Source: Amphiura filiformis
Lineage: Eukaryota; Echinodermata; Ophiuroidea; Amphilepidida; Amphiuridae
Reading direction: 5' to 3'
Length of the DNA stretch: 64,000 bases
Assembly (NCBI RefSeq): GCF_039555335.1
Contig: NC_092642.1
Coordinates: forward strand, 55,469,776 to 55,533,775
Shown here: positions 1 to 64,000 of the stretch, piece after piece
Layout of the letters: each line of letters starts with the position of its first letter
Numbering within the stretch: position 1 is the stretch's first letter
Position numbers and translations under genes: made by a program
Notes under the pieces: model-generated
Databases searched by the model: none
Seen by the model: only the letters and a program-made list of their open reading frames with translations
Told to the model about the DNA's origin: nothing

Positions 1-849
1 GACTGGGCACTGCAACTGAGCAGTAAACTCGGCAAATTGTATTCTGAGTTACAGTGTAAAATGTGCGTGAAGGTCGTATTCATAGGTATCTCAATTCGTT
101 GCGACAAGTATCTCATCAAACACTGTTTAAACCAATCAATAATCCTATTGCTGAAGAGGATAATAAGCTTCTACCTATTTCTATAGAATCTTTAAATAGT
201 TCTTGTCTTTGTTTGCTTTGGCTAAAACCTGTTCAAGTGGTGGATAACAAAGCATTGTTTTTTGTCTATAACCAACAATTAATAATGAGAGGACATTCCT
301 GAACATCGTTGACTTGGGGATGATTTGAAATAACCACCAATTATAACTGTTTGATATTTATTACCAATGTGGAAAAAGAGACACATGTAGAACCGAAAAA
401 AAAATTTGTTGAAGGAACAGAGTTCAACAAACCATAACCCCGCTTCTGTATATCGTTTGAAGTCAAATGGTACCATTTTAAAGCTTATGATATATATTTT
501 CTAAACACGAAATAAAACAAAATTGACCGGGCCGAGTTTACGGCTGATTCGCGGTGTCCACTCACATATGGAGAAATGAGACCCTAAATTGTACAACTAA
601 AATTATAACCTTCTCATGGTATATCTTACCATTTCCTGGGAAATAGTAAATTTCATTGTGTGCCTGTAAATTAAAACGTCTATTTTAAGAATATATTCCC
701 TTTAACATGTTGAAGCATAATGCGCTAGAACGTTGTCTTTAACAGATTGGATTTGATAGGTCTGTCACACTACGACGGACTGGATCAACGTACATCACCG
801 AATACAAAAATATTTTATTCGGTGGAAAAATCACCAGTCCGGCAGAAGA

Positions 850-1195
850 TTCGGTGGGATTTTGGGTCCGATTCCCGTTCGTCGCTCTATGCGTTGTGGC
901 CGCTAAAAATCCTGCAGGTGTCTTATATCCGATCGTTCAACGTCCGACAAATGACCGGATTTGGGGGTCCGATTCCCGTTCGTTTCTCTATGTGTTGTGG
1001 CCGCTAATAATCCTGCAGGCGTCTTATTTTCGATTGTTCAACGTCCGACAAATGACCGGATTTGGGGGTCAACGTCCGACAAATGTCCGGATTTGGGGGT
1101 CCGATTCCCGTTCGTCTCTCTATGCGTTGTGGCCGCTAATAATCCTGCAGGCGTTTTATATTCAATCGTTCAACGTCCAACAAATGACCGGCGAA
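850..1195. repeat. ~105-bp tandem repeat, about 3.3 copies
   Basis: The units run from 'ggatttgggggtccgattcc' through 'gttgtggccgctaataatcc' to 'caacgtccgacaaatgaccg'. One partial unit ends early near 1083. It creates overlapping open frames that are by-products of the repeat. Confidence 0.85.
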
Positions 1196-1199
1196 TCCG

Positions 1200-2380
1200 T
1201 CGCATGTGGCACCAACAGGGACGTCCACCCTATCAGAAAAGTGGGGGAGGAGAGGGTGTTTGAGAGGGTTTTTGACCCCTTAGAGGCAGTGACGTAGCAA
1301 GCACTTTTTCAGAGGGTGAACAAAGTGGGGAAAGACAACTTTTAAGGGGGTAAATTTTGACGAAAATGGTCAAATATTGGCAACCAGCGTCCGGGGGCAA
1401 TAGAGGTGAGAAACCTTTGGGCAATGAAGGCCCAATTGAAGCCATTTGTCATTTTTTGGATCAATTTTAGCACTATTATTGGGTACTATTTTAGTTTGAA
1501 ACAGCCGCAAATTGGTGAAACGAAAGCCTAATTCAAGCCATTAAAAAGTTTTCACCATTATTGTATAATATAAACAATTGTTTTAAAAATAACACGTGGA
1601 TGTCCATAGCAGAAGCAAAAAGGAAGACTTGTCCATTTTTGAAAATGAAGGTCCAATTGAAGCCATTTGCATGGGGACTGTAGGGCCTATTTACATTATT
1701 AGGCCTAGGCATATTGTGTATAAATTTAGTTTTAAAAATGGAAAATTTGGAAAATTGTTTTTAGTGCATTATTTTTACACTATTATTACATTAAACAAAA
1801 AACAAAGAAGGCCCGATTTGAATTTTCAAATTTTAAAATGTTACACTGATCCACTGACACTTTAGATATAAGACTTCAGACTCGTAATTTCAGGTAAAGC
1901 ATGCATGGATTGATATGTTAAAGTCAGGAATAGACCTATAAGTCCGTCTTAAATACTGACTTTGGTGACAAAATATCACGGGCCCTGCATATGGACTGGC
2001 CGGCAGTAATTTTCACAGGCTTTTGGGCCAAGGAACCACATTTAAGCACTGTCTATAATAATCACAGGCCTATACTTAGGCTAAACTAGTACTACTATCC
2101 TGGGCCTACTCAATAACGTATACAATTTAACCTTTTCCATGTTTTTTCTTCTTTTTTCTTTCTTGTCAATCACTAAAGCTGGTAGGAATTTGATATTGCG
2201 TCCTCTATCCTTCAGAAAGTGCCCCTCCCTCAATACTACTTACATGCATAGGCCTACTACTAAATTACGTGCAATTTAACTTTTTCTCTTCTCTTCTCTC
2301 TTCAATTGTTCTCACTTTCTTTTCTTTTTTCTCTCCTTTCCCCTTTTTTCTACTTGTCAGTCACTAAAGTACTGGGGGAA
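1200..2380. other. Interior of TIR element, no gene recognised
   Basis: The block is AT-rich with pyrimidine runs (2120-2350) and several TAGGCCTA octamers. Two diverged copies of a 'gatattgcgtc...ccttcagaaag' motif occur near 2195 and 2390. No coding exon was recognised. Confidence 0.5.
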
Positions 2381-2489
2381 ATATGATATTGCGTCACACA
2401 CCCTTCAGAAAGCCCCCCCCCCCCCTGATCGATGCACATGTTCGCTATAGGCCTACATCCGGCACAAGCGCCTGCGAAACCTTGCAAAC

Positions 2490-3150
2490 ACCCGCGGTAT
2501 ATAAACGAAAGAATAACGAACAAACCCAGGGTATATACAGAACAGTACGAACACACATCGGACAACTTCCGAACATGTGTATTCGGCACACTCCGTTTCT
2601 TGAAACGTATTGTCGACGGACTAAACAAACATCACCTAACACGAAACGCATTTGGCGGATAATAACAGGACATATGAAGAACATAAAACGAACATTGACG
2701 AACACTAACGGATTTGCTAAAATACCATCCGTTCCTTATACGGAAGACCGATCCGGTGTAGTGTGACACTAAGACGGTCTGGGTCAACGTACATCACCGA
2801 ATACAAAAATATGCTATCCGGTGGTGAAGGCCTCGCAGGAACGTATTTGCAACGAACATGGGCCGAGTGCAACGAACAAAGAACGAACATGAACGAAAGG
2901 AGAGCGAACAAACTCCGGCAATATGCAGCACCATACGAACACACATCGGATAAATACCGAACATGTGTATTCGGTACACTCCGTTTCAAGTTTTGTGCAT
3001 GCACAAACTTGCCGACGGACTTAACGAACATCACCTAACACGAAACGCATTTGGCGGATGATAGCAGGACATAAAAAGAACATAAAACGATCATTGACGA
3101 ACAACAACGGATTTACTAAAATGCCATCCGTTTCTTGTACGGAAGACCTA
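2490..3150. repeat. Two diverged copies of a GAACGAAC/ACGAACA-rich repeat
   Basis: About 2505-2760 and 2870-3165 align. Both contain 'acgaacacacatcgga', 'cgaacatgtgtattcgg' and 'catcacctaacacgaaacgc', and both end near 'gtgtagtgtgaca'. The open frames on both strands mirror this repetition and are not real genes. Confidence 0.75.
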
Positions 3151-3955
3151 TTCGGTGTAGTGTGACAGACCTTTGATCAAACGATACGCAATCACGTAAA
3201 GTGCATTGCGTGAGTTTGTATGAACCAAACGCTTCTTATAATTTTCAGACAATTCTCCAGTCAAAAAGTGTACCACTTTCAATTCATGAAACCGAATCTA
3301 ATCCCAATCGCTGGAAATAGACTGGTTCTATTTTTGAAATATGTGACCGGCCACGGCGAATGAGCCGTAAATTCCTCCACCGGTCAATTTTGTTTTATTT
3401 CGTGTTTAAAAAATAAACATCATAAACTTAAAAATGGTATATCATTTGACTCAAACGATATCCAGAAGCGGGGTTATGGTTTGTTAAACTTTGCTCCTTC
3501 AACAAAATTATAGCTTTTTACGTTTTTACATGTGTCTCTTTTTCCACATTGTTGCCAAGAAATATCAAACAGTCATAATTGGCGGTCATTTCAAATCATT
3601 CCCAAGTCAACGAGGTTTAAGAAAGTTCTCTCATTGTTAATTGTTTGTTATGCATACCTGTACAAAATACAATGCCTGGTAACCCACCACTTGAACAGGA
3701 TTTAGCAATATAAGCAAACAAATACCATAGCTATTAAAAGTTCTATAGCCATCTAAGGTAGAAGCTTATTATCCACTTCAACAATAGGAATATTGATTAG
3801 TTTTTGACTATCGAAATGAGACGGATGTCGGGCCAGCTTAAGTTACCGATGAATATGACCTTCGTACACATTTTACACCGTAACACAGAATACAATTTAG
3901 GGAATTTACGGCTCATTTGTGCTGCCGGGTCACATATGTGCTTATTTAAGCATCT

Positions 3956-4359
3956 AGCGGCAAGTTAGCGTAAAAGTTGGCAACCAAATTATTTTGGTTA
4001 ATTCGAGTATGCTGAATTCAAATAATTTGTCTGCCAAGCTATATTGCTCTTTTTATGACATTTTTCAGTAGATATCCACGTAAAAAGCTTATTCCCAAAA
4101 TTTCAATTGGTTCCGATTTTGCGTTTGCGAGTTATGCATGATTAAGTGTATTACACTGCTCAATAGGCCACTGTTGTACTTGTAATTCCGTTCTGGAATA
4201 CCAGAACGAAATTCAAATTTGACGATATTTTTGCTAAACGAATTAATCTGCAAGAAATGTTTGATACATAAACATTTTGTAGCCAGAGGTTTGGTATAAA
4301 AATCTCAACTTTTTTTTAGAAAAGTGGGGGATGATGCTGTGGATCACGAAATACTCTTT
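3956..4359. other. No feature recognised
   Basis: AT-rich sequence between the inverted-repeat element and the tandem block. No coding or repeat signal was recognised. Confidence 0.5.
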
Positions 4360-5315
4360 TAACATCAGACATAAATCATAATGATGTCTTACGGGCACCA
4401 ATACAGCTCGCGGGATTCTGGTGACAGTAAAGTTAAAATCTTATAACAGATTGCGTAACCTGCATCAAAGTCATCGATAATAACTTAACTTAGAAACCTA
4501 ATTCTTTTGAATAATTCAAAATATCTTTGGCTGTCTCAAGTACTATGCTTTGCTTCTTCCATTTCTATGCTTCTTATATCCCATAAAAAGTAACTATACA
4601 AAAATGTAGAACATACTTGGAATTTACACTGAGCATTGATCGATGAAAGTGCATTAAATGGGACGTCTATAATAACACAAGCGTATGCGCATTGTGGTCT
4701 ACATCTGATACAAATATTAAAATATTCCGTTTCCTGTACCTGTATCATAACATGATCAGTTTATGTTCAGAAAGAGAGAAAGAGGGTACATCTATCAAAT
4801 ATCTAACGAGATCAAGTTTTCTTTAAAGAAAGATAGAATCTGATTTTATTTTTATGTTCCAAGTTCGCACAAGCAGAACGTGCCACAAATACTAACCTTG
4901 CCATGATGATGTCTTTGACGAACTTCACGTGGGCGCAATTGCTCAAACATTCACAGTGACACAGTTGCCGTGGCCTCTCGCTTTAGAGCACCTTTGCAAA
5001 AGAACCTATATAGCATGCAATTGTGTTTTTTGATTAGCACATTAAAATAATGATAATCATAATTAAAGCCATAAACGATTTCGGTCAAATTTTTGTTTTG
5101 TTATTCTTCAGTCGAGTCACCAAGGATAAAATAATTTTGTAAACATTTTCAGGAAAATGAGATAAAAATAAATAAATAAAAACACTTACAAATCTTGAAT
5201 AAGATATAATTTGGGGATCGTTCACACAATTTAAAAAATCTAAATCAGACATAAATCATAATGTCTTACGAGCACTAACACAGCTCGCAGAATTCTGGTG
5301 ACAATGTATCGTTAA

Positions 5316-5681
5316 GGTGGTACTACACCCCCTGATACATTTTGTGACTAATTTTGCATTTTTCTCAACAAATAACTACACACTGGTGAACAAAGTTATG
5401 CATATTATAGGGGCAAGGAATTCAATTACTTCACTGATATTTCAGTCATTCCAGACAAGTGGTTCATTATGTATGTTAAGAAACGAGGTACATTCTAGCG
5501 GTACCTCTTTTCTTAATCTGATCATAAACAACGTACCGCTTGTCTTGAGTCACTGAAATTCCAGTGTAGTAACTGGCTTCCTTGCCCCTATAATATACAT
5601 AACCTTTGTTACCAGTATGTTATTATTTTTTGAGAAAAATGCAAAAATAGTCACAAATTTATCAAGGGGTGTACTACCATC
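5316..5681. mobile_element. piggyBac-type MITE with TTAA duplication
   Basis: The ends are inverted: GGTGGTACTACACCCCCTGA on the left, and the complement of 'tcaaggggtgtactaccat' on the right. Each arm continues ~60 bp, through the 'tttgcatttttctca' region. TTAA flanks both sides (5312-5315, 5682-5685). The paralogous copy near 8298 reads 'gtatcgttaaaatctta' without the insert, which is an empty site inside this same window. Confidence 0.88.
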
Positions 5682-6652
5682 TTAAAATCTTATACAATTT
5701 GTGTAACTTGCGTCAAATGGATCAAACGATCGATAGCAACTTAACCTATATATAGAAACTTCATTCTTTTGAATAATTCAAATATAATCTTATTTTTTGG
5801 CTGTCTCGAGTACCATGCTTTGCTTCTTCCATTTCCATGCTTCTTCTACTCTATGAAAAGAAACTGATGTGGAACATCTTCGAATTCGCACTGAGGATTG
5901 ATCGATGAAAGTGCATTAAATGGGACGTCTATAATAACACAAGCGTATATGCGTATTATGATCTACATCTGTTACAAATATTCCGTTGCTTCCTGTACTT
6001 GTAATAAACATGATCAGTTTATGTTCAGAAAGAGAGAAAGAGGGTACATCTATCAAATATCTAACGAGATCAAGTTTTCTTTAAAGAAAGATAGAATCTG
6101 ATTTTATTTTTATGTTCCAAGTTCGCACAAGCAGAACGTGCCACAAATACTAACCATGCCATGATGATGTCTTTGACGAACTTGATGAGGGCGCAGTTGC
6201 TCAAACATTCACAGTGACAGGCGGCATAGGAAGCGCAACACGTGACGTACGAGGCTGGCGAAGATACAGGGCTGACAGCCCCATTCAAAATACACGGTTT
6301 AATAGCAATTACAAATGGAAAATTAACATACTTGCAGTGTGGTACACGGTCGTACCCCGACGCGACGGTTTTAGAGTAAGATAATTTTGCTTTGACACCA
6401 CATAACAAATTTAGAATTGTTTATGAAGATTTCATGATTATGTGTTAATCCAATGGCAGCCTCAAAATTGGCGATATCGCTTCCATCGCCGCCTGCACAG
6501 TGACGCAGTTTCCATGGAATTTCTATTTGTATTCCTCTCGCTTTAGAGCACCTTTGCAAAGGAACCTACATAACATGCAATTGTGGTGTGTGTTTTTTGG
6601 ATTTGCAAATTAAAATAATACTCAGAAAGAACATGAATACGATATCTGTTCG

Positions 6653-7144
6653 ATATAAACATCTCAAAAAAAGTAACTAACCCCCCTAAAATAATGACCA
6701 TTATTCAAATACGGGAGATTGTATTACAAATCTGTAAACTGCGTTTGAAGCAGAATTTATTTCTGCACATTTTGACACCTCGTTTGTAGCAAGTGACTAA
6801 ATATTGACGTCACAGCGTACATTTAAATCAATGTAACCCAAGATTTTGAAAGTTGCAGTAAATTCTATTGATTTTGTATTCAGTATAATGGAAGGAAATC
6901 TGTGTAATGATATCTGAGTGTTTTTGTATTGTTATGTAAGTGCAACTTTCAAATGTGGACCTCACTACATTAAATTGACCGGTGTTTTATTGTTTTATGG
7001 GCTATCGTATATCAATTGAGATGTCAAAATGAGCAGAAATATATTCTGCTTCCAACGCATTTTACAGATTTGTAATACAATAGTCCCTTTTTGAATAATG
7101 ACCATTTTAAGGGGGTTAGTTACTTTTTTGAGATGTTTATTTCC
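6653..7144. mobile_element. MITE with ~100-bp inverted ends
   Basis: The left end ATAAACATCTCAAAAAAAGT is mirrored at 7125-7144. The arms continue through 'aactaacccccctaaaataa' and 'tattacaaatctgtaaa'. It sits in the repeat block and is followed at once by an AAAT microsatellite. No coding capacity. Confidence 0.8.
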
Positions 7145-7176
7145 TGTTCGTTTTGAGCCAAATGATAATGAGATGA

Positions 7177-7179
7177 AAA

Positions 7180-7254
<75 letters not shown>

Positions 7255-7276
7255 AAAATAAATAAATAAATAAAAT
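7177..7276. repeat. (AAAT)n microsatellite
   Basis: About 25 AAAT units with one interruption near 7255. The minus-strand FIYL-type open frame here is purely the repeat. Confidence 0.95.
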
Positions 7277-8947
7277 CTTGACCATTTAACTGTGGATCAG
7301 TGGAGCTCTATGGAAGACTTATTATCGCAATACAGTAATGTGAGAGACAGGCATAATTTTGGGAGTCATTCACACAATATAAAAATTAACATCAGACATA
7401 AATCCTAATGATGTCTTACGGCCACCAATATAGCTCGCAGAATGCTGGTGACAGTTTTCCGCTAAAATCTAAAAAAAGATTGCGTAACTTGCATCAAAGT
7501 GATCGATATTAATAACCGAATTCTTTTGAATAATTCAAATATAATTCTTATTTTGGCTGTCTCGAGTACCATGCTTTGCTTCTTCCATTTCCATGCTTCT
7601 TCTATTCCCTTAAAAGAAACTGTACAAAAATGTAGAACATACTTGGAATGTGCACCGAGGATTGGTCGATGAAAGCGCATTAAATAGGACGCTTATAATA
7701 ACACAAGCGTATAAAAATGCGCATTATGATCATCTGTTACAAATATTCCGTTGCTCCCTGTAACATAACATGATCAGTTTATGTTGAGAAAGAGAGAAAG
7801 AGGGTACACCATCTATCAAATATCAAACGAGATCAACAGTAAGAATCTGATCAGAAGCAGAACGTGTCACAAAATAATGCTAACCATGATGATGTATTTT
7901 TTGACGAACTTGACGAGGGCGCAATTGCTCAAACATTTACAGTGACACAGTTGCCGTGGCCTCTCGCTTTAGAGCACCTTTGCAAAAGAACCTACATAAC
8001 ACGCAATTGTTTTTGGATTAGCAAATTTAAGTAATGATAATCATAATTGAAGCCATAAACGATCCCTGTCAAAGTTGTGTTTTGGTATTGTTCAGTCAAC
8101 AAGGATACAATATTTTGTTAAATTTTTCAGGAAGGTTTTTTCCTAAATGAAAATGAGATAAAAATAAATAAATAAAAACACTTACAAATCTTGAATAAGA
8201 TGGAATTGTTCACACAATTTAAAAAATCTAAATCAGACATAAATCAAAATGTCTTACGAGCACTAATACAACTCGCAGAATTATGGTGACAGTGTATCGT
8301 TAAAATCTTATAAAGGATTGCGTAGCTTGCGTCAAATGGATCAAAGTGATCGATAGTAACTTAACTTAGAAACCTAATTCTTTTGAATAATTCAAATATA
8401 ATCTTATTTTTGGCTGTCTTGAGTACTATGCTTTGCTTCTTCCATTTCCATGCTTTTTCTAGTCCACGAAAAGAAACTGTACAAAAATGTAGAGCATCTT
8501 CGAATTCGCACTGAGGATTGATCGATGAAAGTGCATTAAATGGGACGTCTATAATAACACAAGCGTATGCGCAATTTGATCTACATCTGTTACAAATATT
8601 CAAATATTCCGTTGCTTTCTGCAACATAACATGATCAGTTTATGTTGAGAAAGAGAGAAAGGGGTATATAACAAAATATCTAACGAGATCAAATTTTCTT
8701 TAAAGAAAATAAGAATCTGATTTTATTTTTATGTTCCAAGTTTGCAGAAGCAGAACGTATCACGTTCACCATGATGATGACGCAATTGCTGAGTATTCAA
8801 GAATGGGACAAACTAGAACCAGCCAACTATAACCTTGCTGTCCATCCCAGGGAAAGTGTTCTGCAGCGGTCCTGAATAGAGACCATAGATAACGACACCG
8901 GTAGAACAGTGTGGATTTACTGTCCAAGGTACCACAGATGCAGTATT

Positions 8948-9931
8948 ACAGATTTGACATTTAATATGGAATATTTTTTCGCAAAATTCCAATACTGGTC
9001 TGGAAGGTGTTTGCATAAACCGCACGGGCTAAATATTAGTTGAGGTGTGGCGGGAGATGGTGTAGAATAATTGTTTGATAGAAAATATGCTTTCCATAAG
9101 TTTGCATTATGGTGCTCATAATGTAGCGAATTCGCCTAAAATGGTGGGTTTAGGGAGGCTGAATTTGAGCTTTTTTGGGGACACAATTTTGGACTCTATG
9201 CAACATTGTTCTGTTATTATCAAATTTATAAGGGTTTGAGGTGATATTTCTTAAACTTCGTCAGCAACTGGCATTCATCACAGCTGAAATACACTTGGAA
9301 TGTACCAATTTTTTGAACAAGGGAGGAGCTTAAAAATTGTCCTTTCAAAAGTTTTACGTACTCAGAAAGTTTGAATGGCCCCCTGGAGTCAAATGTTATA
9401 AACTTCCGGTACAAAACAACTGCGCGGATTCCTGGTTGTCCAATGAACTCCCACTGTTTCTTTGAGTACAGCAAGTTTATAACTTTTGGCCCCAGTGGAC
9501 CATTCAAACTTTCCGAGTGCGTATCACTTTTAAGAGCCATAATTTGTAAAGCTCCTCCCACTTTCAAAACTGGTAAATTACAAGTGCAATTCAGTTCTGA
9601 CGAACACTTATTGGTATTTAGGCTCAGTAAATATCGCCTCAAACCTCAATAAATTTGATAAAATCAGAATAATGTTGCTAACATTCGGAAATTTTACCCC
9701 CACAAAACTCAAATTCAGTATCCTTAAATCCGCCATTTTAAGCTAATTCACTACATTATCAGCACCATAATGTAAACTCATTTAAAGCACATTTTCTGTT
9801 AAACAATTATTTTACACCATCTCCCGACACACCCCCAATTAATATTTAGCCCGTGCGGTTTATGCAGACCCTTTCCAGACCAGTCTTGGAATTTTGGGGA
9901 AAAATATTCCATATTAAATGTCAAGTCTGTA
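8948..9931. mobile_element. Fold-back element, ~490-bp arms
   Basis: The left arm from TACAGATTTGACATTTAATA is mirrored by the right arm ending at 9931. Matching marks include 'gcacgggctaaatatta', 'accatctcccg' and 'catgatgagcacc'-like stretches. The centre is near 9430. The overlapping open frames on both strands (for example 9226-9642 and 9371-9652) encode near-mirror peptides because of the palindrome. Confidence 0.85.
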
Positions 9932-10560
9932 GTTGTATGGTGAACCATTGAAAAGATATATGCGTATACCGATACATCGGAATCTTTTTAAGACAGCATT
10001 TGCTACCATCGGTCAAGAAGCACTTTATGGAAATGTATACGATCCATATGCGTGGACACGATTCTGATCGACCGCAACGAAAGCATGTACATTGTACAAA
10101 CAAAGCAAATACTCTGTTGTGGTTATAATGGCAAGATCGCCGAATGGTTTGACGTAGTAGTTGGTGTGAGATGATGCTTCCTCCTCTTTCCAAGCCTATT
10201 CAACATACCCGTATACCTGAAATTTGTAAGAACAGATATCCAGCAACATGCACATAAGCAACATCCGATGTGTTAATTCAAAGGATGCAAATCAACCCAA
10301 AAATCATGTCAGGATATCCACGAGACATCACACTTGACACACACAATTGACAAAATAAAATTTACAAAATTTAAAAATACTAATTTCGGTGTTTTATATA
10401 GCGCCTTTTCCCAGATCTCAGAGGGATCAAAGCTCTGTAATTTCGCTGCCATGGTAAAATCGTCTCGTCACAATCAGATCGCATCAACTAGGCTGGTTGC
10501 AGCCAAACCTGGCGCAAACCTATCCGCACTTAGATTGTAACATCCATCAATTATCTGTGC
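9932..10560. other. Unassigned stretch with a weak exon-like minus-strand frame
   Basis: On the minus strand, about 10190-10040 is open in a frame reading EEASSHTNYYVKPFGDLAII and on to YGSYTFP before a stop. An acceptor-like AAATTTCAG lies upstream, but so does an in-frame stop. I cannot name it. 10330-10540 holds only a 'tatagcgccttttcccagat' stretch of repeat type. Confidence 0.3.
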
Positions 10561-10609
10561 AGCTCTCCAGATTCCATTGAGTGAAGGAAGTTTTTGATAA
10601 CCAAACAAC

Positions 10610-10780
10610 TAATCACCGATTTTTGAATCGAAACTGGAGATCCCGGAGAAATCCTGCGAGAGCGAGCATGGAATCGGGATAAACCAAGTGCACATGAGTC
10701 CTTGGGCCGCGCCGGGGCTTGAACCCGGGACCTCAGTGGTGCAAGGCGAAGGAACAACCGCTGAGCCAACTCGCTCTCCC
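10610..10780 (-). repeat. tRNA-derived SINE
   Basis: The minus strand starts GGGAGAGCGAGTTGGCTCAG. It has an A-box-like TGGCTCAGCGG and a B-box-like GGTTCAAGCC about 45 bp apart, ending in a CCCGGGTT..CCCCGG tRNA T-arm. The body continues to about 10610. The long tail and lack of an intact acceptor stem argue for a SINE and not a working tRNA. Confidence 0.7.
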
Positions 10781-11059
10781 AGTGGAAGACTTTGTTTTGT
10801 GAGTAACAATGTGTCTACAGTAGATGTGCGGTTGTGCTTGTCAAAAGGCGTACCAGATTAGCAGCATGGTCATTTGGAAGACTGACGAGATCTATCTGGA
10901 TAACCAAAGTCACTCTACAGAGTCCTTATTTGGTAAAAACCAGAGGCCCTGGAAGATTTTTCAATATATTGCGTGGAGAGAGGGACATCAATATGAGACC
11001 TTAGCGGAAGCTTTTAAAATGCATACATTTTTACATGAATTTTACCTTAAACTATGAAT
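10781..11059. other. No gene recognised
   Basis: Between the SINE and the minisatellite. A 77-codon open frame (10824-11057) has no recognisable feature and ends in the first decayed minisatellite units. Confidence 0.4.
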
Positions 11060-11840
11060 TATACAATGATATAAAGAATTTTATCTCAAAATTATGAATT
11101 TTTCCCTAAAGTTATGAATTTTACCCTAAAATTACGAATTTTACCCTAAAATTACGAATTTTACCCTAAAATTACGAATTTTACCCTAAAATTACGAATT
11201 TCACCCTAAAATTACGAATTTCACCCTAAAATTACGAATTTTACCCTAAAATTACGAATTTTACCCTAAAATTACGAATTTTACCCTAAAATTACGATTT
11301 TTACCCTAAAATTACGATTTTTACCCTAAAATTACGAATTTTACCCTAAAATTACGATTTTTACCCTAAAATTACGAATTTTACCCTAAAATTACGAATT
11401 TTACCCTAAAATTACGAATTTTACCCTAAAATTACGAATTTCACCCTAAAGTTACGAATTTTACCCTAAAATTACGAATTTCACCCTAAAATTACGAATT
11501 TTACCCTAAAATTACCCTAAAATTACGAATTTTACCCTAAAATTACGAATTTTACCCTAAAATTACGAATTTTACCCTAAAATTACGAATTTTACCCTAA
11601 AATTACGAATTTTACCCTAAAATTACGAATTTTACCCTAAAATTACGAATTTTACCCTAAAATTACGAATACGAATTTTACCCTAAAATTACGAATTTTA
11701 CCCTAAAATTACGAATTTTACCCTAAAATTACGAATTTTATCCTAAAATTATGAATTTTACCCTAAAACTATGAATTTTACCCTTAAATTATGAATTTTA
11801 CCCTAAAATTATGAATTTTACCCTAAAATTATGAATTTGG
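11060..11840. repeat. 20-bp minisatellite ATTACGAATTTTACCCTAAA, ~39 copies
   Basis: Units are highly uniform between about 11110 and 11740, with C/T and A/T variants, one partial unit near 11510 and one near 11670. The outer units are more diverged (atgaatt). Each unit contains CCCTAA, the telomeric hexamer of most animals, in a 20-bp frame. Confidence 0.95.
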
Positions 11841-11891
11841 GGTGGGTGCTAGGGTACTAGGGGGCCCACAAAAATGATTGGGGGTACAGTA

Positions 11892-12363
11892 TTTGATGTA
11901 TATAGAATTGGCTTCATTATTAACTAAATGCAAACTATAGGCGGCGCTATTTATCCTAAATCATATTTCGTAATTTGCAAGAGGTAGGTGATCAATACTG
12001 CCATTAAAACAGATGGAATAGGTGGAACAAGCAACAAAGAAATTTTATAAACACGTTTCATCAAAAAATAAAAGGAATTATTGGCATTAAAAGCTTGAAA
12101 GAGTAATTTCCAGAAACTAAATAGCGCCACCAATTTTGTCATAAATAGATACATTTTATATCCGAAAAAGCTTTAAAAAATGCTGTAAAAGTGAATAATT
12201 TTAATATTAAAAAATAATAAAGAGGGAAATTAAAATTGAAAATGATTCAAAAGCATCTGTATACATTAGCATGATATCGCATTTAGCTGTTTAAGCCTAA
12301 AATTGGGTGGGTTGCACATAATGTTTTGTTTGAAAAACTAATAAATGAGCACATCAAACAACC
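11892..12363 (-). mobile_element. MITE family R, copy A
   Basis: It is ~80-90% identical by eye to the plus-strand copy at 20163-20572. Copy A carries an extra ~70-bp AT-rich piece and has lost part of one end. The shared hydrophobic open frame ([13 protein letters not shown]...) appears in both copies but looks like a repeat frame, not a gene. Confidence 0.75.
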
Positions 12364-12387
12364 TTGGTGTGCGTGGGCACTCCTAAT

Positions 12388-13087
12388 CTATACAGGTACG
12401 CAGTATTCAGCATTCGTAGAGTGGAAACGCTGGCTCCCCAACCTGTTCCTGCGAATAAGAGCTCCCCGTGCTGTGACTTTGTCGCAGAGGCCTGCCAGGT
12501 GTTGTCGATAGGTAAGCGATCTGTCAAGTTTCACTCCAAGGTAGGTAGGGGTAGCTTGGAAAGCAAGTCGACTCTTATTGACCATGATGTTTAGCTCCCA
12601 CTTAGCTTCCTTGTTGTTCAGGTGGAAAGCTGCTGAAACTGTTTTCCCTTCACTGAGCTTCAGGCGCCAGTTCCTCAGATATGTTGATAGGGTATCCATG
12701 TCATTGTTGAGGACCTTCTCGATGTTTGACCATTTCCTGTGCGTTGACAGGACGGCTATGTCATCTGCGTAGCCGTACTTTTTTGATGTTGTCTCAGGCA
12801 GGTCATGGATGTAGATGTTGAATAGCAAAGGAGCCAGTACAGATCCCTGAGGAACCCCGTTGTTAAGACGGCGAAGTCTGCTTTGCTGTCCGTCACTGGT
12901 CTTCAGTACGAAGCTCCGGTTTGAGATTAGATTCAGAATGTAATGAACCATACGTCTGTCCGGTATCATGCGAAGTAGCTTTGCAGTGAGTCCCCTGTAC
13001 CATACGGTGTCATAGGCAGCAGTTAAATCCACAAGGACACCCCCTGCTTTCTCCTGGTTCTCAAATGTATAGATGTCCAGAACGTAG
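12388..13087 (-). mobile_element. Non-LTR retrotransposon reverse transcriptase fragment (YADD)
   Basis: The minus-strand frame reads GGVLVDLTAAYDTVW, then NNGVPQGSVLAPLLFNIYIH, then KYGYADDIAVLSTH, then WRLKLSEGKTVSAAFHLNN and YLGVKLDRSLTYRQHL, stopping after NAEYCVPV. These are fingers/palm motifs of a jockey/CR1-superfamily reverse transcriptase. The YADD acidic pair is present. It is 5'-truncated near 13087 and lacks the C-terminus and endonuclease. A MITE lies just beyond its 3' side. Confidence 0.88.
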
Positions 13088-14420
13088 TTCTAGAAACCCA
13101 ACATTTTACTGAGCAGATTGTAGTATATTTAATAGCCATTGGGGAATTGTACGCATACATAGGGTATATTTAGCAATACATTATAACCGTGAGCAGTCTG
13201 TACATAACATTTTTAGATGAACAATCGTGTACATTACATTTTTTCAGATGAGCAGTCTTGTACATAACAATTTTCAGATTAGCAGATTTTTCACTCCGTC
13301 GCTCCAGCTTCTTCAATCACTGTACCTCGGCCCGATGCTGTACCTTGTATGAGATGTTATACTCTATAGCCATCGGAACATAATTCTAGAACCCAACATT
13401 AGGCAGATTGTAGCATATTATATAATGGTGTCAGCAGTGGTGATAAAAATATACTACATTTTGCAGCGTGGAGCATTGTACAAAATTCGCGGCACCTGAG
13501 GCAGTGGTACATAGTGCAGTTATGATGCACAACAAACATGATTCGACCTTTGCAGTACTTAAACCTGGTTAACAGGAAATTACTCCAGCAAAATCAATCG
13601 ATAAAGTCTAGCCCATTTTCCACATTGAATGGTGGACTGCACTTATACCCAAATATGGCACTTGCGAATCAATAATCACCCACTTGAAATCCCCTGACTC
13701 GCTCCACTGACCAAAGTTATGGACAGATATGGGAGTTGTTTTTGCTGTTATCTGTCATTTAATGACCATAGAGGAAAGAATTGAAGTTTTTTACAGCTTC
13801 TATGGCGAAAATTGATCAAACCGATTACACGATGGTGCTCGCTCGAAGTTGGAGCTATCTCGAGTCAGCTGTTGAGCACAATTTGCCATTAAAATTACAC
13901 GTCCGACTGTTATGACATTTTGAAGACTCTCTTCGGAAAAACAGCTCGACAACAGCTTTCCCGTGACATTTTTACTTCAAATTGTAGTATGTTAAGGATG
14001 AACATTATAATTCACATGTGAGCCTCTATGGCTATTATTGGGTGAAGGGTTTTCCCTCCAGCCCACTAACTAGTCTATTGCTTATGCCTACAGTACAGTG
14101 AGTGAGCTAAAGGTCAATCATCAATTGGAGCGCTGTGTGTGCATTTTTGAATAGTTTTTCACCAAATACTCTTAAGAAGGTGTTTTTTTTACGAATAAGT
14201 GATAACAATTTGAAGCAGACTTTTCAATTTTGAGATATGAACCTTTTAAATTGGGTAAAGTTGTTTTTGGCCCACCCTTGTAGTGTGTGCAATAACTGAA
14301 ATTGGTAATCTTAATTATTTAGCTTTTTATTTAATATTAATGTATGTGCAATATCTTAAATATCTTTTAAATGTTTTTTATATGCTGAAAATTTGCATGG
14401 AATTTGACAAGTGATAGTTA
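13088..14420. repeat. Short local repeats, otherwise nothing recognised
   Basis: 'ttctagaacccaacatt...gcagattgtag' occurs near 13088 and 13383. Three ~35-bp units around 'gagcagtcttgtacataaca' lie at 13190-13285. No coding exon is seen from 13490 to 14420. Confidence 0.55.
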
Positions 14421-14605
14421 GAGAATAAAGGTATTGTTTTTAGCCCCTGGAGCATCTATCGTCTCATATAACACGGGCGACATCATTATTTTAAGTAAAA
14501 CAATGAGGCGAAGCCGAGTTGTTTTACGCCAAAAATAATGATGTCGCCCGTGTTATATGAGACGATAGATGCACGACAGCGGCTAAAAACAATACCTTTA
14601 TTCTC
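14421..14605. mobile_element. Hairpin element, ~72-bp arms
   Basis: The left arm from GAGAATAAAGGTATTG to 'catcattatttt' (14421-14492) is mirrored at 14531-14605. Between them 'gtaaaacaa' and 'ttgttttac' extend the fold. Two dozen bases match without a break around ATCTATCGTCTCATATAACA. Confidence 0.85.
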
Positions 14606-14789
14606 ATTCTTAAACACTTCAATTCAAATAAAAATATCATAAGTATTACACATTTTAATCAAATTAAATCCTACATTTTGCAAGGAATTATACCTCGGGC
14701 TTAAAATCGATCAGTCCCGTTTTTGCTATGCGCCTCCGATTGGTTCAAATAGCGAGTACGCGTATCGCGTCGATGCACACTCGCTGACC

Positions 14790-14819
14790 CGTGTGATATC
14801 ATGTCATATCACACGGGTA
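14790..14819. repeat. 30-bp palindrome
   Basis: CCCGTGTGATAT is followed after six bases by its reverse complement. The same CACGGG(C/T)GA theme occurs in the hairpin at 14421-14605, so both are probably parts of one repeat family. Confidence 0.7.
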
Positions 14820-14857
14820 AGAACCAATAAGATTGCAGGAACATTATCAAGTGTTTA

Positions 14858-15522
14858 AGGACTGGGGTATGAACGTTTGGACAGTATTTATTTTGGGACA
14901 TTAGAGCACATCAGACATATCGAATTGCATCCTGAATACGAAGAAAGTCATTCTGATATCAAATAATTTTGATTTTTTGAAATTCGCAATTTAATACACA
15001 TTTTATGGCAAATCATTAAAAATTGATATTTTTGATATTTAACAGTACTTGAAGTTAACTTTATAAATCTGATGATTTATACTTAAAGTGTATGTAGGTG
15101 GGATGAAAAGCCGACGATCAATTGAAAATTTTGACCTTTCGTATTGAAGATATGGATTTTTTTTCCCAAAACACAAAAAAAAATTAGGTCTTTTTGGGAA
15201 AAAAATCCATATCTTCAATATGAAAGGTCAACATTTTCAATTGACCGTCGGCTTTTTCCTCCCTGCTACATACACTTTAAGAATATATCATTAGATTTAT
15301 ATAATTTACTTCGAGGACTGTTATATATCAAAATTTGAAAAATATCAAATTTTTATAATTTGTCATAAAATTTGTATTATATTGTGATTTTCAAAAAATG
15401 AAAATTATTTGATATCAGAAAGACATGCTTCGTATTCAGAATGCAATTCGATAGGTCTGAGGTGCTCTCATGTCCCACAAAAAATACTGTCGAAACGCAA
15501 TAAACGCTCATTTTAGATCCCT
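14858..15522. mobile_element. 665-bp fold-back MITE with TA duplication
   Basis: The arms (~300 bp each) mirror each other: 'gacagtatttattttgggac' on the left and the complement of 'gtcccacaaaaaatactgtc' on the right, down to the centre near 15180. TA flanks both ends (14856-14857 and 15523-15524). Removing it rejoins 'gtgttta' to 'agaatgttta', a plausible empty site. Confidence 0.82.
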
Positions 15523-15524
15523 TA

Positions 15525-16102
15525 AGAATGTTTAATAAAATATCTCTATGTCCATATCACATCTGACAATTAAAATATACACAAAATGAAGGCATTTATC
15601 TAAATTAATACACATTTGCATTTAATCTCAAATAAATAATTCGTTTAGTTTCGTATACACCAATCCGACAGCCAAATCATTGGCCCTCTATCGCCGCCGC
15701 CATGACTGCGGTGTTCCCGCGAGGTATTTAACACTGACAATCAGCTGATCACTGCACTGTACACCGCAATACAACACCAGTACAACAAGTGGCAATTTTA
15801 ACTAATTTGTAACTTTCATTTTCATGAGTTTTATCTAATAATATTTCATTGTGAGTCAATCATGTACACGTAGGAAGATGATGTTCGAAAGTGACCTAAA
15901 ATTTCTGATGAGGGTTCGTAAATATTTTAACATTGATCAATGCAAAGAATGCCGAAGTTTTGTCGAAATCTAATGTGTAGGCCTATCTGTTGTTTGTGTA
16001 AACACGGTCTCTGTCACGTTGGTTACCTTTACTTGTAATGAGCAAAACTTTAAATCATGTGATATTTATATCCAAGAAAACAAATGATAAAGTTTCATCA
16101 GC
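15525..16102. other. Region 3' of the oxidase gene, no exon recognised
   Basis: It contains a GC-richer patch at 15690-15730 with an ATG in a strong context (15702) but only nine codons. No clear AATAAA on the minus strand was found for the oxidase transcript; ATTAAA-like sites occur near 15533 and 15621. Confidence 0.4.
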
Positions 16103-16297
16103 TTACTCGGTCAATCTCTCCACGATTTTCTTGGCGGAGCGTATAGCGAGGGCCACGCTGGTGAGGGTCGGGTTGCTGGCCGTGCCGGTGGGGATTACAC
16201 CGTTACCACCCAGGCACAAGTTGTCTATTCCCCACACACGGGAGTATTCATCAACAACCGACGTGCCGTCATCTTCCTTGCCCATACGTATTGTACC
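16103..16297 (-). CDS. Oxidase exon 8 (residues 471-534, C-terminus)
   Basis: The acceptor is ATATTTTCAG. The exon opens GTIRMG, continues [18 protein letters not shown] and [20 protein letters not shown], and stops after VERLTE. Asn512 is the second catalytic residue of the GMC His/Asn pair. The family's second His in THRMG is Ile473 here. There is no peroxisomal C-terminus. Confidence 0.92.
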
Positions 16298-19200
16298 CTG
16301 AAAATATATACATTAATATGGACGATTATTGGGCAAAATGATGACCATCGAATAATAAAGATCGTACGTACGCCCGTCTATTTAATCAAAATTACTTTCC
16401 TATGACGGATCAATGTCGCTAATATTATTTAGCCAGTATTTAAGACTCTGAACGTATAACATGAACGCGCGGACAACGCAGAAAATGCACAAGCGTTTTG
16501 CACTATATTATTATATGAGCTTGCGGCCTAGATATGTTTTAAGCCTTGACAGGCTGGGGGCCAGTTTCAAGAAAAAACATCAAGGTCGTAATAGATTTAA
16601 AAAAATAAATTCACCATTCTGTAGAGTGCAATTATGGCCGAATATAAATTAAAAACTAAAATCGACAAATTGGTATAATGCCAACAACTAAGTGGCATTT
16701 CCTTACTATCAAAAACATTGAAAATGATGTCAAAAACTATTAAAACACGATTTATTGCAATGGTCCATATTTAGAGGGTCTACGCCGAAACTTTCCATTT
16801 TGGTTTTTTTTTAATTTAGTAATCACCTAGCGTTTGTAATGTTATTTTGGTTTCAGTAAGCTAATATAGCTACTTTCTTGGTTAATATACCGATACTGAT
16901 ACCAGATGATTAATTATCATTCTTCGGATCAAAACAATTTAAACAATTGATTTTAATTTTATACGGCTTGTAGGTAACTAACCATGACATGGAATGCCTT
17001 GCCGTGCGGCATGACCTGAGGCAGGGAATCTGGCATGAATCCGCCTACGGCGGTGGCCGCCCGGATCATGTCCTTCATCATGGCGTGACTCAACTCCTTG
17101 TCTTCATCTCTGTAACATTACCATAAACAAAGACATTTAAAATGTGAGATTTCATAATCATGTACACAATGATATAGGAACAGATTGCACTACTTCGCAC
17201 AAAGCTATCACATAAAGTATGGCCCTGTGGACATAAAGATATCAAGATATTAGTTGCAATAAATGTAATATTATCATAAATTGTGCTTGTCCTCAGGGCC
17301 GGATTTACCATAGGGCCAGATGGGCCCGGGCCCAGGGCCCCCAAATTGCCCTGTGCAGTGTGCATCTTCCATTTTAGCCAAAAACACTATGTTTTGGGCC
17401 AAAAATTTTGCGAGCTTCGCGCGCACTGGCCTGTTATATAGCAAAATCAACTTCAATTCGGGCTAAAATAGTCTGAATTGAAATTTTTCGCGTGCTTCAC
17501 GCGCAAATGTCCTAGTAAAATCTACAAACTCCGGGCCACTTGAGTGCACATGCCTTCCTCACGGTGCGTTAGGGGCCTCCAAATTTTGGCCTGGCCCAGG
17601 GCCCCAAAAAAGGTAAATCCGGCCCTGCTTGTCCTTACTTCCTTTATTATGATCTACGAGTTTTAAATATTTTATAAAGAACCAGGATCAATTATGTCTA
17701 CAATAGGTAATCATGCACACACATGGATATGCTTGTAGCTTTCCATACGCCGTTATTGTACGCCCGTCTAGCTATTCAAAATCACTCTCCTGTGATGTAT
17801 CGAGGTCGCTAGTATATTTAGCCAGTATTTAAGATTCTGAACGTACGACATGAACGCGCGGACAAAACAGAAAATGCACAATATTTATACGTTTTGCAAT
17901 ATATTATTATATGAGCTTGCGGCCTAGATATGTTTAAAGTGCCAAGTTTTTATCGTTTTTTAGCCAAATTTGGGAACATTTTTCAAAAATTAGTATAATT
18001 TCGGGTCTCTTTTTTAAAGTCCCAGCCGCACATTCCCACCACCCAAACCAAACATGAGCATCTATGTCAATTATAAATAATATAAGGTTTAGTATATGTA
18101 TATTTTCTGCGTTTAATTCTAATTTCAATAAAAAGAGATCAAAATATTTACGTTAGAGTGACATTGAAGGTGGGTTGTGGCATCCCCATGCTGTCCTTGA
18201 TAGATTCAGAAAATGTGACGTAGTTTTCAGCACGCGGCGTCATTATTCCAAACCACCAGAAGTCGACGACAATTCGGCTGTCGATGTGTGATTGGGCATT
18301 TCCATAGGCGGTGTTCACTTGGCTGTGCCATGGCCGGGCTTCTGATACTGGAATGTATAACTAGAAACAAAACCACGTAATAAATCGCTACACCCCGTCC
18401 GTGTTTAGCTAAGATAGGCAATAATTGACAGCAAATAGCCTAAAAATGCATTTGAGAGTGCGTCCCATTATTGTTAAAAATCAGTACCCGGTTGATAGGT
18501 TATTAAAATAAAATATAAAATTGTGTATAGTTTGTCATGTTTGTGCGAGGGTTAGGCGCAGAAAAAAACACACGACCCGTTTGCCGGCCCTGTACAGTGT
18601 CCCTGTTTGCCGGTAACTTGTGGGGGTGGGTGCGCGCACGGGGTGTGGGGTGTGCGTGTGTGGGGGGTGAGGGCGGTGGTGTGGCGGTGGTTAATAATAC
18701 GAATGGACAAAAATACTATACTTAATTGTTATTATATATTGCTGACACGGACTTAATTATATCTAATATTCATACCTGGGGGTCAGGATCAGAGAATTTA
18801 AATGGCAGTGGATCCTGTGGGTATTTCTCGCGGTGTTCCTTTGCACTTCCAGCAAATCGTTGGTCGGTCTCCACACTATCAATGAGGCTCTGTTTCATCA
18901 CCACCTGCAATTAGCATTGACAATGGTATAATGAAGTCCTACTTACTACTCAATACTAACTTTTAAAACACATTTACCATATTAAATAATTTAGAAATTA
19001 TATATTGTGGTTATTTTTTTCTTTTGTGTTAATTGGGTTTACGATTTTGATACGATCAATTCATAGTTTTGAAACACAAAATCATTTTGTTCTAGTACTT
19101 TGTCAGTTTAAACTTTTAGAAAAGCTGAATTGGATAAGATGGCATTTGCCTTACAATTCAGGCAGAGTGGTGTGAAAGATTACAAATTAACAAGGGTGGT

Positions 19201-22200
19201 GATTACTGAAACATCTTAGAGTCAAACTGAGTTTCGAGATTGTGAGAATTTGTGAAATTTGCTAGTAATCACCATCCCTGATTGAACAACTTCACCAGGA
19301 TAGTAGACGTACGGTATACAAAGTCGTATTTCGTTGAATCTGATCCAGGAAATGCACTTACTTGTGTACGTTTCAGCAAACACTGTTTGCCTTTATCAAC
19401 ACTTGATGATGAGTGATTGCTGCTGGTGACCGATGATAGATGTATTTCCAGCGCAGGTCGTGGTCCGGGTCGTGGTGTTGCCAGGTGATTTTACATCTGG
19501 GGATTTTCTTGATCCTATTTTTAGAAACTCATCAAAACTGTGAGATAATTGATACTGTCCTCCATCTGTGTTGATGGTTGTGCCCATCCTCTTTCCAATT
19601 TCATTGCTGTTAAGATATTAAACTTCTTCATAACTCTGGACACCCTTTCCGTGACTCATTTGACATACGGACGGTACCATCACTGGTATGGCTCTTAATT
19701 GGATTAAAAGCTATCTACAGAGCAGAAACTTTCGCGTTTCAGTAGGTGCTGTATCACCTGATAAATATGAACTGAATTACGGTCTACCGCAAGGATCAGT
19801 CCTTGGACCACTTTTCTTTATTCTTTACACTTATACTGCATTGGATATATTATCAGAGAGTTCGGGATTTGCTATCACATTATGCTGACGATGTACAGCT
19901 GTACTTTTCCTTTGACCCAAAGATTGCTGGTGCTGCTGAACTTGCCTTATCCAGATTATCGTCTTGTATCAATGCTATTTGTCAATGGATGATGACGATT
20001 TTGCTGAAGCTTAATGACTCCAAAACTGAGTTTTTTGTAGCAGGATCGTCTCATAATCTAAAGAAGTTACAGACTGTATCTATCAAAATTGGTAATATGG
20101 ACATTAGACCCTCTTCGACCATTAAGAACCTTGGAGTCGTCTTGAATATTGATTTAAATAACGGTTGTTTGATGGGATCATTTATTAGATTTTCAAACAA
20201 AACATCATGTATAACCAAATTTTAGACTTAAACAGCTAAAAGTGATATAGTGCTATTATGTATACAGATGCTTTTGAGTCGTTCTCAACTCAACGGATAT
20301 AAAATGTATCTATTAATGACAAAATTGGTGGCGCTATTTAGTTACTGGAAATTGCTCTTTCAAGCTTTTAATACAAATAATAACTTTTATTATTTGATAA
20401 AATATGTTTATAAAATTTCCTTGTTGCTTGTTTCACCTATTCCAGCTGTTTCAATGGCAGTATTAACCACCTACCTCTTGCAAATAAAGAAATATGATTT
20501 AGGATAAATAGCGCCATCTATAGTTTGCATTTAGTTAATAATGAAGCCAATTCTATATACATCAAACAGCCATATATGTTATCTTCATATTTCATGCAAA
20601 AAATTTAAAAACTTTAAAAACCCGACACATGTACCTGACGTAATTTCAACCAAGCATTTCACTGTTTCGTAGTGAATGTGGATGTGGATGGCGGCGTCCT
20701 ACCATTCACACTACAGTTCATTCATAAAAATATCAAACTCACTCGATAGTATTGACCATAAGGTATATTCGAGCCAAATTTGGACGCCATCCGGGTATTT
20801 TGCCTTCATGTGCAATATTCATAAATATACCACAATAATACCCATATTTGGCAAACCATTACACAAATATTATACACAACTGCGCTAGAAATACGGTGTC
20901 ATTTTTGATACGGAAAATAGGTAGCTTCTCTTTTGATGTTTACTGAGGTATAGAGAGTGTAGCCTTTAACACGCAAAATTGGGAAGGCTATTTAGCATAA
21001 TAAAGGGTTAGTTCCCGATACACTGTGGAGCAAGGAAAGTGGTTATTTGCATAGTAAATACACTATTAAATCACGGCGAGATGTAAATTGGGTGATGATG
21101 TCACAGCTCATTAGAGTTTGTCACTCGCTCTATTGCAACTTGTTGTGATGGTAAATGAGGCTATAGAACTAAAAAGAAGAGAGGCACCACCATGAACAAA
21201 GATGAAGGACATTGTCAATTATCTCACATTTTTCGATAATTTTCTAAAACTGGGATCAAAAAAATCCCCAGATGGAAAATCAAATGGCAACACCAATACC
21301 TGTGCTGGATATACATCCAGTGTCGGTTGCCAGTAGCAATCACTCATCATCACGTGTTGACATCTCAACATTGTGTGCTAAAACGTACACAAGTATAGGG
21401 AGAGCGTGGCGCAATGGTTAGGGTACTGCCTTTAGTGCATGAGATCCCGGGTTCAATTCCCGGCGGTGGCGATTAGCCGGGATATTGACTTGAAAAAAAA
21501 AAGTCTGAAATTAGTTGGCAACTTCTGTAGATTAAATTCAGACTTCCGCTCTCCCCATGGTTCATTTAGAATTGGGTAAAAGAATCATGAAAGTACTCCG
21601 TCCTTCGGAGGGGACGTTCAGCCGTCGGTCCCGTGTGCAGAGAGCCATACCTGTACATGTATCTCGCAGCCAGTTTCGAAAAGAGTAGGTGTTAAACCCT
21701 GACTGTTCCCAACCCGACCCGGTGTTCAAATGGACCCCAATGGAAATAAGCTTCAATAGAGGCTTTCTTGGGTTATCCAGGGTTGTCAAAACCCGAACAA
21801 ATCAGATCAAAATATAAAGTGCGATTTATGGATCCGATCGAACGAACTTTGTTTACTGAATCACTAGCTCTGTTTACACTATCTTTGGAAATTATTCTCG
21901 TTATACCAGCTTATACCTGAGTGAATGTGATTGGTTGTTCTGACAGATAATGTCCAAGAGCCTTCGGTCGGATTCCCGAATTGAAGAGGATTTGTGGCGT
22001 CAAAATAGCGCCAGCAGTCACCACGAATTGATTCGCATGCATACGAATGAGTTGATCTTTCTGCAGATCGCGCACTACGGCATAGTCAATTTTATCACCA
22101 TCAGATGTTAATACCAACTTCTCTACCAAATGTTGAGCCTGAATATACAAAGAATATATAATATACTTACTCAATTGAACATTCATTCATTCATGGTTTT

Positions 22201-25200
22201 TTCATGGTTTATTAAAAGACACAGTCGCTGCTAAAAAGCTGAATTGATGTGAAATTTACATTAAAAAATAACAAACACTGCATGACATATAAAATACAAA
22301 GAAACACCCCCACACCCCTCACACCCCCCCCCACCTACACACCCCACACACAAAGCACACATATTCGACCAAGGGGCGAGACCTCCTCTTGCAACCAAAT
22401 CCCAAGGTAAGAAAAGTCCGCAGCTGAAAGTGCAGACAACATGACCTGAGAAAAAAGTGGAAAGTAGGTGGTCTCGCCCCAGGACAAAATCATTGAAATA
22501 AGTAATAAACAATAAATATCTTCACCGACTGTGGAAATTTCATAGTGAAATAATATCGTAGAGCATTGAAATTGCATGGACAAAACAATCTCCTTGCATT
22601 ATAGCTACATGGCCATAACAATCATCTTTGCCATTTATCTCAAAATTTACCCAATATGTGACTCAACCCCTTTTTATGTCTTCACACACGATTTTGTTGG
22701 CAACAACTACTGTGGGGCATTAGGTTACACACCACTAATAGACCTGGGCGATGCATGGCAATACAGCGAGTAACTATTTGTTTGTATGTCATTTAAAAAG
22801 ACTGCTTTAAAATCACTGAAATTGACCCAAGTTATATAGCCAAAAAAGTACATTTTTGGGTGTGATGCTTCGAAATGGTATATTTTCTCTCATTATATGA
22901 CATTTCTGGTGTAATATCATCCGCACGGCATCAGTTTTTAGTAAATATTCGCCCTACCATATTTAGTCTAATTTGGCGGTATTTTGTGCCAGCTCACGAG
23001 TTTTAGGTTTTTCCAGGCATCAGGGGAGCTGCCCTATAAACCTCATTATTATTTATGATTTACATAATAGAAAGCATGGAATTATAGCTCTCTTTTTTGA
23101 CCAATTTCGAGAAGAAGAAAAACAAGAAATGTCCAAAGGAACGTCTTGATGTATGATTTGCTTTCAGAATGGCTTCAAGTTACGTGTATTTTATTGCTAA
23201 ATGGGGTTAATTTTGGGTCTTGAATAGACCAAAAGGAAGATGCAAAAAAATATTGGAGCCCAGCAGGGGAGGCGGACTTCAATATTCCATTGGTGCTGAT
23301 GAAGGGTACGGTGCGGAGGGGTGAAGGGACGCGCACATATGTATTGTCTATTTCATGCAATAAAGAAAACGTGTGTACCTATCATGGACCACCTCACCTC
23401 AACGCGCCTGCCAACATTGTAGGCCCAATAGACCCACCCGATAGAGTCTATATATGACCAACGTATTGTAGTTTCTTGTGGTTTTACCCCCCCCACATGA
23501 TGTGAGAGACTCTTTACACTATCTCTCTCTCTCTCCCCACCCTCTCCCTCTCTCTCTCTCCCCCTCTCTCTCTCTCCCTCTCTCTCTCTCCCTCCCTCTC
23601 TCCTCCCCTAGAGATCGCCAGGGGGTGTCGAACCCCCGCATGGCGAAGGCCCTGATAGCGGAATATGTTTATAATTATTAACAAGTGAGAATGTCTACCT
23701 TGAGAGTGAAGCGTGACTTGCATTCTGAATCGTCAAGTAACGGGCCAAATATGTCGTCACTTCCGGTCCAGTGCACAAAGTCTGGGTTATCCTTTAAACG
23801 GTAGCCAGCAAAAGGGATGTTCTGAGGGCGAGCGTCTCCTTGTAATTCATTGAATTCTGCCTAATAATGTTATGGATGGAAATAACAAATAAGATTAAAC
23901 TCCTTTCTGCGATCAAGTCATGGTTTAAATATTGGTACTGGATGAATATTTTGCAGTATTATTATCTTTTGCAGATGCTTAATTTATACTTTATAAGCGA
24001 ATATAGATGACATGATGCTTTCTAACGCTATCACCAGAGTTCGTCATTTTGTTCTAAAATTATATAGAGGCCCACATTCTAAAGAAATCGAAGTTGTATT
24101 TGAAACATAATTATATAGGCCTACCAACGCTGCCTTTGGTGAATGTGGTAGATTTCCAATTTATGTTACTTGTATGATTCGTTGTGTTAAATTTTGGTTT
24201 CAACTTCTAAATACGAGGGTTGGTCAATAAGTCCTCGCAACTGCTATGTATTTCCGCTCAAGCATGACTTTGATTACTGTTACTTATCATAAATACAAGT
24301 TTGTACCTTTGTCTTTCAAAACAAATGTGCAATAGCGAGGTTGCATACTTGATGACGTAATCTCATTAGCATAAACACAGTAGCCTGTGAACACTGCATG
24401 ATTTATGGTGAAAAGTAGTGGAGAAAATAGCGAGCCAAATTGAGATAATTCCAAATATCTTGAGAATAAAAGTATGGAATCTGGCGCGGTTTTGCAATTT
24501 TGTAGTTGATGCTATACTCTTTTTGGACCTATACCATTTTTATTAAAGATCAGTGATCATGTTGAATATCTCCACTTTTAAGTAGGCTTTGTCAGCCATT
24601 GGTTCTTTACGTAATAAGAGATAGCAAGATTTATCAACGACAAAATTTAACAAATGGTACCTGATTGGATTGGGTAACTACTGATTATTAAAAAGGGAGC
24701 TTCCGGTGAGGAAATCACAAACATTTCTCTATTAATGAACCCTTTGTTTTCAAAATGTCATGTTTTTGTAATAAAAGTAGCACACCATAGAGAGGCTCTA
24801 GATTGAATACGAATTGTGAATTTCAAAAGGTTCGTTTAATTTTAGCATGAGACTCAGTATAGCAAACACTCACACTGTTACTGTCCCGCAATATTGTATT
24901 TAGTCATATTTTTAGCGCTTTCAAGTTTTGATGAAACTTTTAATCATATATACCAGCAACGCATGCGCATATTTATATTTTTATTGTAACAATTTCTATT
25001 GTCCTGAATATGCAATGTTCATATTTTTGGTATTGCGCTATATCAAGCGCCGTTGTTATGTTATGTTATGTTATGTTATGTTATGTTATGTTATGTTATG
25101 TTATGTTATGTTATGTTATGTTATGACCTCTCACACCATACCAATAATTATATTTGTTTTTGTGTCATTTTGCAGATAATTTTGATTATTGTGTCTACCT

Positions 25201-28200
25201 TGAGTGCTCGTCTCTCATGATTTTCACACCATTTTTGGTTGTCGTTAAGGCCTATTTTTGATGCATTTCAAAGACGGTCCCTTTCTTCATCTGTTAATGG
25301 ATACATTTCTTCTCTCACAATTATCAAGTGAATATACTCAGATTACCTCAGACAAAAATAAGGCTTGTAAACTGCTTTGGTACTTACTTATGCTTCTTTT
25401 ACACGTTCCTTAACTACAATTCAAATTTCCCGCCAATGTTGACAATTGTCAGTGCATATATAGCAGTGACTTTATGCAAATGAGGTTACGTAATTCAAGA
25501 TACTCGAATAGAAACTGTCGTGTGTTTTGAAAGACAAAGGTAAAAACTTGTATTGTACAGTCATCAAAGTCATGCTTGAGCGGAGATGGTAGCTGCGAGG
25601 ACTTATTAACCAACCCTCGTATGGACAATAACAGGTATCCAAAAAAGTGATACATAATGTCATTTTATCTTGATGACAGAGGTTCATCAACCTGTGTAAT
25701 GCATGTTAAAATATTCTTTTATTGCATGGCTTTGGCCATGTTTGGTACAATCAAGGTGTTGAAATGAATGTCTTTTTATGTACATAAGACTTGAAGATGT
25801 TGCAAAACAAAACTGGTATTCTGAGGTAACTTCACTTGATAAGTTACGAACTTATTACACTTTCAAGAGTCAATTGACTCCTGAAAAATATCGTTTTGAT
25901 GTAAAATACGCCTCATATAGGCTTTTGAAAGCTAAATTAAGGCGTTCTAGTTATATTCTTAAGATTGAAACAGGAGCAGGTAGAAGACTGAAATTGGATT
26001 TGGAGGACCGGGTTTGTGATCTGTGCAGGGATATGGGAATATTGAAGATGAATATCATTTTGTCATGGTCTGCAAGTTTTTCGATAATATTCGTCAAACA
26101 TATCTTCCATTCAGGCACAGATCCGAACAGTCCCCCAAAATTAATTTCTCTCATGAGTTCTGATACACCACCTGACATCATCTCTCATTATTTGTTTTTC
26201 ACGCCATAAAACTTCGTGAAATGATTGAATTTTTGTAATTATATCTCCATGTTATTCATATGTCTTCCTCATTATGTAATCACTATATTTGTAGTGCTAA
26301 GGGCCAAGGGCCTATATGTACAAATAAAAGTAGAAGTCAGGTCATTTCAGGTAATTGAGGTTTTGCGTAATTTCCACATGACGTCTATGGCAAGCTAAGC
26401 GGCTCAGAACGTGGGACTAGCTACGCGCAGCTTCTTTCTCGTTACGTGCAGCTTATTAACCAATCAGATTCGCGGTTTTAAACACGTGGAGCTGATGTAA
26501 ACATCCTCTCTCACAAATATTACGTTGTTAATTTTTGTAAATGAAAATATCTGTAGTATATCAGCAAAAAATGGTATAGGTGCTATTAAAGTAATATCTG
26601 AACAGAATGATGATTGTTCTATATTTAGGGGGCTATCATTTCTTCGGAAGGGATCCCAAATATAGGGGTCATACCTTTTTGGAAGGAAAAATAAGGGGAG
26701 GGGTCATAAATTGATAATGACAAAATGTAGGGAGTCACAAAATGACTACAGATAGTGTGTTTATTGTATTCAAAAGGACTGATTTCAATACAATTTTAGC
26801 CTGTCTAGGGGTAAGGTGTATCGGTGGTGGGAGTCGGGGTCATAACATTTTGATGCCGAAATAGTGAGGGCCGCAATTTATTGACGGCGACTTTTTGTAA
26901 ATTTAGGACCCCCCCCCCACCCGTTCCGAAAAAAATGATGACCCATTTTACTCTCTCCATATTTACACAGTGGCATGTGATATCGCTTTCCCTGCAATAT
27001 CTTTACACAGCGCTTTACATCAGTAGTAGTTGTTGTTTGACCTTCAGATTCCCTGCACCGCTAATACAGCACGAGTATAAAGTTACTTGCTATTAAACAC
27101 GGTGTAAACTTGGAAACACTGAATAAATATGCTTTGTGTCATTTTAGCCAGGCATTAGCAACATGTTCTCTTGACACGTGCTGTGATTTGGCCTCCTTTA
27201 CCCGTTCGTTATCTATGCTAATTCCGTAAATTAATTACAAGATAATAATTGTGAAAGAGGATACCTATAACTATACTACGCGCAGCTAACGACCCAACCA
27301 CGTGATTAAATTTGACTATTTTGATTGGTCAAACAGCTGCTCGTAACGAGAAAGAAGCTACGCGTAGCTGTTCCACGCTTTTGGCCCCCTTGGCTTGCCA
27401 TAGACGTCACCGTTTGTCTATGACGTCATGGTTACCATATGATGTAATAGTCACAAGTAAAAGACAACAACGAAGCCAAAGATTCTGAAGTTGATAATTC
27501 TGAATCTGAGGAGGAGTCATCGGATGAAGAGACAAGCGATGAACTGGTACGTACAACTTCGCACAAGCCATGGAAGCCACTGAAGAGATGAGAGCTGAAA
27601 AATATGAGAAGTACATTGCTGAGGGTTTGGACCAAGAGCAGGCTAAGGAGAAAGCCTACACGAAGACCTTGTGGGCTGTTAAACGTGTCTTTTTAAAACA
27701 TTTTACCACATTTTTATGGAATTTTGCCCATTTGAATGATGATGACCTGTATCAAGAAATCACGGATGAGCTTGAAGACAAAATGGACAAAATTCCATAA
27801 AAACGTGGTAAAATGTTTTAAAAACCTCAATTACCTGAAATGACCCGACTTCTACTAATAAATCTAAACTGAAACTGAACTACAGTACTTTGGTTTATAT
27901 AATTGTTTGCATGTTTTGTTTTGCTATCAGTGCAGGTTCAATTACCTGCAATTTTTCCTTGACAATCGTGTTCCTGACGGAGTTTTGAAAACTATCCCTG
28001 TTTGTCAAGAGAAGTTTTTCAGCTTCGTCATAGAGTGATAACCACTCCTCCCCGGATATAATATCTGACCTCTCCACGGTTGGATGATGACGTGGTGTGG
28101 AGCAATACCAAAGAGTTCCCATCCCACCCACAGCATAGGTTACTGCAGCACCATCAAGGTTAACTTGTGGGTCCTGATCCGGGTTCTGGTTATTCTGAAT

Positions 28201-29361
28201 ATAGCTGTAGTTTAAAGGAAATATATTTTCAATTTGATATTAAGGCCACCTATACTGTTGGACCCCCGATGACCCTTTTGACTTTTTGACATGTTTCCAT
28301 CATATCGAGGATTCTTTTTACCACGTTTGAGCCCAATCGGGCATACATAAACGTTTGACCCCATGCGACCTTTGACCTCGAGTGACCTCGATTTGATTTT
28401 GTTCATGCTCCCATCCCATATGATATGGAGAATTACTTTGATCAAGTTCAAGCACAATGCGGCGAAGTTTAAAATTTAGCCCTAGATGACCTTTGACCTC
28501 GGATGAACTCGATTTAGATTTTTTCATGCTCTCCTAATACGAAGGATTCCACCCACCAAGTTTAAGCCCAATTGGGTTTAAATTTAGCCCCTATATATGA
28601 TCGACCTGTGTCCTCGTTTGACCTGGATTATATTTCATACATATATTCCACTCGTATCGAGGATTCAACCCACCAAGTTTGAACCCGTTGAAATTTTGAC
28701 CAAATTTACCAAATTAAGCCCTAAATGACCTTTGACCTCGGTTGATCTCGATTTCATTTGGCACATTATATTTACCTCGTATCGAGGATTCTACCCACCA
28801 ATTTAGAGCCCGATCGGACAAATTGTGACATTTTGACCCTCCAATTTGGTGACCTATGACCTTCGAAACCACCCGTCAACATGCTTTTTCTGACACTTTA
28901 ACCTATGTCGGTATGTCCCAAATATCGGATTGATGCGTCGAAGCGCGGCGAAACGCATAACTGGACACACAGAGACCGCTCATTAGTAGGCCTATGTCAG
29001 ATTTCTTTCCGATAATTTTGTATTAATGTTATTTACCAAAAACAACAACACTGGCATACCCCTTATAATCACTGGTGCTCAGTTTGAATGCTATTGGATC
29101 GAGCGACGGAGTTGTCGCGTTATTGGTCGGTACTGACGCTATTAGAAGATGTGACGCCACCAATGGATTGAATTTGTCTCTGTTGCGCTGATAATACGCC
29201 GCGTTCCTCAGGTTCGCCCCTGCTCGCTCAGAGTGATACGCTCCTGCTTCCAGCATGCACACTGAACACCCATCCTGGACCAATTTTCGAGCAAAGGTCG
29301 CGCCGGCGGGTCCACTTCCGATAATCAGGACGTCATGACACGCTGACCTAATTTGATTCAT
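16103..29361 (-). CDS. Pyranose 2-oxidase-like GMC flavoprotein, 8 coding exons, 534 aa
   Basis: Exons (complement): 29060-29361, 27946-28204, 23699-23860, 21917-22138, 18776-18904, 18152-18360, 16983-17109, 16103-16297. They total 1605 nt, all introns are GT-AG and all phases agree. The protein opens with a Rossmann FAD motif (GSGPAG, residues 15-20; Glu38 as likely ribose ligand). It then follows pyranose 2-oxidase throughout: GGMGTLW (127-133), [35 protein letters not shown], and the end [16 protein letters not shown]. Family knowledge: these enzymes oxidise sugars (or C-glycosides in bacterial relatives) and reduce O2 or quinones. His468 and Asn512 match the catalytic pair. Leu132 replaces the His that binds FAD covalently in fungal enzymes, so FAD is probably non-covalent (inference). 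No signal peptide and no C-terminal SKL are seen, so a cytosolic location is likely. Fungal enzymes are longer (~620 aa). The natural substrate is unknown. Confidence 0.9.
16368..16545 (+). repeat. Direct repeat copy 1 (oxidase intron 7)
   Basis: It begins 'cgtacgcccgtct', passes 'agccagtatttaaga' and 'catgaacgcgcggaca', and ends 'cggcctagatatgttt'. It is about 88-90% like the copy at 17755-17940. Confidence 0.88.
16983..17109 (-). CDS. Oxidase exon 7 (residues 428-470, catalytic His)
   Basis: The acceptor is GTTACAG and the donor is ATG|GTTAGT. It encodes [20 protein letters not shown] and then HVM. His468 aligns with the fungal catalytic base in HLGGTHRMG. Near-identical ~170-bp direct repeats lie in the introns on both sides of this exon. 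Confidence 0.9.
17294..17627. mobile_element. hAT-type MITE with 8-bp target duplication
   Basis: The ends are CAGGGCCGGATTTACC and its near complement GGTAAATCCGGCCCTG. CTTGTCCT occurs directly on both sides (17286-17293 and 17628-17635). CAGGG-type ends with 8-bp duplications are typical of the hAT superfamily. The interior is GC-rich with GGGCCC runs. No transposase. Confidence 0.93.
17755..17940 (+). repeat. Direct repeat copy 2 (oxidase intron 6)
   Basis: Same orientation as the copy at 16368-16545. The two copies bracket exon 7, so unequal pairing would delete or duplicate that exon. An extra 'atatttatac' is the main length difference. Confidence 0.88.
18152..18360 (-). CDS. Oxidase exon 6 (residues 359-428, substrate domain)
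   Basis: The acceptor is TTTCTAG and the donor is GTAAAT, leaving two bases of codon 428. It encodes [28 protein letters not shown] and [12 protein letters not shown]. The substrate loop (NTAYGN, about 374-379) looks about three residues shorter than the fungal loop DAFSYGAV, so sugar selectivity may differ (inference). Confidence 0.9.
18776..18904 (-). CDS. Oxidase exon 5 (residues 316-358)
   Basis: The exon is 129 nt in phase 0, with acceptor AATTGCAG and donor CAG|GTATGA. It encodes [14 protein letters not shown] and then [16 protein letters not shown]. This matches the pyranose-oxidase segment with ELIDSV and the DPLPIPFEDPEPQ-like proline-rich turn. The substrate-domain insert is shorter than in fungi. 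Confidence 0.88.
19680..20162 (+). mobile_element. CR1/L2-like reverse transcriptase fragment
   Basis: It reads [19 protein letters not shown], then [20 protein letters not shown], shifts frame, then [36 protein letters not shown] and KNLGVVLN. These are palm motifs B and C with the YADD acidic pair, plus the thumb. One frameshift lies near 19855. It is truncated at both ends; a MITE begins at 20163. Confidence 0.88.
20163..20572 (+). mobile_element. MITE family R, copy B
   Basis: The ends are GGTTGTTTGATG and the complement of CATCAAACAGCC. It is related over most of its length to the minus-strand copy at 11892-12363. Both copies abut a different reverse-transcriptase fragment. An 85-codon hydrophobic frame is shared. 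Confidence 0.75.
21397..21800 (+). repeat. tRNA-headed SINE in oxidase intron 4
   Basis: The head is AGGGAGAGCGTGGCGCAATG with A-box TGGCGCAATGG, B-box GGTTCAATTCC and a CCCGGGTT..CCCGG stem. The body includes 'ggacgttcagccgtcggtcc' and 'acctgtacatgtatctcgca'. The 3' part 'ccaatggaaataagcttcaa' runs to a 'tgtcaaaaccc' tail. The related SINE at 10610-10780 is on the other strand. Confidence 0.72.
21917..22138 (-). CDS. Oxidase exon 4 (residues 242-315, second FAD-domain half)
   Basis: The acceptor is TATATTCAG and the donor CAG|GTATAA; it is 222 nt in phase 0. It encodes [20 protein letters not shown] followed by [16 protein letters not shown] and YLSEQPITF. This is the GMC signature-like 'TAGA..T..LL..SG' strand that returns to the flavin, with the family's SxYITEQ-type segment after it. 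Confidence 0.88.
22371..22485. repeat. Short hairpin in intron 3
   Basis: 'ggggcgagacctcc' near 22373 pairs with 'ggtggtctcgcccc' near 22470. A C-rich CACCCC run precedes it at 22303-22350. Confidence 0.6.
23521..23606. repeat. (CT)n microsatellite
   Basis: CTCTCTCC-type repeat in oxidase intron 3, about 100 bp from exon 3. The RERERE/SLSLPL frames are artefacts of it. Confidence 0.95.
23609..23670 (-). repeat. Possible tRNA-like SINE remnant
   Basis: The minus strand reads GGGGGTTCGACACCCCC, a perfect T-arm with a B-box, after 'gccttcgccatgc'. No A-box is found, so only a remnant is claimed. Confidence 0.4.
23699..23860 (-). CDS. Oxidase exon 3 (residues 188-241)
   Basis: The exon is 162 nt, phase 0 on both sides, with acceptor ATTATTAG and donor AAG|GTAGAC. 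It encodes [20 protein letters not shown] and DDIFGPLL. This corresponds to the family segment QQIPLAATRR..PTFVEWSS..TVF that leads into the second half of the FAD domain. No methionine begins it, so it is easily missed without splicing. Confidence 0.85.
24214..25619. mobile_element. Mariner-type non-autonomous element, 1.4 kb
   Basis: The ends are CGAGGGTTGGTCAATAAGTC and its near complement at 25601-25619, flanked by TA on both sides. The similarity continues ~150 bp inward (ctcaagcatgactttgat, acctttgtctttcaaaac). No transposase frame was seen. A (TTATG)14 array lies inside. It sits in oxidase intron 2. Confidence 0.85.
25056..25125. repeat. (TTATG)14 microsatellite
   Basis: Fourteen perfect 5-bp units in a row. 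The MLCYV repeated frame on the plus strand comes from it. Confidence 0.97.
25740..26328 (+). mobile_element. LINE 3' fragment with C-terminal Cys motif
   Basis: It reads [18 protein letters not shown], then [20 protein letters not shown] and CDLC, followed by a frameshifted region ending near [10 protein letters not shown]. The ETGxW..R..C..C pattern is the C-terminal zinc-binding region of many non-LTR elements. The 3' UTR ends in 'gtacaaataaa'. The rest of the tail (taaatctaaactgaaactga) is at 27857-27885, across a TIR element. Confidence 0.75.
26329..27856. mobile_element. 1.5-kb TIR element inserted in a LINE tail
   Basis: The ends are AGTAGAAGTCAGGTCATTTC and its near complement at 27837-27856. 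The arms also share 'catagacgtca', 'acgagaaagaagct' and 'acgcgcagct' in inverted orientation. AATAAA borders both sides, and the LINE tail continues on the right. Part of a protein frame sits near the right end. It lies in oxidase intron 2. Confidence 0.8.
27471..27800 (+). pseudogene. Decayed reading frame in the 26329-27856 element
   Basis: A first frame reads [16 protein letters not shown], an acidic stretch, then stops near 27590. A shifted frame gives [40 protein letters not shown], and ends [17 protein letters not shown]. Spacing of charged residues and the even codon pattern suggest a former protein. I do not recognise the family. It is interrupted by at least one frameshift and has no upstream promoter evidence. 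Confidence 0.45.
27946..28204 (-). CDS. Oxidase exon 2 (residues 101-187, flavin-attachment region)
   Basis: The acceptor is CTACAG and the donor CAG|GTAATT. It encodes [12 protein letters not shown] and then [14 protein letters not shown]. In fungal pyranose oxidase the matching stretch is GGMSTHW followed by Thr, where the His carries the 8-alpha-N3-histidyl FAD bond. Here that His is Leu132 and the Thr is Tyr134. Confidence 0.9.
28255..28870. repeat. ~120-bp tandem repeat with TGACCTTTGACCT in intron 1
   Basis: About five diverged units, each with 'gacctttgacctcg', 'gacctcgattt', 'cgaggattc.acccaccaa' and 'ttagccct'. Copies start near 28255, 28365, 28487, 28600 and 28726. The TGACCT pairs form direct repeats with one-base spacing. 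Confidence 0.85.
29060..29361 (-). CDS. Oxidase exon 1 (residues 1-101, FAD-binding N-terminus)
   Basis: It encodes the start Met and the dinucleotide-binding strand-turn-helix ([18 protein letters not shown]), then the YYQRNRDKF segment conserved in pyranose oxidases. The donor is AGG|GTATGC at 29059. A second GTAAAT donor at 29036 leaves the wrong phase for exon 2. The ATG sits one base after a good acceptor (polypyrimidine then ACAG, 29364-29363), and an in-frame TAA lies just upstream in genomic DNA. A non-coding leader exon spliced in from further upstream is therefore likely. Confidence 0.88.
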
Positions 29362-29599
29362 TCTGTATTAAGATAACATAATGGTAAAATTAAATTAATT
29401 TCCATATTGAATATTTAATATTGAGTAATTATGATAAGTGTTATGGTAATTATCAATATAAATCTGATCACTTATTATTTGTTGAGTAGTGCACATAGGC
29501 CTACCTTTAAAATCGTCATCAATGCCCCTATATAAATTCAGCAATGAAGCCAAAAGAACCAGCTATGTCACGATTTAGGGGGAATTTAGTATGAGGTTT

Positions 29600-31245
29600 T
29601 CATTTCTAATATTTTTCCTCATAATACAATGAAAAACAAAAGCAATAGCATTACAAACCCTAATAAAACAAAGTCAAACATAAGAATTGTATTATGAGGA
29701 AAATGATTAGAATTGAAAATAAGCATCTAAAAAGTCATTCTTATGTTTGACTTTGTTTTATTAGGATCTGTAAATATATTTCTTTTGTTTTTCATTATAT
29801 TATGAGAAAAATTATGAGAATTGAAAATAAGCATCTAGAAAAAAGTCATTCTTATGTTTGACTTTGTTTTATTAGGATCTGTAAATCCATTTCTTTTGTT
29901 TTTTATTGTATTATGAGGAAAATTATGAGAATTGAAAATAAGCATCTAGAAAAAAGTCATTCTTATGTTTGACTTTGTTTTATTAGGATCTGTAAATATA
30001 TTTCTTTTGTTTTTCATTATATTATGAGGAAAATTATGAGAATTGAAAATAAGCATCTAGAAAAAAGTCATTCTTATGTTTGACTTTGTTTTATTAGGAT
30101 CTGTAAATATATTTCTTTTGTTTTTCATTATATTATGAGGAAAATTATGAGAATTGAAAATAAGCATCTAGAAAATAGTCATTCTTATGTTTGACTTTGT
30201 TTTATTAGGATCTGTAAATCCATTTCTTTTGTTTTTTATTGTATTATGAGGAAAATTATGAGAATTGAAAATAAGCATCTAGAAAAAGTCATTCTTATGT
30301 TTGACTTTGTTTTATTAGGATCTGTAAATATATTTCTTTTGTTTTTCATTATATTATGAGGAAAATTATGAGAATTGAAAATAAGTATCTAGAAAAAGGT
30401 CATTCTTATGTTTGACTTTGTTTTATTAGGAAGTATATTTCTTTTGTTTTTCATTGTATTATGAGGAATATTATGAGAATTGAAAATAAGCATCTAGAAA
30501 AAGTCATTCTTATGTTTGACTTTGTTTTATTAGAAAATGTAAATATATTTCTTTTGTTTTTCATTGTATTATGAGGAAAATTATGAGAATTTAGATTTAC
30601 AACCCTTATAAAGAAAGTCAAACATACGAATAACTTTCTTTCTAGATGCTTATTTTCAATTCGCACAATTTTCCTCATAATACAATGAAAAACAAAAGCA
30701 ATAGCTTTACAAACCCTAATAAAACAAAGTCAAACATAAGAACAATTAAAAAAAATATATATATTTCTTTTGTTTTTCATTGTATTATGAGAAAAATTAT
30801 TAGAATTGAAAATAAGCATCTAAAAAAGTCATTCTTATGTTTGACTTTGTTTTATTAGGATATATAAATATATTTCTTTTGTTTTTCATTGTATTATGAG
30901 GGGAATTATGAGAATTGAAATTGAGCATCTAGAAAAAAGTCATTCTTATGTTTGACTTTGTTTTATTAGGATATGTAAATATATTTCTTTTGTTTTTCAT
31001 TGTATTATGAGGAAAATTATGAGAATTGAAAATAAGCATCTAGAAAAAAGTCATTCTTATGTTTGACTTTGTTTTATTAGGATCTGTAAATATATTTCTT
31101 TTGTTTTTCATTATATTATGAGGAAAATTATGAGAATTGAAAATAAGCATCTAGAAAAAAGTTATTGTTATGTTTGACTTTATTTTATTAGGATTTGTAA
31201 ATATATTTCTTTTGTTTTTAATTGTATTATGAGGAAAATTATTAG
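29600..31245. repeat. ~110-bp satellite array, left part
   Basis: The repeated unit contains 'gaattgaaaataagcatct', 'cattcttatgtttgactttg', 'tattaggatctgtaaat' and 'tttcttttgtttttcatt'. About 14 units are seen. The unit at 29600-29690 and another near 30590-30740 are reversed. The array stops at 31245 at the edge of an inserted element and resumes at 38903. Confidence 0.93.
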
Positions 31246-31521
31246 AATGCAGTTTAATTTGTACATATCAAATGAAACAAAAAATTATCCCTGCTGCTGA
31301 AATGGAATCGCCCTCGTGATGTCACGCGATGTTTCCATGGGAAGCCAATTGGGTGCCTTGTTTGGTATCAGGCGGGCCAATCACAGGCAGCCTTGCTTGG
31401 AGCCGTCGGTGGCCATTTTGTTAGCTAAGGCCATTCTCTGTCAGTTTTTCAGCAAGAACGGATGCAGAAATTTTTTATTCAACTATAAGACAATGAATAG
31501 GCCGTCACAGCTTACAAAAAA

Positions 31522-31605
31522 TGGGTAGTGGTGAATCCAACGGATGTGGACACAAAACACATCAAGGATACCTCGAATATGAACAACTGGAAAGAAAAAA
31601 AGCAA
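31522..31605 (+). other. Exon-like frame with donor inside E1
   Basis: ATG near 31522 opens MGSGESNGCGHKTHQGYLEY and then EQLERKK, followed by a clean donor CAA|GTAAGC near 31606. About 1.46 kb downstream, 'attcactgcag' (about 33065) is an acceptor opening onto a frame that closes after ~20 codons. An alternative frame there reads CGYFETGGRRRTSCGICNRK with two CxxC-like pairs. It may be a captured host gene fragment; function unknown. Confidence 0.35.
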
Positions 31606-32274
31606 GTAAGCTTACAGTTTACAGCACATCACATCACATGAAATGAATTGTGACGGTACAATGAACAGTCCGGAGTTGTTTGTATAACTCGATAAAACTT
31701 TCGTGGTCGATTGTCTAAACAGTGATTTGAGGAAGTCATGCATGTACGAGTACTATTGATTGGGATTGCCGGACTGGTGGTATGGAATAATTCTAATGTG
31801 TTGAAATATTGTAAGAGAGACTACATTTATCCTATGCTTGTAAGCGGTGACAACAGCAATGACAGCCGATGGCCAAATAGAGTATTTGTATTTTGCGTCA
31901 ACAGTGAATAACACGGTGAGAAATTTGCTTTCAAAATTGTCAAACGTGGTCGTGTACATGTATACATACTGTATGTACATTATTAATGGTAACATAGACC
32001 ACTGAATCACGGTAGTATATAACCCGGGGGGTCACTGGGTTATCAGGGGTTTGTAACCTCATAAATATTTATAAATCATGCAGGTAGGAGAATGGAAAAC
32101 GCTTGAAATTAAGGAAAGCAAAGTTTTGAACCATTTCTATGTTCATCATAATTATATTGGGCAGTCTGAAGGAACACATTATGTTTCTGTTCTGGTTTGA
32201 AATTGAAAGTTGTATAACAAAACGGTTCAAAATTTTTTGTTCTGAATTTGAAAAACTCTCTTGGTATTTAATAG

Positions 32275-32740
32275 CCATATGAGTGAATTTAGCACATGTT
32301 ATCATCATGGGGTGGACACGTGATGCTTTGTCTTGGTAAAATTATAATAGGTCTTGTCATCTGAGTGAATTTAATCGTCATTTTCAAAATTTGTATCGCA
32401 ATCATCATGGCATTGGACACGTGATGCTCACTCTTGGTATATAAAAGCCATATTGGTGAATTTAATTGTCAATTTCAATCTTTTGGCAACATGGTTCAAA
32501 CATTTGTTCTGAATTGGAAAATCTGTCTTTGTACATAATAACCATATGAGTGATTTTAATTTCAATACGTTTAGCGCAATCATGATGGGCGTAGACACGT
32601 GATGCTCTCTCTGGGTAAAATTATAATAATAGTCATAATATGAGTGAATTTCATGGTCAATTTATCGCAATCATCATCATGGCCGTAGACGCGTGATTCT
32701 CTCTCTGGTATATAAAAGCCATGTGAGTGAATTTAATTGT
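32275..32740. repeat. ~90-bp tandem repeat in E1, about 5 units
   Basis: Units carry 'gagtgaatttaat', 'gcaatcatcatgg', 'gacacgtgatgct' and 'tggtatataaaagccat'. Three or four units keep CACGTGA, an E-box core, and some keep a TATATAAA, so each unit has promoter-like words. This may be chance in a repeat. Confidence 0.7.
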
Positions 32741-33484
32741 CAACTCTATTTAGATAAAACGAATCACAACAAAAAAGAGTAACAACGCTGTCGTCTATGT
32801 CATTTATGAACAACAAAACGGCCTTTAAAAATAAATAGATAAATAAATAAATTTTAAAAATGAATAAAAATGGGTTTAATTATGTGTTTTTGATATTTAT
32901 TACAAGTTCAATCCAAGGTTGTCGGAGTTCAAATAGATTAATAAAGGAGTTGAATTGTCGAATATATTGGATGTCATTTATAGACAGGCATGAATTATAC
33001 ACAAAGTAAAAGGGCTTTCTGGCAGAATTTGCTTCTCTTTTTTGTGTCTTTTAATTCACTGCAGGTCATGTGGTTACTTCGAGACAGGTGGTAGAAGGAG
33101 GACATCTTGCGGGATCTGCAACAGAAAGCTCGTAATTACCATGCCTATGACCGTGGATGGAGTATATTTTGAATCGTAACCTGGCTCTATGGGGAGGAAC
33201 TATCGTTGTTAGAGCACGAGCTTGATGGAATCGGTAACTTCTCTAATGGTGAAAATTTTTATTGTGTATAACAGCTAACTATATTGAGAGCATTGTACAG
33301 ATAACGAAGAATCTTCACTTACATTAGATACAGTGTATCCTTCAAATGGAGTATTGTTGCACCTTAATATGGCGAGGAGGCGAAACAAAATGCTAGTGGT
33401 GAACGGGAAGATTATATATTATACAGTTCTTCATGCGAGTAAAAACAGCATAAGCAATTATGGAAGCTGTATGCTAACAAGTCC

Positions 33485-33922
33485 ATGTCAAAAATGCTTC
33501 TACGAATGGAGCTGCAATAAAGAGGAAGATCATTCCATAGCTTGATGGAAATGTCAAATTTATTTTGTACCACTGATTGGGCTTATATTATTCTTGGGCA
33601 ATATGTCCATGTCAAATAATACAAGAAACAGATGAAGGAAGCGGTTGCAGGAAACTGCAGAATTATCTTGGTGTCATCAATGGATCATTTTAGTGATAAA
33701 ATGTCAAAAATGCTTCTACGAATGGAGCTGCAATAAAGAGGAAGATCATTCCATAGCTTGATGGAAATGTCAAAATTTATTTTGTACCACTGATTGGGCT
33801 TATATTATTCTTGGGCAATATGTCCATGTCAAATAATACAAGAAACAGATGAAGGAAGCGGTTGCAGGAAACTGCAGAATTATCTTGGTGTCATCAATGG
33901 ATCATTTTAGTGATAAAATGTC
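33485..33922 (+). repeat. Perfect-looking 216-bp tandem duplication in E1
   Basis: The block from 'atgtcaaaaatgcttctacg' to 'tagtgataaa' is repeated from 33701 with almost no change. This makes it a recent duplication. Confidence 0.95.
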
Positions 33923-34414
33923 ATACATTAAATGCTGAAGCGATCTGAAGGCAATTGAAGTGAGTGGATTTATCTCGGAGTAGCTAATTAACCAAACTCG
34001 TTGCTGCATGAATTATCTTTTAGGTGTCATAGCACATCCGACAACTTGACTTTTGCTAGTTGGAGAAATAACGGCAAACTTTTGCTAGTTGGAGAAATAA
34101 CCCCAAATTCTATGGGGTAGAATTCAAAGTGAAGTGAAATATCGGTCATCATATCAAACTTTTATAGATGTTCATTATTAATAAATCAAGGGAAATTTGT
34201 GTATTTGCAGATAGGGGTGCGCAGGTCCAGAGTCCGAATAAAATTTATTTACTGGGGAAAAAATTATTCATCAATTAAATTATTGCAAATTGGCAATGTT
34301 TTCAATCAAATTACCTTTTACACTATACGTTTTGTCACCTAACTATTCTCCGACACAGGTTGGGGGTAGTCTGTTAATATAGGCAGACGGATTGTATAAG
34401 GCAAATATTTTTTC

Positions 34415-35200
34415 CGTATCTATCAAACAAAGACTGGATCTTCATTATCATCAAGTTAAACATGTGTGTGTGATTAAATGTTGTAATAATTGTATCTATC
34501 AAACAAAGAGAATAATTTGTCATTAATTGAAATACAGTATCATCTATTATGGCATACTTATAATTTCACCGCCTCGTAAGTTTCGCTTATAGACTGTAGG
34601 TAGTTACTAACAGAGGCATAAGGATATGCATATAACATATTACATATAGTTAATGGCTACATTGAGTAGAGTGATTATTATGAAATTATCAAAACAAATT
34701 CATGGTAAATGATTTCGTATTCGTATCTATCAAACGAAGTCCAGAACTCTTGTACATTATTATTATGTTTTCATGGTTTTAGTATATTAAGGTGTGTATA
34801 TGAGTTCTATCATGCGTATTTTTATGTATACTATTTTGTTCAGCATGTAGGCCCTATTTTTAATTTTTTTTTTTATTTTATTTTAGGGTGTAAATTTAAG
34901 ATTCTTTTCAGCGCCGCGCCTTAAGGATGTTTTTTCATCGTGGGGCGCTTTATATATCCTATGTATTATTATTATTATTATTATGTCTTCGTTCTAATTA
35001 CGGCAAATTAACCTTTAAAATTGCAGTTAAATTAAGCACATTTTGTCCCAGTAGATATTCACTGATAGACCAGGGGGAGTCATTTAAAGAAGCAAAAAAG
35101 AATTTCATATAACATAATTAATGTACATTGCTATAAGAGTGTTATCAAGTTTGGTAAAACAAATTATTTTTTTTGTACCTATCAAACAAAGAACAATTCG
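34415..35200. repeat. Dispersed 'tatctatcaaacaaag' copies in E1
   Basis: Four copies near 34418, 34492, 34724 and 35178, with nearby 'tttgtcattaatt' or 'tcgtcattagtatt'. They look like the remains of longer diverged repeats. Confidence 0.6.
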
Positions 35201-36239
35201 TCATTAGTATTAAGTTTGGTAAATCAAAGTTATGAATTTAAACGTACTGTAGGACAGATTCGTTCACCATGTATGGCAAATTGACCTTATATAGTTTCAT
35301 TTATCGGTAAATTGGTCACTAAAACATTTGTCCTAGTTGGTATGTACAAATAGGCTATGTGTAGTCCGAAACAGACGGAAATTCATAGATTACATGTATA
35401 GTAATGTTTTTCGGTATGTCAGTGTTTTAAATAGGTTATCACCTAGTTTTTACTCCTGAAGCAGAAGGAAATTCACAATTTTTACAATGGTAACTCGTTA
35501 ATAAGTAATAGTAGGCCTATTAAGCTACTAAAACACTCATTCATGATAATTGACAGTGGTCAAAATATGAGAAGTAGACACTCACTCGACAGTAGCATAA
35601 TTATCTCATCTCACATGTTCAGAAGGAAGGAAATTCAAATAATTCAAAACAATCCTTTTGAAGTTATAATAGTCAGTGGGTTTTGTTGTTTTTCTTTTCG
35701 GGGTTTTCTCGTACGTGAATGTACCAGATGGCCAAAACAAAGCATTGGCAGGCATTCTTTTCCACTAGTACTGCATAAGAATGCTCACTAGGTAGGACTG
35801 TTGATCCAATCAGTCAAGTTAAATCCTAAACTTTTAGCACCAACATTCGTCACCACCAACAATGGCAGGTTTATAAGTTGGGACAAACTATTTTAAGAAC
35901 ACTATAATGGAGATCATAAACAAGGCAGGGAACGACAGCCAAGAGCTCGCCTTATTTGTAAAGCATAAAAATCTCGAGGGGGGCGGGGGGGGGTTTGGCA
36001 ATTTCCTTGCATGTGATGACAAGGAACTTGGGTGGCAGTTTTTGGATCATTTTTCTAAAATGATCGATTTAATGTACAGAATTATACATGTACTACATTA
36101 ATAAATTCGATTTAGTAGTTCCAATATCCGGAGGTATCTACCTACTGGGTATTTGGCATGGGTATATTTACCGATGTCCACTATGTAATCTGAATATGAA
36201 TATAATAGGAAAATGAGAAAGGTATCAGCCATTTAATTT

Positions 36240-36450
36240 CTTTTGACGCGCTAGATGACTGCCTAGCGAATTCATGTAAGTCCGCGGCATTTTATATTCT
36301 CTCCATTGGTATTATGGAGCTTTTTATTTCCTCCTCCGAGGAGATATCGTGTAGAGGATTGCCTAGCGAAATATTTGTCCATTGGTATATGGAGCTTTTC
36401 CTCCTCGATAAGGAGTTGATCGCTAGATGAGTGCCTAGCAAAATAGTTCC
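36240..36450. repeat. Three 'GCTAGATGAxTGCCTAGCGA' units in the E1 3' end
   Basis: Near 36248, 36352 and 36430, each followed by 'ccattggtat.atggagctttt' and 'cctcctc(cg/gat)agga' in the first two. Each forms a small stem (GCTAG..CTAGC). The same set recurs in the E2 end at 38460-38660. Confidence 0.75.
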
Positions 36451-36689
36451 CAGTGTGTTAAGGGGAACTCTTGGGTTATAGGCGCAACAAGCTTCCCAGT
36501 AATTGTTGGGAGGCTCGGTCGGGTATTTACTCCGTTCGAAAAAGTTGTCCAGAAATCATTATTATTTGGCTGATTCCAGGAATTTTCTAAAAACATTGCT
36601 TGAATAAATTATGCGTTCTTTCTGAATGGCTGACCAGAGGCCCAAATTTTGGCGTATGTGTTTTCGTCATTTCAGTGTCTGGGGATAAT

Positions 36690-38902
36690 GCAGTTTAATT
36701 TGTACATATCAAATGAAACAAAAATTTATCCCTGCTGCTGAAATGGAATCGCCCTCGTGATGTCACGCGATGTTTCCATGGGAAGCCAATTGGGTGCCTT
36801 GTTTGGTATCAGGCGGGCCAATCACAGGCAGCCTTGCTTGGAGCCGTCGGTGGCCATTTTGTTAGCTAAGGCCATTCTCTGTCAGTTTTTCAGCAAGAAC
36901 GGATGCAGAAATTTTTTATCCCACCCACCACTCCCCATATGTCATAATTGAGATCTGTTTAAAATTGATTTCAAGAGTTTGATAGTGTGTCATAAAATTT
37001 GAGTCTCGCAGTAGTGAGACAAGTACATATAAAGTGTCGGTCTTCAAATTAAAAGGTAATGAGGAATGAGATGAAATACGAAAGAGAAAGGAAAATATAT
37101 TCGATTGAGAGTTCTTTGAATTTGAATAATATTCTAATTACATTGAGGTTTTTGAGTTACATAGGAGTATGACTATTGTATACGGGTGTGAGAGTGTGCG
37201 TGGGTAGATCACTTTAGGTTCAATTTCTATCTCAGCAACACATTCTATTCTGTTGCGCAGTTGTATTTTCTGAAATTCTATTTGTATAGGTGTGTTCACT
37301 CTAGTGTGTCTTCAGAAGCATTAACAAAATCGATACAATTGGTACCACTTTCAGTCTTAGGTGGTAATGCCCTTCAGTCTTAGGTCGAGTAATTTTATTT
37401 ATAGCAGGAAGGAAGGAATTAACACCAGGTTGGCATGGGATAGCTAGACAGGGGCCAAGTACTATGCCCTCAGATTTTTCTTGTTCATCAAAGTATAAAT
37501 AAAAATGAAATATTGGGTTCAAGTTTTTATGAGGTTGCGCAGCCGGCTGGTTATCGCGTTAATTTCTGTTAAAGGCTGCCTTTTGTATTAGACATGATAT
37601 CCTAGTTATGTATTCGAATTCATAAATGTGCAGAGCATGGCACTGTGTTTGCTTGGCGTTGGCAGCGAAAAATAATGGGTTTTGCAATTAACTCCTTCAA
37701 CATGTTCAAACAAAAAATCGGGTTAATGGTCCACTGTGGTGAAGAGGCCTCGACCGTAAAATTCAGAGGCTCTTCAAATAATCGCAAACGTGGATCTTGC
37801 GGTATTTATTATGTATGTATGTATTATTCACTGAGCGTGTTTGTAGAGAGCCAGCTTATCAGTTAGGCGCTTATCACCGTAGAAGTACTTCAAGATCATT
37901 TGCCAGTGCAGTGTGGTATTTCCGTGATAAACCACTACAAGCACGCTCGTAATATCATTATGCATTTAAAGTGCATTTTGGTCAATCATACATAGTAATG
38001 TTATTCTAATTTAATTATATTGATTTAATTGTTACTGCCTAAATGTATTGAGATTTATTTATATACCAATCACTCTTGTTTACATTTAATTTTATTACTT
38101 TGTTGAGCTATTAGTATCACTTGTATATTGATGTTGATGATTGATGAAAACGAAATATGAATGAATGAATTTACTAGCAAAGGAAATGAGGGGATCAGAA
38201 ATAGCTTATTCCATGGTACAGGGTACGGATGTTAACAAGTAGTCCTTGTGGCAGTTTTTGGATCATTTTTCTAAAATGATCGATTTAATGTACAGAATTA
38301 TACATGTACTACATTAATAAATTCGATTTAGTAGTTCCAATATCCGGAGGTATCTACCTACTGGGTATTTGGCATGGGTATATTTACCGATGTCCACTAT
38401 GTAATCTGAATATGAATATAATAGGAAAATGAGAAAGGTATCAGCCATTTAATTTCTTTTGACGCGCTAGATGACTGCCTAGCGAATTCATGTAAGTCCG
38501 CGGCATTTTATATTCTCTCCATTGGTATTATGGAGCTTTTATTTCCTCCTCCGAGGAGATATCGTGTAGAGGATTGCCTAGCGAAATATTTGTCCATTGG
38601 TATATGGAGCTTTTCCTCCTCGATAAGGAGTTGATCGCTAGATGAGTGCCTAGCAAAATAGTTCCCAGTGTGTTAAGGGGAACTCTTGGGTTATAGGCGC
38701 AACAAGCTTCCCAGTAATTGTTGGGAGGCTCGGTCGGGTATTTACTCCGTTCGAAAAAGTTGTCCAGAAATCATTATTATTTGGCTGATTCAGGGAATTT
38801 TCTAAAAACATTGCTTGAATAAATTATGCGTTCTTTCTGAATGGCTGACCAGAGGCCCAAATTTTGGCGTATGTGTTTTCGTCATTTCAGTGTCTGGGGA
38901 TA
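36690..38902. mobile_element. Element E2 (2.2 kb), second head-to-tail element
   Basis: It shares the 5' ~215 bp (36690-36918) and 3' ~660 bp (38243-38902) with E1 almost base for base. Its middle is different and includes a LINE-like tail around 38110-38170 (gttgatgattgatgaaaacg, then tgaa repeats). It directly follows E1 with no spacer, and the satellite resumes at 38903. Confidence 0.75.
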
Positions 38903-39660
38903 ATTGAAAATAAGCATCTAAAAAAGTCATCCTTATGTTTGACTTTGTTTTATTAGGATATGTAAATATATTTCTTTTGTTTTTCATTGTATTATGAGGA
39001 AAATTATGAGAATTGAAAATGAGCATCTAGAAACAGTTATTCTTATGTTTGACTTTATTTTATTAGGATCTGTAAATATATTTCTTTTGTTTTTCATTAT
39101 ATTATGAGGAAAATTATGAGAATTGAAAATAAGCATCTAGAAAAAAAATTTCTTATGTTTGACTTTGTTTTATGTTTTATTAGGATCTGTAAATCCATTT
39201 CTTTTGTTTTTTATTGTATTATGAGGCAAATTATGAGAATTGAAAATATGTATCTAGAAAAAAATCATTCTTATGTTTGACTTTGTTTTATTAGGATATA
39301 TAAATATATTTCTTTTTGTTTTTCATTGTATTATGAGGAAAATTATGAGAATTGAAAATAAGCATCTAGAAAAAAGTCATTCTTATGTTTGACTTTGTTT
39401 TATTAGGATATATAAATATTTTTGTTTTTGTTTTTCATTGTATTATGAGGAAAATTATGAGAATTGAAAATGAGCATCTAGAAAAAATTCATTCTTATGT
39501 TTGACTTTGTTTTATTAGGATCTGTAAATCCATTTCTTTTGTTTTTTATTGTATTATGAGGAAAATTATGAGAATGGAAAATAAGCATTGAAAAGAAGCA
39601 TCTACAAATTCTTATGTTTGACTTTGTTTTATTAGGGTTTGTAAATCTAAAAAAAAATAT
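38903..39660. repeat. ~110-bp satellite array, right part
   Basis: Same unit and orientation as 29700-31245. About six units, the last ones decayed near 39580-39660. Confidence 0.93.
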
Positions 39661-42600
39661 GAGAATTACAAATTTATTGAAAAGTTAGAATCTTTATATT
39701 AAGTTTTGTATTTTGTCCTTTACTTTATCCCGCATTATACGGTATATTGTTTAGTGTCTCAAATGAGTATGAGGTATTAGGGTTTCTTTTCAAAACATGT
39801 CCGGTTTTTTTCCGACCCTAAATCGTGCCGTATCTAAAAGAACACGTGCGTCGCTTTGCTGCAACAATTATTGTGTTATACTTTTAGCATCGCCAATTCT
39901 ATGGGTGTCATGGCGAAAACCTTTCTACTTCATACTTGTGCACAAGACTTTAGCGTTGTAACTTCAATCATGCTTCAATGTATACACAAAACAGCTGCTC
40001 GAGGCAACGAGGTATTATCAAGGGGGTGACACTAAATTCACGGTTGTTCTATTAGCAACGCAAAATCTATGAAAAATTCAGCTGGTTTACTAGCTAGAAA
40101 GTGAGGCCAGTTATCGATCCGTTATAGCTCGTTATGAATAATTCATGTTCGACCCCTTGGATCATGTTAATTGAGTTTGGCAAATAACAACGTTGTTAGT
40201 TTTGCGAACTTTGCCTGTTCAATGAGAGTATAGCGCGCCCCCAATACATCTGGGCACAAAACAGGCGAAAACGATCCAGTTTAATGAAATGGCGGACGGG
40301 TATTCCCATCAGGCACCAGTGATATGTTTTTTCAAAGAAAGTCTACTAATTTAATATGAAATGACATTTTGCAATAGCAAAGTCAAAATTAGGACTTGCT
40401 GTCAATAATATGAAGGAAATATGTGACAGAGGCAAGGTGGGAAATACAAGTAGTATTTAAGTTATAATAACCTTTGATACCCGACCTGACCTTCCATCAT
40501 GGCGCCTTATTCGTCTTTATGTATTTCTATTATGCTCTCAAGTAAAATAAAATACCAATCTGCTCTGAGCAGAAAATGTTATATATACTTGGCTCCCAGC
40601 ATGAATTACTGATTTTATACGGAAGTAAAGAAATGCACAGTTTATGTGCATGATGTGCAAGCATACTCCAAATATTTACGGTAAATCTGAATAGTGGTCA
40701 CATGTTAACATATCATGTGTTCGGGAAATCACGTGGCAACATTTTAAGATTTCAGGCTTGTTTACTAGTTAATTGCCATTTGTACTCTTTATTATTTATC
40801 TTTGTTAATTAACATATATTTTAAATGCTGATAAATCGTGGTTGGCTACCCATGATATCTGTTAAATTCAATGTTTTATGAATATAATTCTACCACGCAG
40901 AGGGGGTCACGCAGCAGAATTTCACATCACCTGACTTAGCTACATTTCGAAGCTCTGCTCTTGAAATTCATGTAAATTTCAAAGTTTATACATTTAATAT
41001 GATACTAATTTTTTGTTATAACCAACTGGTACACGAAATATACTAGCTTATTACCTATACAGAAAGTGATTATCAGCCTTCACTCAGCAAATTGACATGC
41101 CCGGCATATGCAGCCATTCTCCGTCTGGATAACATGACTGTCGCCCTCAATACGTCTGGGCGCAAATTTAAATAACAATACGCTATTTACATATCAATGC
41201 GGCCTCATGCTAATTAAAGCTGCCCCATCCAGGAGTTCATCTATGGTATTATTATAGGATAGAGCGCCCTGCTCGCCGAGCCGATGAGTCATGCGATGAG
41301 TCAGGAGGGTGAGAGTTCATAAGGGCAATGTCGGGAATCACGGGTCACACGAATGGTTCCTGTTCTTGTCGGACGGTCTGTGCTTAGTAAGGGACGCACC
41401 ATTAGATATCAAGGGGGGCTGGGTAGTTGGGGTCGGGATAAAAAAAATTTAGCACCTCGGTGAAGCATTTTTTTAGCACCTTGGTGAAGCAATTTTTTTT
41501 TTCAAATCCAAATTTTGTTTAATATAAGTCCAGTTTTTACAATTTTTACGTTTTTTAGCACCTAAATGTTGCGTGCTGCGAAAACATTATTAGGCCTACC
41601 GGAAAACCTCGTCTACAAGCATGGGCCTATATGTGACCCACTCCGACAAAACCAGGAACAAGTCGCATTTTTCACATTTCATGATTTGAATGAAAATTTA
41701 AGCACGGGACAATAAGCTTCAAAACTTGATACCAAAATTATATACATAGCATTAATACTTTTAAAGATATGGATAATTTTGTAAATGATATACCTTGACA
41801 ATTTTGCAAAATTGCTAGTCTGAGTATTGTGCTAATTAGTTTCCTGCCTTACACAGGATTTAATAGGGATTATCATAGTTCATCTGTCAATAAATAAAGC
41901 TCTTTTCAATCATCAGTACTTTCAAGGATTTGAAAGTCCACTCAGTCCCAAGGTCAAATAGGCCTACCATGAAATTAAGAATTCCAAAATTTGATTTATT
42001 TTTATGGGAATGTCATCTTTTAAGGCCTATAACTCAAAAACATGCCTGGCGACTTGTTCCGGGTTTTATTGGAGCTGGTCACAATATCATAGAGTTTTTG
42101 ATGAAAGCTAAATTAATAAGAAAGCGCCGTTTGTGGAATATACCAATACAATAGATTGGTCTTACAATAGTACTTGTTTGTATATGCTTGTATCGGTAAT
42201 TTTTTAATTAATAAGTTTATTTATAACATTTTTAACATTTAAGTTTGAGCAATTAAAATTGCTCAAACTTAATAATATTATACATTCGATGATGGATGGC
42301 GACTGGATTAATTTAGCGTTCAGCAAAAGCATTCTATATGCTTGTAGACGACGTTTTACGGTATTAGGTTAATGAGTTCACATGGTAAGTTTCTCGCGCG
42401 GGCGTGGAAACTTGAAAATGTCAGTGTCTTAGCATTATTTTCTTTAAAAACATAGACTCCTGTGTAAAAATGTCATACGAAAAAAACGGATTTACCTTTT
42501 GGGGGTCAATTGGAGGCCCCAAATGCATCGCATAATAAAATGTGACCAATTAATGTAGGCCTATAATATCCTGTGTACATAGTACATGAATCACAAGAAT

Positions 42601-43300
42601 AATAATATCATCTGCGGACTTTCTTCTTTCTTCTTTTGGTTAAGTCGGTAAATTAGGTGCACTATATGTGCATATCACACCAACTTAGTAGACTTGTATG
42701 CCGGGAAGGATATTGCCATATGCTGGCCAATATCAATTATTATTATAGACATTAAGTGAAAGGCATTCCCGATAGGTATAGTAAGTTCCTTGGGTGAGTC
42801 GTCCGCTGAAGGTTGCTTGTTAGCTGATAAAGAGTCCATGATTTATATCTGAAGATAGCATCCAATAGTGATCGAAGTCATAATATCTACTGAAGATAGC
42901 ATCCAGTATATTATATCACTCATATACATTAATTCTAGACAGTTCGTTGGTTCATTACCATTAAACAGTTTTACCATCAACCATATACTGCCGTTTGATT
43001 GTTTCCACTTCACTCGCCGTTCCGGCGCGTGGAATGGAACAATCCATCTTTCACCTTGTATTTATACCATCACACAGTTGACAGTCTTCACGAGGATCAT
43101 GTACAGTGGTACGTAATTCATCAGTTATGCTATCTACTGAAGCTTGCATTTAGTAGATATTGAAGATAACGTCGAGTGATGGGAGTCCATGCTATCTACT
43201 GAAGATAGCATTCAACGATAAAAGATAGCATTCCGTGATTATCCATGCTGACTACAGTAGATCGCATCCGAGTCCTGTTTATTAAAGACCCGGGGGAGTG
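39661..43300. other. No gene recognised
   Basis: AT-rich sequence with several TAGGCCTA octamers. 42890-43270 holds four or five diverged copies of 'atctactgaagatagcat'. 41440-41560 has a doubled 'agcacct.ggtgaagca'. Open frames such as 41930-42154 have no recognisable feature. Confidence 0.5.
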
Positions 43301-43379
43301 GAAGGGTGCACCCACTAACAATGGGTGACAGGGATGTGCGGCCATATCTACCCCCATTTTTTAACTCCCTCTCACCCAA

Positions 43380-44345
43380 TGACAACCTTTTTTGTTTTCC
43401 TGTCACCAGAAGACCCCCTTTTTTCAAGAATTTTGGACAAATTTTTGATAATCTCTCCGTGCCGAATTACCCCTATTACTTAATTACTTTTCTTCAATTT
43501 TTCAGAACATTTCAAAGTTTGATGACTTTTAGAAAATCTGGTATAAACTTTTATATATTTTTACCAGTCTCACGGAAAGACCTTTTTTTGGTAAGATTTT
43601 CCCCAATCTCACGGAAAACCCCTTTTTGGGAGACCTTCTCACCGAAAGACATCCTTTTTTCAGTGTCTAAGCTCTCACTAAAAGACCCCTAGTTTTGAAC
43701 TGCTCTCCGCACATCCCGTCGCGTCATTTCCAAAGTGATTGAGTTTCATACTATTGTAACGCACAGGGGGTCTCAGTTTTTGTCTCCCAAAGCTGAATTC
43801 TGAGCTCTGAGAGTTCCTCCAGGGTTTCCCATTCTTTACTGTCTGATTTAGCGGCACTTTTAGGTACCTCATTACCCTCGGGGAGGGTTCTTCGAAAAAA
43901 ATTTGTACGGGGGTGTGCCACGCAGACTTTCGGATACTGACTTTCTCTATACCTACTTTTTGCTGTTTTTGCTACCCATCAGTATACCAATTTTCAAGAA
44001 AAAGCACCCAAAAAGCACCCAAATTTGCCATAATTGGGCGCTTTAATGGCATTTTGCCCAAATGCGCCCAATTGGGCGCATTGGTATCCACTGAAAACCC
44101 ACCCATCGATATACCAAAATCGCTGAAAAGGTACCCCAAAACCGTGGCACATCCCCGTATACCTTCAACCAGGAAGACCCCCCCCCCCATATTACAATTA
44201 CTTGCCATTGTGTGCTGGTTATTACATGTATCAACGGACTTAAAATAAAATTTGCTGAAGTTTTCTGAACTGGCCAACTAAATTGACAGGATCCCACCGC
44301 TGCCACCAAAATTTGTAACGCACAGGGGGTCTCACCAAAGAGCTC
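43380..44345. repeat. Degenerate repeat field with a direct repeat
   Basis: 43560-43700 repeats 'ctcac.gaaagac.cctttttt'. 'ttgtaacgcacagggggtct' occurs at about 43756 and 44312, which may mark two copies of one element end. 43980-44130 is rich in 'gcgcccaattgggcg'. The open frames are by-products. Confidence 0.5.
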
Positions 44346-44424
44346 TAAGATGGAATTAATAAAGTAAAATGTTGCCATTTGTGAGAAAAATGCAAAAATA
44401 GGCACAAAATTGGCCAGGGGTGTA

Positions 44425-45438
44425 GTAGGGGAGAGCGGGGAGTGTTCGCCCTATATTTTTCTGACCAGCCTAGCGATGTCAATTTTAAGGTTAGGGAGGA
44501 CCTGATTCGCCCATGTGAAAGCCCTATGTCTTAGCTATGTACGGCCACAATCCCAGAACTATAGGCCTTACAATAGCAACATGATAGAGCAAACAAAAAG
44601 GTTTTGCAAAGTGGCGAACTTGCCCCATATTGGGGCAGGTTCGCCCATGTGGTGGGGTAAGTTCACCCTAATCACAAAAAATGTTTAAACATTGCATAAA
44701 AATAACATATTAAATGCAAACATTTAGCAAGAGTATACAGGGCATTCATTCTCTTCTGGGGAGTCACTAAATTTGTTGCAGGGGTCGGGTCAGGGTAAAA
44801 TGTAGGGGTCCAAAGTGAGCTTTAACGTATCATGTTTACAACTTCGGGGAGATTATGGATTAGGACATAAACGGTGGTATGAGTAATACTGATACCACAT
44901 AACTTTAAAAAACATGCTTTCCAGTAGTTTTACCTTGTTTAATCATGTTAATGGTATAATTATAAATATTTTGCATAATACGCTGATGGGGCAGGTCCGC
45001 CCTCCAGTTTGGGGTAAGTCCGCCCGGGGAAGATATAGGGCGAACATGCCCCATCCTCAAAAGGGCGAACGTGCCCCTTGTGCACATTTTGTATTTTCTT
45101 CAGTGTATGCAAAATACAAATCGCGTACGAATAAGGAGTTTAAAACTGCATCAAATCTTTGACAAATCCCATATGTTCCCAATACAGATTTTCATTAAAA
45201 CTATCTATCAATGATAATACAACATTATTAATGCAAGAAAAAATTACGTTTTGGTGTATATTTTTTGTTTTGGCTGCAGTTCGATGAACACGTCCATGTC
45301 GCGTAGCTAATATGAGAAGTTTATAATGACCTATTTCACCTAATTTTACCATCACCAAATTCTCCGATAGCCGTAGTGGTGAGAAACAAGGGGTGGGCGA
45401 ACCTGCCCCTAGGGCGAACACTCCCCGCTCTCCCCTAC
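44425..45438. mobile_element. 1.0-kb TIR element with GC-rich ends
   Basis: The left end GTAGGGGAGAGCGGGGAGTG (29 bp up to 'ttcgcccta') is mirrored at 45410-45438. The arms hold repeated 'ggggcaggttcgccc', 'ggggtaagtccgccc' and 'gggcgaacatgcccc' blocks. No protein frame was recognised. Confidence 0.85.
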
Positions 45439-45439
45439 C

Positions 45440-45850
45440 CCCTTAACTGTGGATCGGTGGAGCTCTATCATAGTGGAAGACTTATTATCGCAATATTGAA
45501 TGTCAGTAATGTGAGAGAAAGACATAATTTTGGGAATCGTTCACACAATTTAAAAGTTCTATTTAAAAATCAAAATCAGACATAAATCATAATGATGTCT
45601 TACGGAATTCTGGTGACAGTATATATCGTTAAAATCTTATTGTGTAATTTGCATCAAAGTGATCGAAAGTAACTTAACTTTGTCAAATATAATGTTATTT
45701 TGGCTGTCTCGATTAGTCGAGTACCATGCTTTACTTCTTCCATATCCAAACTTCTTCTATTCCATGAAAAGAAACTGTACTAAAATGTAGAACATACTTG
45801 GAATTTGCACTGAGGATTGATGAAAGTAGGCCTACATTAAAGATGAGCAG
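45440..45850. repeat. Partial copy of the 4360-8790 repeat unit
   Basis: It shares 'gtggatcggtggagctctat', 'gcaatattgaatgtcagtaa', 'aatcagacataaatcataat', 'ttctggtgacagtata', 'ttttggctgtctcga' and 'gaacatacttggaatttgca' with the tandem block. It stops after 'tgaggattga'. Confidence 0.85.
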
Positions 45851-46196
45851 CCATTCCCAATATTTTTTTAAAAATACACCGGTATGTACCGGTATCTTTC
45901 TAAGAGTACTATTCAGATAAAAAATGAGAGAAGCTTAATTAACAAAATGGGAGTATTCGGATGTATCCGGTTACCGTCAGCATTGCATTAGATTTACATA
46001 TCGAGGGTTGAGAGCCAGAAAGCCTCAGGCCTCAACTTGCTCCCAAGATGAGCATAAAGTCGCCAGGCCACTATAATTTGTATAAACAGGATAAACATGA
46101 TAAAAGATACAGTCCATATTTAACCATGATAAAATTCAATAGAAAACAAATGACATTGCAGAGAAATATTCATTTTTAACCTGTCACATTATTTTA

Positions 46197-47011
46197 AACT
46201 AGCGGGATACCCGCGCTTCGCGCGGGTCCCCGCTAGATGAGTAAATGGGAGCGATCACTAAAACAGGAGGAATTACTGAAAAGGTAGAATCATTGAAAGG
46301 TAAATTTTATTTTTCTAAACCTGTCCCTTCTTGCATTTCCATTTTCTTTTCAGTTTCTTCTGCACGGGCCTAGGTTGTTTCCATTAAAACAAAATGCTAT
46401 TTAGCTTGTTATTTTCCGTGTCCATGTTATTTATCTATCTAGGCCTAACCCCATTCCCATTTATTTTCTAAATCTATCCTTTCCCTTTATAGCTTCATTT
46501 TTATTAGCTGCTTAGCTTGTGATTTCCCGTTTCCTTCAGTTGTTATTTATTTTTCTTATTTTTCCTGATTAGTTTCTAATTTTAACTTCTTTTTCCCTTA
46601 ATTTTCCTGATTAGTTTCTTTCTTTCTTTCCCTCTTTAGTTTGCTCCCGTTTCATTTAGTTACTGCAACCATAACCCGTATAATAGGCCTACCCGTACCT
46701 TTTTTGTCTTCTTTTTCTTTTTTTGTTTTTATTCATTTAGCTCCTTTCTTTCTCTTCAGTTTCTTTTGCATAGGTCTATTTTGTTCCCATGCTGCTTAGC
46801 TTGTGATTTCCGTTTCCACGTTATTCATTTATTGAGCCCCGTTCCCATGCATTATTTTAAAATCTACCATTTCTTACATTTCTCCTTTTAGTTTTGGCTT
46901 TTTTCTACATTTTATTCCCATTTGTCATATTTCCTGCTTAGTTTCTGATTTCCCGTTTGAATTTTATCGATTTAATTCTGTTCTCATTATTTTAGTTTTA
47001 TTTATTTATTT

Positions 47012-47094
<83 letters not shown>

Positions 47095-48035
47095 CTTTCA
47101 TTTTTAGCTTCCTTCCTTCCTCTCGTATCCTCACGATTTTTTATCATCTTGGCGGGTAATCTCTTAACCGAATCCAGTACCATGCATATAATCCACAACC
47201 CGACCCATCCATAGGCCTACCTTTTCAGTTTTGTCTTCCTTTCTTTTCTTTTCAATTTCTCTGGCACGGAAAGTTGGTGCATATTATACACCCCGTATGT
47301 GCGCGTCACATTTCTCAGTACGCCGACGTACTAACGCCAACGCGCTGCTGACAGTTAGTTACGGTAGGCCCCTACGCGCTACCACTGAGTTTTGACAACA
47401 AAAAAATCCCGGGAAAAAACCCGGTTTTAACCATATTTTCACTGATTTTGAGGCCAATTATTGGTCTTGACCGTTTTGAACCAAATAAAGTGCAATGCTT
47501 TCCCCGTATATTCTCCCGTATGAATTTGGCTGTAAAACTAAACGAAGATTCATAGGCCTAGAATAAATAATAAAATTCACGCGACGTAGCCTTAATCTCT
47601 TGCCTCCCAACTTCGGTGCAGTGGCGGAAAATGGGGTGCGTAGCTGTGCGTAGGGGCGAAAAGCTCGTAAGATCATTCTTAAAGTACGCGATGTTGTGCA
47701 TTTAGATAGCCTGAATCATTTCTTGGCCACCTCGCAGTTGGCAGAAAACAGGGCAATATTGCTCTGCGTATGGTTTTGTAATGGAAATATTATTACGCGG
47801 TTCACGTTGTCCTTATTACCCACAATGCCACTGCATGCGATTTTGCATAGCAACACGACAGTTTTTTATGTTATTCTCTTAGTTACCATCAATTGGTGCA
47901 AAAACTAACCTCAGATGGTTTAATGGCAATATGTACCCGATCAATGTACGAATAAATCAGAGCTGAAAGTGAAAGCATCTCTGAGTCTATTCGCGCACAA
48001 GATTTAGCGACTTCCTTTTATTTATATAGATGAGA
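46197..48035. mobile_element. Hairpin-headed repeat of ~1.8 kb
   Basis: 'aactagcgggatacccgcgc' followed by 'ttcgcgcgggtccccgctag' (46198-46236) forms a strong stem. The far side ends in 'cttttatttatatagatgag' near 48030. The interior is pyrimidine-rich with repeated 'ttagtttctgatttcccgtt' and 'cccgtttcc' phrases. Boundaries are a guess from these end-like features. Confidence 0.5.
47017..47094. repeat. (TTGA)n microsatellite
   Basis: About 19 perfect TTGA units after a short TTTA run (46989-47016). Confidence 0.96.
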
Positions 48036-49769
48036 AAATTTCCCGGGAAATTTTAACATGATAATCCCACGGGGTTTGAAGTTTGATGGAAATGTTATCT
48101 GGATGGAAAGCGCCCAAATGCCGGTGCAAGGGCGGAGCGGGTCAGGGTGCACAACACTTAATTCTTCCGTATTTGGCATAAATCTAAAAGTCCAAAGCTC
48201 ACTACCATTAGCAAGATATGCTGTGAACTACCAAATTGCAACAGTTTAAAATAGTTACCAACCTTAACAACTTAAGATTAGCAACAATTTAAACTGTTAC
48301 GATTTGGTACCGGTAGTTCACAGCATCTTGTGAATGGTAGTGAGCTTTGGCAAAAATTACATTGATCATTTCATAGCGAGTGTGTAGAGGAATTCAAATA
48401 TCAAAATACCGGTATGCGTTTGTAGGTCCTGTGGTTCTTGAGTTATGTTGTAAAGAGAACTGAAACAACAACACTTTTGTAAAACGTACATAACTCATTA
48501 ACAATAATAAATCAATCATGTTTTCAAAGTATATAATTTGTAGAATGAATTTTTGCAAAACATCAAAGTGTTATTTTTCAATAATATATTGATTTAGATA
48601 CTGAAAATCGTTTTTTTTTTGCTGTTTCGACCAACAGTACCTCGTCTATATAATTGTCCTCGTATATATAATTGTATAAAAGTCTCGCTTTAAAATAGCA
48701 CCTGAGCAAAATAGAGGATCAGCCTCTCTGAGAGGACATTTTTGTTTCGGCTATACCTATATATCTTCAGAATACGAATTTTGTTCTTTTTATGAGCCTT
48801 TAAGTGCCTAAAATGGCCCAAAATGAGGTTATAGCGCCTGCACCCCATCAAGTTTGAAGTTTGTAATAAAATTTGCTCAAAATGCTAATAAAGCAAATGC
48901 AATGCACTAGTTTTCGAGAGGGGCTAGGCCCTATACATAATTATCTTTTATGTATTGTAATACATCATCTGTCATGTATGGCTTTACAAAAATGAAATGT
49001 CCATAGGTGCTCTCGTGAGTACGTTGTGAATCATACTTGTTTTTATGAAAACGATGGCCTAAGTAGGGCCTCAATATAAAAATCTGAATAGAAATCAAAA
49101 ATGAATTGATTGTTCATTTGGTGGTGGCGGAATAATATCAAGGCTGGAACTAGACATTTCTTTTCGTAACACGCATGTGGTGAAATCAGTTGATTTTTTT
49201 AGAAAATGTTTTTTTGAAATTCGAAAGGGCGTTGTTCAGGTGCCCGTATCTCTAAAGTTCAACTTGATTGGCTAAGAAAAAAACCACAATTTTTTATTAA
49301 ATTTCATCGTTTACTCTATTTATTTCTAGTAAATTAAATTACTCTATATGCAAATATTTAGTGGTGTGCCCCCTGTAATGCGCCCAAACGCGCCCAAAGC
49401 ATGTGTTTTCAGCTCCATTCAGTTGGTGTTTGTTCAGTTAATTAATGAAAATAAATTATATTTATTTTATGAGCTTTTAAACAATAATGATAGCGTTTGT
49501 AATTCTGGAGTTAATTACATATTAGTTTATGTTAATAGGGATGCTATTGGTTTTAAAATATATAATTTAAAGAAGAAAATAGGTGTTTTTTACAACTATA
49601 CTATATAATCTTTTCTCATCAACCGCACTATCAAATATAATTGACGATAAAAATAGAGCAACAAACACAAAAAACTTTCTTTATCTTTCACGCTTCAACA
49701 GGAAGGGTCACGTTGTTGTGTGCACTGCACCTATAAGGAACTACCAAGGTACACTACTGAAAAACAAGA
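48036..49769. other. No gene recognised
   Basis: It contains an imperfect inverted repeat around 48190-48350 (aaagctcactaccatt... and aatggtagtgagcttt, enclosing 'ctgtgaactacc' and 'ggtagttcacag'). Otherwise it is AT-rich with scattered short frames. Confidence 0.5.
48193..48352. repeat. Inverted repeat ~75-bp arms
   Basis: 'aaagctcactaccattagca' on the left pairs with 'tgaatggtagtgagcttt' on the right, with 'agatatgctgtgaactacca' against 'ggtagttcacagcatctt' further in. Likely a small MITE. Confidence 0.75.
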
Positions 49770-49825
49770 ATGTCTGCAAACGGATCAGGAGAACCTGAGA
49801 CGAAGAAGGCAAAGTGCAATGTTCC
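49770..49825 (+). other. Candidate first coding exon (MSANGSGEPETKKAKC...)
   Basis: The ATG opens MSANGSGEPETKKAKCNV and ends at a consensus donor CC|GTAAGT. The short Ser/Gly, Glu, Lys-rich start is typical of first exons of small nuclear or transposase-like proteins. No second exon was found; a LINE begins ~450 bp downstream. Confidence 0.3.
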
Positions 49826-50264
49826 GTAAGTATTACATTCTGATTCTAACATTCTTGAAACCCTCGGTTGAAACCTTGTTTGCATTTGTCTCATCATCAT
49901 GTACCAATACCTTGTTATACACTAGTGCCGTACTATTACGCTGACTTTCGTATTCGGCGAGGATGTCGATTTCGACGAGGATGTCGATTTCGACATCCTG
50001 GTTTGTTTACAAACAGAGAGGTAGACAAAAGACCGTTCCGCTTGTCCAAACACTCAAGTATCAGAAGGATGGTCCACAATAGCGTGATTCACGTAACATG
50101 AATAGGGATTAAAAAGCTGTCACGGACGTAGAACCATGTGCTTCTAGACTATTGTCCAATTTGCCATCAAGATTTCATATGGAAACAGTTCAGACCCAGA
50201 ACAGGATCATGTCAGAAATTAATATTTTGTTCTGGGTCTGATTATTCGGACTAGTTATACACAA

Positions 50265-52322
50265 TGTACATGGTATATCTGTGTTTACGAATGAAGAGCC
50301 AATGGTGGATGTACCAAGTCATCACAAATATCCACCAATGCCAGATTTTGAAATTTACCAAGATGGCGTTCAAAAGCTGCTCGGTGACCTAGATGAAAAC
50401 AAGGCACCGGGCCCGGATGGTGTCCTGCAAAAAATTTAAAAACATTTGCTAAAGAACTCACACCGGCGCTTACACACATCTTTAAAAAATCAATGTCTAC
50501 TGGCTCACTGCCCTCTGATTGGCTAACCGCCAATATATCACCTATATTCAAAAAGGGTGATAGAGCAACTGCCTCAAACTACCGCCCAGTGTCTAGGTAT
50601 CCCAGGTAAACCTATTTGCTAGTCAGCCAAATTCGCCGAATATGTCAATGTATATTTACATAGAAATTTAAATCAACTGGCCGAAGAAGGAAACCTACAT
50701 AAATATGTTTTCTATACTTCACTTGACCCAAATATATGATTTTTTTATGGTGATAAGACAATCGCACATGGAATTTTAGCGGGATTTTGATAGCAGTTCC
50801 ATTAAAAAAAGCTGCTATCATAATGAGACTAAGATCTAGAAACACCCCAAAATGCCGTTTTGGGGAATTTTGCTAGCTGAATCTTTTTGATGAAAGTCAA
50901 TCTTTGACAAGATGTAACTTTGCTACGGAAAGTGCTATGAAAAAAAAGGTTGTCAGTTTTGGCTTTGTTTACTCAAGGGCTTTAATTTGATATATAAAAT
51001 GATGCAGTTTGATGGCAAATTTGAATTCACCTACATTTTTTGTAGCATACCTACAGTGTCATTAACCCCTATATGTTGCAAGTTACTCGAACACATTATC
51101 CACAGCAACATCATAAACCACTTCAATAAGCATCATATTCTAACCAGTAAACAACATGGCTTTCGCCAACACCACTCGTGTGAAAGTCAGTTACTCCTCA
51201 CAGTCGATGACCTTGCTAAAGCCCTTGATGACCAAATGCCTGTTGCCATGGTCATCATGGACTTTAGCAAGGCCTTCGACACAGTACCACACATGAGATT
51301 ACTTCACAAACTTCAAAATTATGGCGTTACTGGAAGGACACATACATGGGTGTCAAATTTTCTCACAAGGCGGAAACAGAGAGTTGTCGTGGATGGCGAT
51401 CATTCACAGTGGGTGTCGGTTAGATCGGGCGTTCCCCAAGGCACCGTCCTCGGACCGTTGTTGTTCTTAGCGTACATGAACGACCTCCCGAATAACATCT
51501 CGTCGGAGGTCCGTTTGTTCGCGGACGATTGTGTAATGCATCGGCCCATCCACGACAACTCTGATGTTGAAACCCTCCAGCAAGACCTGGATAGACTGGA
51601 TGTCTGGCAAAAAACCTGGCAGATGCAGTTTAATGTGCAGAAATGTTTCACCCTAAAAATAACTCATTCTAGGAAAAAACAGACCACCAATACAAACTTG
51701 GTCAAAATACTCTTCAAGAAACAGAGACTCATACTTACTTGGGTATTCACCTCACAAAAGACCTAAAATGGGATGATGTAAATCACACCGTTGCAAAAGC
51801 AAAAAGAGTGCTTGGAGTAGTATGTAGAAATCTACATCCATGTACAACTTCTCTAAAAGCTCTGGTGCGACCGCACCTTGAATATAGCTGTTGTGTGTGG
51901 GATCCTACGACCAAAGAACTCATACAGAAGGTGGAATCAATCCAACGTACATTGTGTAAGGCAGCAAGATTCGCATGTCGAGATTATGGTAGAACAAGTA
52001 GCGTCACGGAGAAAAAACACTACAATGGGATACTCTCCAAATGCGTCGGCAGGCAACAAGGTTGACTATGCTACACAAAGTCAACACAGGCCAGGTTGCC
52101 ATTCCGGCGCAAAAGTTTCTCACACCGGTCGTCCGCCCCACTCGTCATAACAACAGTCAAGCCTACTTAAGACCAAGAGCAAAGAAGAACTGCTATAAAG
52201 ATTCGTTCTTTCCAAGAACAATTCATGAATGGAACGTATTGCCTGAACAATTAGTAAACATCCCAGTAACATCCACTTTCAAGACACAAGTAACAGACCA
52301 TCTGAGAAAAGAACAAGAATAA
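50265..52322 (+). mobile_element. CR1/jockey-superfamily LINE reverse transcriptase, frameshifted
   Basis: It starts inside the element at SVFTNEEPM, then LDENKAPGPDGV, then frameshift, then ISPIFKKGDRATASNYRPVS. A 460-bp insert interrupts at 50594. It resumes LTPICCKLLEHIIHSN, KQHGFRQHHSCESQLL, MVIMDFSKAFDTVPH, RSGVPQGTVLGPLLF, VRLFADDCVMHR, then after another shift LVRPHLEYSCCVWDP and SFFPRTIHEWNVLPEQLV. FADD is the active-site pair. At least three frameshifts make it dead. The endonuclease domain is missing (5' truncation). Confidence 0.92.
50594..51053. mobile_element. 460-bp TIR insert inside the LINE
   Basis: The ends are TAGGTAT...ATACCTA, flanked by CAGTGTC on both sides (50587-50593, 51054-51060). 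Removing insert plus one duplicate restores the codons for RPVSLTP, a conserved reverse-transcriptase motif. The interior is AT-rich with no protein frame. Confidence 0.9.
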
Positions 52323-54250
52323 GCAACCTACACGCCTCACAACCCTTTAGCGCTTGACTTCAACCTTGGAAGCGTTGCGAAGTATTCGTCAAAGTCAAAG
52401 GTACATGATTCGGCAAGTATATATCAGCAATAGCGAATAAATGGTGGTTTTTTACTCTGTTCAAAACGACACATGTACACCAAATACAGCCCCCGAAATG
52501 GTCTACTTTTAGCGTGCCTTAACTCCGAAACAATTTCTTCCGTAATCCAATGGTTCCAACTATGCCTGGTCGAGCACCCTCACAGACCCGAACGTAGCGA
52601 GGGTGCTTGGTATGTCCGCCATGTTTCAAATCCATGGATGGCCAGCATAATGGCCCGCAAATTTAAGCTTTATGAGAAGCCTGTTTTAGTTGCCAAAATG
52701 AGAACACAGAGTGGCTTATCTTTAACCCACATTCTCAATCTCTCATGCCAGAGGTTTAAATAAAACGATCCCTAACTAATTATCAAAAGATCGTAAATGT
52801 AATTTCTTGAAAGCGTGCGGTAAACGATTTGTTTACAAGTAACAATCCTTGTTCCGACACCGATACCGTTCATTCGGCTTCATTCGCAAACCACGTGATC
52901 ACTCAGGTGAACTAGAATTGGACGATCGATTATGTGAAATTTTATCCAGGTTACCGGGCCATGCTTAATGGCGATACTCGCGTCTTGGAAATATTTTTCA
53001 ACCACGTTGCAAAATGTTCGGAAATACACCATCAAGGCGACTCGATCGGTAAGCATCATTAAAAATGAGCTAATTTGCATAAATGCTAATTAATTATGCA
53101 AATATGCAGATTAGGGGGCGGCTTCGCTATATAATACTTTAGTACATATTAGAAACACTTTGACCAAGTTTCAGGGCAAAATTATGCAAAATAAAAGTAC
53201 CCTGAACATTTATGCATGGATTTTTAGCAAAATATTGGCAAAAATTATATGTTAATGAGCTTCTCCAGTCATTTTAGCTCATTAACTTTATTGATTATTG
53301 ATAAAAACAATAAGATACAAAGAAAATATAAATTGATATATTTTGAAAACCGTATGTCCGATTGACTCCAAACAAAAGGCATATTGATCAGTGTACTTTG
53401 CTCTACTCAATTAATCTGTTTAAAACATGCTTAGAGCACTTTTATAATGCCTCCATAACCACCTTAACCAACTATATCGCTTTTTAAAAAAGTTTTCAAG
53501 CAGTGCACTAACTGCACTTACTCTAAAAATGTTGCTTTATGCCATAAAAGTTCGCCGAATTCCATTAAAATGCAGTTCCAACTTCGCCAAAGTGCAGAAT
53601 TCAACAGCATTGCAACCACAAGGTCGAGTGAAAAAGCAATGCTTTACTCAATAAAAACTGACATTTCATTTCAAATGAGTTCAAGTTTAGGCCAAATATC
53701 ATTATATTTATTGAATTACTGGAATATTTTGACTATAAAACATAATTCAATGTCAATAGTCGACAGGTTGGTTTACATTTTTCACATTTTCGGGCGTTTT
53801 GAAAGCTTCTATAATGCCATTTCTCGCTTTTCAAAATTTTGGATCTCGTTTTTTACTTCAAAAAATTGCGTAATCAGGATATTCTGATTTCACTTATTTA
53901 TAATGTGTACGAACGTGCTCCATACAAACTCAAAAGTTTCATGCAAGGTGTTATTGCTGACAATAGAAACATTTTTGCAACGTCATTAAAAACAGGTATG
54001 TACTACAGACGTTCTTTCGCTGAAACGTGATACAGGCTAGTAAGGCAGTCTGTTGTCAACCATGCAACAGTCAAGCAAACATTAATGATGATATTCATGC
54101 ACATTGGTTGCACTGACTTGCATGCAGAGTGAAAGTGAAACCATTGACATTGCACAGTGTAATTTACCCATTATTTATATATTTTTTTAAAGTTTTTTTT
54201 TTTTCGGTTTTGTAGTGTCCCTGGACCTAGACCTAAATGTTAGGATCATT
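52323..54250. other. No gene recognised
   Basis: 53060-53110 holds a near palindrome with ATTTGCAT and ATGCAAAT. 53440-54030 has AT-rich open frames without features. 52560-52610 contains a GC-richer 'gagcaccctcacagacccga' and 'cgagggtgc' hairpin. Confidence 0.5.
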
Positions 54251-54253
54251 CAT

Positions 54254-54402
54254 GGTTGACCTAAAAAAAAAAAAAAAAATTTTTTATGTTTTTTTATTTT
54301 TTTTTTAGAGTATGACATGAATACAAAGTATCAATTTTCATATTAAAATACAAAACATCTTGAATTTTTTTTAAAATTTTTTTTTTTTAGGTCAACCATT
54401 TG
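54254..54402. repeat. A/T-run hairpin
   Basis: 'tggttgacctaaaaaaaaaa' on the left pairs with 'ttttttttttaggtcaacca' on the right, around an AT-only centre. Confidence 0.8.
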
Positions 54403-54538
54403 GGGATAGACTGCTGCCCTCAGTCGTCAACCGTCTGGATTGACGACTGAGAAAACTACGTGGAAAAAAAGTGACGGATTTTGCAACAGGATTCCTGTGG
54501 CATAGAGCATGCGCAGTTGTGTCTAAATTGACCTTTTG

Positions 54539-55142
54539 GGGATTTGCCATTTGGTCTAATACCATTTGGTCTAATATCCATTTCGTCTACATCCATTTCG
54601 TCTAAACCCATTAGGTCTATATCCACTACGTCCAATAATCATTTGGTCCTATAACCATTTGGTCCAATAACCATTTGGTCCGATAACCATTTAGTATAAT
54701 AACCATTTAGTCTAAAACCATTTAGTCTAACAAACATTTAGTCTAATACCCATTTGGTCTATAACCAATAGGTCTAATAGCCATTTGGTCTAATACCCAT
54801 TTAGTCTACAAACCATTTTAGTCTTACAAGCTTTTAGTTTATTAATAAATATACGAAATTGTATTAGACTAAATGGTTATTAGACCATACGAGTATTAGA
54901 CCTAACGGTTATTAGACCAAACAGTTATTAGACCAAACGGTTATTGAAGAAATATTAGACCAAATGGTTATTAGACTATATGGTTAGTAGACACACCGGT
55001 TATTAGACCAAACAATGTTAGACTAAATAGACATTAGACTGTATGATTATTAGACTAAGTGGCAATTAGCCTTTCTGGTACAATTGAATATAGACTAAAC
55101 GGGAATTAGACCAAATGGTATTAGACCAAATGGCAATAGACC
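54539..55142. mobile_element. Foldback-like element of inverted 15-bp minisatellites
   Basis: The left half is ~20 tandem units near CCATTTGGTCTAATA. The right half is the same unit reversed (TATTAGACCAAATGG). Outer ends pair as TTGCCATTTGGTCTAATACC. GACCTTTTG occurs on both sides (54530-54538, 55143-55151), a 9-bp duplication. Tandem repeats inside inverted arms with 9-bp duplications are the hallmark of Drosophila Foldback elements (family knowledge). Confidence 0.85.
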
Positions 55143-55151
55143 GACCTTTTG

Positions 55152-56216
55152 ACCGAGTTTGTTGTTTTTAGAAGTTCAGAGCGCGATCTTGTCACAGCGG
55201 CGCGGCACAACGACGCTGGCACACGGCGCCATAGTCAGTTGCGCTTCTGACGCGCACAACCAAAGTCGCATTGAATAGTTTTCAGAAGTCCGTCATGATA
55301 TGGACTGAAAGATAATCAGTCCATGGCAATAAAGTGAGAGTGCATACCCTAAGGATTGTAGTAAATAAATTCAGCAACATCAATACGGATGAGACTGCCA
55401 AAATGCCTAACATTTAAGTTGTTAAAATTAAATGGCTTTATGTTCCGAGCCATGATAAAATGGTCTAATTTTCAGTCTTTTGAGTGTGCAATTTCATATC
55501 TAATGATGCAAGACCCTAGAAAAGTTTTTGATTCCTTATTAATATTGAGTCCCATAGATTAAGAATATATAGTTTAAGGCCATGTGTTTTGAACTGGTAC
55601 ACTGATAGCCTGGAGCCGTGACATTGGCGCGAGATTTTTATACGTTCTTGCCAATTTTAGTTCACATCATGATACCCTATATAGGTAAAATACATATCAA
55701 ATTAAAGCTATTGATGAGCTCTTTGAATTGGTACCATAGGTTTGCACATACCATGTAAACTGTAAAAAAATGACAGGGTGGAGCCGTGGCTCCCACACGG
55801 TGGCTCCCACACGTCAAAATTTAGATGGGATTCTGCTAATTTACCAATAGCTTGTTACCTACCTGAAATGATTTAACTCAGCTAATTTAACTTTCATTTC
55901 ATCATTGGCATGTGCATTATTAAAGATAACTGTATAATTTAGGCCTATAATCAGTTTATTAAAGTTTAGAGGTTGGGAGTTGATGGAGCCCTGGAGCAGA
56001 ATTACGACTGTTGCCTTGCAGAAAGGCAAAATGTTCACACCGCAAAATTGGTAAAATCATGTCGTATGTATTCTAGTTGGTGAAATTATTAATTAATACT
56101 TTTTATTATATACTTTTGCTTGTCCCTATAGTAAGTTAAAAGCAATTAAGTTTTAGAATTGTTTGGGCTGGAGCCTTATAGTCTATAGGCTTACGTGATA
56201 TTTTTCAAACTTGTCA
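55152..56216. other. No gene recognised
   Basis: A GC-richer stretch at 55170-55260 is followed by AT-rich sequence with repeated 'ggagccgtg' phrases ('gcctggagccgtgacattgg', 'ggtggagccgtggctcccac', 'gggctggagcctta'). Confidence 0.5.
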
Positions 56217-57264
56217 TTTTTTTGGGTAGATTCTTGGCAACCATGTTTAAACACATCTAGAAACTTCACTGATTAAGAAAAAAATGGGTGCCAGTTTTTC
56301 CATTAACATTTAGAGCATCCATTTTGAATTTCAAAATGGCCGCCAATATTTTTGGAAAAATTACCAATTAACCATAACTATTCATCCAAATGTCATACAA
56401 TATTTATTATTTTTTACATAAACTCACATAAAGGGGTCAATGATTTATTGAAAACAAACTAAGCACACTAAAAACACTCTAAATAGCAAAAATCCAAGAT
56501 GGCCGCCATATTTCAAGCTTTTGACGTAAAATGCCATAACTCTTGAACCAATGGACATAGGAAAATACTTTTGATGACTAACCATATGTTTTGGCATATG
56601 AGGATTCCAAAAATAACAACGTATTTATGATTGGAACACTTTTAGTATATATATTCCAAGTAGAGTTTCTTCTACTGATTCGGAGACGTGCCGCAAAATA
56701 AGGCCATGAAATATAATGATAAGGTCTTGAAATATAATGCTGTGTCAGACATAATCCTAGAACAAGGCAAAAGTTCATAGTCAGCAAAAACATATGCATC
56801 CAGCGATGCTGAGGTATTCATCAGTGCTCGGGCCCCAGTTCTTTGTGTAGAAATACTCGGAGGCTCGTTTCTGACTAGAGCAGACGAGTCACTTCTGCGT
56901 TGTGATGTTTACTGCAGAGCTACCTTCGTGATGATGTACAGGAGAGGTGCGGTGGATGAACATGAACATAACTGGAGACGGATGATAATGCTGACCAAAG
57001 TTCAGTAAAAACCTGGTGAAGCTTGACTAGTAGTACATAGCAAATAATAGCTTAAAAGTACTGTAAGTAAAGTAGTGGCGGCTACGTCGGCATGAAAGGT
57101 TATATGAGTAAGGTTCCAAGTAAGGTTTCTTCCACTGATATGGAGACATAATCCTTGTCCTTGAACACGGCAAGTCTTCAACAAACACAATTATGATAAA
57201 ACGATTAGCATCACTAAACTCATTAAGGTCTGAAACTGGGACACGCTTCAAGACAAAAGAACCA

Positions 57265-57510
57265 CAAATAGACTATGTTACTCCACAAAACCATACAGGG
57301 CTACCTGGCCCTGCCGGTGGAACACCTACTCAAACCAAGCCTACGTCAATCTCGGCATTCTTACTCTGATTCATACCAGATAATCAAATACTCATATAGA
57401 TTTCCCCAGAACTGTAATATACTGGAATCACATACCCCAATGAATCATTCAAATACAAGACTCAACCAGCTTCAAAGCAGCTGCGCAAGAATACCTAAGC
57501 AAAACTAAAG
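57265..57510 (+). mobile_element. LINE C-terminal fragment
   Basis: The frame MLLHKTIQGYLALPVEHLLK, PSLRQSRHSYSDSYQ, YSYRFPQN parallels MLHKVNTGQVAIPAQKFLTP...RPTRHNNSQAYLRP...FFPRT of the LINE at 50265-52322. It is more decayed and lies in the 4.6-kb element. Confidence 0.65.
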
Positions 57511-57654
57511 GAAAACAGCAAGCATCCTTTCATGCGCACACCCATTCCTGCACGTCTTGTTCCACCTAGAGCGTTGTGCAGTATAGTGCTCGGGCCCAGT
57601 TCTTTAAAGCAGAAATACTGGAGACTCGTTTCTGACTAGAAAACATTTGCTTGA

Positions 57655-57935
57655 ACATGTTTTCTAACACGAGTACTAAGCTTGGCGTCCAATCTCACCA
57701 TAAAACTTTACAGTGGAATGATCTACCTCTTGCCGTTAGAATGTCCATCCACCCCGCTTCCAATTTTTAACAAGTATGTTAAAACTCATCTCTTTGTTTA
57801 ATTGTTTGCTTTCCATTATTATCTTGTTCTTTGAATTGTTTTTTCTTCTTCAAGTTTTGTACGCACTTTGAGCGTCCTGGAAAAAGTGTATTCTTTAAAT
57901 GCTATGTAATGTATGAATCAGAGGCGTCAACGTTA
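57655..57935 (+). mobile_element. LINE 3' end (CR1/L2-like)
   Basis: Traces of LGVQSHHKTLQWNDLPLAVR and then KTHLF-like codons are followed by 'gcactttgagcgtcctggaa' and 'aagtgtattctttaaatgct'. Such an ending is shared by many CR1/L2-type elements. Frameshifted throughout. Confidence 0.6.
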
Positions 57936-57989
57936 CTGATTAATTGTTCCTAATTGTCATTCTAACAATGATCTTGTAGATCTTCACCA

Positions 57990-60240
57990 ATCAATTGTGG
58001 TGTAATGTTCATACAGCTGTCGCCTTCCCCACCACATTTGCAAAGTTTGGTACAGACTATATTGTTTCCTCTGCATGAGCACCTTCTCGAGCACTTCAGT
58101 TTCTCTCTGTTACACCTGACGAGCTGAGAAAGAACCATCAGGTTGTCTAGGTTTCGCCACCCCAAGGTCAGGGTTCAATACCATATCCTGGTGCCAGATA
58201 TTAGCCTGGACATGGGCACGGCGTATATGTTCAACCCATGCTCCCTGGGTCGGTGGCAGTTTGTCAACTCCTTGTTCATCTTTGAGTTGCTCGAACAAAA
58301 ACAATTTGAGCATCTTTGCCTGCCCAATGTTGGACAGAAAAGAGAGCAAAGAAACTCTTCACATCCACATAGAACTTCATCGGATGGTTCTTCTCCTTTG
58401 CCAAGACCAGCTAGTGCTCTTAGAATTGCGGGGCTGCATGGCCTTCAGGAAAGTTGTAAAGCATTCCTTTCTCCCCTTCTCTTGGATATGTCCTGTCGTA
58501 TCACAGCCTGTGAGAGCATGCCAGTTGATCAAAGCTGCTGATCTCTCTGGGCCAAGCTTGTCATAATAGGCTGCAGGAAGACTTTGCGTTGTCTTTCGTC
58601 TGTTCCCAGGATTAGCACCAAATGGTTGCCAAGTAGTGGTGTTCTTCGTAGGGCCAAAAGTAGCACATCTGTGTCTTGTGAATAAATGTGGACATTCATC
58701 CCATTGCTTGCAGCTTCTATAGCATAATAAATCATAAGAGTGTCCGCCTCTTCCTGAGTGCTGACACTGGTCATTGTTTCACATTCATAATTCGTCATGA
58801 CTCCCTTCCGTGTTGCAGTCATAACCTTGACGTAACTGTAGCGGATGAGCTGACGGGAAAGGTAGAGAGTTAGCGAATCCTTTGTGCTGCTGCTGGCGAG
58901 AAACATCTTTTTGTCCATGCCATTCTCCTCTGTTGCTAGGATACTCTGTTGAACTTCGTCAGGGATGATCTCCTTTGACATGAGTTTGAACATGCAGCCT
59001 TTATATTCTGAGTTCTCGCTACCAGCCTCCGTTTGGAATAAGTTGCAGGGCACTAACACTGCCTTCAGCTGTGCAATGGAGCGTTCTTGGCGATCAATTT
59101 TTGACTGAGAGAGATGATGCTGCTGTGGTGGTGCAGTTGTGTTAGTAGTAGCTACAAGTTGTTCGGTCTCATTAGAAAGCCGTGCCAGCTCCGGAGCAGT
59201 GAGACAAAACTTCAAGAGCGTTGCTGGAGATGTTGTTATTCCAGAGATCCCTCTTTGGCGTTTTGTTGATTTGTTGAGGTGTTCCATCGCTTGATCAACA
59301 CCAATTAGTGTGAATGGAATTATGGTTGCTAGTATTTACTGCAAACTCGCCGTCGGTGAAGCTATGCCATAGTTCTGGATCAGATGTTTTTATGGCAGCC
59401 ATGCGTGCGATGAACTCTGGAATGCTTTGAGCATAATCTAGCCTAGAATAGGCAAAGAAGTTCTTGCAAAGATGCTCCAGTGATGCCAAGTAGAGGTGCC
59501 AATTATATACCTTCCCGTATAGCCCTTTGGAACTATAACAGTGTCATTACCTGTCGCATGTACATCCTAGCCCATTTATATTGGGTCTGTCTTACGATTA
59601 GCGTCGAACTCTCGTAGCTGTTTCTCAAGATTCAAGGATTCTATCTCCATTAAGAATGCCTGGTGTGCTTCAGCAACGCCTGTTCTATCTCTGCATGCTT
59701 CAGTCAGCTGCTTAACGTTGGCTTCCAGGGTGTCACGTACAACGGGGTGATCCTCAAGGAATTCCTCCAACCAGCGATTGAAGAGAACCTGATATGATCG
59801 CTCTGTTGTAATGAATGCCATTTAAAATCTGTGATACAGTCACGCTACTCATGCATCGTCAAGACCGCTACCTTCAATTGTCCTTCCCAAGCAGCTAAGT
59901 GCACAGATCACTGTGTGGAATGCTCCTGGGCTGAACACCCACTTGTTCTTGAACTCTGGATATAGATACTTGAGTTTCACAACTCTCTTGCATAAATCCA
60001 TGTCTAAAGTCACAACGATATTACTGCTTGCTCTAGACACAACTGCGTTCAATTTAGTCAGCTGATCCAAGGCAGCAACTAACGTGGGCCATTCGGTAGT
60101 AGTCCACAGTATGCCAGCTACAAGATGGGCGTATGTGATGAGATGTACGATGCTTCACAAGTCAATGACCTTGCTTGGATGATAGCTCGTTACTGTAACA
60201 GAGGAAACTTCGTCAACAAACATCAACTTACCTGGCGTTG
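57990..60240 (-). pseudogene. Broken gene of expanded animal family: PIN-like acidic motifs plus Cys-rich tail
   Basis: Minus-strand pieces in order: LTKLNAVVSRASSNIVVTLD and KWVFSPGAFHTVICALSCLG (59849-60070); RWLEEFLEDHPVVRDTLEAN (59576-59821); SLEHLCKNFFAYSRLDYAQS and SIPEFIARMAA (59295-59489); RQRGISGITTSPATLLKF, STQEEADTLMIYYAIEA and HIYSQDTDVLLLALR (58529-59287); KLPPTQGAWVEHIRRAHVQA (58110-58349); then a tail with CxxxxxKLKCSRRCSCRGN and CTKLCKC (57995-58165). Several frameshifts and stops separate them, so it is a pseudogene. EEADT and SQDTDVL resemble acidic clusters of PIN/FEN-fold nucleases (inference). From memory, full-length relatives are numerous, unnamed genes in cnidarians, fish and deuterostomes. 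A CAG|GTAAGT donor on the minus strand near 60233 suggests a spliced 5' exon. Confidence 0.72.
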
Positions 60241-60420
60241 AATCTGAAGTTCCAGATTTGTTCGATTCAAGCACAGATGAATTTGCAGAAACCACCCAAG
60301 AACCTGAAGGATTGGTAGCCAATCAACGCATTGAAATGCAACAAGTGCATTTGTGGTCAGCTTATAACTCGCTCCTACACACCTCAGATGATGCGGATGC
60401 CTTGCCAGTAATCCCCAAAT
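60238..60420 (-). other. Possible 5' exon of the broken gene
   Basis: The minus strand is open through WVVSANSSVLESNKSGTSDS and ends at CCAG|GTAAGT. The plus strand is also open (EPEGLVANQRIEMQQVHLW...), so strand assignment is uncertain. Confidence 0.35.
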
Positions 60421-60798
60421 GCCAAAACATATGGTTAGTCATTAAAATCATCTTCATATGTCCGTTGGTTCAAAAGTTATGGCGTTTTTACGTAAAAAGC
60501 ATAAAATATGGCGGCCATCTTGGATTTTTTGCTAATGTAGAGTATTTCTAGGGGTATTGTTTTGTTTCCAATGAACCGTTGACCCATTTATATGAATTTA
60601 GATTGAATATAGTCAATATTGTATGACATTTGAATGAATAGTTATGGTTAATTTGTAATTTTCCAAAAAATTAGCGGCCATTTTGAAATTCAAAATGGCG
60701 GCTCTAAATGTTAATGGAAAAACTGGCACCCACTTTATTCTTAATCAGTGATGTTTCTAGATGTGTTTAAACATGGTTGCCAAGAATCTACCCAAAAA

Positions 60799-62935
60799 TT
60801 TGCTTTCTTTGCACAAGCCAACAGACTATTAAATGCGAAGAAAAAGAAGGACAAAAGTGCTGAGCAAAATTTGCAATAAAAAATCAAATCTGAACTGAAC
60901 ACTCTGGTAATTATTTTGGCAAAAATCACAACAGAGTGAATGTGACACTGACCTAGGCCTAGTTTACCATGTGTAAGATCAATAATGCCACCATCACAGG
61001 CTATGTGGAACCCTTTTGTTCCATCATATTTGGAACAGATACTGAAGAATTTGATGATGACAATATGGGCATTTCTGAGGAATTGATAAAGAGACAATGA
61101 TGCGCTTACAAACTTAATTTGGAAAGACTCTGTTGTAGCACTAACGCCATCATCAGATAGTAACAGAGAATATTTTCTCTTTCATGTTACATCTGATGGT
61201 GTCATCACTCATCAAACTAACTGAAACTATCCATGTTTCAGAATATGGACACACCTAATTTCCCAGTGCAAAAGTTATTGAAGGCTATGGGCTCTATACT
61301 AAAACCACCAGAGAAGATTGCTTTTATAAGAAACTTATGAAGGAAACCATAGTGCCCAAGGAAAGTGTTCTTTATGTAGGTGTGGATTTACAAAACAGAG
61401 GAAATTCACCAGAGTTGTACCTTCTGAAGTCCGTAGATGAATGCAAGATCATGTGTTCCATTTCCGTGTAACATACCGGTACTAGATTCTCTCTTTAAAC
61501 TGCCCCATTATTACAAAAGATTGTTAAATTTTCCTTTATCAATCAGTTAGAAAACATTGTACATGTGTTTTTGTGCAAAATTGTGTCTTGTAACATAAAT
61601 TGTAATTATTTGTACATGCATTATCAATATCATTAAGAGTTTGAAAAAAATTTGTACATTTTTATGCGTTCCGACAAAATGTTCGCGCCATGGAAAATCT
61701 ATAGCAGGTAGCATAGTAAAAGTACACATTTTCTGAAAGCTCTAGCTCTATAGAGCTCAAATATAATGTTCTTTTTGATGTGGGGTATAAGATCAACAAA
61801 AAAATATCACACAAAATTCAGAAAAATTTTCATAAAAAATCTCACTTTCTTCTTGCAATATCTCCCTAACCATTAGCCCCCATAAAAACAATGTCATTTT
61901 TGGATTCCTTGTGAAATTTCCTTGCAGAATATGTATACTTTTCCTGTAGTAGCATACACAACCACTGAAATAATTAGTTTCAAATGAAAATTGGCGTATT
62001 TCTCGGAACAGAAAAAGTGAACTTTTCATGTCACGCGAAAATCTACCAGTTCAAAACGCGTGGCCTTAAACAAATCTACCACCTATCCCACATTGCATTT
62101 CCCCCCCCCTTGAAAATGGTTCATTTTTGGTCAAAAATGGGCTGGAGCGATATTGGGTGTAATTTTAGCAAGATTTTTGATGCGATCGCCTATCATGATC
62201 AGCTGTGTTTACTTCCATTGCTTTACACGGTGTCATGCTTCAGCGAATCCGACTAGATTTTGAATGCAATGGTCTCTAGCTTAGAATGTGCTCTATCGGT
62301 GAGCAAATTCTTGGCTAGACTTCTCAAGCAAAACTGGGGGGCCCTGAAATTTTTGAGACCTGAAAAGGGGGGCCCCAAAAATTTTTGCAATTAATTTTTT
62401 TGCATCAGCCCCCCCTAACAAGTGTTTGTGAACGGTCCCTTCTTGTTTATATTGTATACAGTACTGTACACAGATAGATGAATTGATAGAAAGTTCATAC
62501 ATACGCGCTATATAACAGCAATAGGCGGGCATAAAGAATTATGCCTGGCTTTCTGGTCGTAAACAAGCCCGGGGGGCCACTCATGATGAAAGTTGTAAGC
62601 ATCAGCATGTAGCGTTGGGCGATATCGCGCCCTGCGATATATCGCGATATTAAATCCTTATCACGATGACGATATGTAGAAAAAGTGACAGGCGATATAC
62701 TTATACTTGGGTCTCCCATCCCGCTTCTGTCCACAGCCGACTTAATTTTCAATGCGTATGAGGGCAGCAGTCTAATTGTCTCCCATCCCGCTTCTGTCCA
62801 CAGCCAGCCAACTGTTCATGCACAATATAAATGTTTTGTAGGACTGTATTGGCTAGAAATTTCTTCTTTGATTTTAAGCGATTATTACTTCGAAATGAAA
62901 TTTTGAGAGGAAAGTCCACAATTCTATCAACCCAC
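60799..62935. other. Mostly unassigned; one exon-like frame
   Basis: 61259-61470 is described separately. 62330-62430 has GGGGGGCC/CCCC runs with 'aaatttttg'. 62615-62700 is rich in 'gcgatatcgcg'-type palindromes. 'tctcccatcccgcttctgtc' is repeated 67 bp apart (62712 and 62779). No complete gene. Confidence 0.5.
61259..61470 (+). other. ~70-codon open frame, possible gene fragment
   Basis: It reads KVIEGYGLYTKTTREDCFYK, MKETIVPKESVLYVGVDLQN and then PELYLLKSVDECKIMCS. The 'GVDL..N....L.SVDECK.MC' spacing recalls a PAN/apple domain start, but this is weak. A GTGTAA donor-like site follows. No neighbouring exon was found. Confidence 0.3.
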
Positions 62936-62939
62936 ATTA

Positions 62940-63356
62940 GAGTCCGAAGTTTTCCGTTTTACGGAAAACAGAAAAAAATCAGGGAATCGGAGGTACAACA
63001 CGGAAAATTACATTTTTGTATGATGTGACAAAATTTGTTTAAAAAGATAAGAGAAATAAATGTTAAAAACAATCATGAGTTCTGTGTGTACATTTTTATT
63101 ATAAATATATTGTTTAATAATACCGAAATAAAGGTATATAGGCATGAACCCACTATATCCCTCCAAACATCGTAATAGGCGGCCTATTATTGTGAGAATA
63201 TTCCAATCAGAGCATATCGCGATATTGGACACTTTTAATGACATTAATATCTTTGTGTATACATTTTAAGCTTTATTCATGACACAGATTTACAAATTCT
63301 ACAACACGGATTACAACACGGAAAATGGATTTTAGAAAACGGTAAACTTCGGACTC
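62940..63356. mobile_element. 417-bp MITE with TA duplication
   Basis: The ends are GAGTCCGAAGTTTTCCGTTT and the complement of 'aaacggtaaacttcggactc'. TA lies on both sides (62938-62939, 63357-63358). Inner 'caacacggaaaat' also recurs. Tc1/mariner-like by the TA target (inference). Confidence 0.8.
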
Positions 63357-63711
63357 TACATGAACGGCAAGGCAGCACTCTGATTGGAACTGACTGCGAG
63401 ATCCTTGACATCACCTGCGTCTGCCCCACAATTCAAATGCCGTAATAAGCGGATAATTGAATATATGAATTTTTGCCTCCACTGTGGATCAAACCAGGGA
63501 CCTTTTGTACCAGAGTCCAAGACCTTTAAACCACTCTACATGCCAGTCTCACATGTGTGTCCTTGTTTGCAAGTGTTTACAAATGCACACATATGTACAC
63601 ACATAACAAACAAGGATAAAAAGAAACATAATTGCTGATGATCATAACAAGATAAAAAATTGGAGATCTCTTTTTGTATGAAGATTTATACATTTCAAAA
63701 CATTACATCCA

Positions 63712-64000
63712 GTAGCGTAGCCAGGGGGGGGCAGAGTGCCCCCTGACAAAAAATGAAAGAAAAAAGTGCCCCTCTGACAAAAAATGAAAGAGAAAATCAG
63801 GAGGGCAAAGGAAAAGAAAAAGGGCACAGAGCCCCTTTTCTAGCAAAATTCAGGGCCAAAATAGTATAAAAGACAAAAATTTTCAGGCTCTGCCACACAT
63901 TGTAACAATAAAGCCCCGCTTAGCGGATAATAGGCGAAAATAGTGTAAAATACCTTTTTTTTTTTTCAAGCTTCTGCCACATCATCATCCAATTACGGCC
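63712..64000. mobile_element. Element end cut by the window edge
   Basis: 'ccagtagcgtagccaggggg' begins a repeat with doubled 'gtgcccc.ctgacaaaaaatg' (about 63739 and 63764). The other end is outside the window. Confidence 0.5.

Follow-up and report, generated by a model that had tools for sequence, protein, structure and literature searches.

A pyranose oxidase-lineage gene with eight exons and changed active-site residues

Pyranose oxidases (POx) are known from fungi and bacteria. In OPOx, the enzyme of the cyanobacterium Oscillatoria princeps, His125 tethers the FAD, His470 and Asn514 are catalytic, a stabilising effect on the C4a intermediate is ascribed to Thr127, and Asp373, Phe375 and Tyr377 are the key residues of the substrate loop; the H125A variant retains about one tenth of kcat (PMC11650716). 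In complexes of the Trametes enzyme, Asp452 and Thr169 hydrogen-bond to sugar hydroxyls (PMC3897772), and in saturation mutagenesis Thr169 was the least tolerant among 11 active-site positions, with 64% of colonies inactive, no move of its variants toward dehydrogenase activity, and 14-19% activity left in T169H (PMC4190269). The glycoside 3-oxidase (G3Ox) PsG3Ox has the tethering His yet binds FAD non-covalently (PMC10646112). A first-pass annotation of the DNA described here listed basidiomycetes and some actinobacteria as the sources of characterised POx; a cyanobacterium is a further source, through OPOx (PMC11650716).

Judged by titles and the starts of abstracts among the matches listed, the open-licence literature reports no animal pyranose oxidase, and likewise no POx branch with an active site rebuilt in the way described below. 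The word 'animal' is absent from five POx papers, PMC6509819 and PMC10646112 among them, and an insect transcriptome paper names pyranose 2-oxidase in a reference only (PMC6204003). If the organism is an animal, the gene described below would extend the range of POx past fungi and bacteria.

Gene structure and family membership

The window, by which we mean the whole stretch of 64,000 nucleotides that was analysed, carries on its minus strand, from 29361 to 16103, eight exons that join into 1605 nt, comprising 534 sense codons and a TAA stop (Table 1). This reproduces the eight exons and 534 uninterrupted codons of the first-pass annotation, which had left the strand unstated. All seven introns start with GT and end with AG, and their phases are consistent (phase 0 in 5/7, phase 2 in 2/7). 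The alternative frames of the spliced coding sequence contain 29 and 32 stops, and GC content by codon position is 0.551/0.410/0.530, versus 0.375 in the introns. Within about 8 residues on each side, all seven junctions align ungapped to two actinobacterial POx (G396 and G229), and the alignment to Actinomadura POx has a single gap at one of the seven; OPOx and Trametes POx show indels at junctions 1-3, with a further one in Trametes at junction 6. The gene is single-copy within the window (tblastn E<=1; blastn E<=1e-3).

Table 1. Positions of the exons, active-site elements and intron 4 features within the window
Feature	Position	Strand	Remarks
Exon 1	29060..29361	-	ATG at 29361-29359; Rossmann FAD motif GSGPAG; FAD_binding_2 residues 10-51
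Exon 2	27946..28204	-	holds flavin-tether motif GTLWYC; most relatives xxHWTC
Codons 132-134 (Leu-Trp-Tyr)	28105..28113	-	align to OPOx His125-Trp126-Thr127 (PMC11650716 numbering)
Exon 3	23699..23860	-	from splicing
Exon 4	21917..22138	-	from splicing; GMC_oxred_N match (residues 241-310) ends here
Exon 5	18776..18904	-	from splicing
Exon 6	18152..18360	-	holds shortened substrate loop
Substrate-recognition loop VNTAY	18304..18318	-	most POx relatives have 3 more residues here
Exon 7	16983..17109	-	catalytic His468, codon 16991-16989
Exon 8	16103..16297	-	catalytic Asn512, codon 16174-16172; stop TAA 16105-16103
Reverse-transcriptase-like open frame in intron 4	19776..20222	+	antisense to gene; RVT_1 match
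273-bp repeat in intron 4	20294..20566	.	92% identical to inverted flank copy 11892-12164

The encoded protein matches the POx model TIGR02462 almost end to end (E=1.8e-156, 522.2 bits, residues 10-532 against model positions 2-547 of 548). Its score does not reach the model cut-off of 544.9 bits, but the experimentally proven OPOx scores lower still, at 495.4 bits, so that this cut-off is no boundary of proven enzymes. Among the best 60 of 66 phmmer matches in the PDB, OPOx ranks first (1.4e-138, residues 9-529), followed by Trametes POx (1e-98), entry 8qve (1.7e-70) and two G3Ox (4e-59 and 5.1e-53); within the same 60, the best GMC enzyme outside POx and G3Ox is a fructose dehydrogenase at 1.1e-12, and the best choline oxidase stands at 5.9e-9. 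The match to POx is full-length and colinear and takes in the FAD motif as well as the arm and head regions. Residues 44-80 align with POx and not with the G3Ox-like sequences; bacterial glycoside 3-oxidases are marked by an Insertion-1 where an arm domain would be. The protein almost certainly belongs to the POx (AA3_4) lineage by descent, and the TIGR02462 and PDB scores thus bear out the earlier proposal of a POx-lineage protein running from the FAD motif to the C-terminus.

An ordinary animal GMC enzyme, such as a choline or glucose dehydrogenase with no more than a superficial likeness to POx, would have in common with this protein the GMC C-terminal domain, and PF05199 is indeed matched at 2e-20. 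POx models and structures nevertheless outscore choline and glucose dehydrogenases by hundreds of bits (522 for the POx model versus 57 for the choline dehydrogenase model) along a colinear full-length match, which makes this reading scarcely credible. Placement among such dehydrogenases, which the first-pass annotation had named as evidence against its own view, is not what the NCBIfam and PDB scores indicate; the trees described below were built without animal GMC sequences.

Near-invariant POx columns are kept in 105/126 cases in the window protein, as in Trametes (105/126) and OPOx (106/127), which argues against general decay. We also considered a young or dying copy, recently inactivated or unexpressed, whose frame has yet to decay. 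Such a copy would suit the repeat- and transposon-rich region, and the 5' end is uncertain since the ATG lies one base past an acceptor-like CAG; however, frame and splice sites are intact, and simulated unconstrained decay usually disrupts the reading frame by the time 2-5% of sites have been redrawn. The frame stayed open in 2.3% of 2000 runs with 2% of sites redrawn and in 0.05% of 2000 runs with 5% redrawn, in a crude simulation that covers the frame only, lets a redrawn base equal the old one and assumes an indel rate. We regard a dying copy as very improbable, and the gene as in all probability intact.

Active-site changes and proposed function

The catalytic pair is kept, with His468 and Asn512 aligning to His470 and Asn514 of OPOx, as is Gln372. 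Loss of the catalytic His, which would follow from taking the His of GTHRMG for it, was rejected because the OPOx numbering leads to the His in LHxxGT. Three other elements differ. First, the FAD-tethering position is occupied by Leu132. Second, Tyr134 stands where 100% (18/18) of the relatives have Thr (Thr169 in Trametes, Thr127 in OPOx), the G3Ox-like sequences included. Third, three residues are missing from the substrate loop, which has lost the Asp found in 11/11 POx sequences and the Phe found in 9/11 while keeping Tyr377; two alignments place this gap differently, with the same residues lost in both.

The change at the tether is tolerated on its own, since a bacterial POx (G950) also has Leu there and OPOx H125A remains active. 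Taken together, Leu132, Tyr134 and the shortened loop without its Asp make canonical glucose 2-oxidation doubtful. The role suggested in the first-pass annotation, H2O2 production or glycoside oxidation, presumes a working POx active site; with the tether His, the Thr, and the loop Asp and Phe changed or lost, it needs revision.

A canonical pyranose 2-oxidase, oxidising glucose or similar sugars at C2 with release of H2O2 and serving, for instance, defence or digestion in the gut, would account for the retention of His468, Asn512, the FAD motif, Gln372 and Tyr377. Moreover, activity is possible without covalent FAD, as seen in OPOx H125A (PMC11650716) and in G3Ox (PMC10646112), and Trametes T169H is still 14-19% active (PMC4190269). 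Against this weigh the missing loop Asp and Phe and a Tyr where all 18 relatives have Thr, given that Asp452 and Thr169 are the residues contacting the sugar in Trametes (PMC3897772), and we consider canonical activity unlikely. Three separate active-site changes in an otherwise normally conserved protein could also mark a pseudoenzyme, in which fold and FAD site are retained, catalysis is lost and the product has a flavin-binding or structural role; the catalytic His468 and Asn512 are both retained, however, and this reading seems to us more doubtful again. The changed residues could in themselves signal lost activity instead of a new one.

The explanation we lean towards is a functional host gene of a eukaryote, most likely an animal, derived from a microbial POx, probably by an old horizontal transfer; it would have gained introns later, and its active site is altered. 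Altered chemistry is, for its part, a reasonably probable component, and we read the product as a putative flavoenzyme with non-covalent FAD and a substrate other than glucose. In such an enzyme FAD would be bound without a covalent link, His468 and Asn512 would still deprotonate a hydroxyl while hydride passes to flavin N5, and the bulky Tyr134 together with the shortened loop would alter which substrates fit. The most likely target would be a secondary alcohol carried by some larger or different polyol, sugar derivative or glycoside, and not free glucose, with O2 or another compound as electron acceptor. The Trametes Thr169 variants, which show no dehydrogenase shift and include the 14-19% active T169H, speak counter to a switch of acceptor (PMC4190269). 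More tentatively, an animal lineage might have domesticated a microbial POx, with untethered FAD, the Thr-to-Tyr gate and the cut loop yielding an oxidoreductase of new substrate range; such a domesticated enzyme might act in chemical defence or in metabolising a polyol or glycoside specific to animals.

Relatives, genomic context and origin

The closest relatives found are actinobacterial POx, at 50-53% identity. A first tree of 19 sequences, among them the long branch L009, gave poor resolution, with support of 83/68 for the branch uniting the POx sequences; in a second tree, with L009 removed and L090 added, these stood apart from seven G3Ox-like sequences (PsG3Ox and MtCarA themselves not among them) with support of 100/100, while the inner POx branches were unresolved. 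The trees leave out L072, L076 (half a protein), duplicate copies of the same genes and, from L070, a second frame that is truncated. Fungi are represented by a single sequence from a mutant PDB entry (H167A), so that the Ala at its tether does not reflect the natural residue. In AU tests, picked after the first tree was known, a clade of the window protein with its three most similar bacterial sequences was rejected (p=0.0115); the p value for the window protein as sister of the fungal sequence, 0.456, gives no rejection. Among viral contigs, two stretches matched a pattern and none was a relative.

The open frame in intron 4 matches RVT_1 at 4.2e-05 and 23.8 bits, a weak match under the gathering score of 29.6; we take this frame for part of a host transposon. 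Together with the repeat common to intron 4 and the flank, this match places the gene in host DNA and not in a bacterial contaminant; contamination as an explanation was ruled out, as flank and intron carry the same repeat. Pfam searches of 10 window ORFs, in which host neighbour genes were sought, returned reverse transcriptases alone (3/10). The window contains no IolE, AUDH, aldose epimerase, GH15 or epimerase partner at E<=1, no Rfam match at gathering scores and no tRNA gene. The region is rich in repeats and transposons, and TAGGCCTA is in excess.

Horizontal origin of the gene is probable, and an ancient transfer, as the first-pass annotation proposed, is plausible: a microbial pyranose oxidase would have entered a eukaryote by an old transfer and acquired its introns later. 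A real gene could instead belong to a non-animal, intron-rich eukaryote, or descend vertically from an old eukaryotic ancestor with losses elsewhere, with a function overlapping the one we favour. POx is patchy in fungi, where transfer or massive loss has been discussed (PMC6509819), and the fungal sister position was not rejected (AU p=0.456), both of which fit such a history; the long introns and non-LTR-looking reverse transcriptases would, however, suit an animal, and we hold these alternatives to be fairly improbable.

Comparison with known pyranose and glycoside oxidases

The flavin tether, Thr169 and the substrate loop are sites of enzyme engineering in fungal and cyanobacterial POx. 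All three are altered here with the family's conserved core otherwise retained, making the gene a natural experiment on these sites and, on the residues discussed above, likely a borrowed enzyme put to a different task.

Among bacterial relatives, an IolE-like dehydratase gene adjoins POx in 60% (6/10), in three cases together with a propeller gene resembling aldos-2-ulose dehydratase; such neighbourhoods hint at what the ancestral enzyme may have fed into. The actinobacterial POx G396, Actinomadura latina, G229 and G152 show the highest identity found (48-53%), and Actinomadura has a 13-residue stretch identical to the window protein. They differ in keeping THWTC (G152 included) and RDAFxY, and three of the four adjoin an IolE-like gene; introns interrupt the window gene, which has no such partner in the window.

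OPOx (PDB 9FL2) resembles the window protein in length (534 aa), 46% identity, FAD motif and catalytic His and Asn, but has covalent FAD at His125, Thr127 and the full loop DNFSYG (PMC11650716). In the window protein Leu and Tyr take the places of this His and Thr, and the loop is shorter by three residues. The pyranose 2-oxidase of fungi (Trametes; PDB 2IGN among other entries) has the same catalytic pair and fold at 38-39% identity, and differs in its insertions, an N-terminal extension (the match begins at chain residue 47), covalent FAD, Thr169 and Asp452/Phe454. Finally, the glycoside 3-oxidases PsG3Ox (7QF8) and MtCarA (7DVE) have a homologous fold and match more weakly (5.1e-53 and 4e-59), and PsG3Ox binds its FAD non-covalently (PMC10646112), as predicted for the protein described here.

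Structure and family of the window gene

The eight-exon gene proposed by the first-pass annotation was recovered at 16103 to 29361 on the minus strand, as the only copy within the window, and its joined exons make up 1605 nt (534 sense codons and TAA). All seven introns, ranging from 415 to 4085 nt, are of the GT-AG type with matching phases. In an alignment with other pyranose oxidases (POx), none of the 7 exon junctions showed a gap against the actinobacterial enzymes of G396 and G229, and one junction showed a single gap against that of Actinomadura latina; the enzymes of the cyanobacterium Oscillatoria princeps (OPOx) and the fungus Trametes carried indels close to the first three junctions, with another at the sixth in Trametes. 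The ATG sits one base 3' of an acceptor-like CAG (acceptor-like TTAATACAG at 29362-29371), so a further 5' exon beyond the annotated ATG is possible. Within the 1 kb searched downstream, the closest polyadenylation-like words were ATTAAA at 15626 and 15536, rather distant from the stop codon.

Repeats and transposon-derived sequences occur in and around the gene, including reverse transcriptases that we take to be of LINE type; together with the intron structure, these suggest that the gene probably belongs to an animal genome. The palindrome TAGGCCTA occurs 18 times in the window, with 0.53 occurrences expected under a dinucleotide model.

Repeats, transposon-derived sequences and open frames in and around the gene
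Feature	Position	Strand	Remarks
273-bp element	intron 4		92% identical to inverted copy in flank
Reverse-transcriptase match	intron 4		weak, under gathering score
Reverse transcriptase	50918-51763	+	outside gene; RVT_1 2e-27
Reverse transcriptase	12391-13089	-	outside gene; RVT_1 3.8e-22
Tandem array, 111-112-bp unit	29686-31248 and 38902-39646		two blocks, one beginning just upstream of gene
Inverted unit of 111-112-bp array	30632-30745		
Tandem array, 20-bp unit	11076-11838		about 38 copies
268-aa open frame	58532-59335	-	no Pfam match at E<=0.01

The assignment of the protein to the pyranose oxidase family held: the NCBIfam POx model TIGR02462 scored 522 bits, against 68 for the next-best model. 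This score falls short of the curated cut-off of 544.9 bits; OPOx, which was purified and crystallised as an enzyme (PMC11650716), reaches 495 in a genome search whose scoring is not strictly that of the 522. Among the best 60 of 66 matches to solved structures, OPOx came first (1.4e-138), followed by Trametes (about 1e-98), the 4mif group of Phanerodontia chrysosporium (about 1e-92) and 8qve (1.7e-70). Bacterial glycoside 3-oxidases (G3Ox) matched at 4e-59 and 5.1e-53, below which match strength dropped steeply, with fructose dehydrogenase at 1.1e-12, glucose dehydrogenase at 2.1e-11 and choline oxidase at 5.9e-9.

Bacterial relatives and origin of the gene

Scanning genome contigs with two search patterns, which cover part of the POx family only, identified two relatives, in Actinomadura latina and Oscillatoria princeps. 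The POx model exceeded its cut-off in at least 4/396 genomes of the former's phylum (centre genome included) and in 0/386 of the latter's, where the centre itself scores 495; both counts are lower bounds because at most 3 candidates were scored per genome. Protein searches matched 9/249 at 1e-60 (five with POx-group proteins, four with G3Ox-like proteins only), and 2/39 (within one order), 2/200 and 1/195 at 1e-90. POx looks sparse among the bacteria searched, and has been reported to be so in fungi too (PMC6509819). Identity to the window protein was highest for actinobacterial POx (G396 52.6%, Actinomadura 50.9%, G229 50.2%, G152 48.2%), followed by OPOx (44.2%), the bacterial G1185 (42.3%) and G950 (39.1%), Trametes (38.1%) and three more actinobacterial sequences (about 35%). 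On pSymB of Sinorhizobium meliloti (CP090106.1, L076), close to an acyl-homoserine-lactone synthase gene, the match to a POx relative is split in two, and the annotation likewise gives two separate CDSs, possibly a frameshifted copy.

A 19-sequence tree separated 12 POx, the window protein included, from seven G3Ox-like sequences at 100/100; in an earlier tree that contained the long-branched L009, the branch uniting POx reached only 83/68. The best tree pairs the window protein with OPOx, a grouping left unsupported at 38/84. In AU tests from this 19-sequence analysis, whose bootstrap had not settled and whose groupings were picked after the L009 tree had been seen, a sister relationship with Trametes (p=0.456) or with Actinomadura (p=0.193) was not rejected; joining the window protein to Actinomadura, G396 and G229 as one clade was rejected (p=0.0115). 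A horizontal origin of the gene, earlier put forward as a candidate ancient transfer, is thus likely, with more than one placement within POx compatible with the tests; we infer the direction of transfer from the spread of POx across bacteria.

Active site and proposed function

By homology, the protein carries the FAD motif and the POx fold. It keeps 105/126 columns that are near-invariant in POx (at least 10/11 of the other sequences), which, being comparable to other divergent members when each is left out in turn (Trametes 105/126, OPOx 106/127, G1185 101/121, G950 99/128), argues against general decay; sequences with close kin keep more (e.g., G396 111/113). The catalytic pair is retained, with His468 and Asn512 aligning with OPOx His470 and Asn514.

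Three changes stand out. Leu132, which occupies the position of the His that tethers FAD covalently, is left out of the 21 departures because that column varies: it holds an engineered Ala in Trametes 2ign and Leu in the bacterial G950 (GGMSTLWT; L066/L084), so the change is not unique to the window. An OPOx variant with its tether His changed to Ala remained active, with a tenfold lower kcat and a sevenfold higher KM (PMC11650716). Tyr134 stands where Thr is found in 11/11 POx and 7/7 G3Ox-like sequences, and the substrate loop is shortened by three residues and lacks an Asp present in 11/11 POx and a Phe present in 9/11. In Trametes, sugar hydroxyls are held by Asp452 and Thr169 (PMC3897772), and Thr169 was the least tolerant among eleven positions, T169H retaining 14-19% activity (PMC4190269). 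None of the Thr169 variants moved towards dehydrogenase activity (PMC4190269), which speaks against a mere switch of acceptor; no T169Y variant appears in the passages covered.

We propose that FAD would be held non-covalently, and that His468 and Asn512 would accept the alcohol proton while N5 receives the hydride. The altered Thr and loop would reshape the pocket, such that free glucose may fit less well than some larger or otherwise different polyol or glycoside. Five partner-enzyme queries found no match in the window.

Gene neighbourhoods of bacterial POx

An IolE-like gene (myo-inosose-2 dehydratase type) adjoins POx in 6/10 bacterial loci (G396, G001, G229, G847, G844 and G950; handles L080, L081/L092, L084, L085, L086 and L088), in each case on the same strand and beginning no more than about 130 nt from the POx match. 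These share 36-65% identity with the IolE-type protein of Actinomadura (itself 100%), which, as the sole neighbour protein run against TIGR04379 (myo-inosose-2 dehydratase), scored 367 bits over a cut-off of 290. No IolE-like match at 1e-5 was detected in the fetched stretches of G152, G826, G1185 and O. princeps; beside the G152 POx lies a different TIM-barrel gene that shares its Pfam family with the IolE-type protein. Three of the ten loci also contain a propeller-type gene resembling the propeller portion of aldos-2-ulose dehydratase (G396 by PF22301, G847 and G844 by tblastn). The G396 locus also contains an aldose 1-epimerase, and GH15-type genes occur at G229 (Pfam) and G001 (tblastn).

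No bacterial POx-dehydratase operon was found in the limited open-licence literature on POx and aldos-2-ulose dehydratase, in the portions available, which does not prove that none has been reported. In fungi, POx and aldos-2-ulose dehydratase convert glucose to cortalcerone (according to a reference title in PMC11650716), and by analogy the bacterial neighbourhoods suggest that POx there may oxidise free sugars and hand the 2-keto product to dehydratases. Bacterial loci in which POx adjoins an IolE-like gene, three of them with the propeller-type gene as well, are a possible counterpart to the fungal cortalcerone route.
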